This document shows, in pieces, positions 1 through 64,000 of a stretch of 64,000 nt of DNA. The first letter of the stretch is position 1. The number at the start of each line of letters is the position of its first letter. A program made the position numbers and the translations under genes. A model generated the notes under the pieces. It was not told where the DNA came from. It did not search any database and saw only the letters and a list, made by a program, of their open reading frames with translations. This stretch comes from Desulfarculus baarsii DSM 2075. GTDB lineage: Bacteria > Desulfobacterota > Desulfarculia > Desulfarculales > Desulfarculaceae. The stretch covers positions 2,817,501-2,881,500 of the forward strand of contig NC_014365.1 of the NCBI RefSeq assembly GCF_000143965.1, given 5' to 3'.

Positions 1-129
1 ATCGCTGGGCGGATTATTGGGGGCTGTCATGCGACTACTGTATCCGTCCATCATACCATCTCCCTAAAAACTGATAGCATGTGCAGCAGCGCCTGGAAGC
101 GCGTGGGTTCGTTCATGCCATGCCCCTCC

Positions 130-767
130 GCCGGCGCGGCAGCTCGCAGCTCGCAGCTCGAGAAACACTTCATGTTCGGTGTCGCTTGTGCGCGAAGGAG
201 ACCACGAGAGGTCCGAAGCGGCGGCTGAGACCGGCTCCGACCAAACGGTTCTCGGGAACAGACCCATGAAGTGACGATCATGAATGACCTTGGCGGCTTC
301 GTTCACGTCTCTCAAGAGATATGCCATATCGGCCACGTACATGTCGATTCTTGAGTCGGGAACCCACCGCTATTCGAGGTAGCGCACGCCGCCGCCCGTT
401 CCCGTCGCTGACGCCGGTCGCGGTACCCGGCGGCCCAAAGGCCTCCAAGACGAAATCCGGCTGGAACAGCGCGAACCCTCCGGGGGCAGTGTGTGCGAAG
501 GCCGCGGCAATGGCGGTGGCAAAATCGGTGCGCGAGGTCATGTAGCTGCCCGCGTCGTGTACGAGGACACAATCAAAGACGCGCCCGAGCCGGCGATGTC
601 AGGGGGCGCGCCGACCAAACCACCCAGGCTCAGGGCCTCGCCCGTGACGGTCAATTCTTCGCGTAGGTGTTGGCTATGGCGGCTTGAACCGCGCGCCCAG
701 GGCCGGGCGCGGGCACTGCATCGGCTTGTCGAGCTAATTCCGAAAGTGTTTTGACGTATGCGAGCAT
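130..767 (-). pseudogene. Class I SAM-dependent methyltransferase remnant (frameshifted)
   Basis: Reading leftward from an ATG at 767, pieces of one methyltransferase appear in different frames. The N-terminus begins MLAYVKTLSELARQADAVP and stops near 655. A second piece with FDCVLVHDAGSYMTSRTDF followed by AFAHTAPGGFALFQPDF (about 430-570) matches the post-motif region of Rossmann methyltransferases. A third has MYVADMAYLL and HDRHFMGLFPRTVW (about 210-342), typical of the C-terminal substrate lid. The SAM-binding motif I region between the first two pieces is not recognisable. With at least two frame changes and an internal stop, no functional product is expected. The family is clear; the former substrate is not. 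Confidence 0.65.
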
Positions 768-939
768 GGCTGAACCGTGCGTGGACGAGCGAACGCCTGG
801 CAAAACATTCCTGGATGGCCCGCCAAGCGTAAAAAAAGCTCCTAAAAAAGACGCCTAAAATCACCCCACCACGAATGACAATGACTGGTAAATACTATAT
901 CCGTACAGCCAGATAGCACCGAAGAAGTCCTCGACCACG

Positions 940-2238
940 TCAAAGCGATTTTATCTTATAGAGAACAGCATAATACGAGCCAACACCCCAGACTGTTCCC
1001 ATCGTGACGCTCTCCCTGAACAGTTCGGAGACGTAATATTTCCTATACGGACGCCAGATCACAAGGTCGCCATTCTCGACAGCGAAATTCCACTGATGAA
1101 ATCCTTGATAAAACTCTCTTTCGCCTTCGTTGGCGTGCCCATATACGCATACAAGGCCACCAACCTTTGCAACCTTGATCATCTCTGACAACCCTTTGAT
1201 CGGGTCTAAAACGTGATCCAATGCATTTCGAGAATACACAATGTCAAAAGTATTTTCAGAGAATGATTGCGTTAGATGTAATGCGTCGGCAAAAACTGTT
1301 TTAACTGGTGGTGTGATTTTGTTTTGTTCAAGTATTTCGCTGAAAAGATTAGCATAATAATCGGAAGCCGTTAACCGTATCTCTATACCATCGGCCTTGT
1401 ACCCCAAAGAAGTGCACGGTCCAGCGCCAACATCCAGCACTGCAAGCTTGTTGTTGTTGAAATTCCGCACATGGGTCAGTAAAGCCGAATCAAACTCTTT
1501 TTCCGGGTCCATCCTGGCCATCCACTCAGCATGGTATTTTGAGTCTGGTTTGATAACGGAACGCCAAAAACGCTCGGTTTCGTGTCGGCCCTGCTCCCAA
1601 GAAAGTCGAAGGTTTTCATACCCCTCTTCGGGCATATGAATGCGCATCTTCAAAAATCTATCAGTGCACTGCCTTGAGACGTGTAGCCCTTTGCTCTCAA
1701 TATAACTAGACAAAGAAACAGAACGATCTTCTCTTGTCATCATAATGGACTTATCTTCTATACGGAAAGACCACTTTGCGAAAGATGTCGGTTGCTCTTT
1801 CTTTCTATCTAAAATATTGTATATGACAATAGTTCCATCACTCCTGCATACGTTTATCATTTGCTCCAATGCGGCAAGCGGATCGTCCAGCTCATCAAGG
1901 AGGTTCATAGAGAAGACAAGGTGAAACGACGCGCTCGGGAACAAATTGTCCAAAGCATAAACATCTCCTTGCGTTGGACGTATATATTTAGGAGCAACAT
2001 CTAATCCGTGCGATTTAACATAATCGTGATAATCATCAGCCTTGATGTCTATGCAATGATGATCAATTTGTCCCCTGGAAGAATGTGCGCCAACCCGGCT
2101 GTGGGGACCAGAGCCAATCTCGAGAAAACGAACTGGACCATTGCTGAAGTCTAAATAAACATCAAGCTCAGGAATCAATTCGATTTGGGGCTTCAAAAAA
2201 AACCCTGCGGCGGCATACTGCTCACATATGTTGCACAT
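940..2238 (-). CDS. Tandem-domain SAM-dependent methyltransferase
   Basis: A 432-aa protein with two class I methyltransferase domains in one chain. The first has motif I as EIGSGPHSR (about residues 40-48) and an acidic post-I segment around HHCIDIKADD; the second has LDVGAGPCTS (about 268-277) and a motif IV-like segment FDIVYSRNALDHV (about 320). Both have the type 11 pattern of small-molecule or sugar methyltransferases. The N-terminal Cys-X2-Cys (MCNIC) is unusual but too short to call a zinc finger. The ATG at 2238 follows a GAGGTGAG ribosome-binding site. Base composition is AT-richer than the surrounding DNA, a sign of transfer. It stands alone outside the repeat-bounded element. The substrate cannot be named. 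Confidence 0.75.
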   Translation of the reverse strand: MCNICEQYAAAGFFLKPQIELIPELDVYLDFSNGPVRFLEIGSGPHSRVGAHSSRGQIDHHCIDIKADDYHDYVKSHGLDVAPKYIRPTQGDVYALDNLFPSASFHLVFSMNLLDELDDPLAALEQMINVCRSDGTIVIYNILDRKKEQPTSFAKWSFRIEDKSIMMTREDRSVSLSSYIESKGLHVSRQCTDRFLKMRIHMPEEGYENLRLSWEQGRHETERFWRSVIKPDSKYHAEWMARMDPEKEFDSALLTHVRNFNNNKLAVLDVGAGPCTSLGYKADGIEIRLTASDYYANLFSEILEQNKITPPVKTVFADALHLTQSFSENTFDIVYSRNALDHVLDPIKGLSEMIKVAKVGGLVCVYGHANEGEREFYQGFHQWNFAVENGDLVIWRPYRKYYVSELFRESVTMGTVWGVGSYYAVLYKIKSL

Positions 2239-2480
2239 TTCTCACCTCAATGCTGTCCGGTCAAGAACCGTTGGCGTCCCGCACGAGCGTTGGCTTTTCG
2301 GGCAAAGGCCGCTCCATGGGCATGTTTGACACCCATCCGGAAAAAAATGTCTCAAAAACATCTGGCCATGGCATTCAGATAGCGGCTAACACTCTGCATT
2401 AAAAGGATATTTTGACAGGAGGCATTTTAACACGATTCTGCATCAAATGCTATCCCTGATTCTTCGGCATAGCCTGCCAG

Positions 2481-3093
2481 ACGAAACGCAAAACCGCATA
2501 TTGCCTTGAAAACATGGGGCCAAAGCAGGACTAACGTAGGACTATCAAGGTCTTAGGTATTTTGGGGCCGGCCCGATCCGCGCAAACATCGAAACGCAAA
2601 AAATCGGCCGTTCGGGCTGAATCTGTCAAACGAAACGCAAAAAAATGACTGCGGGTCAAACGGGCAAGCCTGGCAAAATATTTAGTTGTTATAAGGTGTT
2701 ACCTCGGAACATTTTAATATCCCTGGTGTGGCCGGGAAACAGCTCGTGAGGCAAAGTTTTGCGCGACCGTTGCGCGGACATACAAAAAAATAACTACTAA
2801 AAATTATTAGGCATTTTTGAGCGCCTGCAGGATCGGAACTGTTGCGCGCCATCTAGTCAATGCGGCGCACGCACATCGGTGCTTCAATTCAAGTTACGAC
2901 GCACTGGTAGCACTATGCCCTGTGTGCGCCACTTGCTAGCGCTCTCATTCATTCGCATATGCTTTTTGGGGCCAACTACCAACTGGTACTGAATTGATTT
3001 TTTCGGTTCAGAACGTTGTTTCTTTATCCTCGGCAGTAAATTCTACGTCGCCACGCGGTTTTTGCGTTTCGTTTGACGGTTTTTTGCATTTCG
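2481..3093. repeat. Dispersed CGAAACGCAAAA-type short repeats in a gene-free stretch
   Basis: The 870 bp between the tandem methyltransferase and the first 108-bp repeat holds no convincing gene. It holds five copies of a short motif: 2481-2493, 2590-2603 and 2631-2645 on the plus strand, and 3059-3071 and 3080-3093 on the minus strand (the last as CGAAATGCAAAAAA). Two copies, 2625-2643 and 3059-3077, extend to the same 19-nt word, GTCAAACGAAACGCAAAAA, in inverted orientation. The set ends within 20 bp of the integration-site repeat. Arm-type recombinase sites, iterons or operators would all look like this; nothing here decides between them. Confidence 0.5.
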
Positions 3094-3108
3094 CGCGGCA
3101 GTTCGCAC

Positions 3109-3216
3109 TGGCGGAGATGCTTGCAGAAAAGACGAAAGCCCCAGGCAGTGCATGCCCAGGGCTTTCTCTTAAAGCAGAACCGTCTCGAAGTACGGTTTTG
3201 AAGTCTGGCTCCCCGG
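3109..3216 (-). repeat. Integration-site repeat, left copy (tRNA-Asn 3' tail plus hairpins)
   Basis: These 108 bp recur at 42259-42366 with 4 mismatches. Read on the minus strand, the copy starts with CCGGGGAGCCA, the acceptor 3' strand plus discriminator and CCA of a bacterial tRNA-Asn. It continues through an AACCGT/ACGGTT hairpin and an AAAGCCC/GGGCTTT hairpin, as expected for DNA just downstream of a tRNA gene. Identity with the other copy stops exactly after the 11 tRNA bases. No complete tRNA is present, so this is a duplicated attachment-site fragment and not a gene. A full tRNA-Asn is expected to the right of the window. Confidence 0.75.
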
Positions 3217-3275
3217 TGTGAACCGTATATGCAATCATGCTTGTGGCTTGACAGATGTTAATCCGGGAGCATGGA

Positions 3276-4475
3276 TCATGGCGCGGTGTCCAGGCCCTGG
3301 TTCATGATGTCGATGGAGCCTGCGTAGCTGAAGATCCGATTGCGTTTTTGTTGTGTCAACTCCCGGACGATCCCGAGCGCGACGAGATGCGCCAGGCTCT
3401 TGTTGACGGTGGCCGGGGTGATACCCGTGAGCCCTGCCAGAAATCCCGCCGTGGCGATGGGGTGTTGCAACAGCGCCTTGTGAACCGCCAGCGTGGAAGG
3501 CGCCGCCCGGCCAAGACGTTCTATTTTCTCCCGATCCTCACCCGCCAGGCGCAGCAGTTGTTGGGACGTGTCCACCGCCTGGGTGGCGGTGACGATGACC
3601 GCTTCGGCGAAGAAATCCAGCCAGGCTTCCCAGTCGCCGGTGAGACGCACGGTACCCAGCATCTCGTAGTAATACTGGCGATGCGTTTTGAAGTAGAGGC
3701 TCAGATAGAGCATCGGCTCCCGGAGGACCTTCTGTTCGCATAAGAGCAAGGTGATCAGCAGGCGGCCGAGCCGGCCGTTGCCGTCGAGAAACGGATGGAT
3801 GGTCTCGAACTGGACATGGGCCAAGGCCGCCTTGAGCAGCGCGGGCGTGGACTCGGGCGTATCATGCAGGAACAGTTCGAGATCCCCGAGACACTCCAGG
3901 ACCTTATGCGGCGGTGGTGGCACAAAGGCCGCGTTGCCAGGCCGCGTGCCGCCGATCCAGTTCTGGCTGCGTCGGAACTCTCCCGGCGTCTGGTTGCCGC
4001 CGCGCCCCTGGCGCAGCAGCACGGCGTGGATTTCCTTAAGCAGCCGCAGCGACAGGGGGAACCCTTCCCCAAGCCGGCGCAGACCATGGTCGAGGGCGGC
4101 CACGTAGTTGCTGACTTCCCGCACGTCATCCAGCGGCACGCCGGGTTCCTGGTCCAGTTCGAACAAAAGCAGGTCCGAGAGCGACGACTGCGTGCCCTCG
4201 ATCATGGAGGAGAGCACCGCTTCCTTGCGCACGTACATGTACAGAAAGATGGCGGTGTTCGGCAGCAGCGCGGAGACGCTGTCCAACCGGCCAAGGGCCA
4301 ACAAGGCTTGGTCGAATTTGCCACGCAACGCCGGCGTCCAGTCGATGGGCGGACGTGGAGGCAAGGGAGCGGGGATGAAAGCCCGCACCGCCTCGCCGGC
4401 GGTCGTCACCGTCTCGTATGTCCCCTGGAGTTCCCGTTTCATACCTGTTGCTGCCCTTGCATCCTCAATTAACAT
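3276..4475 (-). CDS. Fic family AMP-transferase
   Basis: A 399-aa Fic protein. The catalytic motif HPFLDGNGRLGR (about residues 227-238) is complete, including the histidine that activates the target hydroxyl and the G-N-G-R loop that binds ATP. An inhibitory-helix motif SSMIEG (about 89-94, pattern S/T-x3-E-G/N) precedes the Fic core, so this is a self-inhibited class II enzyme. The C-terminal 80 residues look like a winged helix, common in this subgroup. Fic enzymes usually transfer AMP to protein hydroxyls. The start could also be the Met at 4442. It is the leftmost gene of element A, 60 bp from the repeat, and its target is unknown. Confidence 0.88.
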   Translation of the reverse strand: MLIEDARAATGMKRELQGTYETVTTAGEAVRAFIPAPLPPRPPIDWTPALRGKFDQALLALGRLDSVSALLPNTAIFLYMYVRKEAVLSSMIEGTQSSLSDLLLFELDQEPGVPLDDVREVSNYVAALDHGLRRLGEGFPLSLRLLKEIHAVLLRQGRGGNQTPGEFRRSQNWIGGTRPGNAAFVPPPPHKVLECLGDLELFLHDTPESTPALLKAALAHVQFETIHPFLDGNGRLGRLLITLLLCEQKVLREPMLYLSLYFKTHRQYYYEMLGTVRLTGDWEAWLDFFAEAVIVTATQAVDTSQQLLRLAGEDREKIERLGRAAPSTLAVHKALLQHPIATAGFLAGLTGITPATVNKSLAHLVALGIVRELTQQKRNRIFSYAGSIDIMNQGLDTAP

Positions 4476-4509
4476 TCAGACTTATTTTAGTATTTGGCAT
4501 TATCATAAA

Positions 4510-4968
4510 TTAAGTCTTTTCGGACAGGACTGTTGGCGTGAATGCGTCATTCTCCATGCGCTTCTTGTCGAGCACATAGCCCTTGATGGCGAATTCGCGC
4601 GGCACCTGGGTGGCCCATTGGCGAAACTGGGTGGCCCGCACCGAATTGACCCGGTAGCCGACGGAGATGATGGCATCGAGGGTGTAGAAGTCGACGCTTC
4701 GGGCAACCTCCCGGTTCCCCTCGGTTTGAACTATCCGGAATTTCCGGAGAGTTGCCTCGCGCTGGATCTCTCCGGTTTCGTAGATATTTTTTAAGTGCTC
4801 GCTGATGGTGCGTACGTCGACGGCAAAGAGCTCCGCCATGAACCGTTGGGATAACCAGATGGTTTCGTCCTCGTAGCGGGCTTCTATACTCTGCTCACCG
4901 GCCTGGCCGGTGAAGATCAGGAACTCCGCAGTGGAGTTGCGGATCAGTTTTTTGTCGCGGTCAGTCAT
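4510..4968 (-). pseudogene. RhuM family protein, C-terminally truncated
   Basis: The 152 residues match the N-terminal half of RhuM family proteins, which are usually more than 300 aa. The hallmark stretches WLSQRFMAELFAVDVRTISE and DFYTLDAIISVGYRVNS are intact. The frame stops shortly after FAIKGYVLDKKRMEN, where full-length relatives continue into a coiled-coil and C-terminal domain. The last ten residues do not resemble the family. RhuM proteins often accompany restriction genes and toxins; their function is poorly known. It lies between the Fic gene and a second truncated gene, so this stretch looks like a deletion scar. Confidence 0.7.
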
Positions 4969-5056
4969 AGCGATGTCTTAATATTTAAAAATTATATCAG
5001 TAGATTACTGCAAATCGCCCCATCGCGCCATGTCTTGAGGCCACTTCACCGCTTCT

Positions 5057-5158
5057 TCACGATCGGCCCCGGCCGGCGATTTTGCTCCCCGCCCAGGTGA
5101 CGAGATCATCCCAGGACAGGGACTCGAATTGTGGGTGGCAGGTCAGTTTGCGGGACAT
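5057..5158 (-). pseudogene. SWIM zinc-finger protein, 33-residue N-terminal stub
   Basis: An ATG at 5158 overlaps the stop of the large helicase gene and opens a 33-codon frame. FESLSWDDLVTWAGSKI followed by GRGRS resembles the very N-terminus of SWIM zinc-finger proteins, which are often encoded directly downstream of large helicases. The frame ends at 5057, before any of the Cys/His zinc ligands, so only a stub remains. The overlap with the upstream stop suggests the two genes were once translationally coupled. The call rests on a short match. Confidence 0.45.
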
Positions 5159-8100
5159 GATGATCGGCTTGCTTCCCAGGCCTTCTCCAGTCTGGCCCGC
5201 GTGACGGCGCGAAGACGCTGCAATCCCATGGCCCGAGCCATGACCATCACCGGGTCTTCCTCCGGGGCGACCTGAGATGCCACATCCCGTGCCAGTGCGA
5301 CCAGTTCGGCCAAGCAGATTTCGTCTGCCGGCCGCGATTCGTCGTTTACTGTTGCCCGGAAGCGGTCCCACTGGCCGGGAATGGTGTCCGTTGGCCAAAG
5401 AAATAACGCACCGTCCTCCTTGATGCCCTTGAACTCCCTCTCGGCCACTTGGAGAACTTTCTCCCGAATCCTGCTGCCGGCTTTGTGCAAGCCGCAACGC
5501 TTGGCGATGCGCCGGGCCAGGACGTCGGCCCGGATCGGGCCTTCCACGGCCATGATCTCCCGGATTGCCGCCGCCAGTTCCACTTCCTCTCCATCCGCCA
5601 GGATGTCCCGGATTGCAGGTTCGGGCGTGGCGGTCTCGGATAGGGCCTGGTCTTCGGTGCTTCGCTTGGCGTAGAGTTCCGCGAGAACGGGCTGGGATGC
5701 CGTCTCTGTCGCTTGCGCCGGAGGTACGGGATCAGGGAGGGGCTCCGCCGGCCGGTCGCCGAATGGGGACGACTGTTCGATCCTCTTGGCCGACTTTTCC
5801 TCGGAGACTTTTTCCGCCACTTGGCGGCACCGCTCTCTCTCAATCCTGGCCGTCTCCTCGCGCGTGCATTCCAGAATCTTGCGCAAGCTGGCATCAAGCT
5901 TGTTTGCTGCCGTCTCGGCGTCATGCCACCAGTCGGTGGACCATGTGCGCACGATCTCCCAACCCAAATCGCGCAGGACCTGTTCGCGGAGCCGGTCTCG
6001 ATCCCGCGCGGTGGCGGCGCGGTGGTAGGCTGCTCCGTCACATTCCACCCCGGCCAGATATCTGCCGGGTCGGTCAGGGTCCACCACGCCTAGGTCGACG
6101 CGGAAGGTCGAGACGCCGACCTGGGGATGCGCCGTCCAGCCCCTCCGTGACAGGGCCTCGGCCACGATCTCCTCGAAAGGCGAGTCGAAATCTCCTCGGG
6201 GCGTTGTCGCCTCCTCGGCCAGGGCCTTGATCCCCCGACGGGCGTACTCCAGGAACAGCTTAAGGTCGGCCACGCCCTTGGCTCTGGTGCGGGAAAGGTC
6301 CATCCGATCCGGGAGGAGACACGTGAAGATCTTCAATGCATGTTTTGCACGGGTAACGGCCACATTGAGCCGTCGTTCACCGCCATCCTTGTTGAGTGGG
6401 CCGAAGTTCATGGAAACCCGGCCGGCTTGGTCCGGGCCATAGGTGATGGAGAAATACATCAGGTCGCGCTCGTCGCCCTGGACGTTTTCCAGGTTTTTCA
6501 CAAAGATCGGCTCGGTGAGCTCATCGGAGAAAAAACGGTCCAGGTCGGGATCGCGGCGGCGTTCCTCGTCCAGGAGATCCTCAATCAATTTTTGTTGCTG
6601 CGTGTTGAAGGTCACCACTCCAATGGACTTGCCGTTTTCCACGAAGGCGGGATCGGCAAGGTGGCGGACGATGTCGGCCACCACCGCCTTGGCTTCGGCC
6701 TGGTTGGTCCGGCTGCCGCCTTTGTCGTAAAAAGCGCCTTCCACGAACTGCAGGGAGACCGCACGGTCGTCGGTCAATGGGGAAGGAAAAGTCACGAGAC
6801 TGCCGCCGTAATAGCGATGGTTCGAGAAGGCAATCAGGCTTTCGTGGCGGCTGCGATAATGCCAGTTGAGACGCTGGCGGGGCAGGCCGGCACCGCAGCA
6901 TTCGTCCAGGATGCTCTCCATGTCCCCGCCGATTTCCACCTCGTCGTCGGCGTCCTCGTCCTCGGCCCGGTTGAAGAAGTTGGTGGGGGGCATCTGTTTG
7001 GGATCTCCCACCACCACGACCTGTTTTCCCCGAGCCATGGCGCCGATGGCGTCCCAGACTGGGATCTGGCTTGCTTCGTCGAAGACCACCAGATCGAAAG
7101 AGGTCCGCCCCGGCGGCAGGTACTGCGCGATAGACAGGGGACTCATCAGCAGGCAGGGGGTCAGGCTGGGGAGCGCTGTGGGGATTTGCTCCATGAGCTG
7201 GCGCAAGGGCAAATGGCGGCGTTTCTTTTCCATCTCCCGGCGCAGAAGGCCCCATTCCGGGGCGTTGCGTGCGTCTCCGATTCCGGGGGTGCCGTTGCGT
7301 AGTCTGGCCCGGATGCAGTTTCGGGCCAGATCGGCAAGCTTTTGGTCCAGACGGCGGAAATCCTCGATAGCCTGCTCGTGCTCGACCGAGACGAAACGCC
7401 GCAGCAGTGGATCGGCGTCCACTGCCGCGCAAAGCCACCAGCGGCAATAGTTCACGGTAAAGGCTTCCCGAGCCTGGTCGCCAGCCAATTCTCCTTTCGT
7501 CAGGGCTTCGACCAAAGAATGTAATCCCTGCGCCCGGGCCTCGCCGACCACGCGATTCCAGGCGCACCAGGCCCGGAGCAGCCGGGTGCGGGACAAGATG
7601 ACTTGGCAACGTTCGGCGAGGACATCTGGGAGCATGGCTTCCAGTTCGCCACGTTTCGACTCCTCGTTGCCAAGGAGACTGGCCATGGTGGTTCGGGCCG
7701 GCTCGTAGTGGCGGGCCATCGTCGCGAAATCGGCTCCGGTCCGTGTCACCGCGCCAGATGGTGAGAGCAGAAGGTTGTTCTCGCCGAGCAGCCGTTTCAA
7801 CGCCTCGACGCCTGGGCCGAGGGATTCGGGCCGGTCATAAAGGCCGGACAGGCAAATCTTCAAGCGTTCGCCCAGATCCCGCGCGAATTCGATATCCTGG
7901 GACCTGGTCGTCAGGCCTGACCACAGGCCCGAGGTCAACTTGCCAAGGTCCGCGTACGCCGCCAGCCTGGCGTCCTGCTCCTGAATTTTGGTCAGAAGAT
8001 TGAAATAGTTCGCCGCCAAGGTCAGCCCTTCCTTCAGATGATCGAAGGCTGCCTGACCGGCTGCCTGTCGTTCGGCCCATGGCCATTCGCCCGAGCTCTG

Positions 8101-11100
8101 GTCCTGTAGGTCCTCGAAGGCGGCCAATTTTGTGTCAAGCCTCCGGATGTCGAGCAACACATCCAGATCCTGGGCTTCGTTAGATTGATTTGATCGGCCT
8201 GCTTCGGTCACGGCCGCGAGCGCCTTGCGCACCCTGCTCCGGCCGAGAGCGTTTTTGGGCCACCAGGCGTTTTCGGCTTCTTGCCAAACGAGGCGTAGTC
8301 CCTCCAGATCGATCCCCAGGGCCTCGGGGCGATAGTTGCGGGAAAGCTGGCCCCACAGTTGCCGTCGTCGGGTCTCCAGGGCCTGCCCGTCTCGCAGCCG
8401 GGCAAAGAAGGTTTGGGTCGTGTTTCGTACTTCGGCGGTCAAGGTCGTGAGCTGTCCCCGCAACGTGTCGAGACGACCTGACATGGGCTCTTCACCAGCA
8501 ATACCCTGGGACGGCTCCAACCCTCTCTCTATTCGCGGGAGACATGCCCGCAGATCCGCCAGAATGTTCTGGACCGTATCCTCAAGGCCGGGCCAGAGTT
8601 CGGAAGGCCCGCCATGGGAATCGGCGAATTCGGCGAGTCTGGCGTCCTGTTCCCGGAGTTCGGCTGTGAGCGCCTGACGCCTCGCCACCAGGGCCAATCC
8701 CTCGCTCAGTCGGCTGAGGATATCCGGGGCGTCGGGCCGCGCCAGAAAGCTCCAGTCCCGTCCAAAGGCCTCGGGCAACATGTCGGCCAGTTCGACCAAG
8801 GCGCGGCGGACAGACTCGGACAAGGCGATCTCCGGCAGGCCGGTTGCAGAAAAAAACGCCGTCGAGGTGCGTTGCATTTCCTCGCACACGGGGAGCATCT
8901 CCCGGAGGGCCGCCGTCAGGGAGGTTTCCCATCCCGGCGACCATTCCGTGCCCGTGACCAGGGCCAAGTCTCCCCCGGCCGCGCCGGCCACCTCGGTCGC
9001 GTTGATGCCCAACCGGGTGGCGATGTCCAGCAAGGCGTCCAGCGAGGCCTTGTCATGGCTTTCCGGAGCGGACCACCGTAGCGGCAACTGCGGCATGTCC
9101 CGACCGGCCAAGGTCTTGCTGATGGCGGCGAAGACGCAAAGTCCGTTGGGCCAGCGGTGATGCAGGCGCTCGACCAAGGCGTTGAGTTGGTCGCGGAGGG
9201 AGCCCATGCGCGCGCTTTCCTCGTCCCAAGTCGCCTGATCCGCATCTGCCCGGGCTTCCCAGGATTGCCTGAGCTGCTTGAGTACCTCCAGCTTGTTGGC
9301 CTTGTGGGAATGGAGTTCCAGACAGAATTCGCCCAGGCCGATCGTCTTGAGCCGGCGATAGACCACCTCCAAGGCGGCGGTCTTCTCAGCCACGAAGAGC
9401 ACCGTCTTGTCCAGGGCCAGGCATTGAGCGATGAGGTTGGCGATGGTCTGACTCTTGCCGGTCCCGGGCGGCCCCTCCAGTACGAAATCCTGGCCGTTGG
9501 CCGCCGCCACCACCGCCGCGAGTTGGGAGGAGTCGGCCGGTAGGGGGCAGAAATTCCGAGAGGGGGGCAAAACGTCGTCCAGGCGTTCCGGAGGCACGAA
9601 CCGGGTCCGGTCGCCATATGCCTGGGTGGGCGTGTCGATAAGATGGTGCACAACGGGATTTTGTCGGAGCTGGTCGGCATGAACGGCCAAGTCCTTCCAC
9701 ATGAGGTACTTGGCGAAGGAGAACTGGCCCAGGCACACGTCCTCGGCCACCTCCCATCCGGCCATGTCCTTGATGGCTGTGGCCATCGTGCGCCAGATGG
9801 TCGCCACATCCAGCCCGGAATCATCTCGGGGCAGCTCTCCCTCAAGGGCAGGCAGGCGCAGGTGGAAGTCCTGACGCAACATCTCCAGCAAGGTCAGATT
9901 GAAGCGGGGTTCGTCCTCGTGAAGGGCTAGTGAGAAGCCGGAACGCACGGCTTGGCGGGCCAGGCTTACCGGGATCAGTATCAATGGAGCCCTTAGACGG
10001 CGCGCGTCCTTGCCTCCCTGGTTCCAGACCAGAAAGCCCAGTACGAGATAGAGCGTGTTGGCTCCGCCTTCCTGCAATGCCAGGCGGGAAGCACGGAACA
10101 GCTCCACCAGCCGGCTTTCCATCTCTTCTTCGGACAGGCGAGTGAAAAGCTCTCCCCTGCCCAGGCCTTCCATAGCGTGCTCACGTCCGACCTCCTCCCG
10201 ATGGCGGGCCTGATGCAGGGCCTCGTCACGGGGATCGGTGCCCTGCATCGGACGAACACCCGGCCGCAGCTTGAACCGTTTACCGTCGGCAAGCAGATCT
10301 TCCAAGCGTCCGGGATTCGGGACCATGAGTTCCACAACGCGTTTGCTGGAGCGGAAATTGAGCAGGTTGTTGCGTAGCGAGAGATCCAGGAGTTTGCGTT
10401 GCCAGCGATCCAGGCGGTCCTGAGGCCGGAGCTGGTCCGAGGGGCGAACCTGAGTTTCGACCTCCATAAGGTCCGGGGCATCGTCTAAGTTCAGGAGATC
10501 AGGAACCTGCGTTGCTGACGTTTCAGTGCTCGCCGGGGAGATTGGGACCTCCTCGCTGGCCAAGGGACGGATCCGCTCCATGCGGGCCCGCCGGATATCC
10601 AAGGCCAAATGGAAAGGACGGGGCTCTTCTTCTGAAACCTGATGCGTCCCCACCTGACAGGCCCATGTGAACTTGGCGGGTTCTTGCTGGCCCCGCACGA
10701 CCAAGGTGGGTTCGAAGAGCAGGATCTCTTGAAGCTGCAGGCGTTTTCTCAGGGCGCTGACGTCATCGATCATGGTGGTCGCGAAGATTTCCGGTACCAA
10801 CCATGCGCCGGCGAAGGCGTGTCCTTCCAGGAAGACGAGCAAGGGGTTGAGCTGGCATTGCTCCAGACAGGAGGCGAAAAGAAAGCTTAGATCCAGGCAG
10901 GTGGCCAGACCGTTGCTGACGATCCGCTCCGGCGAACGGACCTTCTGGCCTTGCTGCTCGAACCCGGCGGGTGGCAGGGCATAGTCCAGGCCCAGCGAAC
11001 AGACCGCCTGCCATACGGCGGACATGATTTCCCAGGCCCGCTGCTTGCCGCCTTTGGCGTAGCCCTCCAAAGCGGATTCCTTGCCCGCCGTCAGCAGCAG

Positions 11101-11571
11101 GTCGGCCGCTTTTTTGAGCACCCGATCCACGGCCGGATCGTTGGGCCGCACAAAGGCAGCGGCTAGCTCGGGAAACTGGCCCAGACCACCCCATTGGTTG
11201 CGGGCCAGGAGTTCCACCGGCTTTTCCGACCGGCAGAGAACCGTATCGCCCTGTCGGAGTTCGAACAGTATCTGGCCCTTTTCGGCCTCGGTGAGCCGAA
11301 ACAGCTGGCCGCCGTCCAGTTGCAGGTCCAGGTCGACGATCGAGTAGCGCTGCTCGGGATTGAGCTTGCTGATGCGCCAGCTTCGGGAGCGGAAAAAGGC
11401 TGGGTCGGAGTGGAGGGTCAGATCCAGGTCCTCCCAGGGGGCCTGCCCATCGTTTCGAATGGCCAGTTCCAAAAGAACCGGGACGGAGTTCTGATGCAGG
11501 GCGAAGGACACCTTGGGTGCGAAGGTGGATTCTATGGTCAGATCGGATGTCGATTGCGGTAAAAAATCCAT
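5143..11571 (-). CDS. Giant DUF4011/DUF3320 SF1 helicase-nuclease
   Basis: A 2142-aa multidomain protein. A DUF4011 motif (RLDRWQRKLLDLSLRNNLL) lies near residue 400. The SF1 helicase core follows: Walker A EGPPGTGKSQT near 700, a DEASQ Walker B near 1500, and the late motif LNVAVTRAKH near 1680. A Vsr-like PD-(D/E)XK nuclease segment (VDLGVVDPDRPG, then VECDGAAYH) lies near 1800-1870, and a DUF3320 domain near 2000-2070. This is the architecture of large UPF1-like helicase-nucleases found in defence islands. It would act on nucleic acid in the cytoplasm, probably against phage DNA or RNA. The first 350 residues have no domain I can name. Frames on both ends are intact. Confidence 0.85.
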   Translation of the reverse strand: MDFLPQSTSDLTIESTFAPKVSFALHQNSVPVLLELAIRNDGQAPWEDLDLTLHSDPAFFRSRSWRISKLNPEQRYSIVDLDLQLDGGQLFRLTEAEKGQILFELRQGDTVLCRSEKPVELLARNQWGGLGQFPELAAAFVRPNDPAVDRVLKKAADLLLTAGKESALEGYAKGGKQRAWEIMSAVWQAVCSLGLDYALPPAGFEQQGQKVRSPERIVSNGLATCLDLSFLFASCLEQCQLNPLLVFLEGHAFAGAWLVPEIFATTMIDDVSALRKRLQLQEILLFEPTLVVRGQQEPAKFTWACQVGTHQVSEEEPRPFHLALDIRRARMERIRPLASEEVPISPASTETSATQVPDLLNLDDAPDLMEVETQVRPSDQLRPQDRLDRWQRKLLDLSLRNNLLNFRSSKRVVELMVPNPGRLEDLLADGKRFKLRPGVRPMQGTDPRDEALHQARHREEVGREHAMEGLGRGELFTRLSEEEMESRLVELFRASRLALQEGGANTLYLVLGFLVWNQGGKDARRLRAPLILIPVSLARQAVRSGFSLALHEDEPRFNLTLLEMLRQDFHLRLPALEGELPRDDSGLDVATIWRTMATAIKDMAGWEVAEDVCLGQFSFAKYLMWKDLAVHADQLRQNPVVHHLIDTPTQAYGDRTRFVPPERLDDVLPPSRNFCPLPADSSQLAAVVAAANGQDFVLEGPPGTGKSQTIANLIAQCLALDKTVLFVAEKTAALEVVYRRLKTIGLGEFCLELHSHKANKLEVLKQLRQSWEARADADQATWDEESARMGSLRDQLNALVERLHHRWPNGLCVFAAISKTLAGRDMPQLPLRWSAPESHDKASLDALLDIATRLGINATEVAGAAGGDLALVTGTEWSPGWETSLTAALREMLPVCEEMQRTSTAFFSATGLPEIALSESVRRALVELADMLPEAFGRDWSFLARPDAPDILSRLSEGLALVARRQALTAELREQDARLAEFADSHGGPSELWPGLEDTVQNILADLRACLPRIERGLEPSQGIAGEEPMSGRLDTLRGQLTTLTAEVRNTTQTFFARLRDGQALETRRRQLWGQLSRNYRPEALGIDLEGLRLVWQEAENAWWPKNALGRSRVRKALAAVTEAGRSNQSNEAQDLDVLLDIRRLDTKLAAFEDLQDQSSGEWPWAERQAAGQAAFDHLKEGLTLAANYFNLLTKIQEQDARLAAYADLGKLTSGLWSGLTTRSQDIEFARDLGERLKICLSGLYDRPESLGPGVEALKRLLGENNLLLSPSGAVTRTGADFATMARHYEPARTTMASLLGNEESKRGELEAMLPDVLAERCQVILSRTRLLRAWCAWNRVVGEARAQGLHSLVEALTKGELAGDQAREAFTVNYCRWWLCAAVDADPLLRRFVSVEHEQAIEDFRRLDQKLADLARNCIRARLRNGTPGIGDARNAPEWGLLRREMEKKRRHLPLRQLMEQIPTALPSLTPCLLMSPLSIAQYLPPGRTSFDLVVFDEASQIPVWDAIGAMARGKQVVVVGDPKQMPPTNFFNRAEDEDADDEVEIGGDMESILDECCGAGLPRQRLNWHYRSRHESLIAFSNHRYYGGSLVTFPSPLTDDRAVSLQFVEGAFYDKGGSRTNQAEAKAVVADIVRHLADPAFVENGKSIGVVTFNTQQQKLIEDLLDEERRRDPDLDRFFSDELTEPIFVKNLENVQGDERDLMYFSITYGPDQAGRVSMNFGPLNKDGGERRLNVAVTRAKHALKIFTCLLPDRMDLSRTRAKGVADLKLFLEYARRGIKALAEEATTPRGDFDSPFEEIVAEALSRRGWTAHPQVGVSTFRVDLGVVDPDRPGRYLAGVECDGAAYHRAATARDRDRLREQVLRDLGWEIVRTWSTDWWHDAETAANKLDASLRKILECTREETARIERERCRQVAEKVSEEKSAKRIEQSSPFGDRPAEPLPDPVPPAQATETASQPVLAELYAKRSTEDQALSETATPEPAIRDILADGEEVELAAAIREIMAVEGPIRADVLARRIAKRCGLHKAGSRIREKVLQVAEREFKGIKEDGALFLWPTDTIPGQWDRFRATVNDESRPADEICLAELVALARDVASQVAPEEDPVMVMARAMGLQRLRAVTRARLEKAWEASRSSCPAN

Positions 11572-11728
11572 ACAACCCTCCGGACTATTTTGTCATCCTC
11601 TCGACAGAGGTGTCGTGCCCATCATGCCAATGCGCCGGGGTGGAATAGAGGAATGCCTCCAACTGGGTCTGCTCAGGCCAAGGGATGGCGTTTGCTCATT
11701 TCCCCATGATCTCTCTTCGGGATTTCGC

Positions 11729-11935
11729 CTACAAATTGTTGCCGAACCATTTTTGGCCGTCTTTCGGCCAATCCCAGGGGGTGCGCACCGCGTATTCGTG
11801 TGGCGGCTCCAGGTCCTGCTCAAGGGCCACGCGTACGCGCCGCCGCCACGCCCTGGCGGACAGGCGTTTGCCGAGCTTGTCCGATGCCGCCGTCGTGCAG
11901 CCGCCGGCCGGATGTTTTTTACGAGAACGGCTCAT
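11729..11935 (-). CDS. Small basic hypothetical protein
   Basis: A 68-aa protein beginning MSRSRKKHP and ending with a WPKDGQKWF segment. It resembles a recurrent family of small Arg/Lys-rich hypothetical proteins that begin MSRxRKK and end in WxxxKDGxxxF, so I treat it as real. There is no known function and no membrane segment. It sits between the giant helicase gene and hsdR, all on the minus strand, and could be co-transcribed with the type I operon. The basic N-terminal half would suit nucleic-acid or ribosome contact, but that is only inference. Confidence 0.5.
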   Translation of the reverse strand: MSRSRKKHPAGGCTTAASDKLGKRLSARAWRRRVRVALEQDLEPPHEYAVRTPWDWPKDGQKWFGNNL

Positions 11936-11963
11936 AGGGCATCACCTATATTGTTGTTGCTTC

Positions 11964-14918
11964 TCAGTAGTACTGCCGGATATACCCGAACGCCTTGTCG
12001 AACAGATCCTGGTCCTTGACCTGGTACTTCACGTAAATCACTTTGCGCAGAGCCTTCTGGACTTCGCGCTCGCCGGCCTTGGTGTTTTGCCAGCCGGGGA
12101 ACCGGACCAGCCGCACGATCTCGTCGATGTCGGTCACGATCCGCTCGATCACCATCGGCGTCTTGCCGTTCTTCACCTCGGCGAACAGTTCGGTCAGGGC
12201 CGCTTTGGCCTTGGCCTGTTCATCGACCGGGTCCACCTGCTTCTCGGCCTGGACGACCTCTTTGGCCAGAGTCAGCAGTTCCTTGAGGAAGTCCAGGCTG
12301 TGGAGCAGGCCCTGTTCGTGCCGTTCTTTGAGCTTTTCGAGGCGTTCGCCCAGGGCGACAAACTTCGGATTGTCCTTGTGCTTTCGCAGGCGGGCGATGA
12401 GCTTGATCTCGATTTCCCTGGATTTCTTGTCCGGGTCCTTGGCATCGAGCAACCCTTCGAGGACCTCGGCGTCCATTACCAGGGTGTCCAGATCGTCACG
12501 CACCGTTTCCAGATGCACGTTCTCATGCACCAGCTCGATGGTCTTGGCCCCCAGGGCGTGCCAGAGCAGCTTGCCGTTGCCGCTCGGCGGCTTCACCGAT
12601 TCATAGACCTGGGTCAGCCACTTGTAGTCCTTTTCATAAAGGCCGAGACAGGGATCGGGAGACAGCGCTTCCCACAGACGGGAGAGCACCGAGTATTCCG
12701 CCGCGAATTTGTCCCGGGTCTCGTTATCCGGCAGGCAATCCTGCGCCGCGATCAGCCCCTCGTAGCCGCCAACAGTGCGGTCCACGCCAGGGAAGAACGC
12801 CAGGCATCTCGCCACCACGCCGGGCAGATCCTTCTTGAGCTCGTCCAGATTGGTGATGACCTTCTGCACCGCCTTTTCATCGAAATCGAGGGCCGTGGCC
12901 ACGTCATCGAAGATGCCGAGGTAATCCACGATCAGGCCGTGGGTCTTGCCGGGGTAAACACGGTTGGTGCGGCAGATGGCCTGCAGCAGGTTGTGATCCT
13001 TCATCGGTTTATCGAGGTACATCACTTGCAGAATGGGGGCATCGAAGCCGGTCAGCAGCTTGGAAGTGACGATCAGGAACTTGAGCGGGTCAATCGGATC
13101 GCGGAACCGGTCGAGGAGTTTTTCCTCCTCGTCCTTGGCCAACTTCCATTCCGCGTACTGATCGGATTTGCCGCCCTGGGTGTGCATGACAATGGCGCTG
13201 GCCTCCGGTCCGACCAACTCGTCCATGGCCTTCTTGTAGAGAACACAGCACTCCCGGTCGAAGGTCACCACTTGGGCCTTGAAGCCGTTCGGCTCCACCT
13301 TCTCCTGGAAGTGCTTGACGATGTGCTGGCAGATGGCGTTCACCCGTGCCGGGGCCTTGATCAGCACCGCCATCTTGGCGGCCCGCTTGGCCAGGTCGTC
13401 ACGATCCAACTCGCTCAGCTCATCGGTCATCTGCGAGTAGGCTTCGTCGATGGCGTCCTTGTTGATGTGCAGCTTCACGTCCACCGCCTCGAAATGCAGT
13501 GGCAGCGTGGCCTTGTCCCGGATCGAGTCCTGGAACGAGTAGCGGCTCATATAGCCCTGCCCATCCTCGTCCGCGCCGAAGGCCCAGAAGGTGTTGCGGT
13601 CCCGCTTGTTGATCGGCGTGCCGGTCAGGCCAAAGAGAAAGGCATTGGGCAGCGCGTCGCGCATCTTGCGGCCCAAGTCGCCTTCCTGGGTGCGGTGCGC
13701 CTCGTCCACCATCACGATGATGTTCGAGCGCTCGTTCAGGCGGCCGTCCGCCTCGCCGAACTTGTGAATGGTGGTGATGATGATCTTGCGGGTATCGGCC
13801 GCCAGCAGGCTTTGCAGTTCCTGCCGGGTGGCGGCTCCGATCATGTTCGGGATATCGGCGGCGTTGAAGGTGGCGGTGATCTGGGTGTCCAGGTCGATGC
13901 GGTCCACCACGATCATCACCGTGGGGTTGCCGAGCTTGCGGTGCATCCGCAGCTTCTGCGCCGCGAACACCATCAGCAGCGACTTGCCCGAGCCCTGGAA
14001 ATGCCAGATCAGGCCCTTCTTGGGATAGCCCTTGACCACGCGGGCCACCATCAGGTTAGCGCCTTCGTACTGCTGATAGCGGCAGATGATCTTGATGCGG
14101 CGGTGTTTCTTGTCGGTGGCGAACAGGGTGAAGTTCTGCAGGATGTCCAGCACCACATGGGGGCGCAGCATGGAGCGGATGGAGCGCTGCACGTCCGCAA
14201 GCGTTCCCTCGGCCTTGTTCTCGCCCTCGTGCCACGGCCCCCATATATCGATGGGCATGCGCACCGAGCCGTAGCGATAGCACTTGCCCTCGGTGGCAAA
14301 AGAGAGGACGTTGGGCACGAACATCTGTGGCACGCTCTGTTCGTAGCCGTTATGGATGTCGCTGGCCCCGTCCACCCAGGTCACCGCCGGGCGCACCGGC
14401 GTTTTGGCCTCGCCGACCACTAGCGGGATGCCGTTGACCAGCATGATGATGTCGAAGCGGCGGCCGCCTTCCTTGACCGGATAGACCCACTGGTTGGTAA
14501 CCACGTAATCGTTGTTGCTGAGATTCTCAAAGTCGATCAGCCGTACCGGCGTGTGTTCGCCACGCTCGCCGAAGGGCATGGACTTCTCGCCCCGCAGCCA
14601 TTCGGCGAACAGCTCGTTGGCCCGCACCAGACCTTCGCTCTGCACCGACAGCGGAATGGTCCGCAGGCGGTAGAGCACCTCGTCGGCCCGGTCGGGCTGG
14701 GCCTTGATTTCCGGATTCAGGCGGATGAGGGCATCGCGAACCATCGACTCCACCAGCACGTCGGAGTGCTGACGTGGCAGCTCCTCGGCGGCCACGAAGC
14801 GCCAACCTTTGATTTCGCCGCCGTAGCTCGCGAGCTCTTCGGCAACCATGTTCGAAGTCACGCCGCCGCAGAGCGTGTCGAGAACCATCTGTTCGACAGT
14901 ATTTTCTTCATTAAACAT
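11964..14918 (-). CDS. hsdR: Type I restriction enzyme, R subunit
   Basis: A 984-aa HsdR, the translocating and cleaving subunit of a type I R-M complex. The N-terminal PD-(D/E)XK nuclease is complete, with Asp156 in RFDIIML and the E-x-K pair 170/172 in VVGEAK. The SF2 motor has Walker A QGSGKS (about 308-313), a DEAH box (about 405-408) and the SAT-like LTGTP motif soon after. The C-terminal helical region for complex assembly is present. It overlaps hsdS by 8 bp and is the last gene of an operon read from 20874. Length and motifs indicate an intact enzyme. Confidence 0.95.
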   Translation of the reverse strand: MFNEENTVEQMVLDTLCGGVTSNMVAEELASYGGEIKGWRFVAAEELPRQHSDVLVESMVRDALIRLNPEIKAQPDRADEVLYRLRTIPLSVQSEGLVRANELFAEWLRGEKSMPFGERGEHTPVRLIDFENLSNNDYVVTNQWVYPVKEGGRRFDIIMLVNGIPLVVGEAKTPVRPAVTWVDGASDIHNGYEQSVPQMFVPNVLSFATEGKCYRYGSVRMPIDIWGPWHEGENKAEGTLADVQRSIRSMLRPHVVLDILQNFTLFATDKKHRRIKIICRYQQYEGANLMVARVVKGYPKKGLIWHFQGSGKSLLMVFAAQKLRMHRKLGNPTVMIVVDRIDLDTQITATFNAADIPNMIGAATRQELQSLLAADTRKIIITTIHKFGEADGRLNERSNIIVMVDEAHRTQEGDLGRKMRDALPNAFLFGLTGTPINKRDRNTFWAFGADEDGQGYMSRYSFQDSIRDKATLPLHFEAVDVKLHINKDAIDEAYSQMTDELSELDRDDLAKRAAKMAVLIKAPARVNAICQHIVKHFQEKVEPNGFKAQVVTFDRECCVLYKKAMDELVGPEASAIVMHTQGGKSDQYAEWKLAKDEEEKLLDRFRDPIDPLKFLIVTSKLLTGFDAPILQVMYLDKPMKDHNLLQAICRTNRVYPGKTHGLIVDYLGIFDDVATALDFDEKAVQKVITNLDELKKDLPGVVARCLAFFPGVDRTVGGYEGLIAAQDCLPDNETRDKFAAEYSVLSRLWEALSPDPCLGLYEKDYKWLTQVYESVKPPSGNGKLLWHALGAKTIELVHENVHLETVRDDLDTLVMDAEVLEGLLDAKDPDKKSREIEIKLIARLRKHKDNPKFVALGERLEKLKERHEQGLLHSLDFLKELLTLAKEVVQAEKQVDPVDEQAKAKAALTELFAEVKNGKTPMVIERIVTDIDEIVRLVRFPGWQNTKAGEREVQKALRKVIYVKYQVKDQDLFDKAFGYIRQYY

Positions 14919-16146
14919 GGGATACCTCTTCAGCTATCGTCGCTCCGACCAGGTTGTTTATCAGAGCAGCCAAGCATTTTTGTGCTTCGGCGACATGGTT
15001 CCTTTGAAGATGCTTTCTAAGCTCCAAATTATTGAGCACTTCAACAATCTGCTTCTGCTCCTCCATCGGAGGTAGTGGAACCAGCACCTTTTTCAAGTTT
15101 CCTGCGCTGATATTGGTTTGACTCACACCGGGAGTGGCATAGGCAAGAAGCCTTCTTTGGCCGAGACCTGAATTCAGATAATAATTGAGGAAGTCAGGAA
15201 GGATTTGGTCCTCATCCGCTCTCAGGCGAACCAGGTATGATGCGAATACATAATCCCCTTCAAGATCGAATATTCCGACCTTTCCGACCAAATCGGCACT
15301 GTTCGTTCTATTGAAAAGTATGTCGCCTTTGTGAACCTTGAATGAATTGAAATCTGAATCATCTAAGTCAACGTATTTCAAATCGTTGGCAATGATCCGA
15401 CCATCGTCGTAGTTCATCATTCGGAGAATCGGATATTGGCCAGATTCATTCAAAGGTATAGACAAACCGTATTGGCAAATCGATGTTACGTCTTCAACAG
15501 TAGCGAGACGCCAGTGGACTGGTATTTCACCAAGCCTGGTGTGCTGGGTTGCCTGCTGTCCAATTCCCCTGACTGTTAGTCGACTCAGTAAGGTTCTTTT
15601 TACCGACATCAGATTGTCGTTACTCTGCTGATGTTGATTAAATGCCTCATCGGCCGCCCACAGGATCTCGGCAATGCGCTTCTGTTCATCAAGGGGCGGC
15701 AGCTGGAATTCAAAATCTTGCAATGCGGTCCAACTGGTTCTCGGTGACAGCGAACCGGCTGAGGTGCCAAGTGCATGATCGAAAAAGGCATTGCTCTGGC
15801 AGATAAATGGCAGAAGTTCCGGCAGCAGAACCTTTCTGTTTTTCGGCTCAAACGTCAGGATGTCCCCGGAGCAAATGCCTTCAAACTCCGCGTAGGCGAC
15901 CTTGCGTTGATAGGCCCGGCGCTTACCGAAAAGCGTCTGTCCCGGTACGAATTTGCGGGTAAACGAGGTGCCATCCACAACGGAGTTCCAGCGCCGGATA
16001 TGCAGATTCTCGGGGTCGATGTGTTCAAGCCCGACGATTTTTTCAACGCCATTGGCCTCGGGCTCACGCTCCACGAGGTTGGCGTTCTTCACCACCTCGC
16101 CGAACTTGACCATCTTCCAGCCAGGCTTCAGGGATTGTGTGCTCAT
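14911..16146 (-). CDS. hsdS: Type I restriction-modification specificity subunit
   Basis: A 411-aa HsdS with the usual two target-recognition domains, each followed by a conserved helix. The repeats can be seen as LPPLDEQKRIAEIL near residue 155 and LPPMEEQKQIVEVL near 370. Each recognition domain would read one half of a bipartite DNA target; the target cannot be deduced here. It overlaps hsdR by 8 bp and lies downstream of dinD across a 112-bp gap that contains a short repeat element. The recognition domains are AT-richer than the flanking genes, as is common for swapped specificity modules. Confidence 0.93.
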   Translation of the reverse strand: MSTQSLKPGWKMVKFGEVVKNANLVEREPEANGVEKIVGLEHIDPENLHIRRWNSVVDGTSFTRKFVPGQTLFGKRRAYQRKVAYAEFEGICSGDILTFEPKNRKVLLPELLPFICQSNAFFDHALGTSAGSLSPRTSWTALQDFEFQLPPLDEQKRIAEILWAADEAFNQHQQSNDNLMSVKRTLLSRLTVRGIGQQATQHTRLGEIPVHWRLATVEDVTSICQYGLSIPLNESGQYPILRMMNYDDGRIIANDLKYVDLDDSDFNSFKVHKGDILFNRTNSADLVGKVGIFDLEGDYVFASYLVRLRADEDQILPDFLNYYLNSGLGQRRLLAYATPGVSQTNISAGNLKKVLVPLPPMEEQKQIVEVLNNLELRKHLQRNHVAEAQKCLAALINNLVGATIAEEVSHV

Positions 16147-16170
16147 TTGCCACCTCCCAAGACCCTTGAA

Positions 16171-16243
16171 TCCGCAGATTGCGCAGATTCACGCAGATTC
16201 AGACGTGAGAAATAATCCGCGACCATCTGCGTAATCTGCGGAC
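16171..16243. repeat. Short CCGCAGATT inverted-end repeat (non-coding copy)
   Basis: A 73-bp element in the gap between dinD and hsdS. The left end reads CCGCAGATTGCGCAGATT and the right end is its near inverse, AATCTGCGG preceded by CATCTGCGT. The same two ends occur inside hsdM at 17137-17212 and around the GxxExxY gene at 18723-19147. Here almost nothing lies between the ends, so it looks like a minimal, non-coding copy. Confidence 0.7.
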
Positions 16244-16258
16244 AATGCTTTTCCCCCA

Positions 16259-17116
16259 TCAGTCTTTGCTCCCAGGCAGTTTGCCCGACTGTTTTTCCAG
16301 TCGTTTTTCATCAGATCTCACCCGACGTTCCAACTTCTTGATGTCCTCTTCCGGAGGTAGTTTTTCCGGCTTGATACCGCGCTGGCCGAGCATGTCGCGC
16401 ACACTCACGTTGTTCTGCACATGCTCGCTGGTAATGGCGTGTTCTCCCCGCAGATCCTCCTGCTGAACATTATGATTGGTCATCTCGGTGGCCAGGTTTT
16501 TCGCGGCTATGGTCAGGGTCGGCAGGAAGTCGGCCAGCGGGCGTGTTTTGGTGATGCCGTACCGATCCTTCATCACCTGGGTGGTATGCCCCCCAAAGAG
16601 CGCTGCATCCCCCTTGGACCGAATCCGACCGAAACCGGCATCATCAACGCCGCGCTCATAAATGTTCTGGGAGAGCGTTTTTTCCGACTCCCGCAGCCTT
16701 TCCCGGGCATCAAGCCGGGCCTGCAGGCGCATCCGATCCTCGATCAGTTCCTGCTTGCGGGTCTGGATGGCAAAGTAGCTCTGCGCAAAAGCAATGGGTT
16801 CCTTGCGTGGGTCGCCGTTCTGGGCGATCAGATAGCAGGCGTAGCGGGTGAGCATGAAGTCTTCCACCGGTCTCTGGCCACCCTTGCCGATCTCGATCAT
16901 TTTCGTGACGCCACGAAAATGATCGTCCGCTTTGTAACCCGTTGTTTCACAAGACTCTATGGCGCGCTTAATGGCGGTCAGGAAGTTCTCCCAGCGGGCA
17001 TAACCGAGGGGTTCCATCAGATCGCGGGCGAACCAGAATTCAATACCTTCGTCGGGTATGGTCTGGCTCAGGTCGTCAAACCGGCGTTGTAGTTTCTGAA
17101 CGGTTTCTGATTTCAT
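16259..17116 (-). CDS. dinD: DinD-like DNA damage-inducible protein
   Basis: A 285-aa protein with the DinD signatures: the N-terminal EFWFARDLMEPLGYARWENF, the segment VEDFMLTRYACYLIAQNGDP, and the C-terminal AITSEHVQNNVSVRDMLGQR. In E. coli DinD is LexA-controlled and binds RecA filaments to oppose strand exchange. Here it is embedded in a type I R-M operon, overlapping the second hsdM by 4 bp (ATGA), so it is expressed with the system. DinD-like genes recur inside hsd operons. A role in limiting repair of cut DNA is inference. Confidence 0.85.
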   Translation of the reverse strand: MKSETVQKLQRRFDDLSQTIPDEGIEFWFARDLMEPLGYARWENFLTAIKRAIESCETTGYKADDHFRGVTKMIEIGKGGQRPVEDFMLTRYACYLIAQNGDPRKEPIAFAQSYFAIQTRKQELIEDRMRLQARLDARERLRESEKTLSQNIYERGVDDAGFGRIRSKGDAALFGGHTTQVMKDRYGITKTRPLADFLPTLTIAAKNLATEMTNHNVQQEDLRGEHAITSEHVQNNVSVRDMLGQRGIKPEKLPPEEDIKKLERRVRSDEKRLEKQSGKLPGSKD

Positions 17117-18699
17117 TGAGCTGTTCTCCCTATTGAATCCGCAGATTGCGCAGATTCACGCAGATTTTCTGAATCGGTTTTTAATCTGCACCCATCTGCG
17201 TCATCTGCGGACAGTCCTTTTTCAAGCACCTCAAAAAGTCCGTCCATCGACTCCCGCAATGCCATCGAGCTTTCCTGCCAGTTTGCTATGGCCTGTTTGA
17301 GGCTGACCGTTTCGGCCGCTCCGTTGCCATTGCAGTTTCCGTTGTCCGCCCGCACGTAGAGCGGGATGCTGAGGTTGCTGGCCTTCTCCCGGACCTCGTC
17401 ATTGCTGACCACCCGGGCAAAGCCGTCCTCGTCACAGAAATCCTGATAGGCGGAGACAATGCGCTGGATGTGGTCGTTAGTGAGGAAGCTCTGCGCCCGC
17501 TCGCGGGTCACCTCGTTCAGCGCGTTGATGAAGAGCACCTTGTTCCTGCGCTCCTTGGGTTTGTTCATCCGACAAATGACGACGCAGGCTTCCATGGGCG
17601 AGTTGTAAAAGAGGTTTGGGCCGAGGCCCAGCACACACTCCACCACGTCGTGGGCGACCAGCTTCTCACGCATGGCCGACTCTTCGTTGCGGAAGAGGAC
17701 ACCATGCGGAAACAGGATGGCGCAGCGGCCGCTCTTGGCCTTCATGCTCTTGATGATGTGCTGCCAGAAGGCATAGTCGGCGCGACCCTGGGGCGGGGTA
17801 CCGTAGATGTTCCGGCCCCACGGATCGGCGGACCAGGCATCGCGATCCCACTGCTTGATGGAGTACGGTGGATTGGCCAGGACGACGTCGAACTGCATGA
17901 GCCGGTCGCCTTCAACAAAGGCGGGGTTGGCCAGGGTGTCGCCCCGGACGATGCGGAAGTCCTCGATGCCGTGCAGGAACAGGTTCATCCGGCCGATGGC
18001 GGAGGTGAGCAGGTTGCGCTCCTGGCCGAACAGCCGCAGGTTCCGCCACTCCTTATTTTGCCGCTTCAGATGGGCGACGGCGGAGAGCAGCATGCCCGCT
18101 GACCCGCAGGTGGGGTCATAGATCGACTCACCCGGTTTGGGTTCGAGCATCTCGGTCATCAGATGAACCACGGTGCGGTTGGTATAGAACTCAGCAGCGG
18201 TGTGGCCGGAATCGTCGGCGAACTTCTTGATCAGAAACTCGTAGCCCACGCCCAGTTCATCCTCCGGGCAGTTGGCGAGCGAAAGCGTCTGCGAGCTGAA
18301 ATGCTCGATCAACTCGCGCAGCATGCGGTCCGGTAGGCGGTCCTTGTTGGTCCACTGGGCGTCACCGAAGACCCCGTACAGGGTGTCGGGATTGGCCGTC
18401 TCAATGGCCCGCAGGGCATCCTGGATGGCCTTACCGACGTTCTTGACCTTGGTACGGGTGGCCTTCCAGTGAGCGTCTTCCGGGATCTGGAAGAGGTGCT
18501 GCTCGGGAAGCGCGGCGTATTCCTGATCGCCGCCGGATTCCTCCAACGCATCGGCCAGCTCCTCGTCGTACACGTCGCACAGGCGCTTGTAGAACAGCAG
18601 CGGGAAGATGAACTGCTTGTAGTCCCCGGCGTCGATGTAGCCGCGCAGCAAGGTTGCTGCGCCCCAGAGGTAGGATTCGAGTTGGGATTGGGAAATCAT
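17113..18699 (-). CDS. hsdM: Type I modification methyltransferase subunit, second copy
   Basis: A 528-aa N6-adenine methyltransferase. An HsdM N-terminal helical domain (about 1-150) leads to motif I DPTCGSAGM (about 195-203) and the catalytic NPPYS (about 276-280). It is clearly paralogous to the gene at 19151-20668, sharing segments such as FGDAQWTNKDRL and LIEHFSS. Its last 30 or so codons are supplied by a CCGCAGATT repeat (17137-17212), which gives an odd tail with NLRESAQSAD. It overlaps the genes on both sides by 4 bp. Both catalytic motifs are intact, so it may be active or serve as a partner subunit. Confidence 0.92.
   Translation of the reverse strand: MISQSQLESYLWGAATLLRGYIDAGDYKQFIFPLLFYKRLCDVYDEELADALEESGGDQEYAALPEQHLFQIPEDAHWKATRTKVKNVGKAIQDALRAIETANPDTLYGVFGDAQWTNKDRLPDRMLRELIEHFSSQTLSLANCPEDELGVGYEFLIKKFADDSGHTAAEFYTNRTVVHLMTEMLEPKPGESIYDPTCGSAGMLLSAVAHLKRQNKEWRNLRLFGQERNLLTSAIGRMNLFLHGIEDFRIVRGDTLANPAFVEGDRLMQFDVVLANPPYSIKQWDRDAWSADPWGRNIYGTPPQGRADYAFWQHIIKSMKAKSGRCAILFPHGVLFRNEESAMREKLVAHDVVECVLGLGPNLFYNSPMEACVVICRMNKPKERRNKVLFINALNEVTRERAQSFLTNDHIQRIVSAYQDFCDEDGFARVVSNDEVREKASNLSIPLYVRADNGNCNGNGAAETVSLKQAIANWQESSMALRESMDGLFEVLEKGLSADDADGCRLKTDSENLRESAQSADSIGRTAQ
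17137..17212. repeat. Short CCGCAGATT inverted-end repeat inside hsdM
   Basis: The same pair of inverted ends as at 16171-16243, about 76 bp, lying entirely within the 3' end of the second hsdM. It is translated in frame and extends the protein, and the reading frame runs on into the 4-bp overlap with dinD. The repeat was therefore inserted without breaking translational coupling. Confidence 0.7.
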
Positions 18700-19151
18700 T
18701 GCTGACCTCCCGTAAGATTTTCATCCGCAGATTTCGCAGATTCCCGCAGATTAAGGACGAGTCTTTTGTATTGGAGGCTTCTGCTTCCGAAGTTGAGCAG
18801 CAAGGCTTTTTGCAGGCCTGAGGCTTTGAGGTAGTTGATGACCTGGGCTTCTTCCGTGCCGGAAATACGATCCAGTGCTTTCAGTTCAACGATAACCGAA
18901 CTGAAACAAATAGAATCCGCTTTGTAGAAGGTTTTCAGCGGCTTGCCGCGATAAATGCCCGGTAACTCTTTCTCCCTCACATAGGGAATCCCTCGCGCTT
19001 GAAACTCCAGCTCCAAAGCTTCCTGATAAACGGCCTCAAGAAAACCATTGCCCAACTCGGAATGAACTGCCATGGCAGCGCCGATAATGGCGTAAGTCTG
19101 TTCATCCTTCTTAGAATAATCTGCGTCCATCTGCGTAATCTGCGGACTCAT
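18696..19151 (-). CDS. GxxExxY family protein (PD-(D/E)XK-like)
   Basis: A 151-aa protein with the family motif GNGFLEAVYQEAL (G-x2-E-x2-Y) and a later ELKALD segment that supplies the E-x-K of a PD-(D/E)XK-like fold. The N-terminus, MSPQITQMDADYS, and the C-terminal NLRESAKSAD are themselves encoded by CCGCAGATT repeats, so the gene carries the repeat at both ends (18723-18752 and about 19115-19147). Biochemical function is unknown. It sits between two hsdM genes with 4-bp and 1-bp overlaps and must be co-expressed. It looks like the full-length coding form of the short repeats nearby. Confidence 0.8.
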   Translation of the reverse strand: MSPQITQMDADYSKKDEQTYAIIGAAMAVHSELGNGFLEAVYQEALELEFQARGIPYVREKELPGIYRGKPLKTFYKADSICFSSVIVELKALDRISGTEEAQVINYLKASGLQKALLLNFGSRSLQYKRLVLNLRESAKSADENLTGGQQ

Positions 19152-20668
19152 TACAACAGGCCCTCCCGGAGCAGCAGCCCCTTCAACCGATCCTCGGCCG
19201 CATACGCCGCTTGCAGCGATTCCTTGAGATTGGCGATGGCCTGATCGATGGTCATGGATTCTTCCTCGATCACCGGCTCCACGTAGCGGGGGATATTCAG
19301 GTTGAAATCGTTCTCGCGGATCTCGTCGAGCGTGACCACCCGGCAGACCCCTTCCACATCCTGATACCCCTCGTACCAGCGATGGATTTTGTCCACGTGT
19401 TCCGGCAGCAGCTCGTTCTGGGCGCGGCCGGTCTTGAACTCCTTCGAGGCGTCGATGAACAGCACCTTCTGGCGGTGAGCCTTGGGCTTGCTATCGCGGA
19501 AGACCAGGACGCAGGGCGCGAGACCGGTGCCGTAGAAAATGTTCTGACCAACGCCGATCACAGCTTCGAGGATGTCCATTTCCAGCAGCTTGCGCCGGAT
19601 CTCGCCCTCCTTGGACATGCGGAACAGCACGCCATGGGGAAGCACCACGGCCATGCGCCCGGTCTTGCGGGCCATGGACTTGACCATGTGCTGGACCCAG
19701 GCGAAGTCGCCGGATTTGGCTGGCGGCAGCCCGGCAAAGTTGCGGCCGTAGGGGTCATTGATCCAGACGTCGTCCCCCCACTTTTCCAGGGAGAAGGGAG
19801 GATTGGCGATGACGCAGTCAAAGGTGGCGAGGCTGTCGCCTGAATAAAATGCGGGCAAGCGCAGGGTGTCGCCGCGTTCGATATGGAAATCTTCCGCGCC
19901 GTGGAGAAAGAGGTTCATCCGGGCAATGGAGGATGTGGTCAGATTTTTTTCCTGGCCGTAGAGCTTGCCCAGCATGAGGTTCTCGTCGCCGCCATGTTCT
20001 TTGACATGGTGCAGCGCCTCAAGGAGCATGCCGCCGGTCCCACAGGCCGGGTCGTAGATGGTTTCCCCGGCCTTGGGCGCAAGGATGCGAACCATCAGCG
20101 CGACCACGGAGCGCGGTGTATAGAATTCACCGGCCTTCTTGTTGGTCAGGTCGGCAAATTTCTTGATCAGGTATTCATAGGCCTGGCCGAGAATGTCCGC
20201 CTTGCAGTGCTCATTGCCCAGGTTGAGCGACGAGAAGTGTTCGATCAGGTCCTTGAGCAGCGCGTCCGAAAGGCGGTCTTTATTGGTCCACTGGGCGTCG
20301 CCGAAGATACCGTGCAGGGTGTCCGGGTTGGCCTGCTCGATACAGCGCATCGCCTTCTGGAGCGCATGGCCGATATTGGCGCTCTTGGCCCGAACATCTT
20401 TCCAGTGGCAGCCCTCCGGAACCTGGAACCGGTGGTTCTCGGGGAACTGGGCAAATTCCGCGTCGCCGTCTGACTCTTCCAGGGCCACGGCATACTCCTC
20501 GTCATAGACGTCGGAGAGCCGCTTGAAGAACAGCAGCGGGAAGATATAGGTCTTGAAATCGGCCGCGTCGACAGGCCCACGCAGGATGTTGGCCGCCTCC
20601 CAGAGATGCCCGGAGAGGGTCCCGATATCCAGATCGACTGAATTGTTATTTCCGTTCTTCCTGCTCAT
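19151..20668 (-). CDS. hsdM: Type I modification methyltransferase subunit, first copy
   Basis: A 505-aa HsdM with the N-terminal helical domain, motif I DPACGTGGM (about 206-214) and catalytic NPPFS (about 289-293). It would methylate adenine as part of an M2S or R2M2S complex. It is the first enzyme gene of the operon and overlaps the HTH controller gene by 4 bp (20665-20668), so modification would be made early. The operon has two hsdM genes but one hsdS and one hsdR. The C-terminus is ordinary and has no repeat-encoded tail. Confidence 0.93.
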   Translation of the reverse strand: MSRKNGNNNSVDLDIGTLSGHLWEAANILRGPVDAADFKTYIFPLLFFKRLSDVYDEEYAVALEESDGDAEFAQFPENHRFQVPEGCHWKDVRAKSANIGHALQKAMRCIEQANPDTLHGIFGDAQWTNKDRLSDALLKDLIEHFSSLNLGNEHCKADILGQAYEYLIKKFADLTNKKAGEFYTPRSVVALMVRILAPKAGETIYDPACGTGGMLLEALHHVKEHGGDENLMLGKLYGQEKNLTTSSIARMNLFLHGAEDFHIERGDTLRLPAFYSGDSLATFDCVIANPPFSLEKWGDDVWINDPYGRNFAGLPPAKSGDFAWVQHMVKSMARKTGRMAVVLPHGVLFRMSKEGEIRRKLLEMDILEAVIGVGQNIFYGTGLAPCVLVFRDSKPKAHRQKVLFIDASKEFKTGRAQNELLPEHVDKIHRWYEGYQDVEGVCRVVTLDEIRENDFNLNIPRYVEPVIEEESMTIDQAIANLKESLQAAYAAEDRLKGLLLREGLL

Positions 20669-20874
20669 TCAGCTTGATCCTGTCTGCTCTTGTCAGCCGC
20701 GCCGCCAGCCTTCACCCACTCGTCGACCTCGTCCGTTTTACACTTCCAGAGGCGGCCGACTTTGTGCGCGGGCATGCCGCGTCCCGCTATCCAGCGGTAG
20801 ATGGTGTCAATGCTGACCCCGAGATGATGTGCGATTTCTTCGGCTGAAAGCCAGCGGTTTTGCTCTGGTGCCAT
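20665..20874 (-). CDS. Small excisionase-like HTH protein heading the type I R-M operon
   Basis: A 69-aa DNA-binding protein of the HTH_17 (MerR-like, excisionase) type: RWLSAEEIAHHLGVSIDTIY forms the helix-turn-helix, followed by GMPAHKVGRLWK and a C-terminal helix VDEWVKAGGA. The ATG at 20874 is chosen because homology starts there. Its stop overlaps the hsdM start by 4 bp. A paralogue with the same layout heads the DISARM operon at 60416-60640. A role as operon controller is likely from position; excision control is the alternative. The 198 bp upstream carry a weak TTGACC-like -35 but no convincing -10. Confidence 0.8.
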   Translation of the reverse strand: MAPEQNRWLSAEEIAHHLGVSIDTIYRWIAGRGMPAHKVGRLWKCKTDEVDEWVKAGGAADKSRQDQAE

Positions 20875-21072
20875 GTGTTCTCGCTTTGGGCCGTCCGGCC
20901 TTGAGAACCGCCGTTCCAGGAGGCAGCCCCAGATAATGATATGGATGTCTGGCACATTAGATGAGAGTCGAGTACCGGTCAAACGATTTGTGTGCATCTT
21001 AGCGGCAGCGAGCCGCAGAAGCCGACTTTGCATGGCAGGGACAGGCAGGCGGAATAGCAAGGTAGCGGAAAT

Positions 21073-21387
21073 TTACACCTGCTCGGTGCACATGATCACG
21101 AGGCGGGATTTGCGTTCGTCGGGTAGGACCGCCTCGATATCGAGGGTACGGCCCTCGAATACCAGACGGTGGGTGGGGGTGAGGTCGGCGCGATAGCGCA
21201 TGGTGACGCGGTGGCTGACCGAGTTCTGCATCTGGGCGGCGGCGAAGTACTCCTCGCCCTTGAGGGCTTCGACCCGCGCCCAGACCGTGGCCAGGTCAGC
21301 CCAGGTTTCCTCCCAGCCGCCCATGCCATCGAAGATGAGCGTCACCGCCTGAATGGTCACCCGGTGGCGATATGGAGCGGCTGGCAT
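21073..21387 (-). CDS. Phage head-tail adaptor (head closure protein), element A
   Basis: A 104-aa protein of the phage head-tail joining family (HK97 gp7/SPP1 gp16-like). The core ETWADLATVWARVEALKGEE is characteristic, as is the ending VIMCTE. It would sit below the connector ring and form the surface that accepts a tail. It abuts the connector gene and is the last structural gene; no tail genes follow. The copy at 61001-61315 in element B is identical at 95 of 104 residues, and the central 150 bp or so are nearly identical in DNA too. Confidence 0.85.
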   Translation of the reverse strand: MPAAPYRHRVTIQAVTLIFDGMGGWEETWADLATVWARVEALKGEEYFAAAQMQNSVSHRVTMRYRADLTPTHRLVFEGRTLDIEAVLPDERKSRLVIMCTEQV

Positions 21388-21984
21388 TTACACCACCCCG
21401 GCAACCCGCCAGGGGTCCAACAGCCCGTCAAGAAAGTCGCCGGGGAGCGCGCTGACGGATCGCCCGGCGAAGCTCTCCCGCTGCTCATAAAGGCCGGTGA
21501 CATGACAGAGCATCCAGCTCTTGATGGCATCAGGGGTGGACGGATTTCCTGTGACGACGGGCCAGCCGGTACGAAAGCCGATAGTCACGGCGTTAGGGCG
21601 GCGGCGGGTGGCCGTCCACGCTGCGCCATCGGCTGGATAGATGCGGCCGAGCAGTCCGGAAGTATCAACGACATAGTCCGTGGCGGGCATGGTCTGTGTT
21701 ACCCCGTCCGGAGCCACAAAGGAGACGGCCTCCACGGCCTGCAACGGCGGCTTGGGCAATTCGATCGGGTCGTCGCCGCAAGGAAAGCCGTCCAGGGAGA
21801 GCTCGTATTCCGCCTCCACGAACTGCCGCCCGGTCAGTTGCTCCCCATGCTGGCGCGCGGCTGCGATGAAAGTCGCAAGCAGCCCGTCCTCGAGATCGTG
21901 ATCGATCCTGGCATGGAGCTTGGCTTCCGCCAGAGTGACCGGTTCCAGGGCTGGAGGCGTAATCAGGCGCAGACGTCCGTGCAT
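21388..21984 (-). CDS. Phage head-tail connector (gp6-like), element A
   Basis: A 198-aa protein of the HK97 gp6-like connector family. The N-terminal PPALEPVTLAEAKLHARID is the family hallmark, and the C-terminal TGLYEQRE segment is also typical. It forms a ring under the portal. The stop directly abuts the adaptor start. The element B copy (61315-61914) is only moderately similar, in contrast to the adjacent adaptor. Confidence 0.88.
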   Translation of the reverse strand: MHGRLRLITPPALEPVTLAEAKLHARIDHDLEDGLLATFIAAARQHGEQLTGRQFVEAEYELSLDGFPCGDDPIELPKPPLQAVEAVSFVAPDGVTQTMPATDYVVDTSGLLGRIYPADGAAWTATRRRPNAVTIGFRTGWPVVTGNPSTPDAIKSWMLCHVTGLYEQRESFAGRSVSALPGDFLDGLLDPWRVAGVV

Positions 21985-22032
21985 GGGGTCACCTGTGAAC
22001 GGAGCGGAGCCGCAAAGCCCCGCCCCTTTGGG

Positions 22033-22473
22033 TTACTCGGTCACCGGGGCCACATGGGCGTGGCCGAGCAGCGCAGTAACGCCGATGGGCGTGCCGGTCC
22101 CATGGGTGCCGATGAAGTTCACCACCACGCGGCAGTAGCGTTTGTGGCCGCGATAGGCCGTGGCGTAGACCGCGCTGTCGTCGCCAGCGTTGTCGATGAC
22201 CGCGAAACAGCCGTCGTTCGTGCCAGTGACCGACTTGGCCAGATCGGCCGGGTCCACGTCGGTCCAGGGGCCGCTGACCTTGTCATCGGCTTCCTCGACT
22301 TCGAGCTCGATTTTGTCCGTCTCGGAGAGGGTCACGCCAGCCGCGCCCACGTTGACCAGCAGCATGCAGGAGCCGAAGCCCTGCAGGTCCACGGGGTCGG
22401 AGTTCTGGTCAGCGTCGTACACGGCCGGGGCCAGAACCTGGGTCGTCTTGAGGTTGCTGTAGAGATCGCGCAT
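22033..22473 (-). CDS. Probable capsid-associated structural protein
   Basis: A 146-aa acidic protein lying between the connector and the major capsid genes. It looks beta-rich, with segments such as GFGSCMLLVNVGAAGVTL and CRVVVNFIGTHGTG and no HTH, signal or membrane segment. Element B has a gene of similar size and place (62148-62618) that also has a hydrophobic beta pattern. Decoration proteins and small head proteins occupy this position in HK97-like modules, so a capsid role is inferred from context only. Confidence 0.6.
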   Translation of the reverse strand: MRDLYSNLKTTQVLAPAVYDADQNSDPVDLQGFGSCMLLVNVGAAGVTLSETDKIELEVEEADDKVSGPWTDVDPADLAKSVTGTNDGCFAVIDNAGDDSAVYATAYRGHKRYCRVVVNFIGTHGTGTPIGVTALLGHAHVAPVTE

Positions 22474-22484
22474 GTCGGCCTCCT

Positions 22485-23690
22485 TTAGCTGGCGGAGAAT
22501 TTCATGAGCTTCACGGCCTCGAAGTTCTGGACGCCGCCGCCGAAGCGCTCGGTCACCCAGAAGGAGGTGAAGCCCTTATTGGTGATATTGTCGCGGATGA
22601 TGCGCATGCCCCGGCGGCGGTAGATCAGGTAGGCTCGCTTGAAGTCGCCGAAGGCGATGGACAGGCTCCCGGAAGCCACGTCGGGCATGTAGTCGTCGGT
22701 GCGCACCGGATAGCCCAGGAGCACGCCTGCGACGCCCGCCTGCAGCCCCGGCTGCCAGAGGTAATTGCCCTGGCCGTCCTTGAACTTGCGGATGGCCGCC
22801 AAGGTCAGGTCGTTCAGGAGAAAGGCCCCGGACGCTCGGTACTGAGCTTTGAGCGCGTGGATCAGGTCGATGAGCTTGTCGCTGGGGTTGCTGGACGCGA
22901 ACGCGCCGTTGCCGCCGGAGAGCACGGTGCCGAGCTTGCCCCAGGCGTAGGCATCGTTGGCCACGGCGTCATAGGTCAGCAGTCCGCGCGGGCGGGAGAC
23001 GCCGTTGCCGGTCAGGAAGGCTTCGGCCTCGGCCTCGGCAAAGGCCAGGGCGACTTCCTCCATGAGGAAGGCCTCGACGTTGAAGCCCAGGTCCTCCAGG
23101 CTCTCGTTGGTCACCTCGGGAAAGGCGTCCACTTCCCTGGCTTCGAAGGCCAACAGGCTGAACTTCGGCGTCGAGGTGGTCGACGGGTTCTCGCCTTCCC
23201 CGCGCCAGGCGTAGGATACGCCGGTGGTGCGCACGGGCTTCTTGTACACGGCCGCGTTGCCCGCGATGGTCTGGGCCATGCCGGAGAGCGCGGACATGGC
23301 GCTCACGGTGCGCTCGATGGTCTGGGCCATGTCCTCGGTGAGGAAATAGCCGCCGTCGGGATCGCTGTAGGTGGCCATGGCCTTGCGCTGGATACCGGCC
23401 AGTTCCCGGTCGTCGCCCTTGCGCAGGAACTTGCCCAGGGCCTGTTTGTGCTCCTGGGCCATGGGTTCCTGGCCGTCCACTCCCGCGCCCGGCCGGTTGG
23501 CCTTCTTGGCGACCTCGGCCAGGTCCTTGCCCAACCGGGTCAGGTCCTCGTTGATCCTGGTGACCTTTTCCTCCAGGTCGGCAGGGGCGAAACCTTTCTT
23601 CTCGATGGCCGTAAGCCGATCGTCGTTGGCCTGCTTGAACTCCGCGAACGCCTTGTGCTGCTCTTCCAGCAGCTCTCTGATCTCGTCCAT
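22485..23690 (-). CDS. HK97-type major capsid protein, element A
   Basis: A 401-aa HK97-fold capsid protein. The first 110 or so residues are charged and coiled-coil-like, as in the scaffolding delta domain that the prohead protease removes. The core follows with TSTPKFSLLAFEAREVDAFP and ALAFAEAEAEAFLTGNG, both typical of the P-domain and E-loop region, and a C-terminal GFTSFWVTERFGGGV. It forms the icosahedral shell. The protease gene directly upstream in the operon supports processing. It is diverged from the element B capsid protein (62631-63923). Confidence 0.93.
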   Translation of the reverse strand: MDEIRELLEEQHKAFAEFKQANDDRLTAIEKKGFAPADLEEKVTRINEDLTRLGKDLAEVAKKANRPGAGVDGQEPMAQEHKQALGKFLRKGDDRELAGIQRKAMATYSDPDGGYFLTEDMAQTIERTVSAMSALSGMAQTIAGNAAVYKKPVRTTGVSYAWRGEGENPSTTSTPKFSLLAFEAREVDAFPEVTNESLEDLGFNVEAFLMEEVALAFAEAEAEAFLTGNGVSRPRGLLTYDAVANDAYAWGKLGTVLSGGNGAFASSNPSDKLIDLIHALKAQYRASGAFLLNDLTLAAIRKFKDGQGNYLWQPGLQAGVAGVLLGYPVRTDDYMPDVASGSLSIAFGDFKRAYLIYRRRGMRIIRDNITNKGFTSFWVTERFGGGVQNFEAVKLMKFSAS

Positions 23691-23693
23691 GGA

Positions 23694-24407
23694 TTACCTC
23701 CTTGCGGACGTCTTGATGGTGGCGATGTTGCGCCGCAGCAGGGCGGCGACCGCATCCGCACCCTCGTTATGGGCGTCCTCGGCGTCACGCAGAGGCAGGG
23801 CCTTGAATCCTTCGGCCAGAACGGCCTTGGCCTGTGTCCTGGAGAACCCGGCCTCACGCAGGGCCCTCTCGGCGAGCCGGATGTCCGGCACGCCCTTCAC
23901 TTGATCCACCCGCGCCCTGGCGTTGGCCGGAAAGGTCACGGGGCTGATCTCGATGAGCTCAATACGCTTGAGCCTGCGACGGGGCTCACCCGGTTTGCCC
24001 CCTGATTCCCATTCCCGGGCCACGTAGCCGATGGACAAGCCGTCGATGGCCGGCCGGGGTTCCATGCGCATCAGGGAGTGAACCTCGCGCCCGCGCGGGG
24101 TCTCGGCCAGCCGGCCGGTTACGCGCAGGCCCACCTCGTCCTCGGCGATGTCCGTCCAGATGCCGATGGGCGTCAGGTCCTGCGCACCGAGTCCGAGTCC
24201 GCCGTGCTGCAGGAGCATGACCGGCCAGGCGGCCTTGCCCGCTCCGACGTCGGTCAGGCTTTGCGTGAACGCCCCGGGCAGGATCACGTCGCCGTAGGCG
24301 TCCACGTTGCCGAACACGGCTCCGTATCCAGAAAAGGTCATCTGCTCGGCGTCGGTTCCGCCGGGAGCGAACTTGAGTTCCTCCAGGCTACAGTTGAGGC
24401 GCTGCAT
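23694..24407 (-). CDS. HK97-type prohead protease
   Basis: A 237-aa prohead protease (peptidase U35 type). Visible are the N-terminal FSGYGAVFGNVDAYGDVILP, the catalytic-histidine segment VMLLQHG and the serine segment GLSIGY. It would cleave the scaffolding domain of the capsid protein during assembly. I start at the ATG at 24407, which has a GGAGG site 9 bp upstream; an ATG at 24431 lacks one. It overlaps the 3' end of the portal gene by 20 bp and is followed after 3 bp by the capsid gene. Confidence 0.92.
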   Translation of the reverse strand: MQRLNCSLEELKFAPGGTDAEQMTFSGYGAVFGNVDAYGDVILPGAFTQSLTDVGAGKAAWPVMLLQHGGLGLGAQDLTPIGIWTDIAEDEVGLRVTGRLAETPRGREVHSLMRMEPRPAIDGLSIGYVAREWESGGKPGEPRRRLKRIELIEISPVTFPANARARVDQVKGVPDIRLAERALREAGFSRTQAKAVLAEGFKALPLRDAEDAHNEGADAVAALLRRNIATIKTSARR

Positions 24408-25629
24408 GGGCGGTATCCTCCGCGTTGTCATCGTCTTCCGGCTCGGCCGGATCGGTCATGTTGAGGGGCACGCGGTAGCGTTCGCCGCCTTCGTAGGGAT
24501 TCATGTCCTCATACTCGCGCACCTCGTTGGGATTCATGGCTCCGATGCCGTACATCCTGGCGTAGAACTCGGCCCGGTCCTTGGCCGCGCCGCGCAGGAG
24601 GCCGTTGAGCATGAACTTGGCGTAGAGCCCCTGGCGGCGCTCTTCCTCGCTGAAGAGGTTCTTTGCGATGCTCGTTTCGATGCGGCGGCACCAGGGCGAG
24701 AGCGTGTGGACCACGTGGGCCAGGAACATCTGCTCGGCGCTGGCGTAGGTGGCGGTCTTGTCAGAATATCCCACCATGATGGGCAGCACGCGGAAGGCCC
24801 GGCAGATTTCCTCGACCTGAAACTTGCGGGTCTCCAGGAACTGGGCCTGATCGTTGGGAGCGGTCATGGAGGTGAACTTCATGCCGCCCCAGAGCACGGC
24901 GGTTTTGAAGGCGTTCCCGCCGCCGGCGTGCCTTGCCTCCCAGGACTTGCGCAGGGCCAGGCGCTGCTCCTCGTTCAGGACCTGATCCGTGGACAGGACG
25001 CCGCCGACCACGGCTCCGTTGGAGAACAGCCGCGCGCCATGTTCCTCGGTGGCCAGGGACAGCCCGATGGCCTCCCGGGCGAGGCACACGCCTTCGAGCC
25101 CCATCCAGCCGTTCCAGGACGGCCCACGCAGGTGCCACATCTCGGAAGCGGAAAGTCCAATGCGACGGCCGTCGTCCGTGGTCACCTCATAGGAGATCAC
25201 GTAGCCGTCGCGCTTTACGGTCACCTGCTGTGGCTCGTAGGGGAGCAGTTCCGCGATGCGACCCAGCCCGCGATTCACGAACACAAAAGCGTTGCCGCAG
25301 AACACCAGGTGCATGATCACCTGCTCGATGAACTCGAAGCTGGTCTGCCAGTCGTTGGGCGCGTCCCCGAGCAGACCGTACAGCGGGTGGTCCTCGGCCG
25401 GGGTGCGCACGCCGCCTTGTGAGCGAAAGACCTTGAGCGGCACCTGGGCCAGCCCCTCGGCGATGACCCGGGCGCAGGCCAGGGCCGTGGTCGCCTGCAA
25501 CGCCGTCTTCCAGGTCACGGCCACGCCGCTCTTGGCGGGCTGGGTGAAGAAGCCGTCGGCCAGGAGGTCCTCCAGGGCCATCCGCGATGCCGACTTGCGG
25601 CTCTTGAGCCAGGAGATGACGCCCATCAT
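24388..25629 (-). CDS. HK97-type portal protein
   Basis: A 413-aa portal protein that forms the dodecameric DNA channel at one capsid vertex. Family segments are ALACARVIAEGLAQVPLKVF near the N-terminus, DHPLYGLLGDAPND, and GYSDKTATYASAEQMFLAHV. The start is ATG-ATG at 25624-25629, overlapping the terminase stop (ATGA). The same frame stays open further upstream, but that part is antisense-free overlap with the terminase gene and has no portal similarity. Confidence 0.93.
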   Translation of the reverse strand: MMGVISWLKSRKSASRMALEDLLADGFFTQPAKSGVAVTWKTALQATTALACARVIAEGLAQVPLKVFRSQGGVRTPAEDHPLYGLLGDAPNDWQTSFEFIEQVIMHLVFCGNAFVFVNRGLGRIAELLPYEPQQVTVKRDGYVISYEVTTDDGRRIGLSASEMWHLRGPSWNGWMGLEGVCLAREAIGLSLATEEHGARLFSNGAVVGGVLSTDQVLNEEQRLALRKSWEARHAGGGNAFKTAVLWGGMKFTSMTAPNDQAQFLETRKFQVEEICRAFRVLPIMVGYSDKTATYASAEQMFLAHVVHTLSPWCRRIETSIAKNLFSEEERRQGLYAKFMLNGLLRGAAKDRAEFYARMYGIGAMNPNEVREYEDMNPYEGGERYRVPLNMTDPAEPEDDDNAEDTAHAAPQL

Positions 25630-27296
25630 TCCCAGACCTCCATGCCGACATACGGCTCTTCCGCGTGGAGCATGGCGCGGGAAAGGGCCATGATGGCGGC
25701 CACGATGCCGTCGATCTTGTTCTCGGCGCGTTCCTTGCCCGGATAATAGGCCTTGGTCCTGGTGGAGCGCAGCACCACGTTGGCGGCCTGCCAGGCCAGC
25801 AGCGGATCGCCGTCGTGGCGCAGCTTGCCCGAAAGGTAGAGGGCCTCGAATTCCTTCATGGGCTCGGAGATGAACGCCGGAGACTGGTTGATCTCGATGC
25901 AGGAAAAGGACACCCGTTCGCGGATCTCCTGCATGAGCATCTCGGCCTCGCGCGGATCGTAGGCCAGTTCCCGGATGGAGAAGCGGTCGGCGTAGGCCAG
26001 CAGGTCGTCCATGAGATAGTGGTAATCGGTGCGCGCGCCGGGCGTGGCCACCAGATGCCCCTCGGCCACCCAGCGCTGGTAGTGGGCGTTCTCGGGAAGG
26101 GTGACCGTCTCCTCCGGCAGGTAGTGCCTGCCGAAGAGATAGAATTCGTCCCCGCGCCTGAAGAGCAGCACCATGGCGGTGAGGTCCACCTTGGAGGCCA
26201 GGTCCACGCCGACCCAGCAGGGTTCGCCTGCGAAGTCCTCCAGGGATACTTCCGCCCGGCAGGCGTTCCATCTGACCATGTTGATCCAAGCTGACCCGGC
26301 GTTGGCCCAGACGTTCAAATGCTTGCACTTGAGGATGTTCTGGCGGGAAGCGATCTGCAGGGCCTCCTTGCGCCGGGCCTGGAGAAAATCGGGGTAGACC
26401 GAGACGCCCAGGTTCGGGTTGGCCTTTTCCCAGGACGGCCACTCGGTCCAGTCGTTGTCTTCGTCGATGGTGAACACGATGGCGAAGAGCTGGTCGTTTT
26501 CCAGAGAACCTTCAAGGACCTTCACGGCCTCGTCGCGCTTGGCGTAGCAGGGGCCGGAGGTATCCACGCCGGCAGTGGTGATCACTGCCAGCATGGGCTG
26601 GGAACGCGCGCCCATGCCGGTGAGCATGGTGTCGTAGAGGTCGGGCGTCTGGTGCTCGTGGTACTCGTCCACGATGGCGCAGTGGGGCGAGGCCCCATCG
26701 CCGGGCTTGCCGATGACCGGCTCGAACTTGCTGGCATTGTCCAGGATATGCAGGTTCTTGGCCCCGACGTGGATGCCGAAATGGCTGACGAAGGAGGGAT
26801 TTTTCAGGCACATCTGCCGGGCCGGACCGAAGACCTCCCAGGCCTGCTTCTCGCTGGTGGCCCCGGAATATACCTCGGCCCCGGGCTCGCCGTCGGCCGC
26901 GAACATGTACAGGCCGATGCAGGCCCCAAGCACGGACTTGCCGGATTTTCTCGGGATCTCGGCGTAGATTTCACGGAAGCGGCGCAGTCCGTCCGCCTTG
27001 CGCACCCAGCCGAAGGCCACGGCCAGGATGAAGCACTGCCAGGGTTCGAGGACGATCTTCTTGCCCGCCCATTCCCGGCCCTTCACATGCACCATGTTGG
27101 ATGCGAAGCGGCAGATACGCTCAGCCGCCTCCCGATCCCAGCGGAAGGGGTAGTCCCTGGACTTGGAGCGTTCCAGGTCGTCCAGATGCCTCTGGCAGGC
27201 CAGACGCACATACCGGCAGGCCGCGATCTTTCCACGCATGACGTCCCTCGCGTAGCGGTTAGCGGCGGTGGCATATGGATGGGTGGTCTTTGGCAT
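25626..27296 (-). CDS. Phage terminase large subunit
   Basis: A 556-aa terminase ATPase-nuclease of the HK97/YmfN type. The N-terminal ATPase has Walker A PRKSGKS (about 115-121) and Walker B CAIVDEYHEH (about 206-215). The RNase H-like nuclease begins with VGVDLASKVDLTAM, and a late acidic segment NKIDGIVAAIMAL supplies another metal ligand. It packages DNA into proheads and cuts concatemers. It overlaps the portal by 4 bp. A complete terminase shows that element A can package its own DNA. Confidence 0.95.
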   Translation of the reverse strand: MPKTTHPYATAANRYARDVMRGKIAACRYVRLACQRHLDDLERSKSRDYPFRWDREAAERICRFASNMVHVKGREWAGKKIVLEPWQCFILAVAFGWVRKADGLRRFREIYAEIPRKSGKSVLGACIGLYMFAADGEPGAEVYSGATSEKQAWEVFGPARQMCLKNPSFVSHFGIHVGAKNLHILDNASKFEPVIGKPGDGASPHCAIVDEYHEHQTPDLYDTMLTGMGARSQPMLAVITTAGVDTSGPCYAKRDEAVKVLEGSLENDQLFAIVFTIDEDNDWTEWPSWEKANPNLGVSVYPDFLQARRKEALQIASRQNILKCKHLNVWANAGSAWINMVRWNACRAEVSLEDFAGEPCWVGVDLASKVDLTAMVLLFRRGDEFYLFGRHYLPEETVTLPENAHYQRWVAEGHLVATPGARTDYHYLMDDLLAYADRFSIRELAYDPREAEMLMQEIRERVSFSCIEINQSPAFISEPMKEFEALYLSGKLRHDGDPLLAWQAANVVLRSTRTKAYYPGKERAENKIDGIVAAIMALSRAMLHAEEPYVGMEVWE

Positions 27297-27375
27297 CTAT
27301 TTACCTGGAACGACTTGCTATATGTCAGGATGTATGGACATGTGGTCTACAAGCGAACCGTGAAAGGAGAGGACC

Positions 27376-27570
27376 ATGAGCAACCAGGAACAAGCCCTTG
27401 CCGACTTCATGAACAAGATTCAGGAATCCAGAGAGCTGCTGCGTAAGATCGGCGAGCGGCTCGACGATCACCTCGGTGTTGCGCCGGAAGAGATCACCTG
27501 GGCCAATGCCGGAGACGCTGGGCGGATTCTGAACGACCTGCGGGACATCGCCGCATATCTTGAGGTGTAA
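27376..27570 (+). CDS. Small acidic protein, plus strand between terL and terS
   Basis: A 64-aa protein beginning MSNQEQALADFMNKIQESRE, probably helical throughout, with no known domain. The ATG at 27376 has a strong AAAGGAGAGG site upstream. It runs against all head genes, filling the 280 bp between the two terminase genes. Opposite orientation and a good ribosome site suggest a separately expressed small regulator or inhibitor; there is no family evidence for this. Confidence 0.65.
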   Translation: MSNQEQALADFMNKIQESRELLRKIGERLDDHLGVAPEEITWANAGDAGRILNDLRDIAAYLEV

Positions 27571-27578
27571 GCGACGCG

Positions 27579-28043
27579 TCATGCTTTCCCGAACCCCGCC
27601 CATTCAGCATCTTCCTTCCCGGCCGGATTCGCCGCGACCCGTGTGCGGCTCGATGGCGTGAGGCCGAACTCGGTCAGAAATTTGTGCATGATCTCCATGG
27701 CCCGGTTGGCCACCCCCACCAGCGGGTTCTGGATCACGTTGCCGCCGGTGGTCTTGATGAGCAGCCCGGACTGACGAATCTTGCGTTCTGCCTCGACAAA
27801 GCGCTCAAAGGCTTGGCAGTAAGCCGCCAAGGCCGCATCGTCCCCCTCGGTGAGCACGCCCATGCGGGCGAGCACCGGAGCCTTGCGCAGCCATTCCTCC
27901 CGGGCGGTCTCGCCAAGGAAATCGGGCGGCTCAGGCAGCGCCGGGGCAAGCTCTGGCTCGTTGGGATTGACGCGGCACTTCTGCGCCGTGCCCTTGAGCA
28001 TCTTGAGCTTGGTGGGGAGAGGCTTACGGCCGGCCATGGTCAT
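27579..28043 (-). CDS. Phage terminase small subunit (P27 family)
   Basis: A 154-aa protein with the P27-family start AGRKPLPTKLKMLKGTAQK, the segment ARMGVLTEGDDAALAAYCQA and the C-terminal LTEFGLTPSSRTRV. It recognises the packaging site and passes DNA to the large subunit. The N-terminal ATG is at 28043, with a second in-frame ATG two codons on. It is the first gene of the packaging/head operon and is divergent from the RelE-type toxin gene at 28118. Confidence 0.93.
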   Translation of the reverse strand: MTMAGRKPLPTKLKMLKGTAQKCRVNPNEPELAPALPEPPDFLGETAREEWLRKAPVLARMGVLTEGDDAALAAYCQAFERFVEAERKIRQSGLLIKTTGGNVIQNPLVGVANRAMEIMHKFLTEFGLTPSSRTRVAANPAGKEDAEWAGFGKA

Positions 28044-28082
28044 GCTCCGGATGAATGGGTGTAAGTTCTATTGAGTTTGGCG

Positions 28083-28111
28083 TTGACAGTTATCTTACAG
28101 AAACTTACTAT
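28083..28111 (+). promoter_or_regulatory. Sigma70-type promoter of the RelE-type toxin-antitoxin operon
   Basis: A perfect TTGACA (28083-28088), a 17-bp spacer and TACTAT (28106-28111). The toxin ATG starts 7 bp after the -10 box, so transcription would begin at or next to the start codon and the message would be leaderless. There is no Shine-Dalgarno sequence, which fits. Confidence 0.7.
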
Positions 28112-28117
28112 CAAGCC

Positions 28118-28372
28118 ATGGCAGTTATCGAGTGGACCCGTAGGGCAATGAAACAACTGCGGCAAATCGCCAAGGCTGAACAACCTGTTGTATACTCCGC
28201 CGTAGACGCCCTTCGTTCCTGGCCTGACTGCCGGAATGTCAAAGCCCTTGTCGGATGCGACGAGTATCGGCTTCGCGTGGGCCGGTATCGGATCATTTTC
28301 TCCATCCATGGCGAAAGACCACGGATTGTGAGAATCGAGGAGGTCAAGAAACGTGATGAGCGAACATACTGA
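28118..28372 (+). CDS. RelE/HigB-type toxin
   Basis: An 84-aa protein of the RelE/ParE superfamily: MAVIEWTRRAMKQLRQIAK opens with the strand-helix typical of the fold, and DEYRLRVGRYRIIFSI carries the conserved basic strand. Such toxins cut ribosome-bound mRNA or block gyrase. The start at 28118 is chosen from homology and the promoter. It overlaps the antitoxin gene by 17 bp; toxin-first order fits HigBA-like systems. Confidence 0.85.
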   Translation: MAVIEWTRRAMKQLRQIAKAEQPVVYSAVDALRSWPDCRNVKALVGCDEYRLRVGRYRIIFSIHGERPRIVRIEEVKKRDERTY

Positions 28373-28697
28373 GCACCAGATCATTCGAAGCGACGACGGG
28401 TCGCCGTTGTTCGCCCTTGTTCCTTGGGACGAGTACACGGAGGCATTCGGCGGCAAGCCCGACGAGGATGTCATCATCCCCCACGAGGTGGTGGGATTGC
28501 ACGTCGTGCAAGGCCTGAGCCTGATCCGTGCCTGGCGGGAACACCTCGGCCTCACGCAGGGGGAAGTGGCGCTGCGGATGGGCATTTCGCGTCCAGCCCT
28601 TGCCCAGATGGAGCGCCCGGACGCCAAGCCGAGATTTGTCACCTTGAAGAAGATTGCCGCTGCGCTCGGAATCGATCCTGAACAGCTGAGGGAGTGA
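28356..28697 (+). CDS. XRE-family antitoxin partner of the RelE-type toxin
   Basis: A 113-aa protein. An N-terminal toxin-binding part (RSDDGSPLFALVPWDEY) is followed by an HTH_3 domain, LGLTQGEVALRMGISRPALA, near residues 68-90. The ATG at 28356 has GAGGAGGT 11 bp upstream; a GTG one codon earlier is less likely. It would neutralise the toxin and repress the operon promoter at 28083-28111. The pair could stabilise element A. Confidence 0.85.
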   Translation: MSEHTEHQIIRSDDGSPLFALVPWDEYTEAFGGKPDEDVIIPHEVVGLHVVQGLSLIRAWREHLGLTQGEVALRMGISRPALAQMERPDAKPRFVTLKKIAAALGIDPEQLRE

Positions 28698-28718
28698 ACC
28701 TCATTGCGGAAATCAGCA

Positions 28719-28931
28719 ATGCACAGCAGCCAAGCAAAAGATGCGCTGGCTCGATTGGTGGCGCGGCTTGACTCTGGCGGCACAATCGATTGGGTTCGTA
28801 AAACGTCATTCTTCACACGACAGGACGGATCGATTCTCCGCCAAGTAACCAGACCTGACGGCTCGATCATAAGCGAGGAGGATGTATCGGCATATGTGCG
28901 GAGAAATTCGGGCTCAGAATGCCACCAGTGA
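28719..28931 (+). CDS. Hypothetical protein upstream of an XRE regulator
   Basis: A 70-aa protein beginning MHSSQAKDALARLVARLDSG and containing DGSILRQVTRPDGSIISEED. I do not recognise the family. It is placed 21 bp after the antitoxin and overlaps the next HTH gene, so it may form a second small toxin-antitoxin-like pair with it. A TTG start at 28704 is also possible. Confidence 0.5.
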   Translation: MHSSQAKDALARLVARLDSGGTIDWVRKTSFFTRQDGSILRQVTRPDGSIISEEDVSAYVRRNSGSECHQ

Positions 28932-29208
28932 AGATGACATCCAACGACTGGCGGCTTTTCATCGCCGACTTGTGTCCGGGGAAGAAGAAACCTTTCCGGC
29001 GGAAGTCGCCGACCGGTTGCTGGCTGGCGAGCATCCTGTCCGGGTGCTGCGTTCCCATCGGGGCATGACCCTGCAGCAGGTAGCTGACGCCTGCGGCGTG
29101 ACCAACTCCCACATCTCCCAGATCGAAAAGGGCAAGCGATCCATGTCCACGGAGCTGCTGAAGAAGATGGCCGAGGCGCTCCGAGTTGACGCCGAACTGC
29201 TGCTCTAA
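28894..29208 (+). CDS. XRE-family HTH regulator or antitoxin
   Basis: A 104-aa protein with a C-terminal HTH_3 domain, GMTLQQVADACGVTNSHISQ followed by IEKGKRSMS. The N-terminal 60 residues have no known domain. The start at 28894 is preferred over an ATG at 28882 because the GAGGAGG site lies 12 bp upstream of the former and touches the latter. The pairing with the preceding small gene resembles a toxin-antitoxin unit. Confidence 0.75.
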   Translation: MCGEIRAQNATSEDDIQRLAAFHRRLVSGEEETFPAEVADRLLAGEHPVRVLRSHRGMTLQQVADACGVTNSHISQIEKGKRSMSTELLKKMAEALRVDAELLL

Positions 29209-29223
29209 GGATACCTTCCCGCC

Positions 29224-30411
29224 TCATCGCCCTTCCTCCAGCACTGCCTTCTCGCCCGTGAAGTCTTCCCAGCGCTTCACGGCGACATCGACGTATGCGG
29301 GGTTCAGCTCCATGGCCAGACAGGCGCGGCCGGTGATTTCGGCGGCGATGATGGTGGTGCCGGAGCCGGAGAAAGGTTCGTACACGGCCTGGCCCGGGCT
29401 GGAGTTGTTCTCCATGGGCCGCTTCATGCACTCGACGGGCTTCTGGGTGCCATGGATGGTGTCGGCGTCCTGACCCTTGGACGGGATGTTCCAGATCGTG
29501 ACCTGCTTGCGGTCTCCGTTCCAGTGGGCCTTGTCCTTGACCGCGTACCAGCAGGGCTCGTGCATCCAGTGGTAATGCCCCCGGGAGAGAACCAGACGTT
29601 CCTTGGCCCAGATGATCTGGGAGCGGATGCCGAAGCCGCAGGCGACAAGGCTTTCCGCGACCGTGGCCGCGTGTAGCGCCCCGTGCCAGACGTAAGCCAC
29701 ATCGCCGGGGAAGAGCGTCCAGGCCTCGCGCCAGTCGGCGCGGTCGTCGTTTAGGACCATGCCGGTGCGCTTGGTCTTCTGGCCGGACAGCGCCTCGTTG
29801 CGCCAGGCGGGATCGTATTCGACGCCATAAGGCGGGTCGGTGACCATAAGGTGCGGTCGGACGCCGGCCAACAATCTGTCCACGTCATCGGCGCTAGTGC
29901 TGTCCCCGCACATGAGACGGTGACGGCCCAGAATCCAGACATCCCCCGGTTTGCTTACTGGCTCTGCAGGAGTCTCGGGCACCTCGTCAGGGTCGGTCAG
30001 GCCATCGGTGGTCGGCTTGGTCAGCAGAGAGTCGATCTCGCCGGCGTCGAAGCCCGTGAGATTGACGTCAAAGGCCATGGCCTGGAGTTCTTCCAGTTCC
30101 AGCGCCAGGAGGTCCTCGTCCCAGGCTGCCCAATTGGCGGAGCGGTTGGCCAGCAGGCGGAATGCCTTCACCTGCGCGTCCGTCAGTTCGTCGGCCAGGG
30201 CCACGGGAACTTCCGTCAGGCCCAGCTTGCGGGCAGCCTTGAGCCGCAGGTGCCCGTCCACCACGGTGCCGTCGGACTTGGCCACCACCGGGATGCGGAA
30301 GCCGAATTCCCGGATGGCCGCGACCATGCGCTCGACTTGCTCGTCGTTCTTGCGCGGGTTGCGGACATAGGGAACAAGCCGCTCAATGGGCCAGGATTCG
30401 GTCTTCAGCAT
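29224..30411 (-). CDS. ParB-like domain fused to site-specific DNA methyltransferase
   Basis: A 395-aa protein. A ParB/sulfiredoxin-like N-terminal domain (ERLVPYVRNPRKNDEQVERM, then GHLRLKAARKLG) is joined to a beta-class methyltransferase with catalytic DPPYGVEY (about residue 187) and the SAM-binding FSGSGTT (about 348). Phages and plasmids often carry this fusion to methylate their DNA, usually N6-adenine. The start at 30411 (MLKTESW) is preferred because homology begins there. It overlaps the HNH gene by 7 bp. It may protect element A from the restriction enzymes in its own cargo or its hosts. Confidence 0.88.
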   Translation of the reverse strand: MLKTESWPIERLVPYVRNPRKNDEQVERMVAAIREFGFRIPVVAKSDGTVVDGHLRLKAARKLGLTEVPVALADELTDAQVKAFRLLANRSANWAAWDEDLLALELEELQAMAFDVNLTGFDAGEIDSLLTKPTTDGLTDPDEVPETPAEPVSKPGDVWILGRHRLMCGDSTSADDVDRLLAGVRPHLMVTDPPYGVEYDPAWRNEALSGQKTKRTGMVLNDDRADWREAWTLFPGDVAYVWHGALHAATVAESLVACGFGIRSQIIWAKERLVLSRGHYHWMHEPCWYAVKDKAHWNGDRKQVTIWNIPSKGQDADTIHGTQKPVECMKRPMENNSSPGQAVYEPFSGSGTTIIAAEITGRACLAMELNPAYVDVAVKRWEDFTGEKAVLEEGR

Positions 30412-30776
30412 GGGTTCGGTCCTGAGTGTGGTGTGCGCAGCCTGCCATGCAGGCGCTCGTGGCATTCGCGGCACAGGCTCATGAGGTTGCCGCTCGCATT
30501 GTTGCGGGGATTGCCGTCACGATGGTGGACCACTTCGGCCGCCCGGGCGCAGATGGCGCAGAGCGGGTCCCGTCTGAGCTTGAGATGCCGGACCCGCTGC
30601 CAGTGCGCGCCGTAGCCGCGTTTGGCCGCGTTTCCCCGGACTTTGTCCTGGGCGCTGCGGCGAAGAGCGAGAGCCTCATCCGCGAGGTGCTTGTGCTCTG
30701 GACAATACCCTCCGGCGTCAGTCGCCAGATTGCGGCAGCCCGGCTTGCGGCATGGTTTCGGCGGTCTTGGCGGCAT
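30405..30776 (-). CDS. HNH endonuclease
   Basis: A 123-aa HNH nuclease. The catalytic block VVHHRDGNPRNNASGNLMSL and the terminal CRECHERLHG are intact, and Cys pairs (CAIC...CREC) supply the structural zinc site. HNH proteins near terminases support DNA packaging in HK97-like phages. The ATG at 30776 has a GGGTGGGGG run just upstream. The 32-nt motif at 30892-30923 lies about 115 bp upstream and probably drives this gene and the methylase. Confidence 0.85.
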   Translation of the reverse strand: MPPRPPKPCRKPGCRNLATDAGGYCPEHKHLADEALALRRSAQDKVRGNAAKRGYGAHWQRVRHLKLRRDPLCAICARAAEVVHHRDGNPRNNASGNLMSLCRECHERLHGRLRTPHSGPNPC

Positions 30777-30891
30777 ACCCCCACCCGTCATTTTGCACGC
30801 GTAAGAATCTGGGGGCCCACCCGGTCTACGGGCCGAACCCACAGAGATTCGACCCGCCCCGGGCATCCCCCGAGGGTTTTCCCCTCTCTTG

Positions 30892-30923
30892 CATACATAC
30901 CGACGCCAAACCAAAAACGTCGG
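30892..30923 (-). promoter_or_regulatory. Shared 32-nt motif, copy 1 (upstream of HNH/ParB-methylase operon)
   Basis: On the minus strand this reads GCCGACGTTT, ten variable bases, then GTCGGTATGTAT. The same frame with exactly ten variable bases occurs at 34922-34953 and 42051-42082, each in the same orientation upstream of a minus-strand operon. The right part resembles an extended -10 box. A binding site for an element-encoded activator or sigma factor is the simplest reading. Confidence 0.65.
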
Positions 30924-30962
30924 CGTTGGGATGAAAATTTTTGCGCTTGATACGATTTTGGT

Positions 30963-30991
30963 TTGTCAGGATATCTTCCGTACATTATCTT
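30963..30991 (+). promoter_or_regulatory. Probable promoter of the DUF1778-GNAT operon
   Basis: TTGTCA at 30963-30968, a 17-bp spacer and TATCTT at 30986-30991, followed 29 bp later by the ATG of the antitoxin gene with an AAGGAGG site. The match is moderate, and autoregulation by the DUF1778 protein is expected. Confidence 0.5.
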
Positions 30992-31019
30992 CAGTGAAGA
31001 GAAGCAAGGAGGATTTCGA

Positions 31020-31298
31020 ATGTCGCCCACCACTCAGACGAAAACGGAACGGATCGACGTCCGGCTCAGTCCCTCATCGAAGGCGCTGTTGCAGGAAGCG
31101 GCCAAGGCGTCTCATAAAAACGTCAGCGAGTTTATTTTGGAGGCGGGGATTGTCGCCGCCAATCAGGCCTTGGCTGACCGACGGCTGTTCCTGCTGGACG
31201 AAGCTCGGTGGAAAGAGTTTCAGGAGGTACTGGATCGTCCTGTCCAGAAGAAGCCTCGCCTGAGCAAACTGCTGAACGAGCCTGGCGTTCTTGACTGA
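31020..31298 (+). CDS. DUF1778 (TacA-like) antitoxin
   Basis: A 92-aa ribbon-helix-helix antitoxin: TERIDVRLSPSSKALLQEAA gives the DNA-binding ribbon-helix, and the C-terminal half (EFQEVLDRPVQKKPRLSKLL) is the toxin-binding tail. An AAGGAGG site lies just before the ATG. The stop overlaps the toxin start (TGATG), so the pair is translationally coupled. It would neutralise the acetyltransferase toxin and repress its own promoter. Confidence 0.88.
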   Translation: MSPTTQTKTERIDVRLSPSSKALLQEAAKASHKNVSEFILEAGIVAANQALADRRLFLLDEARWKEFQEVLDRPVQKKPRLSKLLNEPGVLD

Positions 31299-31816
31299 TG
31301 GGTGGTCGGTTTGGTCCGGTCCACAAGCTTACGGCAGCGGATGAGGCAGGGGATTTCGATTGCGGCCAGCAGGAACTGAATCTGTTCTTGCAGCGCTATG
31401 CCCTTGTCAACCAGAGAGCCAACAGCGCCCAGACGTATGTGTCCTGCGTGGACGACGCTGTCGTCGGCTACTACAGCCTCTGTGTGGGCAGCGTCGGCTT
31501 TGATGAAGCGCCCCATCGGGTGGTAAAAGGGCTTGCCAGACATCGAGTCCCTGTCATGCTGCTGGCCCGCCTTGGCGTGGATCAGAGGTTTCAGCGTCAG
31601 GGGTTGGGCCGGGCCCTGCTCAAGGACGCCATCCTGCGCACCATGCAGGCGGCGGATATCGCCGGCATCCGTGCATTACTGGCGCACGCCAAGGACGAGC
31701 ATGCCCGGCAGTGGTATCTCTCCTGGGACTTCGAGCCCAGCCCCACGGACCCTTTTCACCTGTTTTTGCTCATCAAGGACATGCGTGCGGCGGGAAGGCA
31801 GGACTGCCTCACCTAG
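31298..31816 (+). CDS. GNAT-family (TacT-like) acetyltransferase toxin
   Basis: A 172-aa GNAT protein. The acetyl-CoA loop is seen as VDQRFQRQGLGRALLKDAIL and the C-terminal Tyr segment as WYLSWDFEPS. TacT-type toxins acetylate aminoacyl-tRNA and stop translation. Coupling to a DUF1778 gene makes the assignment firm. A hairpin terminator follows at 31828-31855. The pair probably stabilises the element, or acts in abortive defence. Confidence 0.88.
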   Translation: MGGRFGPVHKLTAADEAGDFDCGQQELNLFLQRYALVNQRANSAQTYVSCVDDAVVGYYSLCVGSVGFDEAPHRVVKGLARHRVPVMLLARLGVDQRFQRQGLGRALLKDAILRTMQAADIAGIRALLAHAKDEHARQWYLSWDFEPSPTDPFHLFLLIKDMRAAGRQDCLT

Positions 31817-31827
31817 TAAAGATACCT

Positions 31828-31855
31828 ACACTTCTTCATAAGTGTCGGGGTTTTT
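31828..31855 (+). terminator. Rho-independent terminator after the GNAT toxin gene
   Basis: The hairpin ACACTT/AAGTGT has a 6-nt loop and is followed by CGGGG and five T residues. It lies 12 bp after the toxin stop. The stem is short, so efficiency may be modest. Confidence 0.5.
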
Positions 31856-31949
31856 ATCAGAAGGACAACCAAACCATGATGATGCGTGTGCGCCTAACAC
31901 CTCGACGACCGCATTGGTATTTTTTCGTGCCAGAATGGAGGACAGGAGC

Positions 31950-32234
31950 ATGACACAACCTACTTCGTCGAGCCGCAGTACGAATATCATTATCCGGGTG
32001 ACTCCCGAACAGCGGGACCTGATCGACCAGGCCGCCTTGCTCAACAACAAGACCCGGGCCGATTTCATCCTCGAAGCGGCGACCAGGGCCGCGCAGGACT
32101 CCGTCCTCGATCAGGTGCTGTTTCCCGTCCCAGTCGAACAGTTCGAGGCGTTCCAGAGACTTCAGGAGAGCTCACCTGAACAGGATAAACGCTTGAGCGC
32201 CCTCATGGCACGTACGTCTCGCTGGGGGAAGTGA
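31950..32234 (+). CDS. Second DUF1778 antitoxin, without a toxin gene
   Basis: A 94-aa DUF1778 protein (TNIIIRVTPEQRDLIDQAAL then NNKTRADFILEAA). The ATG at 31950 has a GACAGGAGC site. Normally a GNAT toxin gene follows at once, but here the next 100 bp hold repeats and the end of the primase gene on the other strand. It may be an orphan antitoxin that guards against other TacT toxins, or a remnant pair. Confidence 0.8.
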   Translation: MTQPTSSSRSTNIIIRVTPEQRDLIDQAALLNNKTRADFILEAATRAAQDSVLDQVLFPVPVEQFEAFQRLQESSPEQDKRLSALMARTSRWGK

Positions 32235-32251
32235 TCCCTGCAATATCCCTT

Positions 32252-32366
32252 TTGGACGCATTGGACAGATTGGACGCATCTTACGGTTGAAGCCCTACGC
32301 GCATGCGCGCGCACGCGCGCGTGGCCGATTAACGGTTTCATCTGTCCAATCCGTCCAACCGTCCAT
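32252..32366. other. Candidate replication origin (iterons flanking a GC alternating tract)
   Basis: Three TTGGAC iterons with a 9-bp period stand at 32252, 32261 and 32270. Inverted copies GTCCAA stand at 32344 and 32353, with a degenerate GTCCAT at 32361. Between them is an alternating GCGCATGCGCGCGCACGCGC-type tract (about 32298-32322). The right-hand copies lie in the last codons of the primase-helicase gene. P4-type primases bind iterons near their own gene, so an origin is likely but not shown. Confidence 0.5.
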
Positions 32367-34572
32367 CGTGTTCGACCTTGACGGCGATACCCCGGAATAT
32401 CCGCTGGGTCGAGCCGAACACCGTCCTTCTGTCGGCGATGAACTCACGCTTGGCCAGGTTCGCACTGAATGCCTTTGTGCTGCCGGCGTGCTCTCCGTTG
32501 CGGTCCGCGTAGTTCTTCCACGACTCGAAGAGGCGGGCCGTGGTTTCCCATGATGCCCTCCCAATTTCGCAGCATTCCTCGATCCACTGCCCGAAGAGGT
32601 CCTGCTCGTCGAAATAGGCGGCCGTGGCCTCCTTCACGCTCTCCGGCCGCAGGAGCCCGTTCTCCCGCCAATCCAGACAGCCTTCGATCATCCAGCGCAG
32701 GATGGCCGGATACTCGGACCGCAGCTTGTCCTCCAGGCGCTTGTCCGGGCTCGCGGGCTTGTGGACGAATGGGATGATGTTGAAGCGCCTGCGGGCGGCC
32801 TCGTCCACGTTGCGGAGCACGGGCTTGTGATTGCCGACGATCAGGAGCTTGAACTGGGGCGTGTAGGTGAAGAAGTCCTGCCGCATGAAGCGGGCGCTGA
32901 TCTTGTCGCCGCCGGTGAGCTGCTTGATGCGGCTCTCGGCCCAGGGACGGCCTTCCTCGGTCTCGGAAACGCTGACCAGCCTGGCCCCGCGCAGCATGGC
33001 CAGGTCGGTGGGGTGGCGGTCGCCCTGGCTGGCCGTGAAGGTGTCCATGGCCGCCGTGGCGGCGTAATCGCCCAGGATGTTGGTCAGGGTGTTGAGGAAC
33101 ACGGATTTTCCGTTGCCGCCGGGGCCGTAGATGAAGAAAAGGGCGTGCTCGGAGATGTCGCCGGTCAACGCGTAGCCGGCCACTTGCCGCATGAAGCGCT
33201 GCAACATGGCATCGCCCTGGGTCGCCTCGTCCAGAAACCGCAGCCAGAGCGGGGCGTCGGAAGAACGCGCCGGAGCCACAGCGGCAAGCTTGGTGATGTA
33301 ATCCTCGCGGCGAGCCGGACGCAAGGTCCCTGTGCGCAGATCCACGACGCCGTCCGGAGTGCCCAGCAGATGGAGGTCGGCGTCCCATATTTCGCTGGTC
33401 ACGGCGAAGGCGCGGTCGGTCTGCGCGAATCGCTCTACTGCACCGGCCGTGGCGGCCTTGGACAGCGCGGCCGCGACCTTCTTGTTGTCCATGCCGGCGG
33501 CGGCCTTCCGGCAGAGTTGCCTGGCCCAGGCGAAAGCCAGTCTGGTCTTTTCCACCCGCCAGTGGCTGCCGGTCCAGACGAACCACGCGCCGGTCTCATG
33601 GCAGTAGCGCAGATCGTCCTTGTGCTCCCTGGCGAAGAGGAGCGCGATGGCGTCTTCGGTAGCGGGGCAGGCGTCGTTCGAGTCATCCGGCTTTGCCGGA
33701 TCGAGCGTCGCTGCGGCTTCGACCAGACGGAGCAGTTCCTCGCGGCTGTGGCCGGCCTTCTTCCAGTCCACGATGTCGCCCTTGGGCGGCAGGCCGGGCA
33801 GTTCCACGATCTTGACCGAGACGGCCACAGACAACAGTGCCTTGGCCACCCTGCGGGCGTGATTGCGCCCTGGCGTGTCGTTGTCCGGCAGGATGACCAC
33901 CTGCTTGCCCTGGAAGTACGGATTGTACTCCTCGCGCCACTTGCCCGCGCCCATGGGGTTGCAGGTGGCGGCCAGTTCCCATGCGACGAGTTCCAGGACC
34001 TTCTGCTCGCCTTCGGCGATAAAGACGGTCTCGGCCCGCAGCATTTCAGGAAGGCGAAACGGCACCAACCGCACGCCCTTGACGGAGTTGATGCGTTTAT
34101 CGGTCGCGTCCAGATGCCACTGGCGGATGGCCTTGCGGCAGCCTGGTGTCTCGTAGCGGTCCACGGCGAATAGGAGCCGGCCTGCCTCATCCTCGTAGCG
34201 AAAGGTGGCGACGAGGTTTTCGGGCCGGACAGGCGTCTCCGGCAGGTCCTTGCGCTTGGGCTTTGGCGTGACAGGCGCAAGCCCGATCTCCTCGGCGATC
34301 ATCCGGGCGGCCTTGGCCTGGCCGAGTTCTTCTTGGGCCGCGACCAGGGAGATGACATCACCGCCGCTCTCGCCGGTCGCGAAGTCTGACCAGACGCCGG
34401 TTTCGGTGTTGCAGCTGAACGACTTCCCAGGGTTGCCATGGATGTCGCCGGCTACCATTTCCCTGCCTTGGCGTTTGGCCTGAGGCAACCTGCCTTGCAG
34501 AAAGCCCGGGTTGGCCAGGGCCGCCTCGTTGATGCGCCTGAAGTCAAGGTCGGTTCCATGTCCGCCGCTCAT
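32338..34572 (-). CDS. P4-type primase-helicase
   Basis: A 744-aa replication protein. Residues about 1-100 resemble a primase zinc-region substitute. A TOPRIM segment has FIAEGEQKVLEL (about 185) and ILPDNDTPGRNHA (about 225). A D5_N-type domain leads to the SF3 helicase with Walker A GPGGNGKS near 486, and a C-terminal winged-helix follows. Such proteins prime and unwind at their own origin and are typical of satellites (P4, PICIs) and some phages. It shares a base with the next upstream gene and is preceded by motif copy 2. Confidence 0.9.
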   Translation of the reverse strand: MSGGHGTDLDFRRINEAALANPGFLQGRLPQAKRQGREMVAGDIHGNPGKSFSCNTETGVWSDFATGESGGDVISLVAAQEELGQAKAARMIAEEIGLAPVTPKPKRKDLPETPVRPENLVATFRYEDEAGRLLFAVDRYETPGCRKAIRQWHLDATDKRINSVKGVRLVPFRLPEMLRAETVFIAEGEQKVLELVAWELAATCNPMGAGKWREEYNPYFQGKQVVILPDNDTPGRNHARRVAKALLSVAVSVKIVELPGLPPKGDIVDWKKAGHSREELLRLVEAAATLDPAKPDDSNDACPATEDAIALLFAREHKDDLRYCHETGAWFVWTGSHWRVEKTRLAFAWARQLCRKAAAGMDNKKVAAALSKAATAGAVERFAQTDRAFAVTSEIWDADLHLLGTPDGVVDLRTGTLRPARREDYITKLAAVAPARSSDAPLWLRFLDEATQGDAMLQRFMRQVAGYALTGDISEHALFFIYGPGGNGKSVFLNTLTNILGDYAATAAMDTFTASQGDRHPTDLAMLRGARLVSVSETEEGRPWAESRIKQLTGGDKISARFMRQDFFTYTPQFKLLIVGNHKPVLRNVDEAARRRFNIIPFVHKPASPDKRLEDKLRSEYPAILRWMIEGCLDWRENGLLRPESVKEATAAYFDEQDLFGQWIEECCEIGRASWETTARLFESWKNYADRNGEHAGSTKAFSANLAKREFIADRRTVFGSTQRIFRGIAVKVEHDGRLDGLDR

Positions 34573-34850
34573 CAGGCTGCCTCGGAGATTATGTTCCCGA
34601 CCGCGAGGCGAACGACGGTGAAAGCATCGTCGCCAAACTCCCTGGCCAGGAATCCGGTGAAGACCTGGGCGATGGTCCGCCCCACGGCCTTGCCGTCCTC
34701 GATGGTGCAGACCCGTCCCTTGAGTTGGAAGCAGGCATCGAGGCGGATGTCGGTTCTGCCATGGATGCTCTCGGCGGCGAGCACGGCCAGCAACAGGGAG
34801 TCTTCGACGCCGGCCATGTCCACATGCTCGGCGAAATGGAACTTGATCAT
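34572..34850 (-). CDS. Hypothetical protein upstream of the primase
   Basis: A 92-aa protein beginning MIKFHFAEHVDMAGVEDSLL, with the segment HGRTDIRLDACFQL. I do not recognise a family. The ATG has a GGAGGG site upstream, and the stop overlaps the primase start by one base, so it is co-translated with the replication protein. It is the first gene downstream of motif copy 2 and may be a replication accessory or capsid-unrelated early protein. Confidence 0.65.
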   Translation of the reverse strand: MIKFHFAEHVDMAGVEDSLLLAVLAAESIHGRTDIRLDACFQLKGRVCTIEDGKAVGRTIAQVFTGFLAREFGDDAFTVVRLAVGNIISEAA

Positions 34851-34921
34851 GACAGTCCCTCCGGTAGCTGGATGTTCACATGAAGAGGGCCGGACACCGG
34901 AGCGGCATCCGGCCCTATGGG

Positions 34922-34953
34922 ATACGTACCGGCGTGACGCCGGAAACGTCGGC
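34922..34953 (-). promoter_or_regulatory. Shared 32-nt motif, copy 2 (upstream of the primase operon)
   Basis: On the minus strand this reads GCCGACGTTT, ten variable bases, GCCGGTACGTAT. It lies just after the stop of the sigma-like gene and about 70 bp before the start of the 92-aa gene that begins the replication operon. The variable part here contains a CCGGCG/CGCCGG palindrome, which the other copies lack. Confidence 0.65.
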
Positions 34954-34954
34954 G

Positions 34955-35539
34955 CTAGAGGTAGTCTTCCAGCCCAGAGTCCTTGAATGCGGCGCGGACC
35001 TTGTCGATGATGCCGTACAGGCTCGATCTGGGGATGCCGGTTTCGCGCGAGACGTCAGTGATGGAGTCGCGCATCAGCCTCTGGCACAGGTCACGCAGCT
35101 TGGGCGGCAACTGATCCACGACCGAACGCACGTCGATGCCCAGGTCCCGCAGTTCATCGGATGAACGGCTCTGTCGCCCCGTGCGCAGCAGGTAGTCGTC
35201 CTGGTCAAAGGTTTCCGAGCGTTCGCAGCGCACGCCGTCTTCATCCTCGATGTGATCGTTCAGAGAGAACGCCTGAAGCCGGTAATCGCGCAGACCGGCC
35301 TTGCGCTCTTCGATGAGGGTCGCGGCGCGGTGCTCCACGACGCGCGCGACGAAGGTGTTGTTTTGAGCCCGGGCGGGATCGTATTTGGGCTGGCGACGCA
35401 GCAGGTCGAGCAGCAGTTCCTGCTCCAGGTCCTCGCGGTCCGCAGCGGAGAAGCCGGGGTGGGCGGAGAGTTGCTTGGCTTTGAAGGTGATCAAACGGAC
35501 TGTGTATTCGTCGATGCCGTGGTAACGGTTCTGGGACAT
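34955..35539 (-). CDS. Sigma-70-like regulator
   Basis: A 194-aa protein resembling small sigma factors. A region 2-like segment (ADREDLEQELLLDLLRRQPK then NNTFVARVVEHRAATLIEER) is followed by a region 4-like HTH, PKLRDLCQRLMRDSITDVSR then GIPRSSLYG. The central 50 residues are unlike standard sigma factors. The ATG at 35539 has a GAGGAGAG site. Proteins of this type occur in prophages and satellites, where they may direct polymerase to element promoters. The three 32-nt motifs are its natural candidate targets. Confidence 0.7.
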   Translation of the reverse strand: MSQNRYHGIDEYTVRLITFKAKQLSAHPGFSAADREDLEQELLLDLLRRQPKYDPARAQNNTFVARVVEHRAATLIEERKAGLRDYRLQAFSLNDHIEDEDGVRCERSETFDQDDYLLRTGRQSRSSDELRDLGIDVRSVVDQLPPKLRDLCQRLMRDSITDVSRETGIPRSSLYGIIDKVRAAFKDSGLEDYL

Positions 35540-35698
35540 TGTGCTCTCCTCGAGGCCGAGGAGGAGCGCTGTGGATGTCGGCCGGACCGGTCCGCATGAA
35601 AAAGCGGAGGTGTTGCGAGATCGCCGGATCGGCGACACCCACAACGACCTCCGCTTCGCGGCCAGTCGATTGTCTGGTGTGTTGTTGGACCGCCTCAG

Positions 35699-36019
35699 CT
35701 AGGCGGCGTCTTCCACATTCATCTTGAAGGGCAGGCCGTGCTTGACCTCGAGCAAACGCACCACGCCGTCGCGGATGCGGTCGAAGTGCGAGAAGAGCTC
35801 GATGACCTGGGCCTTGAGCTGGAAATCCGTGAGATCGGTCTCGGGGCGCGGAGCATTGTCCCCGCCGAACTTGATCTCGCGGACGATGGTGGCCGTTTCG
35901 AGCACCGGCTCGCCGTCCTTGAGGCGGAGGCCTTCGATGCGGCCGAAGTTGATGGTCTGCAGGCGAAGCAGAAGCTGTCGCCGGGCCGGGGAGAGGGAGG
36001 ACTTTGAAGAGGATGCCAT
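35699..36019 (-). CDS. Small hypothetical phage-type protein
   Basis: A 106-aa protein beginning MASSSKSSLSPARRQLLLRL and containing INFGRIEGLRLKDGEPVLE. Similar small proteins occur in the early regions of proteobacterial prophages, with no known role. The ATG at 36019 has an AAGGAGAAAG site. It starts a run of small regulator genes read toward 34955. Two palindromes upstream (36061-36081 and 36135-36157) may control it. Confidence 0.6.
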   Translation of the reverse strand: MASSSKSSLSPARRQLLLRLQTINFGRIEGLRLKDGEPVLETATIVREIKFGGDNAPRPETDLTDFQLKAQVIELFSHFDRIRDGVVRLLEVKHGLPFKMNVEDAA

Positions 36020-36060
36020 AAACTTTCTCCTTGAAAGGGGAAAAGTCATGGCACGATCGG

Positions 36061-36157
36061 TTGGTAACACCATGCTACCAATGAGAACGCCGGATCGCGC
36101 CTTCATTGGGGAACGCGCTACATCCGGCATAGCCGATGCTACATATCGCGTAGCATC
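36061..36157. promoter_or_regulatory. Two operator-like palindromes between the QueC-like gene and the early genes
   Basis: TTGGTA/TACCAA with a 9-bp spacer stands at 36061-36081, and GATGCTAC/GTAGCATC with a 7-bp spacer at 36135-36157. Neither is followed by a T-run in either direction, so they look like repressor sites and not terminators. They fill the 147-bp gap upstream of the 106-aa gene. Confidence 0.45.
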
Positions 36158-36166
36158 TACGAAAAG

Positions 36167-38257
36167 TTAGTTATTTTGAGTAGATGTTGATGACCAAGTC
36201 AAACCGTCACGAGGGACATAGCTCAAGGCATGACCTAAATTCAGGATGGGTTTTTGAAGGTGATCTGATAGATGCTTGTCATATTGTTTGATTTTCTTCA
36301 GGGCACGGCGAATCGCATTTCCGACTCGATTCCGGACCTTGTTACGGTCATCGCCGAGCTTACGAATCGCACCGCCAAGCCCCTGGGCATTCGACAATTC
36401 TGACTCGATCCACCCCTTCTCGTTTGCCAGAGCTTCAATTTTTCCGAGATCATTGTTTGCCTGGGCCTTTTCAAGATCATTGTCAATCTCATGCAACCTA
36501 GTGCGGTAGGAACGAACGGCGTCATCGTCTAGAACAGGCCCCGCATCAGACTGTCCGAGAACACTTACCCCTTCGTCGAAAGGTGTTTCTCCCGGACAAA
36601 CTGATGTGTAAAGCTCGTTCTTTGTCATTCTTCTCACCATTACATCAAGTTCCGATGCTGAAAATGTTGACCCTGGATTATCCAAAAGGATCTGAAGGTG
36701 ATAAAAACCAATGTCTGGAGTGTAGATCTTTTCTTCATTGCCATCATATCGAATCGTCCAGCACTGTCCCCTGATGCAGATATAATTGTTTGTTGGCTCG
36801 TGGGTTGGGCATGTGTTCGAGTCCCCTGGGTCAGCTTGCACTCCACCGGAATCACAAACTAACCGTAAAAGGCAATTTGCAGGTAGTTGTCGTTTTCTGA
36901 TTGCGCTTCTATTTTGTGCTATGGCGTCATCGACGACCTTTGTAATGCACTTGGCGTGCCTATGATGCAGTTCATATAAACGCAGCGCGGTGGAGTCTGG
37001 CGAGCCGTTCAGATGATTGAGAACCCGTGTGGCCTCTCCGTAACTTCCAAAAAATTCCAGGGCGGTCATGTCGGCAACTTCGTTAGCTGTTTCCACATAC
37101 GCTGCCAACATGGCTTTTGGTTCGCCTTCATCTCGTTCACCAGTCAGTAGATCAACCCCATAAGCTTCTTTTGGGTCATGTTCCTGGGCGTCTGCGGCAA
37201 GAACTGCAAACCTTCGGTCAATGCATTGTGAGCATGTCCCACAATGGGTATTTAACTTTGTCATTGCCCATGTGTGGGTACATGATGTGGAAAATTTGAT
37301 GGTGTCAGCGCACCCTGCTTTGACGATGTCGCTTACGACCTCCGTTTTGGTTTTCCAGATAAATGGGTTCTCTACAGTAAATGGTTGACCAGAGAGCGTT
37401 GAAAAAATATTTGCGAATCCATTAATGACTTGTGGATGGGTGGTTCGCGTAGCCCTTGCCCCCACAACTTGGGCTGAGATAGGAAGGTTAAAACTGATAA
37501 CACCGTTTTCATAGAACCGAATTCTACGAAGATTGAACATCTGGGCAACTGTAGCTCCCAGAGCCGCATACAAAAATGAGCGGCTTCGCTGTGTGTATTC
37601 CCGTCCGAGAAATTTGGATTTGTTGATAGAGACTGGGATGTGCAGGGGCTTGTGAACTGCCGCCGAGGACAGGAGATCCAGTAATCTTCTATGCCTTCGG
37701 TTGAACTTATGCGTCGCCTTGTGAGTTACCATCACGATTCTTCGTGAATTTATGACGGCTTCCTCAATTGCTCCTCCCAGTGAATCTAGCCCTCCAGAAA
37801 AAAGCATAACCTCCTCGGGCGGATCGACATTGAGCTCTAGATGCTTTTGCGTCAGTGGCCCATTTTTCAATTCCACAAAATCGAAATAATATTCATCTTC
37901 TGAAAGGAAGCTGAGGGTTTCGACCAACTGGTCTTTCAGAGGTGAAGAATTCCACAGGTCAGGATTTCTGACTGCAATTCTAAAAAATAGTGTCCGTCGC
38001 CAGTTCTCACCGAAATTATCAACACCGTCGCCGCCTCTTGTAATGGCCTGATCCGCACAGTACACATAGGTAGCTATTTCAATCAGGTCGTGGAAAAAAG
38101 ATGGTATGTCTCTAAGGAGCTGACTGCGAATGTCGCTGATATGCAAAGATACATTTTCTCCCTTTCCCCACAGGTGCAGAGAAAGAGGCTTCTTGTCATC
38201 GAACGGAAGTCTGTCGCCCTTAACATCACCGCAAAGAATAGAGCGCTCATTAGACAT
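36167..38257 (-). CDS. QueC-like enzyme with extended C-terminal region
   Basis: A 696-aa protein. Residues about 150-360 are a QueC (7-cyano-7-deazaguanine synthase) domain: the PP-loop is LFSGGLDS (152-159), and the zinc site is visible as Cys-Thr-His followed by HCGTCSQCIDRR near 323-346. A 150-aa N-terminal extension precedes it. The C-terminal 200 residues (about 490-690) look like a winged-helix and helical module seen in bacterial signalling proteins (NAIRRALKKIKQYDKHL near the end). No queD, queE or queF gene is near, so tRNA queuosine synthesis is unlikely. QueC-like enzymes also occur in anti-phage systems (QatC of Qat, Cap9 of type IV CBASS). It overlaps its partner by 8 bp, and the cassette is AT-richer than its neighbours. 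Confidence 0.8.
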   Translation of the reverse strand: MSNERSILCGDVKGDRLPFDDKKPLSLHLWGKGENVSLHISDIRSQLLRDIPSFFHDLIEIATYVYCADQAITRGGDGVDNFGENWRRTLFFRIAVRNPDLWNSSPLKDQLVETLSFLSEDEYYFDFVELKNGPLTQKHLELNVDPPEEVMLFSGGLDSLGGAIEEAVINSRRIVMVTHKATHKFNRRHRRLLDLLSSAAVHKPLHIPVSINKSKFLGREYTQRSRSFLYAALGATVAQMFNLRRIRFYENGVISFNLPISAQVVGARATRTTHPQVINGFANIFSTLSGQPFTVENPFIWKTKTEVVSDIVKAGCADTIKFSTSCTHTWAMTKLNTHCGTCSQCIDRRFAVLAADAQEHDPKEAYGVDLLTGERDEGEPKAMLAAYVETANEVADMTALEFFGSYGEATRVLNHLNGSPDSTALRLYELHHRHAKCITKVVDDAIAQNRSAIRKRQLPANCLLRLVCDSGGVQADPGDSNTCPTHEPTNNYICIRGQCWTIRYDGNEEKIYTPDIGFYHLQILLDNPGSTFSASELDVMVRRMTKNELYTSVCPGETPFDEGVSVLGQSDAGPVLDDDAVRSYRTRLHEIDNDLEKAQANNDLGKIEALANEKGWIESELSNAQGLGGAIRKLGDDRNKVRNRVGNAIRRALKKIKQYDKHLSDHLQKPILNLGHALSYVPRDGLTWSSTSTQNN

Positions 38258-39032
38258 CCGCCTGCGCTCCTTCCTTGAGTTCTGCCACGATTTTATTCAT
38301 TGCCACATGGGAAAAGCCAGCGGCATCTTTTCTCGAAATCCCTTTTTTTTCCCAGTTGGTCTTTGAAAACCAGCCCCCCGAAAATTCCTCAATTATTTTA
38401 GAGGTTTCGCGGCTGTGGAGTCTTAGCGCTACGGTAAACTCACCTTGCTGGGCAAGTGTACGGAAACGCCTTCCTTCCCCGAGATGGTGGGAGACCCCTT
38501 TGGCGACAAAATAGCCAAGACATTTATTTGTTAAGCGAGCGAAAAAATCTCTGGCGAATATGCTGAATTGTTTATTTGTCGCAAGTTTGGAGAAAGCATC
38601 CTTAACATCGTCCGAGGTCGTTCCGAACAAACCTTGCGTTCGGCTTCCGATGGTCTGTGCCATCGTTTCGGAGGCAGCAATCTGGGCCATTTCACCCAGA
38701 TCCGTCCTCCCGCCGTTATTGGTCAGTTTTTTGTCAATAGCATCGGAGAATGCCCCCAGTATCTCCATGAGGCCAGGAGAATCCGATACATCCAAGCCGA
38801 CGTTTTGAAGGGCTTGTCCAAAGTCGTCACTTCTCGCTGCAAGGGGCAACTGGGTCAGGAGCCATATTGTCTCTACTAAACCTTTGTCTTCCGCAGCCAG
38901 TTTAAAGCCCTGCTCTGCAGCAGCGATCGTTGCAGTCGCAATTTGAGCAGTACCGGCTCCACCCTCAATTAGGGCAACTACCTGTTGCCATTTTCGAGTC
39001 CTGGGTAGATTACCTAATCTTACGTGTCCCAT
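38250..39032 (-). CDS. Unknown partner of the QueC-like enzyme, Met-Gly start
   Basis: A 260-aa, mostly helical protein of no family I recognise. It starts MGHVRLGNLPRTRK, so Gly would be exposed after methionine removal. Its start has an AGGG-type site. It overlaps the QueC-like gene by 8 bp and no other gene joins the pair. In Qat and type IV CBASS, QueC-like enzymes act on a partner protein whose N-terminal Gly is modified with a deazaguanine group, as I recall. A Met-Gly start in the same-operon partner would fit that scheme, with this protein in the QatB-like role. Sequence similarity to QatB was not tested. Confidence 0.6.
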   Translation of the reverse strand: MGHVRLGNLPRTRKWQQVVALIEGGAGTAQIATATIAAAEQGFKLAAEDKGLVETIWLLTQLPLAARSDDFGQALQNVGLDVSDSPGLMEILGAFSDAIDKKLTNNGGRTDLGEMAQIAASETMAQTIGSRTQGLFGTTSDDVKDAFSKLATNKQFSIFARDFFARLTNKCLGYFVAKGVSHHLGEGRRFRTLAQQGEFTVALRLHSRETSKIIEEFSGGWFSKTNWEKKGISRKDAAGFSHVAMNKIVAELKEGAQADV

Positions 39033-39104
39033 TTACGCCTACCCTCAACGAGAAAAGACCTACATTAGATCAGGCTTTCTTATATGCACATCCCAAGTGG
39101 GTGG

Positions 39105-39524
39105 TCAATAGTTCTTGTTTGGGGCCTTTTGTGTTTCAGTCCATAGCTTACGTTGCCGATGCCAGTGTGGAATGGCGGCGATGGCTCGGACTTCCTTTTC
39201 TTTGATGGGATCGCGACCTGCGGTTGTCTGGGGCAGGAAAAGGATCTCCTCCTGAATATCAGGAGCCAGAAGGGTGAGGTCCATGATTTGGGTAATCCGG
39301 GCGCGGGTCACGTACCCGAGTCGGGCCAGGTCGGCGAAATCGCGCACCTCGCCCCGGTCGATCATGTCCTGGAAGCGCATGGCTAGGGCCAGCAGTCGAG
39401 AGACCCGTGGAACCCTCCCCGGTGATGTTTGTTGATCCTGCTGTTGGCCCGCTCCCTGGCGCGAGCCGTGCGTAGCCCGCCTGGGGGCCAGTGTGAAGCG
39501 CACCTCAAGTTTCGATTCATCCAT
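39105..39524 (-). CDS. Recombinase-associated HTH protein
   Basis: A 139-aa basic protein. After a low-complexity N-terminus it has FADLARLGYVTRARITQIMD, an HTH-like segment, and a C-terminal HRQRKLWTETQ. Proteins of this type are found directly downstream of DUF2924-linked serine recombinases. It begins 22 bp after the recombinase stop and is probably co-transcribed. A role as recombination directionality factor is possible from position alone. Confidence 0.65.
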   Translation of the reverse strand: MDESKLEVRFTLAPRRATHGSRQGAGQQQDQQTSPGRVPRVSRLLALAMRFQDMIDRGEVRDFADLARLGYVTRARITQIMDLTLLAPDIQEEILFLPQTTAGRDPIKEKEVRAIAAIPHWHRQRKLWTETQKAPNKNY

Positions 39525-39546
39525 TCGAGATAATCCTCCTCTTCGT

Positions 39547-41106
39547 TCAAGCGGCCGTTCTCTGGCACAGTTGCTTGAGCCCCTCGCTCCTGAAGGTAAC
39601 CGTCACCGACTGGTCCCGTCCGTCGAACCCCACTCGTTCGACGAGAAGGTGAATGATTTTGGCCTGCTCCTTGGAGGACAGCGAGTTCCACACCTCGTCA
39701 AAGCCTGCCAATGCCTGCGTCAGGTCGTTCTCTTTGACGGTCGTCTTGCCCAGCACGATGATCTCCTCTTGGATGGCCGTCATGCGCTGCTCGGTGGTCC
39801 GAATCCTCTCCTGCAAGTCGGCCAGGCGGTCGGTCGCGATTTCCGAGGCCCCGGCCGGCAGTGCTCCGCCCAGGAGTTTTCGAACCTGGGCATGGAGCCG
39901 CTTGAGTTCCCGCTCCGCTGCTTTCCGTTCCATCTCCAGCTCATGCAGGCGGGCTTCGGCTTGCTCCGTGGCCTTGGTGAGGGTGGTCGACAAGACCGCC
40001 GGGTTGGCGCCCAGCCCTTTGATGTGCTGCACCACCGCGCTCTCAATGTCGTAGGCGTTGACGGATTTCGTGGGGCATTTCGCCCACCCTCGCTGCTGGG
40101 CTGTCTGGCAGACGTAATATCGGTAACTCTTGCCGTTCTTTTTATTGGCGCAGGAGTGCGTCATCCCCGTGCCGCAGGGTGTGCAGAAGATCAGCCCCTT
40201 GAGCAGCGCGCCGTACTTGTTGCGAACGAGGGTGCCGCCGTTGAGGCGGTTGCGCCGCAGAATTGCCTGCACCTTCTTCCAGGTCTCCACGTCCACAATG
40301 GCTTCGTGCTCGCCTTCGTAGGTGGTCCCCTGGAACACCACCTTGCCCGTGTAGATGGGATTGGTCAGCAGTCGGAAGAGCGTGCTCTTGTTGAACGGCT
40401 TCCCGCCGCGCTCTTTGCCCTTGCGCGTTACCCAACGCTTGTTGTTCCAGCCTCGGCGTTCAAGCTCCTGCGCCGAGGGGAGAAGCGACTCCAGTTCCAG
40501 GTAGAGTTGGAAGATCGCCCTGACTCGTGCGGCTTCGTCCTCGTTGACCTCCAGCCGGCCGCCGCCCTCGGCCACGTCGTACCCCAGGACCGGCATGCCG
40601 CCGACCCATTTGCCTTTTCTGCGCGCGGCCCACATCTTGTCTTTGGTCCGCTCGGCGATGATCTCGCGTTCGAACTGGGCGAAGGAGAGCAGGATGTTCA
40701 GGGTCAGTCGGCCCATGGAGTGGGTGGTGTTGAATTGCTGGGTGACCGAGACGAAGCTCACACCGTGACGATCGAAGATCTCCATGAGGCGCGAGAAGTC
40801 GAGCAGGGAGCGGCTGAGGCGGTCCACTTTGTAGACCACGACGCAATCGATGCCGCCGGCCTCGATGTCCGCCATGAGGCGCTTGAGCGCGGGGCGCTCC
40901 AGATTGCCGCCGGAGAAGCCGCCGTCGTCATATCGATCCGGCAAGCATGTCCAGCCCTCGTGGCGCTGGCTGGAGATGTAGGCCTCGGCCGACTCCCGCT
41001 GGGCGTCCAGGGTGTTGAATTCCTGCTCCAACCCCTCCTCGGTGGACTTGCGGGTATAAATGGCACAGCGGATTGCACCAGAGTTTGTTTTGACGGGATT
41101 GGTCAT
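39547..41106 (-). CDS. Large serine recombinase (integrase)
   Basis: A 519-aa recombinase. The resolvase domain begins with RCAIYTRKST, with Ser21 as the likely nucleophile, and includes VVYKVDRLSRS. A Recombinase domain follows, with NKRWVTRKGKERGGKPFNKS, then a zinc ribbon with CTPCGTGM and SCANKK, then a C-terminal coiled coil. The start at 41106 overlaps the DUF2924 stop by 4 bp; an upstream in-frame ATG adds a region with no similarity. It would integrate and excise element A. It stands 1.2 kb from the right repeat. Confidence 0.93.
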   Translation of the reverse strand: MTNPVKTNSGAIRCAIYTRKSTEEGLEQEFNTLDAQRESAEAYISSQRHEGWTCLPDRYDDGGFSGGNLERPALKRLMADIEAGGIDCVVVYKVDRLSRSLLDFSRLMEIFDRHGVSFVSVTQQFNTTHSMGRLTLNILLSFAQFEREIIAERTKDKMWAARRKGKWVGGMPVLGYDVAEGGGRLEVNEDEAARVRAIFQLYLELESLLPSAQELERRGWNNKRWVTRKGKERGGKPFNKSTLFRLLTNPIYTGKVVFQGTTYEGEHEAIVDVETWKKVQAILRRNRLNGGTLVRNKYGALLKGLIFCTPCGTGMTHSCANKKNGKSYRYYVCQTAQQRGWAKCPTKSVNAYDIESAVVQHIKGLGANPAVLSTTLTKATEQAEARLHELEMERKAAERELKRLHAQVRKLLGGALPAGASEIATDRLADLQERIRTTEQRMTAIQEEIIVLGKTTVKENDLTQALAGFDEVWNSLSSKEQAKIIHLLVERVGFDGRDQSVTVTFRSEGLKQLCQRTAA

Positions 41107-41624
41107 TTGCGCCCCTTGTTTTTCTTCGTGGCGGCCTTGTTCAGACCGAAGAAGACGAAGCCGTTCCATTTGCCGCCGGTTACCTCGTGGGCAATGGCCG
41201 TGAGCGACTTGTAACGGCGATCCTCGAACTCGAAACCCTCGTCCAGCACCCTGACCACGATGTCCCGCCCTTTGTATTCCCGGTGAAGGAGCACGCCGGG
41301 GAGGGGCACTCTGGGATCATGGGCTGAGGACAAGCGGCTTTTGACCGATCGCGCTCGGGCTTCGGCCGAGCCGGGCTTCACCGGATCGCGCGGGGCGCGC
41401 ATTCTGAGGTCAGCGTCCCGGGCCAGCTCCTTGGCCCGCTTGCGAGCCCGTTCCGACAGGTCACCCTCGGCCAACGCCTGAATGCGCCAGGCGATGCGCT
41501 TTTTCAGGAAGGGTTTGTTGTTGGCACGGGTCTCCTCGTCGAAGACATCGAGGTACTTCTCCTTCAGCTCGCCCACGGTCATTCGCTCGAGGCTTTGGAT
41601 TTCCTTGTACGTCTCAGGGTTCAT
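41103..41624 (-). CDS. DUF2924 protein, recombinase partner
   Basis: A 173-aa basic protein with the DUF2924 hallmarks: LERMTVGELKEKYLDVF at the start and ITGGKWNGFVFFGL-like residues (EVTGGKWNGFVFFGL) near the end, preceded by LHREYKGRDIVVRVL. DUF2924 genes almost always precede large serine recombinases, overlapping them as here. It may help the recombinase bind or choose direction; the function is not established. Confidence 0.88.
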   Translation of the reverse strand: MNPETYKEIQSLERMTVGELKEKYLDVFDEETRANNKPFLKKRIAWRIQALAEGDLSERARKRAKELARDADLRMRAPRDPVKPGSAEARARSVKSRLSSAHDPRVPLPGVLLHREYKGRDIVVRVLDEGFEFEDRRYKSLTAIAHEVTGGKWNGFVFFGLNKAATKKNKGRK

Positions 41625-41863
41625 GCGTCCTCTCCTTGCTTGGATTCTCCTGCGGCGGAGGGAGGGGCGTGCCTCTGTCCGCCAGGAGCATGAACGCTCT
41701 GTTCCGGCTGAATAGCAAGTCCATCTGCGGAAGATTCGTTATTTGTTTTAATGATTTGAGAAGCTTCTTCACGCAGGAGGCGTTGATAGCCCCTGGCAAG
41801 CAACGTCGCGATCTCTGAGACGGCGTCCTTGACGGGAAAGGTACGGGAGGTTGCGTCCGGCAT
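41621..41863 (-). CDS. Small hypothetical protein heading the recombinase operon
   Basis: An 80-aa protein, MPDATSRTFPVKDAVSEIAT, with a helical segment LLARGYQRLLREEASQII. The family is commonly found before DUF2924 genes, with no assigned role. The ATG at 41863 has a good AAGGAGAACC site; an in-frame ATG at 41980 lacks one. It overlaps the DUF2924 start by 4 bp. The third 32-nt motif lies about 190 bp upstream. Confidence 0.7.
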   Translation of the reverse strand: MPDATSRTFPVKDAVSEIATLLARGYQRLLREEASQIIKTNNESSADGLAIQPEQSVHAPGGQRHAPPSAAGESKQGEDA

Positions 41864-42258
41864 CGGGTTCTCCTTGGCCTGCGGCGAAAGGATGTGGATG
41901 CCGACCGACTGCGTGAACGGCCCGGGGGCGCGTTTGGATCGCTGATCACCCTGGAGCAGGGCGATAAGGACGACATCCACAACGTGCTCCGGCTTCCGGC
42001 CGCTGGCGCTGTCTGATGGTTCCGACCGGAGTGTTTCCGGCCTTCACCCCATACATACCGGCTGGGCGTGGAAAACGTCGGCTCGGGTTACAATGACGGC
42101 GAGGTTGTTAAACTAATCGCCGGGCTAAACGGAGAATTGGAGAATCAGGGGGGAGAAAGCGGGGATTTCGGAATCGATCATCGAAGGTTGCGATTGCATC
42201 TCGGGCGCATCGGCCTTGGATGGAGAATCCTGTTGAAGGAGAGGCAGCTGGCGCAACA
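41864..42258. other. Leader of the recombinase operon up to the right repeat
   Basis: These 395 bp hold no convincing gene. They contain the third 32-nt motif (42051-42082) and otherwise nothing that I can identify. The recombinase attachment site probably lies here or in the adjoining repeat. Confidence 0.5.
42051..42082 (-). promoter_or_regulatory. Shared 32-nt motif, copy 3 (upstream of the recombinase operon)
   Basis: On the minus strand this reads GCCGACGTTT, ten variable bases, GCCGGTATGTAT, matching copies 1 and 2 in both halves and spacing. It would place the integration genes under the same control as replication and the HNH/methylase operon. Confidence 0.65.
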
Positions 42259-42366
42259 TGGCGGAGATGCTTGCAGAAAAGACGAAAGCCCCAGGCAGTG
42301 CATGCCCAGGGCTTTCCCTTAAAGAAGAACCGTCTCGAAGTACGGTTTCGAAATCTGGCTCCCCGG
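42259..42366 (-). repeat. Integration-site repeat, right copy (tRNA-Asn 3' tail plus hairpins)
   Basis: The second copy of the 108-bp repeat, with 4 substitutions relative to 3109-3216. On the minus strand it begins CCGGGGAGCCA and continues through the same two hairpins. The bases beyond the 11 tRNA residues do not continue into a T-arm, so it is again only the tail of a tRNA-Asn. It separates element A from element B. Confidence 0.75.
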
Positions 42367-42400
42367 AAGGGACTGTCTTTATAACTATATTTTCAATCTC

Positions 42401-42847
42401 TCAATTGCACGGGACTTTTATACAAGTTCCGTTTGTTTTCAACCACCCACTCACAAGTCTCGCAACCTCATCGGGGTCGGCACCTTTGCCTTCTAGCGAA
42501 CACTCCCAGACCACCGCCACCCTCCAGCCCGCATCCTGGAGAGCTTCGATGTCCCGTCGATCTCTGGCGATGTTTTCGTCGAACTTCTTGCGCCAGAAAT
42601 CCACGTTGGTTCCGGGCGTCGTGGTCGCCTTGCAGCCGTGGCGGTGCCAAAAACAGCCATGGACGAACAAAGCCGCCTTGAACCTGGGGAAGACGATATC
42701 CGGAGATCCCGGCAACCTCTTGTCGTGAAGCCGATATCGCAACCCGATTTTGTGCAGCGACCGTCGAAGCTTCATCTCCGGACCGGTGTCTTTTTGACCG
42801 ACCTTGGACATGATTCTCGAACGTGTCGTTCTGTCCACGGTATCCAC
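42401..42847 (-). CDS. vsr: Vsr-type very short patch repair endonuclease
   Basis: A 148-aa Vsr enzyme with the full family signature: VDRTTRSRIMSKVGQKDTGPE at the start, PGSPDIVF with the catalytic Asp, and VHGCFWHRHGC with the zinc-binding Cys/His. Vsr nicks T:G mismatches that arise when 5-methylcytosine deaminates. It is the last gene of the DISARM operon, whose first enzyme is a 5-cytosine methyltransferase (59304-60419), so the pairing makes sense. It starts 26 bp after the GHKL gene. Confidence 0.92.
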   Translation of the reverse strand: MDTVDRTTRSRIMSKVGQKDTGPEMKLRRSLHKIGLRYRLHDKRLPGSPDIVFPRFKAALFVHGCFWHRHGCKATTTPGTNVDFWRKKFDENIARDRRDIEALQDAGWRVAVVWECSLEGKGADPDEVARLVSGWLKTNGTCIKVPCN

Positions 42848-42873
42848 TGCCGCTCATCCTCGGTGCCCGCCGC

Positions 42874-44862
42874 TCATATCCTGTCGACGATTCTTTCCAG
42901 CTTGTCGAGCTGCTTGCTCTTTTTCAGGAACTCGGAATACGCCTCCTGTGCTCCCCGGATGAGGGAGTCGTAGTGAACGATTCTGCTGCCCGGCGAAATT
43001 GCCGTCATGGACGATTTCAGTCGTTCCGGGTTGCTCCCTTCCTCGTCGATGGGCTCACCGAGAACAAAAACTACCTCGATGTTAGGAGTCGCGTCGCCCT
43101 GGGCGAGCAGGATTTTCTTGAGCTTGTCCACATAGGTCTGCCCTTGCTCCTGCAGTTCGAGGAGCTTCATTTTCCGTTTGACCCGCTTCAGCTCGACGAT
43201 GATGTGCTTTCCGGCCATCGTCCGATAGGCGATGTCGACACGCCCGAGTTTTTCCTTTTCGGTCATGTCCTGCGTGAGCACGCCGTCGGTGGTGAGTCTC
43301 GTCTCCATCACCTCGCTGGCGGTCGCTCTTTCCCATGCCGGGTCGAGCAGCCATAGATGATCGAACAGATACTTTTGCAGGACACTTTCCTTGGCGTTGT
43401 CGTCGGCTATTCCCTGAAAATGCTTGATGGCATCAAGGCGGGATTTAACGATATCCCGGTAAAGCGAAGCCTCTAGGGAGTCCCTGTCCGCAAGAATGGC
43501 CAGGAGCTTGTCTATGTCGTGAACATGCGCGGCCAACTCTTCGGCCGAGCCCCGCAATTTCATGCGCTCGAACGCCAGGATGCCGTGCCGATACATGAGC
43601 TTCCGGTCCTCGTCCTGGTCGACGGGCAACGCACTGAGCTTCGCGATCAGGGTTTCGGCGCTTTTGCGGAAGCCTTCCGGTAAGGACTCCAACCATTCGG
43701 CCAGGGCCGGTGATGTCTCCTTGGCCTTTTCCACCTCGTGGAGTCGCCGCCATTCCGTCCAGCGCTTCTCGACCTGCGTGAGTTGCTTTCTGAGGAAAGC
43801 GATCAATTGAACATATCGTGGATCGTCTTCCTGAACTCGCTGTCTGTCGCTCGTGGCTATATCCGGTTCATCGTCCGCATCGAGGAAGTCGGCCTCGATT
43901 TGCCCGGTGAGGTATTTCGTGTAGAGGCGACCGTCGTTCAACTTGTCGAGGATGTTTTCGTGAAAGAGCCGACCTCTCGCGAAAACGACGATGCTGTTCA
44001 GGTTGCCCGCATCGTCGCTGTCGAGTTGTTTCGGCAAACGGGCGGTACCGATCCATCCGGTGACTGACCAGTCCCCATCCCATGCGTCGAGCCGATCCGA
44101 GAGGGCCTCCCGCTCCAACAACTGTCCTGCGGACGAAATATCCGGCTCTTCGTCACCGAAACTCCAAAGGAACTGGACCATGGGCAAGTCCCCCCGATCC
44201 GCCGTGCTGATCGGATGTCCATTGATCAGAATCTTGAATCCGTGCGCTTCGCCGACGACGGAAAAGCGACGAGCGAGTCGTTTTCTCAAGGCCGTGGCCC
44301 CGCGTCCAAGACGCTGGCGCTTGATATCCTTCAACAGAATCGCGGTCCCGTTGGTGACTTGTATTTCCTCCCGAGGCAGCTTTTCCGGGCTGTAAAAAGG
44401 CTCCTTGTCCTGGACCGACTTGTGAATTCCGTCGATCGTCATTCTCAGTCCATGGGACTCACCGTTCTTTGCCGAGTGAACTTCGATCGTGTTGGCTATG
44501 GAGAACAGAGACAGCTTGCCAAGGCCCTTTCTGCCCATAACGGGGCGTCCCTTGGCGGTCGTGCGACCGGTCTCCTGATCCTCGTCCCGGCGACGATAGC
44601 CGACCCGGAGGTACTTGGTGTTCATATCCTCAATGGACATTCCGATACCGTCGTCCTTGATCTCGATGAACTTTCCGTCAGGATCTATACCGATCTCGAC
44701 GTTCTCAGCGTCGGCATCCCACGCGTTCGCGACCGCTTCGGTCAACACTGCGGCGATGTTGCTGTAAAGATTGATCCCGAGATGATCCAGGACGTTCAAA
44801 TCCACCGTCATCCTGTAATGGTCGTTGCCCGCCATGCCGTCCGTTCCGATTCCCTCGTTCAT
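42874..44862 (-). CDS. GHKL (Hsp90-like) ATPase fused to a PD-(D/E)XK nuclease
   Basis: A 662-aa protein. The N-terminal ATPase has Asn46 in EAVANAWDA, DDGIGM (70-75) and GRKGLGKLS (110-118), the three Bergerat-fold motifs. The middle is long and helical. The C-terminal segment RVDIAYRTMAGKHIIVELKR near 540-560 has the D...E-x-K of a PD-(D/E)XK nuclease. MutL-like and MORC-like ATPases with such domains occur in restriction and defence loci. It overlaps drmC by 4 bp and is not part of canonical DISARM. Confidence 0.82.
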   Translation of the reverse strand: MNEGIGTDGMAGNDHYRMTVDLNVLDHLGINLYSNIAAVLTEAVANAWDADAENVEIGIDPDGKFIEIKDDGIGMSIEDMNTKYLRVGYRRRDEDQETGRTTAKGRPVMGRKGLGKLSLFSIANTIEVHSAKNGESHGLRMTIDGIHKSVQDKEPFYSPEKLPREEIQVTNGTAILLKDIKRQRLGRGATALRKRLARRFSVVGEAHGFKILINGHPISTADRGDLPMVQFLWSFGDEEPDISSAGQLLEREALSDRLDAWDGDWSVTGWIGTARLPKQLDSDDAGNLNSIVVFARGRLFHENILDKLNDGRLYTKYLTGQIEADFLDADDEPDIATSDRQRVQEDDPRYVQLIAFLRKQLTQVEKRWTEWRRLHEVEKAKETSPALAEWLESLPEGFRKSAETLIAKLSALPVDQDEDRKLMYRHGILAFERMKLRGSAEELAAHVHDIDKLLAILADRDSLEASLYRDIVKSRLDAIKHFQGIADDNAKESVLQKYLFDHLWLLDPAWERATASEVMETRLTTDGVLTQDMTEKEKLGRVDIAYRTMAGKHIIVELKRVKRKMKLLELQEQGQTYVDKLKKILLAQGDATPNIEVVFVLGEPIDEEGSNPERLKSSMTAISPGSRIVHYDSLIRGAQEAYSEFLKKSKQLDKLERIVDRI

Positions 44863-45650
44863 TGGTCGTTATCCTCGTTTAATTTTTCGATGACCTTCGT
44901 GGAAATCAGCGCTTCCAGATGCCGATGGAGCTCGAAGGGCAGCTCTCCGCCTCTTACGAGGACGCCGAGCTCCATGTTGCGCTCCATCGCGGCGGAGGTC
45001 AGATTCGCACTGGTGATGAAAGCCAGTTCGCCGTCGGCGACGGCACATTTGGCATGAACGGCTCCCGATAACTGTCCGGGCAGAGACTTCCTGTCCGACG
45101 ACCAGACGTAAACATCAATCGAGGGGAGAATACTTTTCATGGCCTTGACGGAATCGTATGTCACCCGCCCGCCATGCTTGTCGGACGACTCGAGCAACAC
45201 GTCGATCTGAACCTGGCGGCCAATCGCTCCACGGAGCGCCCGGATTATCGAATCAACTTCGTAGGCGACGAAGCTGACGAGAAACAACCGTCTCTTCGCG
45301 GCTTCGATGACTTCACACAACACCTGCTCGGTATGCCTGACCGGAACCTGACCCGTCGAGGGGCCTGTCCACACCAATTCCACGGCCCCACGGTTCTCTC
45401 TCAGGACCGCCGCCGCAGACGCTCCCCGGAGAGCGGATGCCACGTCACTTGGAGAGGTGTCCTTGCTGTTACGCCACGCCCGATCCAGACGTCCCACCAA
45501 TTCCTTGTCCGCGTTGGGGCCGAAACTCGAACGAGTCAAGGCGAACTGCTCGACGGAACCCAGCGTCTCGATCTTCGACGCGACGGTGGAGATACGGTCC
45601 GGATGCAACTCCAGACCGAGTTCGGCGATCACTGCCAACAGATCATCCAT
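44859..45650 (-). CDS. drmC: DISARM phospholipase D-like protein
   Basis: A 263-aa protein of the PLD superfamily. A single HKD motif is intact: His199, Lys201 and Asp206 in VHAKCAVADGELAF, followed by ITSANLTSAAMERN. One HKD per chain implies a dimer. I start at the ATG at 45650, where it overlaps the drmB stop by 8 bp; an in-frame ATG at 45860 lies inside drmB and adds unrelated residues. DrmC belongs to the core of DISARM, though it is reported as dispensable in some systems. Confidence 0.88.
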   Translation of the reverse strand: MDDLLAVIAELGLELHPDRISTVASKIETLGSVEQFALTRSSFGPNADKELVGRLDRAWRNSKDTSPSDVASALRGASAAAVLRENRGAVELVWTGPSTGQVPVRHTEQVLCEVIEAAKRRLFLVSFVAYEVDSIIRALRGAIGRQVQIDVLLESSDKHGGRVTYDSVKAMKSILPSIDVYVWSSDRKSLPGQLSGAVHAKCAVADGELAFITSANLTSAAMERNMELGVLVRGGELPFELHRHLEALISTKVIEKLNEDNDQ

Positions 45651-47490
45651 TCTCGCCTCCGTTCCCGGCAAAGAAGGCGGCGTCTGTGGCCTCGAATGTT
45701 CTAACGAGCAGCGCTCTGTCGAGATAGCGGTTCCCTCGTTCGCAAGAAGTTTCGGCGACGAAAGTACAGGCGTGACATGCCGCTGCATGAAGGGATCCAT
45801 CAACACCCGGATTGTGTTCGGAGCAAAGCGGGTCGGATGAACAGATGGTGGCCCGATCAAGAGCCTGTTCGATCAGCCTGCCGAGATTTTCGGATTTTCC
45901 GAGTTCCACGAGGCCCCCCAGGGTCCCATCGGAGTCGGCGGCGGCCGTGTAGAGCAATACGCCTGCCATGGGTGATTCTTCATCGCTCTTGGCGTAGATG
46001 CGTTCCCGGATGCTCGCCGCGTTGTAGCCACATTCGAGAGCCAGCTCACGAATGAGAAGATGGGCGAACGTGTGCAGCATGGCGTATCTAATGCCCGGAT
46101 ATCCCTCGTCTGGTTCCAGCCCACGCGCATTCCGCCAGCCCCGATGACCCACTTTCAGCTTTTGGCTTCTGGTCTGAACGGCTTTTCGCTTTTCCCACTC
46201 GGCCACGGCTTTTTCGTCGAACCTGATGAATATCCCCTCGCCATGTACCTCGCTGGCGGGGACCCAATCGGGCTTGTTCCGACTGAGATCGGCCATCGGC
46301 GGTCGCTCGTCCGGATCGGTCGATTCCTCGGGAGCCTCTACCCGGGTGTAGCCGATCAGGGCGTTCACTTCGCGGAGCCGTTCCAGGAGCAACACGCTGG
46401 TCAGACGGTCTCGATAACCTTCCGGTGTTTCGGTCTTGCTGCTCAGGAAATGCGGCCAGTCCGTCGGAGGATCGTCCGAGGTCAGGACGTCCCACTCGGG
46501 GTCCTTGATGTCGCCCTCGGATATGACCGTTGTGCCCGATTTACCTTCCTTTCGGTCTTCGACGGCCTTCCAGATGTCTCTATGATCCCACTTGTCGATT
46601 CCCGGCAGGCTGCCGCTCTTAACCAGGGTCTTCACGATCACCTTGATCTCGTCGGCCGACTCAGCATCCGAGAAATACTCCCATCCATCCAGGACCAATT
46701 GCCCAAGGAGGCCTCGTTCGAGAGGAATCGCGAGAACGGACAGCGTGATCGGGAACCATCCGTTGGTCGCCCCCAGAAGGATGGTTCTGGGGTCCTCGGC
46801 GCATTCCTCGTACTTGTTGAGGTGGGGATGCCATCCTCGACAGGCGGGGAGAGTCTCCTGTGCCTCCCGCCCAAAGGCATGAACCAACGAACGTGCCGCG
46901 TCGCAGGCATCGCATTTAACCCAGAGGTTTTCGGTCTGTAGCGAAGCACCCCTCTCGAAGAAACGCAGCGTGCCCTTGCACTCGGAGGGGCCGCCATGCA
47001 CGAACCAATGCCACGGAAAATCGTCGAGGTGACCGCTCCTGCACGCGAGCAGAAAACGGGCGGGAACCGCGTCGGCGTTCTTGCCTTTCTCGCAGTTGGA
47101 ATGCACGAAATGGGTCTGCTCCGGACGGTACGGGTTGGCCTTGATGTCGAACAGGCCCGAATCGTATTCGGCCAGCAAGCCGCATTTGACACACCTCAGC
47201 CAACGTGGAAAGGGGCGGACCGGCACACCGATCTTGCCTTCGGCGGACGTGGGGTCGACGCCGTCATCCCTCAGAAAGGGGGGCATACGTAGCCGTTCCA
47301 CTTGAGGGCCGAGCACCCGGCGAACGGCGGCGAGAAGGCGTGCCTCCTCAATCGGGGGGCATTGGCCCGGATCCCAGCGATCCAAGCCCATGGTCAACAC
47401 CGAAAGATTCGGCAGGTCGATCAGGGCTCCGGGACCGTAGGTCCAGAGCAATTGACTGGGACGAACTTGTCCGACGAGATAGGAACTCAT
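45643..47490 (-). CDS. drmB: DISARM DUF1998 protein
   Basis: A 615-aa DUF1998 protein. The start MSSYLVGQVRPSQLLWTYGP is typical of DrmB, and the C-terminal zinc-type segment has Cys in CSSDPLCSEH and ACHACTFVAETSCERGN. DrmB forms a complex with the DrmA helicase that loads on DNA ends. It overlaps drmA and drmC. All visible family blocks are present, so it should be functional. Confidence 0.92.
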   Translation of the reverse strand: MSSYLVGQVRPSQLLWTYGPGALIDLPNLSVLTMGLDRWDPGQCPPIEEARLLAAVRRVLGPQVERLRMPPFLRDDGVDPTSAEGKIGVPVRPFPRWLRCVKCGLLAEYDSGLFDIKANPYRPEQTHFVHSNCEKGKNADAVPARFLLACRSGHLDDFPWHWFVHGGPSECKGTLRFFERGASLQTENLWVKCDACDAARSLVHAFGREAQETLPACRGWHPHLNKYEECAEDPRTILLGATNGWFPITLSVLAIPLERGLLGQLVLDGWEYFSDAESADEIKVIVKTLVKSGSLPGIDKWDHRDIWKAVEDRKEGKSGTTVISEGDIKDPEWDVLTSDDPPTDWPHFLSSKTETPEGYRDRLTSVLLLERLREVNALIGYTRVEAPEESTDPDERPPMADLSRNKPDWVPASEVHGEGIFIRFDEKAVAEWEKRKAVQTRSQKLKVGHRGWRNARGLEPDEGYPGIRYAMLHTFAHLLIRELALECGYNAASIRERIYAKSDEESPMAGVLLYTAAADSDGTLGGLVELGKSENLGRLIEQALDRATICSSDPLCSEHNPGVDGSLHAAACHACTFVAETSCERGNRYLDRALLVRTFEATDAAFFAGNGGENG

Positions 47491-50400
47491 GCGTCACCTC
47501 CGTTCGCTTTCTTGATCTTCGGTTTCCAGGACGGAGGTTCGGTAGAGTTCTTCGAGGCATCCATGATCAGTTGAACTCCGGGTTCCACTTCGCGCATCGA
47601 CATGGGGACCGTGAACTCGTCCCACGCCAACGCTCCGGGCTTTTTCAGGAGGGCGGCGAGGTCTCCTTGCCCACGCGCCGTCTCGTAACCCAGTCTGCGC
47701 CCGGCCTGCACCGCTTCCTTCACCCACCGGTCGATCCGATCGGCGGTCATGGTGTCGGCGATGGTTCTCGCCGCCTTGTCCTTCACCTTCCAGGCACGCT
47801 CGGACAGCACCTTCCGTGCTCTCAGGGCTTCCGCCTTGGCGGAACTGTCGAGGGATTGCGCCCCGGGATTCGGGTTCATGGAATCGTTTTCGAGCCGGAG
47901 GAGACTCACCATCGCACCGGTCAAGCCACGATCCAGCGCTCTCGCCGCGAACGGCGTCACGGACTGGGCCTCGACATGCTTGTAAAACGTCGCGTGATAG
48001 TGCTCGAACGTTTCGTAATGGGACAGATCGCGAGGCCGCGACCAGGTGAGCACCGTACAGACGAGCCCCGGGAAAGAACGGCCGACGCGGCTCGTGGCCT
48101 GAATGTATTCCGCCGTGTTCTTCGGTTGGCCGTTGACGACCATCAGTCCGATACGATTGACGTCGACACCCACCGACAGCATGTTGGTGGCCAGGACGAT
48201 GTCGATGGCCCGCGTCTCGCCCTTTTCCCAGGTTGGCTTGAACTTGACCTCCAGTTGGTCGAGCTTCTTGGGAATCTCCTTGTTCGAAACCCGCGAGGTC
48301 AATTCGTCCACGATGCGTACCGAACGCTGGCTCAGCCCCGGTCGCTTCACCTCGCTCATCTGAACGCGATAGGCACGGGTCTGCACATCGTCCTCCGCCA
48401 GCCGCCGCATGCCCCCCAACTCGCGCAAGGAGTTGAAATACCCGACCACGGTCATGTACGGGTCGGCCGCCACTCCGAAGCGCTGAAACAGCGACTGGGC
48501 GGCGGTCAGCAGGGCGACGTAGACACGGATCAGAACGGCGGGACGGGAACTGCCCGGCGAACAGATCCCCATGTAGAGTCGGCCAGGCTTGTCTTTCACC
48601 GAGCGCTGCACCGAGAAAAAGTTGTCCTCGACATTGAGGCCATGGGGCGGAAACACCGAAACCTTCCTGAGAAAGACGTTGTTCACCTGTTCCTCGGCTT
48701 TACGAACGGTGGCGGTCGAGGCGATGACCTTGGGGCGGATCGTCTTTCCGCCGATCGACCAGGTCGACAACTCGTCCACGGCGGTTTCGTACAGGCCGAC
48801 CATGGTTCCCAGCGGTCCGCTGATCAGATGGAATTCGTCCTGGATGATCAGATCCGGCGGACGAATGGGAGTGATCTCTTTGACCTTGACCGCTTCCAGT
48901 GACCCTTTCTTGGTGTGGTTGCCGTTGCAGTCGGCCTCGGGCCAGAGCAGCCCGTGGCGCGGACATTCGCGGTTCGCCTTGCCGAAGAGAGTGCGGACCT
49001 GCCCGCGCCAGGCCATCATGGCGAACTTGTCCACGGTGGCGATCAACATTGAGGGCGGATGACGATAGATTTCGTTGTCCACCACCAGCACAGGAAGTCC
49101 CAGATTATTCGATTTGGCCTGACTGAATTCGCAGCGGCCGTACTTGTCGCCGCAATAGAGGAAGGTTCGGTCGAGACCCCTGTCGACTCGAATATCACGG
49201 CCGGGGGCGATCTCGGAGCCGCACCACGGACAACTGGTCAACTGGGCCGGTGTCGAGCCCGTGCCATACCTGCCGTCCCGTTCCTTTTCGATCGCCGCAT
49301 GACTCTCGTCGGTGGTGTTCGGGGTGACCCGCTGGCCCACCCATAGACCGATGGTGAACGGCGCGTCGCCCCAGACCGCCGGTTCGGCCCGGCGCAGCAC
49401 TTCCATGGCGCAGATCAGGGCCGTGGCCCGTTGAAACTGTTGCAGGGTCAGCAACCGCAAGGTGTAGCGCATGATCACGGCCAGGCCACGTCCGCCATCA
49501 AGGCCGCCCATGTTGCCCTGGAGGCGACGGACGCCCATAGTGAAGGCCGCGACACCGAGGTAGGCCTCGGTCTTGCCGCCGCCGGTGGGGAACCAGAGCA
49601 GGTCGGCGAAAGCATCCAATGGTTGGGTGCGGTCCCGGTGAGTCGGGTCGGCGAGCGCCGGAATGGAAAGCAGCATGAACGCCAACTGGAAATGTCGCCA
49701 GGAGCGGTTCTTGCGAACGTTCAATGCCTCGACGGTGACCTCGTCGCCACGACGTTTGGCGAGCGCGTAAAGACTGTGAATACGCTGCGAGGCCATGGCG
49801 CGGTTGGCGAACCGGAAAGCGGCCAGCGCCCGGTCGTCCGCCGCCAGGACGTCGACGCCTTCCCTGAGCCTCTCCAGTATCAGATTGCAACGATCCATCG
49901 CCTCGGTAGCCGGGATGTCGTATCCCACGACTTGGCTGCCGATGGCATTCCGGTCTTCGGCGATCCACTCCGCGTAGTCGTCCGTCAGCACTTTCAGCCC
50001 GGCGATCAGTTCGTCTCGTTCGAGATCGGCGAGGCGTTCCATATCAAGCAGGCCATCCGCGATCATCCGACGCATGGCCGGGCGGTCTTCCGGTTCGAGG
50101 CCGGGCGTTTCGGTCACCTGGATCTCGTACTCGGGCAGCACGGCGGTTCTGACCTCCGTGGCTCGCTCGCGATCCTCTTCCGAGACGGTCGCGTGGACCG
50201 AGATGCCGTGTCCGACGGCGAACTCGACCCGGTCCCGATAGATCATTTCGAGTGCTTCACGCTCCTCGTCGAACTCGTCGGCCCGCAGGATCGGGCGACG
50301 CCGGAACACCGCACGCCCCTCCATGTCGCGCACGCTCAGTTCGGGCTGGAATATCCAGGCCTGATCCTGGTTCTGTTCGGGCATGGTCTGGGTGTTGACC

Positions 50401-51371
50401 AGAAAGAGCGTAACCAGCCTGTCGCCGTTTTCCAGTGGGGTGCTGACCGAGCCCTGCACCACGACCGAAGGGCAGTCCGCGTCGATCCGGATCGGCTCAA
50501 TGGTCCGCTTCTTCAGGGAGACCACGGCGGAGCCGCCCGAGGGTATGCGTTTCCAGCAACGCGGGGATTTGCCCGTCTCTTCGTTCTCCCGCTCGCTCTG
50601 CGTCCGTTCGTAACGCCCCCAGTTGGCGAACAGTTGGACGTTTTCCAGTTCTCCGTCGACGCAGAAGGTGAACCCCATGGACGATGGAACCAGGGATCGA
50701 TGGGTGGACGTGTCGACTTCCTCGTCTCGCTCCTCGGAATCCGGGTGTCCCGATTCGCCGAAGGTGTCCGTCTCCGCCGCATCCGGAGCCGTGTCCATCG
50801 GAGCCAGCTTGCCCACCAGGTAGCGATCGCGAACACTCATGCCCACGATCTCTTCGACCGGCCCGTCCGCCGGACCGAGCAGGTCGTCGATGACGGCCAA
50901 TTGAAGCAACTCCCGCACGTAGGCCTGCTCCTCGGCGGAGCCGCCTTCCAGCACGGGCAAGGCACCGAAGGCGATACCACAGGCCGTTTTCAGCGCCGCC
51001 TCGAATACCGGCCACTCCAGTCGCACCATGGCGGCCTTGGATTCGGGCGCGGTCACACCGAGTTCGGTCAGCGTCTTTCCGCCATTCACGGGAAGGACGC
51101 TATCGAAGAAGAATGTCGTTTCGTCGAGCTTGGCGCGAATGCGGTAGATGCGGGCGAACGAGACTGCAGCCAACGGGTCGCCACCGGCGATCAGCACGGC
51201 ATCACCTTCCTCGACACCCCGGAAGAGCGAAGAGCCGTGATCGACGGTCACCGAAAAGCGTCGGTTGTGTGCTTCGTCACCGAGACGAATGCGCCAAGAG
51301 TTACGAGCAGGGATCGCTTCCCGAGCTGTAGTGTTGGTTACGGAATCGTCAGATTTTTTATTGTTTGCCAT
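47487..51371 (-). CDS. drmA: DISARM helicase
   Basis: A 1294-aa helicase. Walker A is FPTGGGKTEAY near residue 597, Walker B DEFHL near 845, and the late motif IQATSRVGR near 1095. A zinc ribbon (CPWCGSEI, then YCGDKYGRC) sits near 717. DrmA couples ATP hydrolysis to DNA remodelling with DrmB and recognises foreign DNA. It overlaps drmB by 4 bp and begins 12 bp after drmMI. Length and motif order match class 1 DISARM. Confidence 0.93.
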   Translation of the reverse strand: MANNKKSDDSVTNTTAREAIPARNSWRIRLGDEAHNRRFSVTVDHGSSLFRGVEEGDAVLIAGGDPLAAVSFARIYRIRAKLDETTFFFDSVLPVNGGKTLTELGVTAPESKAAMVRLEWPVFEAALKTACGIAFGALPVLEGGSAEEQAYVRELLQLAVIDDLLGPADGPVEEIVGMSVRDRYLVGKLAPMDTAPDAAETDTFGESGHPDSEERDEEVDTSTHRSLVPSSMGFTFCVDGELENVQLFANWGRYERTQSERENEETGKSPRCWKRIPSGGSAVVSLKKRTIEPIRIDADCPSVVVQGSVSTPLENGDRLVTLFLVNTQTMPEQNQDQAWIFQPELSVRDMEGRAVFRRRPILRADEFDEEREALEMIYRDRVEFAVGHGISVHATVSEEDRERATEVRTAVLPEYEIQVTETPGLEPEDRPAMRRMIADGLLDMERLADLERDELIAGLKVLTDDYAEWIAEDRNAIGSQVVGYDIPATEAMDRCNLILERLREGVDVLAADDRALAAFRFANRAMASQRIHSLYALAKRRGDEVTVEALNVRKNRSWRHFQLAFMLLSIPALADPTHRDRTQPLDAFADLLWFPTGGGKTEAYLGVAAFTMGVRRLQGNMGGLDGGRGLAVIMRYTLRLLTLQQFQRATALICAMEVLRRAEPAVWGDAPFTIGLWVGQRVTPNTTDESHAAIEKERDGRYGTGSTPAQLTSCPWCGSEIAPGRDIRVDRGLDRTFLYCGDKYGRCEFSQAKSNNLGLPVLVVDNEIYRHPPSMLIATVDKFAMMAWRGQVRTLFGKANRECPRHGLLWPEADCNGNHTKKGSLEAVKVKEITPIRPPDLIIQDEFHLISGPLGTMVGLYETAVDELSTWSIGGKTIRPKVIASTATVRKAEEQVNNVFLRKVSVFPPHGLNVEDNFFSVQRSVKDKPGRLYMGICSPGSSRPAVLIRVYVALLTAAQSLFQRFGVAADPYMTVVGYFNSLRELGGMRRLAEDDVQTRAYRVQMSEVKRPGLSQRSVRIVDELTSRVSNKEIPKKLDQLEVKFKPTWEKGETRAIDIVLATNMLSVGVDVNRIGLMVVNGQPKNTAEYIQATSRVGRSFPGLVCTVLTWSRPRDLSHYETFEHYHATFYKHVEAQSVTPFAARALDRGLTGAMVSLLRLENDSMNPNPGAQSLDSSAKAEALRARKVLSERAWKVKDKAARTIADTMTADRIDRWVKEAVQAGRRLGYETARGQGDLAALLKKPGALAWDEFTVPMSMREVEPGVQLIMDASKNSTEPPSWKPKIKKANGGDA

Positions 51372-51383
51372 TCATCAGTCTCC

Positions 51384-54300
51384 TCATCGATTCCGTTTCA
51401 CCGCTCTATATTTCGCACCTCGCCTTTCGCCTTGGCGCTCCACCAGGCCGTCGGCGAGAAGTTGATTGATTGTCGCTTGCCATTGGTTGGCGGGGATAGG
51501 ACATGCGGAAAGAATGTTTTCTTTTGAAAACCAGTTTTGACGTTCGAGTAAGAAGTCCATGACATATTTTGCAGGACTTAATTTTCTTTCCTTCTGAAAA
51601 TTGCCATCAAAAAAAGTCGGCTGCGGACTTGTCTTCCTAATGGTGCTTTTGCGGGATTCACTGTGTTCGCTTGCGCTTACCTTGGCATTTCTTATAAAAC
51701 ATTCATACGGCTCAGTAGCATCATTAGCTGCTGAGAAAATGGCAGCAACAAGAGTGTTTATCTGTAAAAAAATCTGGTCTCTATCGTGCCCGTCAAACGA
51801 TTCACCAATCAAGCTGTCAACGAGCGCTTCGATTTCTTCTTCCTTGTCTAAATCTCGTATGGCTGGAACTGGAATTTGCTCGAGATAGTTCTTTTTTACT
51901 TGAGAGAATACCTTTCCGGTTTGCATGGTCATCTTTTGGTAAGATTCTGTCGTGTTTGGATGATTCAGATATGCACAGATAACCGATGCAGAAAGAGGGC
52001 CTTTAGGAACAATGCTAAGCAGTGACTTTTGATGAAAAAAAGCATTCACATCAACTGTGCAGATTATTTTGTCACCCGTCTGGCGAACGAGAATTTTTGG
52101 GGTTTTCTTATATATAATATCGTTTACCTTGAGCCTGCTCTTTTTGTCGCGAGCAAAATGCTCAGATTGTATGTCTCTCCAATTACTCCTCAACCAAATT
52201 CCATCGAAAGAAAGATCGAACTTATCGACGTTCCGACCCCTTAAAACTTTATGGTCACCTGATTCGTCTGGTGCTGAGCCGTTGTAAAAAACGTCTCTGC
52301 CAAGTTCTTTTCTGGAATAATCGATACCGCTATCAAAGACATCAGCTATATCCTTCAAGGTACACCAGCCAACTCCTAATTCTGCATGTGAATAATTAGA
52401 GCTAAGAACAAGATTTGGTCTTTTTTTGATGTCAAAAAGACTGACTTTAAATTTTTTGTCTGACGCGTCGAAAAAGGAGCGCTCTCGAGACAACTCGTCT
52501 TCGATTGCATTTGTAAGCATAACCAAGTGGTCTTCTCCGGCTTTTTCTTTGGAAACGATGCCGTAACAACATGATTGGGTCACATTGGCAAACATGCCGT
52601 CACCGCAATCAACGAACATGTATGGCTTCTGTGAAACAAGGAGCGCTCTTGTATCTTTGCAGCCAATATGCTCAAACAGGCTTGTCGGAACCAAAAAAGA
52701 ATAAATGCCGAATTCTTCATCGGAAATGGTGCTCATTAATTCTATGAAAAATTTAAACGAATTTATCAGTTTGTACGACGAGTTGGAGTAGCGACTCTTG
52801 TGGAATGAGAGCTCTTGATCGCTGAATTCAGCCCCCCATGGTGGATTGCCAATGACGGCGTTGAAGCCAGCTCCTTTGCAAGATGAAAAAACCTCCGGAA
52901 ATTCTAAGGCCCAGTGAAATGGACTCTTTATGCCTCCTGCGTTTCTCGGAGCAATAGACAAGTTTTTTCTTGCCTGACTAGCAATTAGCTCGCCCATCCC
53001 CTCGTTACCGCTCAGAAAATCACCCGCCATGGTCGCAAGCGTATCCAGCGCGGCATCAAGAGCCCGGGTATTGCCACCACATCGGAGCGCCTCCCCAATC
53101 ATGGCGTCGGCAATCAATTCGACAGATTCGAGCTTGAGCCGTGCCTCACGGTCCAACCGAGCCATGGCTTCGACATCCTTTATATCCCGGATAATCGTGG
53201 CGCGGAGCCGTTTGCGCAGTTCAATGGCTTCGTTGACAGCCGCCTCAATGTTTTGCCCGAAGATGCGGCGCTGGCCCTTTTGCCCGGCATCCGCATCCAT
53301 CCGCAACCGGGTGAGCTGCTCCAACCGGTGGATGCCCAGCAGGCTGTCGCCGGAACGGAGGTTGTGATTGAGAAAGCCGAACGGCCTCCCCTTGGCGAGG
53401 GTCACCAGCCAGATTGAGAGCTTGGCCAGTTCCACGGCCAGCGGGTTGACGTCCACACCGTACAGACATCGCTCGGCCACCAGGCGGCGGGCGATGGTCA
53501 GCCGTTCGTCGAGCTGGGACGGCAGGGGTTCCTCGGCTCCGAGCTGGTCGAGCGCCTCTCCGTCGACGGTGATGGCCTTACCGGCAGCCTCCTCGTGGAG
53601 CCAAGCCTCAACCAGCTTCTCGCCGAGATAGCGGCAGGCCTGAACGAGAAAGGCCCCCGAACCCATGGCGGGGTCGCAGACCTTGAGGTCGATAATTTCC
53701 CGCGAAGACTTGAGCGTCCATTCCTCGCGGGGCTTGCCCTCGGCCGGGCCGACGTACACCACCGGTTCGAGCGTGGTGGTGACGATACTCTCGGTGAGGG
53801 ATTTCGGGGTGTAATGGGTACCGGTCTCTCGCCGATCGGCCCCAAGGGTGACCATGAACGAATTGTCGCGATAGACGATCGGATCGTCCCAGGCGTCGGT
53901 GCGGATCAGATTCGTGAAGGGGCGGATACGTTCGGCCAATGCGGTGTCGCCACCGCAGACACCCAATACCCGTCCGATGACCGTGTCGTCGGCGAGCTTG
54001 GCAAGGCCGTTCCTGATGGCCGATTCGCTCCGCCCGGTGACGTCCAGAACCAATTTGACGAGTGCCGCCTCGCCGTCCAGCCGTGCCGATTCCAGCTCGG
54101 CGAGCGCCACGTTCGGATTCTTCGCCTTCTGTGTCCCCTGCAGGCCCAGGGTCACGCGGGGAACGCGAGCTACGGTGTGTTCGAGCAGGCCTTCGTAGAC
54201 ATGCCCGATCTGTTCGACATCAAGCGCACGGTAGGACAGCAGCAGCGCACCACCGGACTGCTCCAAAATCTGCAACGAGTTCAGAAGCAGCAGCACGGTG

Positions 54301-55484
54301 CGGTTGTCGATCGGCAGCGGCGCGGCCGATTTGTACCGCCAACTGGTGCCTTTGGCCCGGCCCTCCAGGAACGGAAAACGGTCGGGATCGAACAACGAGC
54401 CGCCCAGGGCTGGCAACGGCATATCTTGGTAACTAATCCCACCGTACACTGCACGAAAAACAGCCAGAAATCGCGCCCAGGCATCATATCGACGGTCCAA
54501 AATCTCAGGACCGTGAAGTGCGGCATCTTCAGCGAGCTGTCCGCGCATCGTGGAAATGGCGTAGTTCTGGACATATGTGTCGCAGTCCATTGGCAAAAGA
54601 TTTCGTTCCTCGGCGCAAAGGACGAATACCAGCCGCATCATCACCGTCAGACCCGCCTCGTAGAGCTCGGCGGGTTTCACCTCGCGAAGCAGCTCACGGT
54701 TGCGGTCCTCGTCGGCCTTGTCGAGACACTGCACGAGCACCTCGACCGCACGACGGACCTGCTCGCCGAGGGTGTCGGTGACCTCCTCGTGATGCTTGAG
54801 GGATTCGTCCAGAAGTGATTCCAGGGTGTCTTCCGCCGGGCCGAAACAGCGCCGCACACCGAGCAACGACTGGAAGGCCTTCAGCGTAATCAGCTCCTGG
54901 GACCAGAGGCGAGCGTACCACGACGCCTGACTGGAAGTGGAGCCGACCGGCGCGTTGACCAGCATCCAACGTTCGCCATCGGTCAAAAGCCCCACGCGCA
55001 CACCATGGGCGCGACAAAGCAGGGTCATGCGCTCCTGGAGGGATACGGGCCAGTCGTCGCCTCGCTGGACGGATTCGAGATCGGTGTCAGGCGACAAAAC
55101 GGCGATGAACAGGCGTGGCTTTGCGTCTGCGGGAGAGCGCACGATCCAGTCTGGCTTGAACGTCCCGGTGTGTTCCTGCGACGAAACGCTCGGAAGTTCG
55201 CCCGGCCATTCGTCCGCGTGGACAAGAGATTCGTGGTCGTATTCGAGCATTTCCGTCAGCACCAGACGGACCCATTCCTGGTGCAATTCCGACAGAAGCT
55301 CGTCTTGCTGGTCCACAGCTTCGCGCCATTCATCATAAGCGGCCCTGAGTTTCCGGCGTCGTGGAGTCTCCACGGCTTCCAGCCCTTGCGGGAACGCCCT
55401 TTCCAGCATGGACACGGTCAGAAAAGGACCGGATATCTCGATCAGGGAGAGCCATTCGGCGTGTTTGGATAGATTTCTCACCAT
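51384..55484 (-). CDS. drmMI: DISARM N6-adenine methyltransferase
   Basis: A 1366-aa Eco57I-type methyltransferase. Motif I is DPAMGSGAF near residue 608 and the catalytic motif IGNPPWGAEF near 880. A TaqI-like specificity region and a C-terminal winged helix (WFSKENILSACPIPANQW) follow. It would mark self DNA at its target adenines. The 3' part, about 51500-53000, is clearly AT-richer than the 5' part, so the recognition region probably came from elsewhere. BREX PglX was considered, but drmA and drmB next to it make DrmMI the better name. Confidence 0.88.
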   Translation of the reverse strand: MVRNLSKHAEWLSLIEISGPFLTVSMLERAFPQGLEAVETPRRRKLRAAYDEWREAVDQQDELLSELHQEWVRLVLTEMLEYDHESLVHADEWPGELPSVSSQEHTGTFKPDWIVRSPADAKPRLFIAVLSPDTDLESVQRGDDWPVSLQERMTLLCRAHGVRVGLLTDGERWMLVNAPVGSTSSQASWYARLWSQELITLKAFQSLLGVRRCFGPAEDTLESLLDESLKHHEEVTDTLGEQVRRAVEVLVQCLDKADEDRNRELLREVKPAELYEAGLTVMMRLVFVLCAEERNLLPMDCDTYVQNYAISTMRGQLAEDAALHGPEILDRRYDAWARFLAVFRAVYGGISYQDMPLPALGGSLFDPDRFPFLEGRAKGTSWRYKSAAPLPIDNRTVLLLLNSLQILEQSGGALLLSYRALDVEQIGHVYEGLLEHTVARVPRVTLGLQGTQKAKNPNVALAELESARLDGEAALVKLVLDVTGRSESAIRNGLAKLADDTVIGRVLGVCGGDTALAERIRPFTNLIRTDAWDDPIVYRDNSFMVTLGADRRETGTHYTPKSLTESIVTTTLEPVVYVGPAEGKPREEWTLKSSREIIDLKVCDPAMGSGAFLVQACRYLGEKLVEAWLHEEAAGKAITVDGEALDQLGAEEPLPSQLDERLTIARRLVAERCLYGVDVNPLAVELAKLSIWLVTLAKGRPFGFLNHNLRSGDSLLGIHRLEQLTRLRMDADAGQKGQRRIFGQNIEAAVNEAIELRKRLRATIIRDIKDVEAMARLDREARLKLESVELIADAMIGEALRCGGNTRALDAALDTLATMAGDFLSGNEGMGELIASQARKNLSIAPRNAGGIKSPFHWALEFPEVFSSCKGAGFNAVIGNPPWGAEFSDQELSFHKSRYSNSSYKLINSFKFFIELMSTISDEEFGIYSFLVPTSLFEHIGCKDTRALLVSQKPYMFVDCGDGMFANVTQSCCYGIVSKEKAGEDHLVMLTNAIEDELSRERSFFDASDKKFKVSLFDIKKRPNLVLSSNYSHAELGVGWCTLKDIADVFDSGIDYSRKELGRDVFYNGSAPDESGDHKVLRGRNVDKFDLSFDGIWLRSNWRDIQSEHFARDKKSRLKVNDIIYKKTPKILVRQTGDKIICTVDVNAFFHQKSLLSIVPKGPLSASVICAYLNHPNTTESYQKMTMQTGKVFSQVKKNYLEQIPVPAIRDLDKEEEIEALVDSLIGESFDGHDRDQIFLQINTLVAAIFSAANDATEPYECFIRNAKVSASEHSESRKSTIRKTSPQPTFFDGNFQKERKLSPAKYVMDFLLERQNWFSKENILSACPIPANQWQATINQLLADGLVERQGERRGAKYRAVKRNR

Positions 55485-56113
55485 TGGGGCTCTTCCTTGA
55501 AAAATTCGATGGCAATTCCTTCATCGGTGGCGTGCCATTCATGGCCACACCCGCACACCAGAGATTCACCAATTTCTATATACATTTTTTGTCCGCAATC
55601 TTGGCAATGTACGCGGGCACATTTACATCCACGGCATTGCCCTGCCAGCCACCAAAAAATCAAACCATTATCGAGCGACGTCATACCTTCCTGATCAAGG
55701 ACAATGCAATCGGCGTTGCATACCGGGCACATTTTCCATTTGTCAGGGACGATGAGGTCCAAAGCCTCTTCTATGGACAGAGTTTTCAAATCGCATTGAA
55801 TGAATCGAGCCTTTGTCTCGGCCGGAGAAGTGAATCCGTTCGCCGCTACGATGATTGTTTTGTGCGCACCGACAGCCTGTGAAAGCGCTGCGACTTCTTC
55901 GATATCCTTGACGTCGAGAGGCGTTGAATGGAATTTCGCATCGATGAGCATACGCAACGAGTGCCCCCTCTCGGTCATCTCGATCATTACATCGACTTGC
56001 CTACGTTGTCCCGTCACGAGATCCGGCAAGTAGACATTGCGATGAACAGTCCCGAATCCGTCCAACTGTTCATAGAATACGGCGACAGCTTCCTGGTACT
56101 CCTGCCATTTCAT
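55478..56113 (-). CDS. Mrr-like restriction endonuclease with zinc ribbons
   Basis: A 211-aa protein. The N-terminal half is a PD-(D/E)XK domain of the Mrr type: Asp41 in RQVDVMIEM, then IDAK with Asp58 and Lys60, then VAALSQAVGAHKTIIV. The C-terminal half has Cys clusters (CPVC, CRGCKCARVHC, CGCGHEWH) that would fold as two zinc ribbons. Mrr enzymes cut modified DNA. It is embedded between drmD and drmMI with 4- and 7-bp overlaps. It is not a canonical DISARM gene. Confidence 0.82.
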   Translation of the reverse strand: MKWQEYQEAVAVFYEQLDGFGTVHRNVYLPDLVTGQRRQVDVMIEMTERGHSLRMLIDAKFHSTPLDVKDIEEVAALSQAVGAHKTIIVAANGFTSPAETKARFIQCDLKTLSIEEALDLIVPDKWKMCPVCNADCIVLDQEGMTSLDNGLIFWWLAGQCRGCKCARVHCQDCGQKMYIEIGESLVCGCGHEWHATDEGIAIEFFKEEPQW

Positions 56114-59100
56114 TGCTTTGTCCTCGATTGAGAGGCGGGCACCAAGAACACGACAGCCACCGGGAAAGTTCTATCCACCGGGTTGGCGTAGTGTTTTTCG
56201 ATCGCGGTCTTTTCTTCTTTCCGCTCTTCCGGAATCCGAGCCAACCGGGCTTCGAGGGCATGGACGTCCTTCTTCACCTGCGCCATCTCCTCGGCAGAGA
56301 ACCCGGGCAGATAGAGCTGGTCCCCTTGGCGATCCGACTTCAGCTCTCTGCGGATGCTGGCCTCAAGTTCGTCCAGAACCGTTCGGACATCGGCGATTTC
56401 GCTTTTCATGCGCCTGTCGAGGGTGTTCTCGAGAAACTTCAAGCGGTCCCTGGATCTCGCTTCGACAGCGGCCATGAGAGAGTCTGCGTGGCGCTCGAAC
56501 CTGTCCTTCAGAACGTCGAACAGCGCCTGGTCGGGTTCGATAGGCGAACCTTGGGCGACCAGAGCTTCCAGTTTGCCGACCTGGGCGATGCGGGCGAACC
56601 GTTTGTGTTCGAGTTCGCCACCGGCGAGGGTCAGCTCTTCGTGAAGGCGATGGTGGTCTCCGCCGGTGATCACCAAGCGCGACCAGACCGCCACCGCAGG
56701 GACGCGCAATTCACTGTCGGGCACGGTTCGGACCGCCACGCGGTGAAGTCGCTTGACGTCGTCGAGCTTCCAGATCTCCTCCCGAAGCAGGCGCAGACAC
56801 ATCTGCACCAACCGGTGGTTGAGATGGGCCAGGACGACATCGTCTCTACCTTTGGCGACATCGTGATCGAAGGTGATCGGGCGGCGAACGCCGGTATGGG
56901 GGTGTTCCAGCCCGACGGTGGCTCTTCCCCAGGAGCCGGGCAGGACGGGCACTTCGAAAACGCTTCCCTTTTCGCCCTTGGTCGAGCCGGTGGGCTTGAG
57001 CGACGGTTTTTCCGCCAGATCCAAAGCGACCTCGACCGCACGCGAAATGTGCTCGGGCGACAGATGGAAATCGTTCTTCGCTTCCATGAGCCTCTCGTGC
57101 AGGCGGGCGATGCGCTCCTGAAGACGCTTTTCCGCCGTGACGAACTTCCTCGCCTTGGCGGCCTTGTCTTCCTCCGCAGAGGCGGTAAAAACAAGATCGC
57201 TACACCTGCCGAGCATGGCTTCTTCGATCTGTCGGGCGATGACCGGCCCGACGCTGCCGAGGTCCTCACGGATTGTGTCGATCTTGAGGACGGCACGCAT
57301 CAGATACTCGTGATCGCCCGCGACATCGCCGGGTTTGACGGAGCCTGATCGTTCATTGGCGGCGACTCTCGCGGAGAAACCTTTCCCCACCGGATGCCAG
57401 ATGAAAACGGTGTCTTCCTTCTGCCCGTGGCGGTCGATACGACCATTGCGCTGTTCCATGACATTCGGATTCCATGGAATCTCGACATGGATTAGGTAGT
57501 TGCAATGGTTCTGCAGGTCGATGCCTTCGGAGGCCGCATCGGTCGCGAGCAGGATGCGAACCGGTGAAATATCCGGATGCGCCTGGAACGCAGCTTTGAC
57601 CGGCTCGCGCTCGTCCGGCGGCATGCTTCCGTGCAGGTACATCAAGCGATCGCCGCCGTAGCCGTTGGCAGTGAGAATCTGATGGAGCCACGAATGGGTG
57701 GCACGGTATTCGGTGAACAGAATCACGCGCTTTCCGTTCCAGTGTCCATCTGTCTTCAGATGGCTCTTGAGCCAGTCGAGAATGGCCCTGGCTTTCGAGT
57801 CGACGCGGTTGCGTGCTTTCTCCGACCATGCGGTGAGACGGTCGAGCATGTCTCTCTGCTCGCGTGACAGAGATGGCGCGAGTTCGCCCACCACCTCGAC
57901 CGCTTCGTGCTGGGCCTCTTCGACCAGTGAATCGTCCGAATACTCCTCTTCGGTTTTCAGGATCGCCTTGCGCAGAATGCGATCGGCCATGGTGTCGCGA
58001 TCGCCTTTTGGCTTGCCGCGTTCGAGAGTTTCCCGGTGTTTCGCCAGGGTGAGCGCGAAGGCCATGGGCGAGGAAAAGAGGCGCTTCTTGAGAAGCATGT
58101 GAACGAAATCGGTTCCATATTTGAAGCGCGTGCCTTCGACGCTCTTCGAACGGTCGGCAGTGTACTCTCCGAGCAGGGCGTGGATCTGCCGCTCTTCCTC
58201 GGAGTAGTCGATTTCGAGACCTTCGAGCTTGCGCACCGGAAACACCGGCTTGCCGCTCGCGTCGACGACGTCGCTCTTCAGTCGGCGAACCATGACGCGG
58301 TGGAGTTGTTTCTCGTCCGGCATCACCGTCCTGGCGAACCGCTGATCGTCCAGCAACTCCAGCAACGAGGTGAAGGACTCCTGGTATCCGTTGTGGGGCG
58401 TGGCGCTCAAAAACAGCCGATGGGTGAAGTGAGGCGCGAGCGACCGGATCAGTCGCGTTCTCTGGCTTTCCAGGGCATACATGGATGCCGACGCCGGTGC
58501 GACGTTGTGCGCCTCGTCGACGACCAGAATGTCGAATTTTCGCGGATAGGTAATGTGAGGAGGGAGTACGTCCTTCAACAACCGGAAACCCTCGCCGCTC
58601 TTCATCCAGTCCATTGAGGTGACGAGACGTGGATAGGACGTCCAGGGATTCACGTGGATACCGCGTTCGCGACGGAGGCGCTTGACGTACTCGGTGTCGA
58701 CGATCCGAAACTCGAGGCCGAATTTTTCCTGCATCTCGGTCTGCCATTTGACCTGCAGGCTGGCGGGGCAAACGACGAACACGGTCCTGGCGCGATGACG
58801 GACGAGCAGCTCCTGGATGACCAGTCCCGCCTCAATCGTTTTACCCAAGCCGACATCGTCCGCGATGAGGAGATTGACGCGAGCCATCTCGACGGCTCGA
58901 ACCAACGGATCGAGCTGGTAGTCTTCGATGGTTATCCCGCTCCGGAAAGGCGATTGCAGAAAAGAGCGATCCGCGTTGGTGACTGCTCCCCAGCGAACGG
59001 CGTCGAGAAAGGCTTCCAGGCGGTCGTTGCTGTCCCAGCCGGTGATCGACGGCAGGCCCGCCTTTTCCAAGACCTGGGCTCCGGCCTCCATCTGCCAGAC

Positions 59101-59307
59101 GACCTGGATCTCTTCGCCCATGGAATCTTCGTCCAGGGATGACAGGCCGACGAGGTGTTGGTCACCGTTGCTCGCCGGTGACAAGGCTCCACTGGAAACA
59201 TCGGTGACCACCCATTGACGACGTCGGACCTCGACGAGTTGACCGGGCTCGGGAACGGCACCGAAACGAACGACACCGTTCGCCGAACTTGCGTTTGTCG
59301 TTGTCAT
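56110..59307 (-). CDS. drmD: DISARM SNF2-family helicase
   Basis: A 1065-aa SNF2 ATPase. Walker A is DDVGLGKTIEAG near 154, DEAHN near 263 and motif VI NGRIDRHGQ near 625. The C-terminal 350 residues hold long helices. DrmD is the class 1 marker of DISARM. It overlaps the cytosine methyltransferase and the Mrr-like gene by 4 bp each, so the operon is tightly coupled. All helicase motifs are intact. Confidence 0.92.
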   Translation of the reverse strand: MTTTNASSANGVVRFGAVPEPGQLVEVRRRQWVVTDVSSGALSPASNGDQHLVGLSSLDEDSMGEEIQVVWQMEAGAQVLEKAGLPSITGWDSNDRLEAFLDAVRWGAVTNADRSFLQSPFRSGITIEDYQLDPLVRAVEMARVNLLIADDVGLGKTIEAGLVIQELLVRHRARTVFVVCPASLQVKWQTEMQEKFGLEFRIVDTEYVKRLRRERGIHVNPWTSYPRLVTSMDWMKSGEGFRLLKDVLPPHITYPRKFDILVVDEAHNVAPASASMYALESQRTRLIRSLAPHFTHRLFLSATPHNGYQESFTSLLELLDDQRFARTVMPDEKQLHRVMVRRLKSDVVDASGKPVFPVRKLEGLEIDYSEEERQIHALLGEYTADRSKSVEGTRFKYGTDFVHMLLKKRLFSSPMAFALTLAKHRETLERGKPKGDRDTMADRILRKAILKTEEEYSDDSLVEEAQHEAVEVVGELAPSLSREQRDMLDRLTAWSEKARNRVDSKARAILDWLKSHLKTDGHWNGKRVILFTEYRATHSWLHQILTANGYGGDRLMYLHGSMPPDEREPVKAAFQAHPDISPVRILLATDAASEGIDLQNHCNYLIHVEIPWNPNVMEQRNGRIDRHGQKEDTVFIWHPVGKGFSARVAANERSGSVKPGDVAGDHEYLMRAVLKIDTIREDLGSVGPVIARQIEEAMLGRCSDLVFTASAEEDKAAKARKFVTAEKRLQERIARLHERLMEAKNDFHLSPEHISRAVEVALDLAEKPSLKPTGSTKGEKGSVFEVPVLPGSWGRATVGLEHPHTGVRRPITFDHDVAKGRDDVVLAHLNHRLVQMCLRLLREEIWKLDDVKRLHRVAVRTVPDSELRVPAVAVWSRLVITGGDHHRLHEELTLAGGELEHKRFARIAQVGKLEALVAQGSPIEPDQALFDVLKDRFERHADSLMAAVEARSRDRLKFLENTLDRRMKSEIADVRTVLDELEASIRRELKSDRQGDQLYLPGFSAEEMAQVKKDVHALEARLARIPEERKEEKTAIEKHYANPVDRTFPVAVVFLVPASQSRTKQ

Positions 59308-60419
59308 TGCGACCGGCTCCTCCGTCTCGACCGATACGCTTTCTTGGTCGCTTCCGATACGTGCGACAGCAAGCTGGCTCCGATGACCTCTCCGAGGGTG
59401 ACGGGAACGGCGTTGCCGATCAGCCTGCCGATGGACTTCTGGCAGACCTGCTCTCCCGGTCGAGTGAACTCGTAATCTGGTGGAAAGCTCTGTAGGATCG
59501 CGCCTTCTCTGAGCGAAATAGCTCTGTCTTGCTCCGGGTGGCCGAAACGGCCGTTACCGAACCCGAAGAATTGAGTCGTCATCGTTGGGGCGGGATCGTC
59601 CCAGGTCATGCGGCCATAGACGCTGGGGTAGGTCTTCCCGGAAGATTTCTTGTGGCAGTCGGCCACCAACTCCCTGGGCCAGTCACGCCATGTCCCCCCG
59701 GGCCTGGATGCCTTTATGCGGCGCATATTGGTTTCGGAAAGAGCGGAGCACTGGTGCAGAGGGTCTTTCGGGTGGCTCATTCCGGCCTCCAGAGGAGGCA
59801 GGTTACCGATGGCCTCCTTGACGGTCCTTGGTCTCTGGCCGAACTGTTCGGGAGTCAAAAGTGAGATCGGCCCGAACTTGGACGCCAGCAACACCAGACG
59901 GTTGCGCTGTTGGGGGACGCCGTATTCGGCGCAATTGACCATCCGGTATGCGACCGAGTACCCATTGCCTTCGAGGTTGGCCACGAACTCGTCGAAAACG
60001 TTCTGTTCGATCAATCGCGGAACATTCTCCATGGTCACCAGATCCGGTGACAGTTCGTCCACGAGTCTCGAAAACTGCAGCAGGAGCCACCAGCGCTTGT
60101 CGGATTCCGTCGCCTTCTGGTTGTAGGTGGAAAATGTCTGGCATGGAGCGCAACCGGCAAGGAGTTTGATCCCGTTCTTTCTGTAGTGGCGCTCCAGTTC
60201 GCTGGCTTCCAGCTCCTCCACCGACTTGAGCAGGAATCTGGCGTTGTTGTTGGCGACGTAGGGGTGTTCACAAGCCGGATCGATGTCCACGCCCAAGCGG
60301 ACATCGACACCGGCCTTCACGAGACCATGTGTCAGTCCGCCCGCCCCGCAGAACAAGTCGACGGCATAGACCTTCCGTCCTGGCGTCGCTCCGATTTTAG
60401 CCTGTGTTCCGTTTTTCAT
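59304..60419 (-). CDS. drmMII: DNA (cytosine-5) methyltransferase
   Basis: A 371-aa C5 methyltransferase: motif I VDLFCGAGGLTHG (20-32), the catalytic Cys93 in GCAPCQTF, motif VI MENV (130-133), and QRNRLVLLAS, with GNAVP near the C-terminus. It would methylate cytosines in its target, unknown here. In class 2 DISARM this role is called DrmMII; here it coexists with drmD and drmMI of class 1. It overlaps the HTH gene by 4 bp and is the first enzyme of the operon. Confidence 0.88.
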   Translation of the reverse strand: MKNGTQAKIGATPGRKVYAVDLFCGAGGLTHGLVKAGVDVRLGVDIDPACEHPYVANNNARFLLKSVEELEASELERHYRKNGIKLLAGCAPCQTFSTYNQKATESDKRWWLLLQFSRLVDELSPDLVTMENVPRLIEQNVFDEFVANLEGNGYSVAYRMVNCAEYGVPQQRNRLVLLASKFGPISLLTPEQFGQRPRTVKEAIGNLPPLEAGMSHPKDPLHQCSALSETNMRRIKASRPGGTWRDWPRELVADCHKKSSGKTYPSVYGRMTWDDPAPTMTTQFFGFGNGRFGHPEQDRAISLREGAILQSFPPDYEFTRPGEQVCQKSIGRLIGNAVPVTLGEVIGASLLSHVSEATKKAYRSRRRSRSQ

Positions 60420-60640
60420 TTTTTCGAATCCTTGCCTACATCTTCCTTGGACGAGTCGGCGGACGCGCCACCGGCCTCGACCCAGGCGTCGACCTGATCC
60501 TTCTTGAACTTCCAGAGTCGACCCATGCGGTGCGCTGGCATACCGAACCGGTCGATCCAGCGATACACGGTGTCACTGCTGACTCCGAGGTATTTGCATA
60601 TCTCGTCCGCCGATAACCAGCGGTCTTCAATCTCGGCCAT
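60416..60640 (-). CDS. Small excisionase-like HTH protein heading the DISARM operon
   Basis: A 74-aa HTH_17 protein: RWLSADEICKYLGVSSDTVY, then GMPAHRMGRLWK and VDAWVEAGGA. It matches the 69-aa protein at 20665-20874 through the whole conserved core. Its stop overlaps the methyltransferase start by 4 bp, as the other one overlaps hsdM. The likely role is control of the operon so that modification precedes restriction; an excisionase-type role cannot be excluded. A consensus-like promoter lies about 100 bp upstream. Confidence 0.8.
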   Translation of the reverse strand: MAEIEDRWLSADEICKYLGVSSDTVYRWIDRFGMPAHRMGRLWKFKKDQVDAWVEAGGASADSSKEDVGKDSKK

Positions 60641-61000
60641 TTCTTTCAGCTCCTGTCGGACGCTTTTGCTTTTTCGTCATATCCGCCAGCGGCGGGACCC
60701 TGGTCGCCGAGCACTATAATCCCAAGTTAACAGGCTCTTAAATTATAATTTACGAAGCCGATTATCAACCGCTTTCAGCCGCAAAAAGCCGCTGACGGCT
60801 GCTAAAAGCGCTTTCGGTTGCCATTGGCGGATCTCTCGCCGTGAGACGGGCATGGTATCCAATAGGTCCAAGCGGCAATCGAGGTGCGCCCGCACAGCAC
60901 CGCCACCATCACCCGCTGGTACATGCTGTGGCCGCCGGGCCGAAAACCTTCCGGCCGGTTGATGGCCCGGGTTGCTTGCTAAAAGCACTTATTGTGGCTG
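60641..61000. other. Gap between the adaptor gene and the DISARM operon
   Basis: The 360 bp hold no gene that I can support. They contain the promoter at 60742-60768, several short AGCCGC/GCGGCT and AAAAGC repeats at about 60773-60830, and a GC-rich stretch. The DNA shows no similarity to the matching 198-bp gap in element A, so the joint between head module and cargo differs. Confidence 0.5.
60742..60768 (-). promoter_or_regulatory. Probable promoter of the DISARM operon
   Basis: On the minus strand TTGATA (60763-60768) and a perfect TATAAT (60742-60747) are separated by 15 bp, in an AT-rich pocket about 100 bp before the HTH gene. The spacer is shorter than ideal, so an activator may be needed. 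Confidence 0.5.
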
Positions 61001-61315
61001 TCACACCCGCTCGGTGCACATGATCACGAGACGAGATTTTCGTTCGTCCGGCAGGACCGCCCCGATGTTGAGGGTGCGGCCCTCGAATACCAGGCGGTGG
61101 GTGGGGGTGAGGTCGGAGCGATAGCGCATGGTGACGCGGTGGCTGACCGAGTTCTGCATCTGGGCGGCGGCGAAGTACTCCTCGCCCTTGAGGGCTTCGA
61201 CCCGCGCCCAGACCGTGGCCAGGTCAGCCCAGGTTTCCTGCCAGCCGCCCATGCCGTCGAAGATGATGGCCACGGCCTGGATGGTCACCCGGTGCTGATA
61301 GATAGCGGCTGGCAT
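61001..61315 (-). CDS. Phage head-tail adaptor (head closure protein), element B
   Basis: A 104-aa adaptor with the same core as its element A copy, ETWADLATVWARVEALKGEE. Only 9 of 104 residues differ (5, 7, 16, 17, 26, 67, 82, 84 and 103). It starts one base inside the connector stop and is the last structural gene, with no tail genes after it. It would form the head surface that accepts a tail. Strong conservation between otherwise diverged head modules is notable. Confidence 0.85.
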   Translation of the reverse strand: MPAAIYQHRVTIQAVAIIFDGMGGWQETWADLATVWARVEALKGEEYFAAAQMQNSVSHRVTMRYRSDLTPTHRLVFEGRTLNIGAVLPDERKSRLVIMCTERV

Positions 61316-61914
61316 CAGGCGACCTCGGGCACGCGGAAGGGGTCCAGGAGGCAGTCTACAAAGTCCCTGGGCATGGCCGAGGCCTGGCGGGCGGAGTAAT
61401 TCTCGCGCTGCTCATAAAGCCCTGTGACGCGGACCAGGAGCCAGGTCCGGATGGCCTCGGGGATGGTGGGCTGGCCATCGTCGTCCAGGGGCCAGCCGGC
61501 GGTGTAACGGATGCGCACCGCGCCTGGTCTGTCCATGGTCTCCGGCCACCCGCCGCTAGCTTCGGGGATGATGAAGGCCGGCAGTTCGTCCGAAGCGTCC
61601 ATTACGCGGTAGGCGACCGGGTCCATGGTTTGCTCCACCCCATCAGGGCCGTTGTACTTGACCCAGAGCACCTGGGCCAGCGGCGGCCGGGGCAAATCGA
61701 GCCTCCCGCCCCTTGGCGGGAAGGCATCCAGGGTCAGTTCCAGGGTCTGGGGTGCAAAGGCCCGGTGGGTCAGGCTCTCGCCGTGCCGCCTGGCCGCCTC
61801 GATGAACGAGGCGATCAGATCGTCTTCGAGATCGTTGTCCACCCGGGCGTGGAGCTTGGCCTCGGCCAGGCTGACCGGCTCCAGGGCGGGCGGAATTATC
61901 ACCTTCACGGGCAT
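61315..61914 (-). CDS. Phage head-tail connector (gp6-like), element B
   Basis: A 199-aa gp6-like connector: IIPPALEPVSLAEAKLHARV at the N-terminus and VTGLYEQREN near the end. It is only moderately similar to the element A copy (21388-21984), mainly in these two blocks. It forms the ring under the portal and abuts the adaptor gene. Confidence 0.88.
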   Translation of the reverse strand: MPVKVIIPPALEPVSLAEAKLHARVDNDLEDDLIASFIEAARRHGESLTHRAFAPQTLELTLDAFPPRGGRLDLPRPPLAQVLWVKYNGPDGVEQTMDPVAYRVMDASDELPAFIIPEASGGWPETMDRPGAVRIRYTAGWPLDDDGQPTIPEAIRTWLLVRVTGLYEQRENYSARQASAMPRDFVDCLLDPFRVPEVA

Positions 61915-61956
61915 GGCGATCCTTGGCCACGACCCCGCCCAGACGGGGCCACGCGG

Positions 61957-62136
61957 CTACTTCCTGGTCCTTGCTCTGTCATTGGCCGGTGGCTCGGGGT
62001 TGGCCTCAGCCACCGGCCAGGGCTCCAAAGCCTTGGCTATTCCCTCCGCCTCCAGAAGGCGGGCCCGCTCATCGGAAACCGAGACGATGTCTCCCCGCAA
62101 GCGGGAGCCCCAGCGGGTCAAAAGCCGCACGCGCAT
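61957..62136 (-). CDS. 59-aa phage head-module protein
   Basis: A short frame from an ATG at 62136: MRVRLLTRWGSRLRGDIVSV, then DERARLLEAEGIAKAL. The pattern of a small beta strand followed by an ERA-rich helix is common in tiny proteins between capsid and connector genes. It lies in the head operon with no counterpart in element A. The role is unknown. Confidence 0.6.
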   Translation of the reverse strand: MRVRLLTRWGSRLRGDIVSVSDERARLLEAEGIAKALEPWPVAEANPEPPANDRARTRK

Positions 62137-62147
62137 GAAAGCCTCCC

Positions 62148-62618
62148 TCAGTCCACGATCAGAGACGCGCCGCCATAGCGCGAGCCGACGGCGATGTACT
62201 GGGCGGCGACCAGATTGGCGGCATGGGAGGCCCCCACCTTGACCCGTAGACAGGTGAAGCCGTTTTCCAGGTCCAGATGCTGGGCGTCCACATCCAAGGC
62301 CACCAGCTTATGCTTGAGGGCGGCGTCGGTGGTGAAACCCACCCCGTCAGCCTGCCTGATCCAGGTGTCGGAGGCGGCCGCGTCGGCCACCAGATAGATG
62401 GGCGCGTCCTTGGCCATGGCCTTGGCTGCCGTGCCGGAGACGTCCTGGGCCTGCTCCAGGGTGATGGCCACGGTGGCGGCGTTGGCCTGGTTGACGTGGA
62501 CCAGCACGGTCAGGCTCTGGCAGTGCTTGAGCGAGACCAGGTCGCCCACCAGTTCGACGTCCCCCGCGCTGGGCGGGATGGCCTCCACGATGCGGGTGTT
62601 TTCGATGAGGCTGTGCAT
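62148..62618 (-). CDS. Probable capsid-associated protein, element B
   Basis: A 156-aa protein beginning MHSLIENTRIVEAIPPSAG, with a beta-rich pattern and the segment TVLVHVNQANAATVAITLEQ. It occupies the same place as the 146-aa protein in element A, between capsid and connector genes. A structural or decoration role is inferred from position. It has no membrane or HTH segment. Confidence 0.65.
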   Translation of the reverse strand: MHSLIENTRIVEAIPPSAGDVELVGDLVSLKHCQSLTVLVHVNQANAATVAITLEQAQDVSGTAAKAMAKDAPIYLVADAAASDTWIRQADGVGFTTDAALKHKLVALDVDAQHLDLENGFTCLRVKVGASHAANLVAAQYIAVGSRYGGASLIVD

Positions 62619-62630
62619 GGTCTTTACTCC

Positions 62631-63923
62631 CTAGGAACGGGTTTCCAGCATGACAAAGGGGCTCAGGGTGTTGGTTCCCTTGAGCGGGGTGATGGGGGTG
62701 TCGTGCAGGGGCTGGCCGTTGTTGCGTACGATGAAGCGGAAGGCGGTTTCATCGGTCAGAAACTTCACGTGGATGGACTCGGCCTCCTCCACCCCGCCCT
62801 TTTCGATGAGCAGATACTCGGACCAGTCGGCCAGGATGAAGTCGCCCTTGGTCCCCAGGGTTTCGCAAAACTCGATGGGCACGATGGGTCGGCCGAAAAG
62901 CGTCCCAAAGGGGGCGTTGGCGAAGCTGCCGCCGGGGACGAACACCGGCTGGTTGCCCACGGTCAGCAGAGGCAGTTGCGGCAGGCAGTCCTGGTTGACG
63001 AACCAAGCCGCGCTCATGATGTTGCCGGTGAAACGAGCCAGCATCTTGACCACGTTGGTGGCCACGATGGTCTTGGCGGCCTGACCGGACTCCTTGGCCA
63101 CCGTGACCGGCAGATCGGAGTTCATGACGCCCAGGCATTGGCCCACGCCCGAGCCCTGGAAAATCTCGTAGTCCAGCTTCCAGGCCAGTTGCTGGCGCAA
63201 AAGCCGCTGGGTATAGGCGGCCAGGGCCACGGCGTCGCGCAGCATGCGGTTGGTGACGTAGATTAGGCCATACATGTCCTCCACCCGCAGCTCGCGTTCC
63301 TTGAGGGCGGCCTTGCCCGAGGACTTCATGGCCCCGGCCTCGCCCTTGCGGTAGACCTGGATGCCGTTCATGGTTCCGCTGGAGCGGTCACGGTCGTCGG
63401 CGGCCAGGTAGCTGAAGCTGTCGGCATTGGCCCCGATGGGTTGCCGGCTGCAACGGCTGGAGAGCACCCCGGCCTGAATGGCGGTCTCGACAATGGACTG
63501 GGCCTTGTCGGTCTCCACCAGATAGCCGCCCTCGGAGTCAATGCCGGTGGACGCGCCGGCGGCGGCATTGACCACTTGCTGGAAGCGCTCGCGGGCCCGG
63601 GGCGATTCCGGCGTATCCAGGGTCATGGCCCGCACGTCTAGGAGTTGCTCGCCCAGGTTGCGGTAGATGGGCCGGGCCCCCACCTCCACGCGGGCCAAGG
63701 CTCCGTTGGCGGCGGCGGCCACGGCGTCAGTGTCGCTGGCGTCGGTGAGCCCTCCCACCCTGATCTCATTCTGGATGCGCCGCTCCAGGGATTCGGCCTC
63801 GCCCATGAGGGCGTCGAAGGCCTTCTGGTCCTGCTCGCCGAAATCCTCCCGGTCGTGGATGGCGCGGGCGGCCTTGACTTTTTCGGCCTTCAGCTCCCGC
63901 AAGGTTTGCAGTGAAATCGTCAT
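62631..63923 (-). CDS. HK97-type major capsid protein, element B
   Basis: A 430-aa capsid protein. The N-terminal 100 residues are charged and helical (scaffolding domain), with RELKAEKVKAARAIHD near the start. The core contains STGIDSEGGYLVETDKAQSI and ELRVEDMYGLIYVTNRMLRD, and the C-terminal half includes the GTLFGRPIVPIEFCETLG loop. The ATG has an AGGAGAAGAAAG site. It belongs to a different capsid subfamily from the element A protein, since the two share little beyond the fold. Confidence 0.92.
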   Translation of the reverse strand: MTISLQTLRELKAEKVKAARAIHDREDFGEQDQKAFDALMGEAESLERRIQNEIRVGGLTDASDTDAVAAAANGALARVEVGARPIYRNLGEQLLDVRAMTLDTPESPRARERFQQVVNAAAGASTGIDSEGGYLVETDKAQSIVETAIQAGVLSSRCSRQPIGANADSFSYLAADDRDRSSGTMNGIQVYRKGEAGAMKSSGKAALKERELRVEDMYGLIYVTNRMLRDAVALAAYTQRLLRQQLAWKLDYEIFQGSGVGQCLGVMNSDLPVTVAKESGQAAKTIVATNVVKMLARFTGNIMSAAWFVNQDCLPQLPLLTVGNQPVFVPGGSFANAPFGTLFGRPIVPIEFCETLGTKGDFILADWSEYLLIEKGGVEEAESIHVKFLTDETAFRFIVRNNGQPLHDTPITPLKGTNTLSPFVMLETRS

Positions 63924-63967
63924 GGCTTTCTTCTCCTGACAGAAATGGGTTCACGCGGGAAAACCCG

Positions 63968-64000
63968 CTATATGCCAACCTCCATGAGTCGCAGAGCACG
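63968..64000 (-). CDS. C-terminal end of the gene upstream of the capsid gene (partial)
   Basis: Reading in from the window edge, ten codons encode RALRLMEVGI and then stop at 63968. This may be the end of the prohead protease or a related gene, as expected upstream of a capsid gene. The sequence is too short for a firm call. Confidence 0.3.
   Translation of the reverse strand, partial: RALRLMEVGI

Follow-up and report, generated by a model that had tools for sequence, protein, structure and literature searches.

A two-gene QatC cassette with a Met-Gly partner in Desulfarculus baarsii, a probable Qat-like anti-phage unit

A gene for a QueC-like enzyme that overlaps a gene for a small protein beginning Met-Gly, with no queuosine genes beside it, raises the question of what the enzyme acts on and what the pair does. 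We analyzed such a cassette in a 64-kb stretch of the Desulfarculus baarsii DSM 2075 genome (64,000 nucleotides, hereafter the window). An earlier note on this DNA had proposed that the pair may be a stripped-down or new immune unit, based on protein deazaguanylation and carried by a satellite.

The gene pair and its surroundings

Both open reading frames described in the earlier note are present, and they overlap by 8 nt on the minus strand (38250-38257; Table 1). A GAGGG placed like a Shine-Dalgarno sequence supports the Met-Gly start of the partner. Chance can be excluded as the source of the pair because 82 intact homologous pairs occur elsewhere.

Table 1. Features of the cassette, in window coordinates
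Feature	Position	Strand	Basis
QatC-type protein, 696 aa	36167..38257 (stop codon included)	-	QatC profile and structure matches
Extra C-terminal module, residues ~471-696	36170..36847	-	Strands, helix pair and coiled helices (model)
QatC C-terminal extension, residues ~362-470	36848..37174	-	Matches QatC structure as far as residue 457 of QatC
QueC/PP-loop core, residues 146-361	37175..37822	-	Pfam QueC and structural matches
Zinc site C326, C339, C342, C345	37223..37282	-	Invariant in 67/67 homologs
TRTTHP, residues 270-275, QatC-type substrate-pocket residues	37433..37450	-	Replaces QueC Tyr/Asp
PP-loop SGGLDS, residues 154-159	37781..37798	-	Conservation in 67 homologs
QatC N-terminal extension, residues 1-145	37823..38257	-	Aligns from QatC residue 2
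Partner protein, 260 aa, Met-Gly start	38250..39032	-	Open reading frame; AlphaFold2 model all-helical, QatB-like
N-terminal motif MGHVRLGNLPRTRKW, with Gly2 as proposed acceptor	38988..39032	-	Conservation in 66 sequences
Shine-Dalgarno-like GAGGG	39042..39046	-	Sequence; 9 nt 5' of partner ATG

Scans with the partner identified 71 loci in bacterial genomes of many phyla and 17 on viral contigs; a relative of the partner was also found on a Leptospira plasmid. Altogether, the analysis covered 88 loci, drawn from bacterial genomes, viral contigs, and a plasmid, and at least 80 intact relatives of the pair were recovered across many bacterial phyla. In nearly all 88 loci a QatC-like gene lies directly 3' of the partner, usually with an overlap of 4 to 14 nt. 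Homologs of QatA and QatD were found neither in the window nor at any of the 88 loci (on a given side, about 60 of them include 3 kb or more of flanking sequence), using profiles that recovered all seven control operons. Thus, the absence of a KAP ATPase and a TatD nuclease reported earlier holds for the window. So do the absence of a CD-NTase, none being present among the scanned neighbors and the partner being predicted as all-helical and QatB-like, and that of nearby queuosine genes, as the closest canonical QueC is ~540 kb away.

The cassette is bordered on one side by a large serine recombinase with DUF2924, and on the other by genes for a sigma-like protein, primase, terminase, head protease, and major head protein. 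Similar neighbors recur in viral contigs and in Mesorhizobium, and other relatives, from many phyla, adjoin restriction-modification (RM) genes or sit on a plasmid. The region 22485-41624 resembles a phage, carrying genes for an integrase, primase, terminase, protease, and head proteins. Its scanned open reading frames include no tail gene, so the element may be a satellite that carries a capsid; a head-tail connector-like open reading frame stands apart (61315-61914). Of the earlier proposal of an immune unit on a satellite, the phage-like element is supported, the immune role is probable, and the satellite is possible. Two further regions flank the cassette: one carries DISARM genes, a BbrUII-type enzyme, and Vsr, and the opposite one carries a type I RM system. 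The first of these regions (42401-60419, minus strand) is a defense island with Vsr, a BbrUII/HgiDII-type GHKL restriction enzyme, DrmC, DrmB, helicases, an Eco57I-type methylase, an Mrr-type nuclease, and a C5 methylase, a DISARM-like set. The second (3276-19151, minus strand) encodes a Fic protein, a DUF4011/REase_MTES helicase, and HsdR, HsdS, and HsdM of a type I RM system, into which a BRO-N gene and a PDDEXK_3 open reading frame are inserted.

A QatC-type enzyme with a swappable C-terminal module

The 696-aa protein matches the QatC models of PADLOC (E 2e-49) and NCBIfam (E 1e-55) and QatC in the PDB (E 1e-28), with an NCBIfam score of 189 that lies below the equivalog cut-off of 280. 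Its AlphaFold2 model superposes residues 3-469 on the whole of Pseudomonas aeruginosa QatC (9y01_B; Z 32.1, 407 residues). The N- and C-terminal extensions noticed earlier are therefore genuine, and ~225 residues without a counterpart in QatC come after the second of them. The core matches QueC (3bl5, Z 12.7) and Cap9 (9nto, Z 12.0), and the C-terminal extension corresponds to the part of QatC on which QatB docks (PMC13279940). QatC signature residues are kept across 67 homologs. The PP-loop is intact, as the earlier note had it (S154, G155, G156, and D158 in 67/67, S159 in 66/67), as are the four zinc cysteines. In the substrate pocket, position 270 is Thr in 35 homologs and Ser in 32, and position 272 is Thr in 64 and Ser in 3; by alignment to PDB QatC these are T278 and T280 (numbering via this alignment and PMC13279940). 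With both extensions, the PP-loop, the zinc site, the Thr/Ser pocket, and TRTTHP all present, the enzyme is QatC-type. Canonical QueC was considered and set aside: the protein scores 22.5 bits against TIGR00364, where the cut-off is 150.3. Free preQ0 synthesis was likewise rejected, on this score and because the host owns a separate QueC.

The C-terminal part of these QatC proteins is modular. Pfam searches of the 67 QatC proteins identified a DpnII-MboI nuclease in 21, Trypsin_2 in two, and single cases of a TIR domain and of a response-regulator DNA-binding domain. Every DpnII/MboI-type module with a complete end retains the nuclease ExK motif. Clustering of the C-terminal segments revealed more types without a name, one of them the window's own, with 33 members, and several relatives have winged-helix-like C-termini. 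One relative on a Rhodobacteraceae plasmid (CP049029.1, locus coordinates 5968-7224), cut short on its N-terminal side beside an IS3 element, also ends in a winged-helix-like segment. When the tree is built from only the QatC core, the TIR and protease forms branch within the nuclease clade, so modules were exchanged on a constant core. The unit is thus better described as compacted than as stripped down, the word used earlier, because its QatC bears a fused module that is swapped among relatives. No Pfam model matches the window's module, an unnamed domain at 36170-36790. The same type of module also occurs behind response-regulator/guanylate cyclase, alpha/beta-hydrolase, and TPR proteins (L110-L119), a distribution that suggests a regulatory or output role.

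The D. baarsii genome encodes a canonical QueC, a PTPS/QueD, and a QueE-like protein, all far from the cassette. A QueC over the cut-off is missing from 18 of the 45 host genomes examined. Six of these 18 (the hosts of L034, L066, L074, L075, L083, and L088) also show no PTPS, and their best QueE matches, at E 7e-7 or weaker, are not convincing; these hosts are metagenome-assembled genomes (MAGs) that may be incomplete, with no completeness given. Together with the altered pocket, these gaps speak against simple use of 7-carboxy-7-deazaguanine, but they are suggestive only, because most hosts are MAGs. Fibrella and Spirosoma hosts have PTPS and a QueE-like protein, and a canonical QueC was not found in them; the search may have missed it, or their queuosine pathway may be unusual.

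The partner, its fold, and its second residue

Searches of sequence and profile databases (PDB, Pfam, NCBIfam, PADLOC) returned no match for the partner, nor did the QatB model NF041924. Its profile is not significantly similar to seven QatBs (hhalign probability 2.7%). The AlphaFold2 model, built from an alignment without one row from the plasmid collection, has a pLDDT of 86.8 and is all-helical, with a low-confidence N-terminal tip (residues 2-5 below 50, i.e., floppy). Foldseek found no match to this model at E <= 0.001, QatB included; the likeness to QatB was seen by VIA-align only. There, QatB (9y01_A) matches with Z 11.4 over 198 residues at 11% identity, to be read knowing that the model is a predicted helical bundle and that chance alone can bring such bundles to Z near 13. 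The second QatB chain of the QatB-QatC complex follows at Z 11.1, and the next, unrelated chain at Z 6.4. We take the predicted QatB-like fold as real because the match is clear of other chains, covers the domain, and involves the very protein that partners the adjoining enzyme. The comparison with QatB proposed earlier thus divides, with no significant profile similarity and a predicted fold that is QatB-like.

The partner's N-terminus has the consensus MGHxRLGxLPxTRxW. Only seven alignment columns are invariant in 66 sequences, M1 and G2 among them, and H3, R5, G7, L9, P10, and W15 are at least 90% conserved. Looking for homologs without the glycine, as the earlier note advised, we found that residue 2 is Gly in 82/82 intact pairs and residue 3 is His in 81, with an ATG start in 79 and GTG in three. 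Two viral loci found later likewise start Met-Gly-His. The pattern for scanning bacterial genomes was taken from the partner C-terminus, so Gly2 was not selected for.

Four relatives lack the QatC catalytic core, and three of them have lost Gly2. A viral contig (L022; IMGVR_UViG_3300028883_000054, 7602-8707) encodes an intact 257-aa phage-borne partner that starts Met-Arg-His, followed by a 110-aa reading frame that matches only the QatC C-terminal extension; both frames are open. On another viral contig (L024), ~50 partner residues remain, starting Met-Asn-His. An orphan partner (G051) has Arg at position 2, with no start there, and a truncated remnant (L067) retains the Gly. Loss in 3/4 core-less relatives versus 0/82 intact pairs gives a Fisher p of 4e-5, uncorrected for relatedness; the nearest relatives of the three fall in different parts of the family. 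This comparison provides independent evidence that Gly2 is important only when the enzyme is there as well. The first of these pairs is possibly a decoy against the defense unit.

A proposed mechanism and known systems

We consider it probable that the cassette protects against phage as a two-gene Qat-like unit: QatC would use ATP to acylate Gly2 of the partner, and the fused module would provide the output. Observed in its favor are the gene pairing, the identity of the QatC, the predicted QatB-like fold, the invariance of Gly2, its loss together with the catalytic core, the swapping of modules, and the absence of QatA and QatD. We infer that a complex forms, which reaction takes place, what triggers the unit, what output the window's module gives, and the defense phenotype. 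The partner would dock on the QatC core so that its floppy N-terminus enters the active site, and removal of Met1 would expose Gly2. The PP-loop would adenylate a carboxylate, possibly a 7-deazaguanine acid, which would be joined to Gly2. This modification, either made or sensed upon infection, would arm the unit. The response would come from the module fused to QatC, which in relatives may act as a nuclease, NADase-type TIR, or protease and in the window may be of a signaling or nucleic-acid-binding type. Such fusion may replace separate QatA and QatD genes.

How closely this chemistry follows Cap9, which modifies the N-terminus of a CD-NTase with a deazaguanine (PMC11996544), is a narrower question within the acylation model. 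Transfer of host 7-carboxy-7-deazaguanine, exactly as in Cap9, would suit the QueC-family fold and the canonical QueC, PTPS, and QueE-like protein of the host. We regard it as doubtful, given Ser/Thr in place of the Tyr/Asp base-recognition pair and the six host MAGs, possibly incomplete, without QueC over the cut-off, PTPS, or a convincing QueE. Alternatively, the Met-Gly N-terminus could be a pseudosubstrate plug that is displaced rather than modified on infection, with QatC making a diffusible small molecule. QatC activity has not been reconstituted and its product is not known (PMC13279940), and the pocket is unlike those of QueC and Cap9, both points in favor of a plug. Plugging as such does not require Gly, and the invariance of Gly2 with a start codon fixed directly before it, together with the analogy to the proven Cap9 chemistry (PMC11996544), makes the plug improbable.

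Other readings place the function outside immunity or outside catalysis. The pair could regulate a phage or satellite, with the C-terminal module controlling transcription of the element and QatC setting its state; winged-helix-like C-termini, the module shared with response-regulator/cyclase and TPR proteins, and the phage-like element with its adjoining sigma-like gene all fit this idea. The nuclease, TIR, and protease modules argue against it, as do the relatives from many phyla that adjoin RM genes or are plasmid-borne, and we think it quite unlikely. Least probable is a toxin-antitoxin-like pair in which the partner merely restrains a fused effector. Overlapping genes with the partner first and effector-type modules would be expected of such a pair, but simple neutralization leaves the conserved PP-loop, zinc site, and Gly2 unexplained.

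The family bears on two questions about Qat, namely what QatC attaches to QatB and how phage is stopped (PMC13279940). It supplies natural two-gene units without QatA and QatD. It also joins the enzyme-partner core to modules whose activities can be read out (TIR, nuclease, and protease), so that QatC activation can be assayed directly, e.g., as NAD loss. A more speculative extension, which we hold to be rather unlikely, is that these loci form a widespread unnamed immune class. In it, QatC and interchangeable effectors (nuclease, TIR, protease, or DNA-binding) would share one protein, switched by a group other than 7-carboxy-7-deazaguanine on the N-terminal Gly of a QatB-fold partner, and phages would carry core-less, Gly2-mutated decoys.

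The closest known relative is the QatB-QatC core of the qatABCD anti-phage system (Gao 2020; PMC13279940). Like it, the window has a QatC with both extensions, PP-loop, zinc site, and remodeled Thr pocket, and a Met-Gly partner with a predicted QatB-like fold whose gene precedes and overlaps that of QatC. Unlike it, the cassette lacks qatA and qatD, its QatC has the extra swappable module, and its partner begins MGHxRLGxLPxTRxW, whereas QatB has MGTS, a long disordered tail, and no sequence similarity. Type IV CBASS also pairs a QueC-fold enzyme with a Met-Gly protein, and the model for both is modification of the N-terminus; it differs in its CD-NTase, to which the partner's fold is unrelated and none of which was seen here, and in keeping the Tyr/Asp pair where this enzyme has Thr/Ser at both positions. 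Canonical QueC, the preQ0 synthase, shares the core fold and zinc site, but the window's enzyme is far larger, is without the Tyr/Asp pair, and has no queuosine genes nearby. An operon on a Bradyrhizobium japonicum plasmid (L104; CP126019.1, 555-6308) encodes a CHAT-domain protein, a Met-Gly partner, a 446-aa QatC, and an ASCH-domain protein. It resembles the cassette in its partner followed by a QatC homolog, but that partner, seen only once in the plasmid collection, is a different protein with a Gly-rich tail, and the CHAT domain is a separate gene instead of a fused module.

In the open-license literature we found no description of a two-gene, effector-fused QatC family. Only about one third of QatC neighborhoods include qatA and qatD (PMC13329287), which leaves room for two-gene families such as this one. 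Although its mode of action would be that of QatB-QatC, the unit does not count as a qatABCD system, as qatA, qatD, and (by sequence) QatB were all searched for and not found. The pair of QatB and QatC is sufficient for protection against lambda, and defense is lost when QatB carries G2D or the PP-loop is mutated (PMC13279940). Since these two proteins already constitute a minimal defense unit, the novelty suggested earlier holds for a variant and not for a new principle: the cassette is a variant of QatB-QatC.
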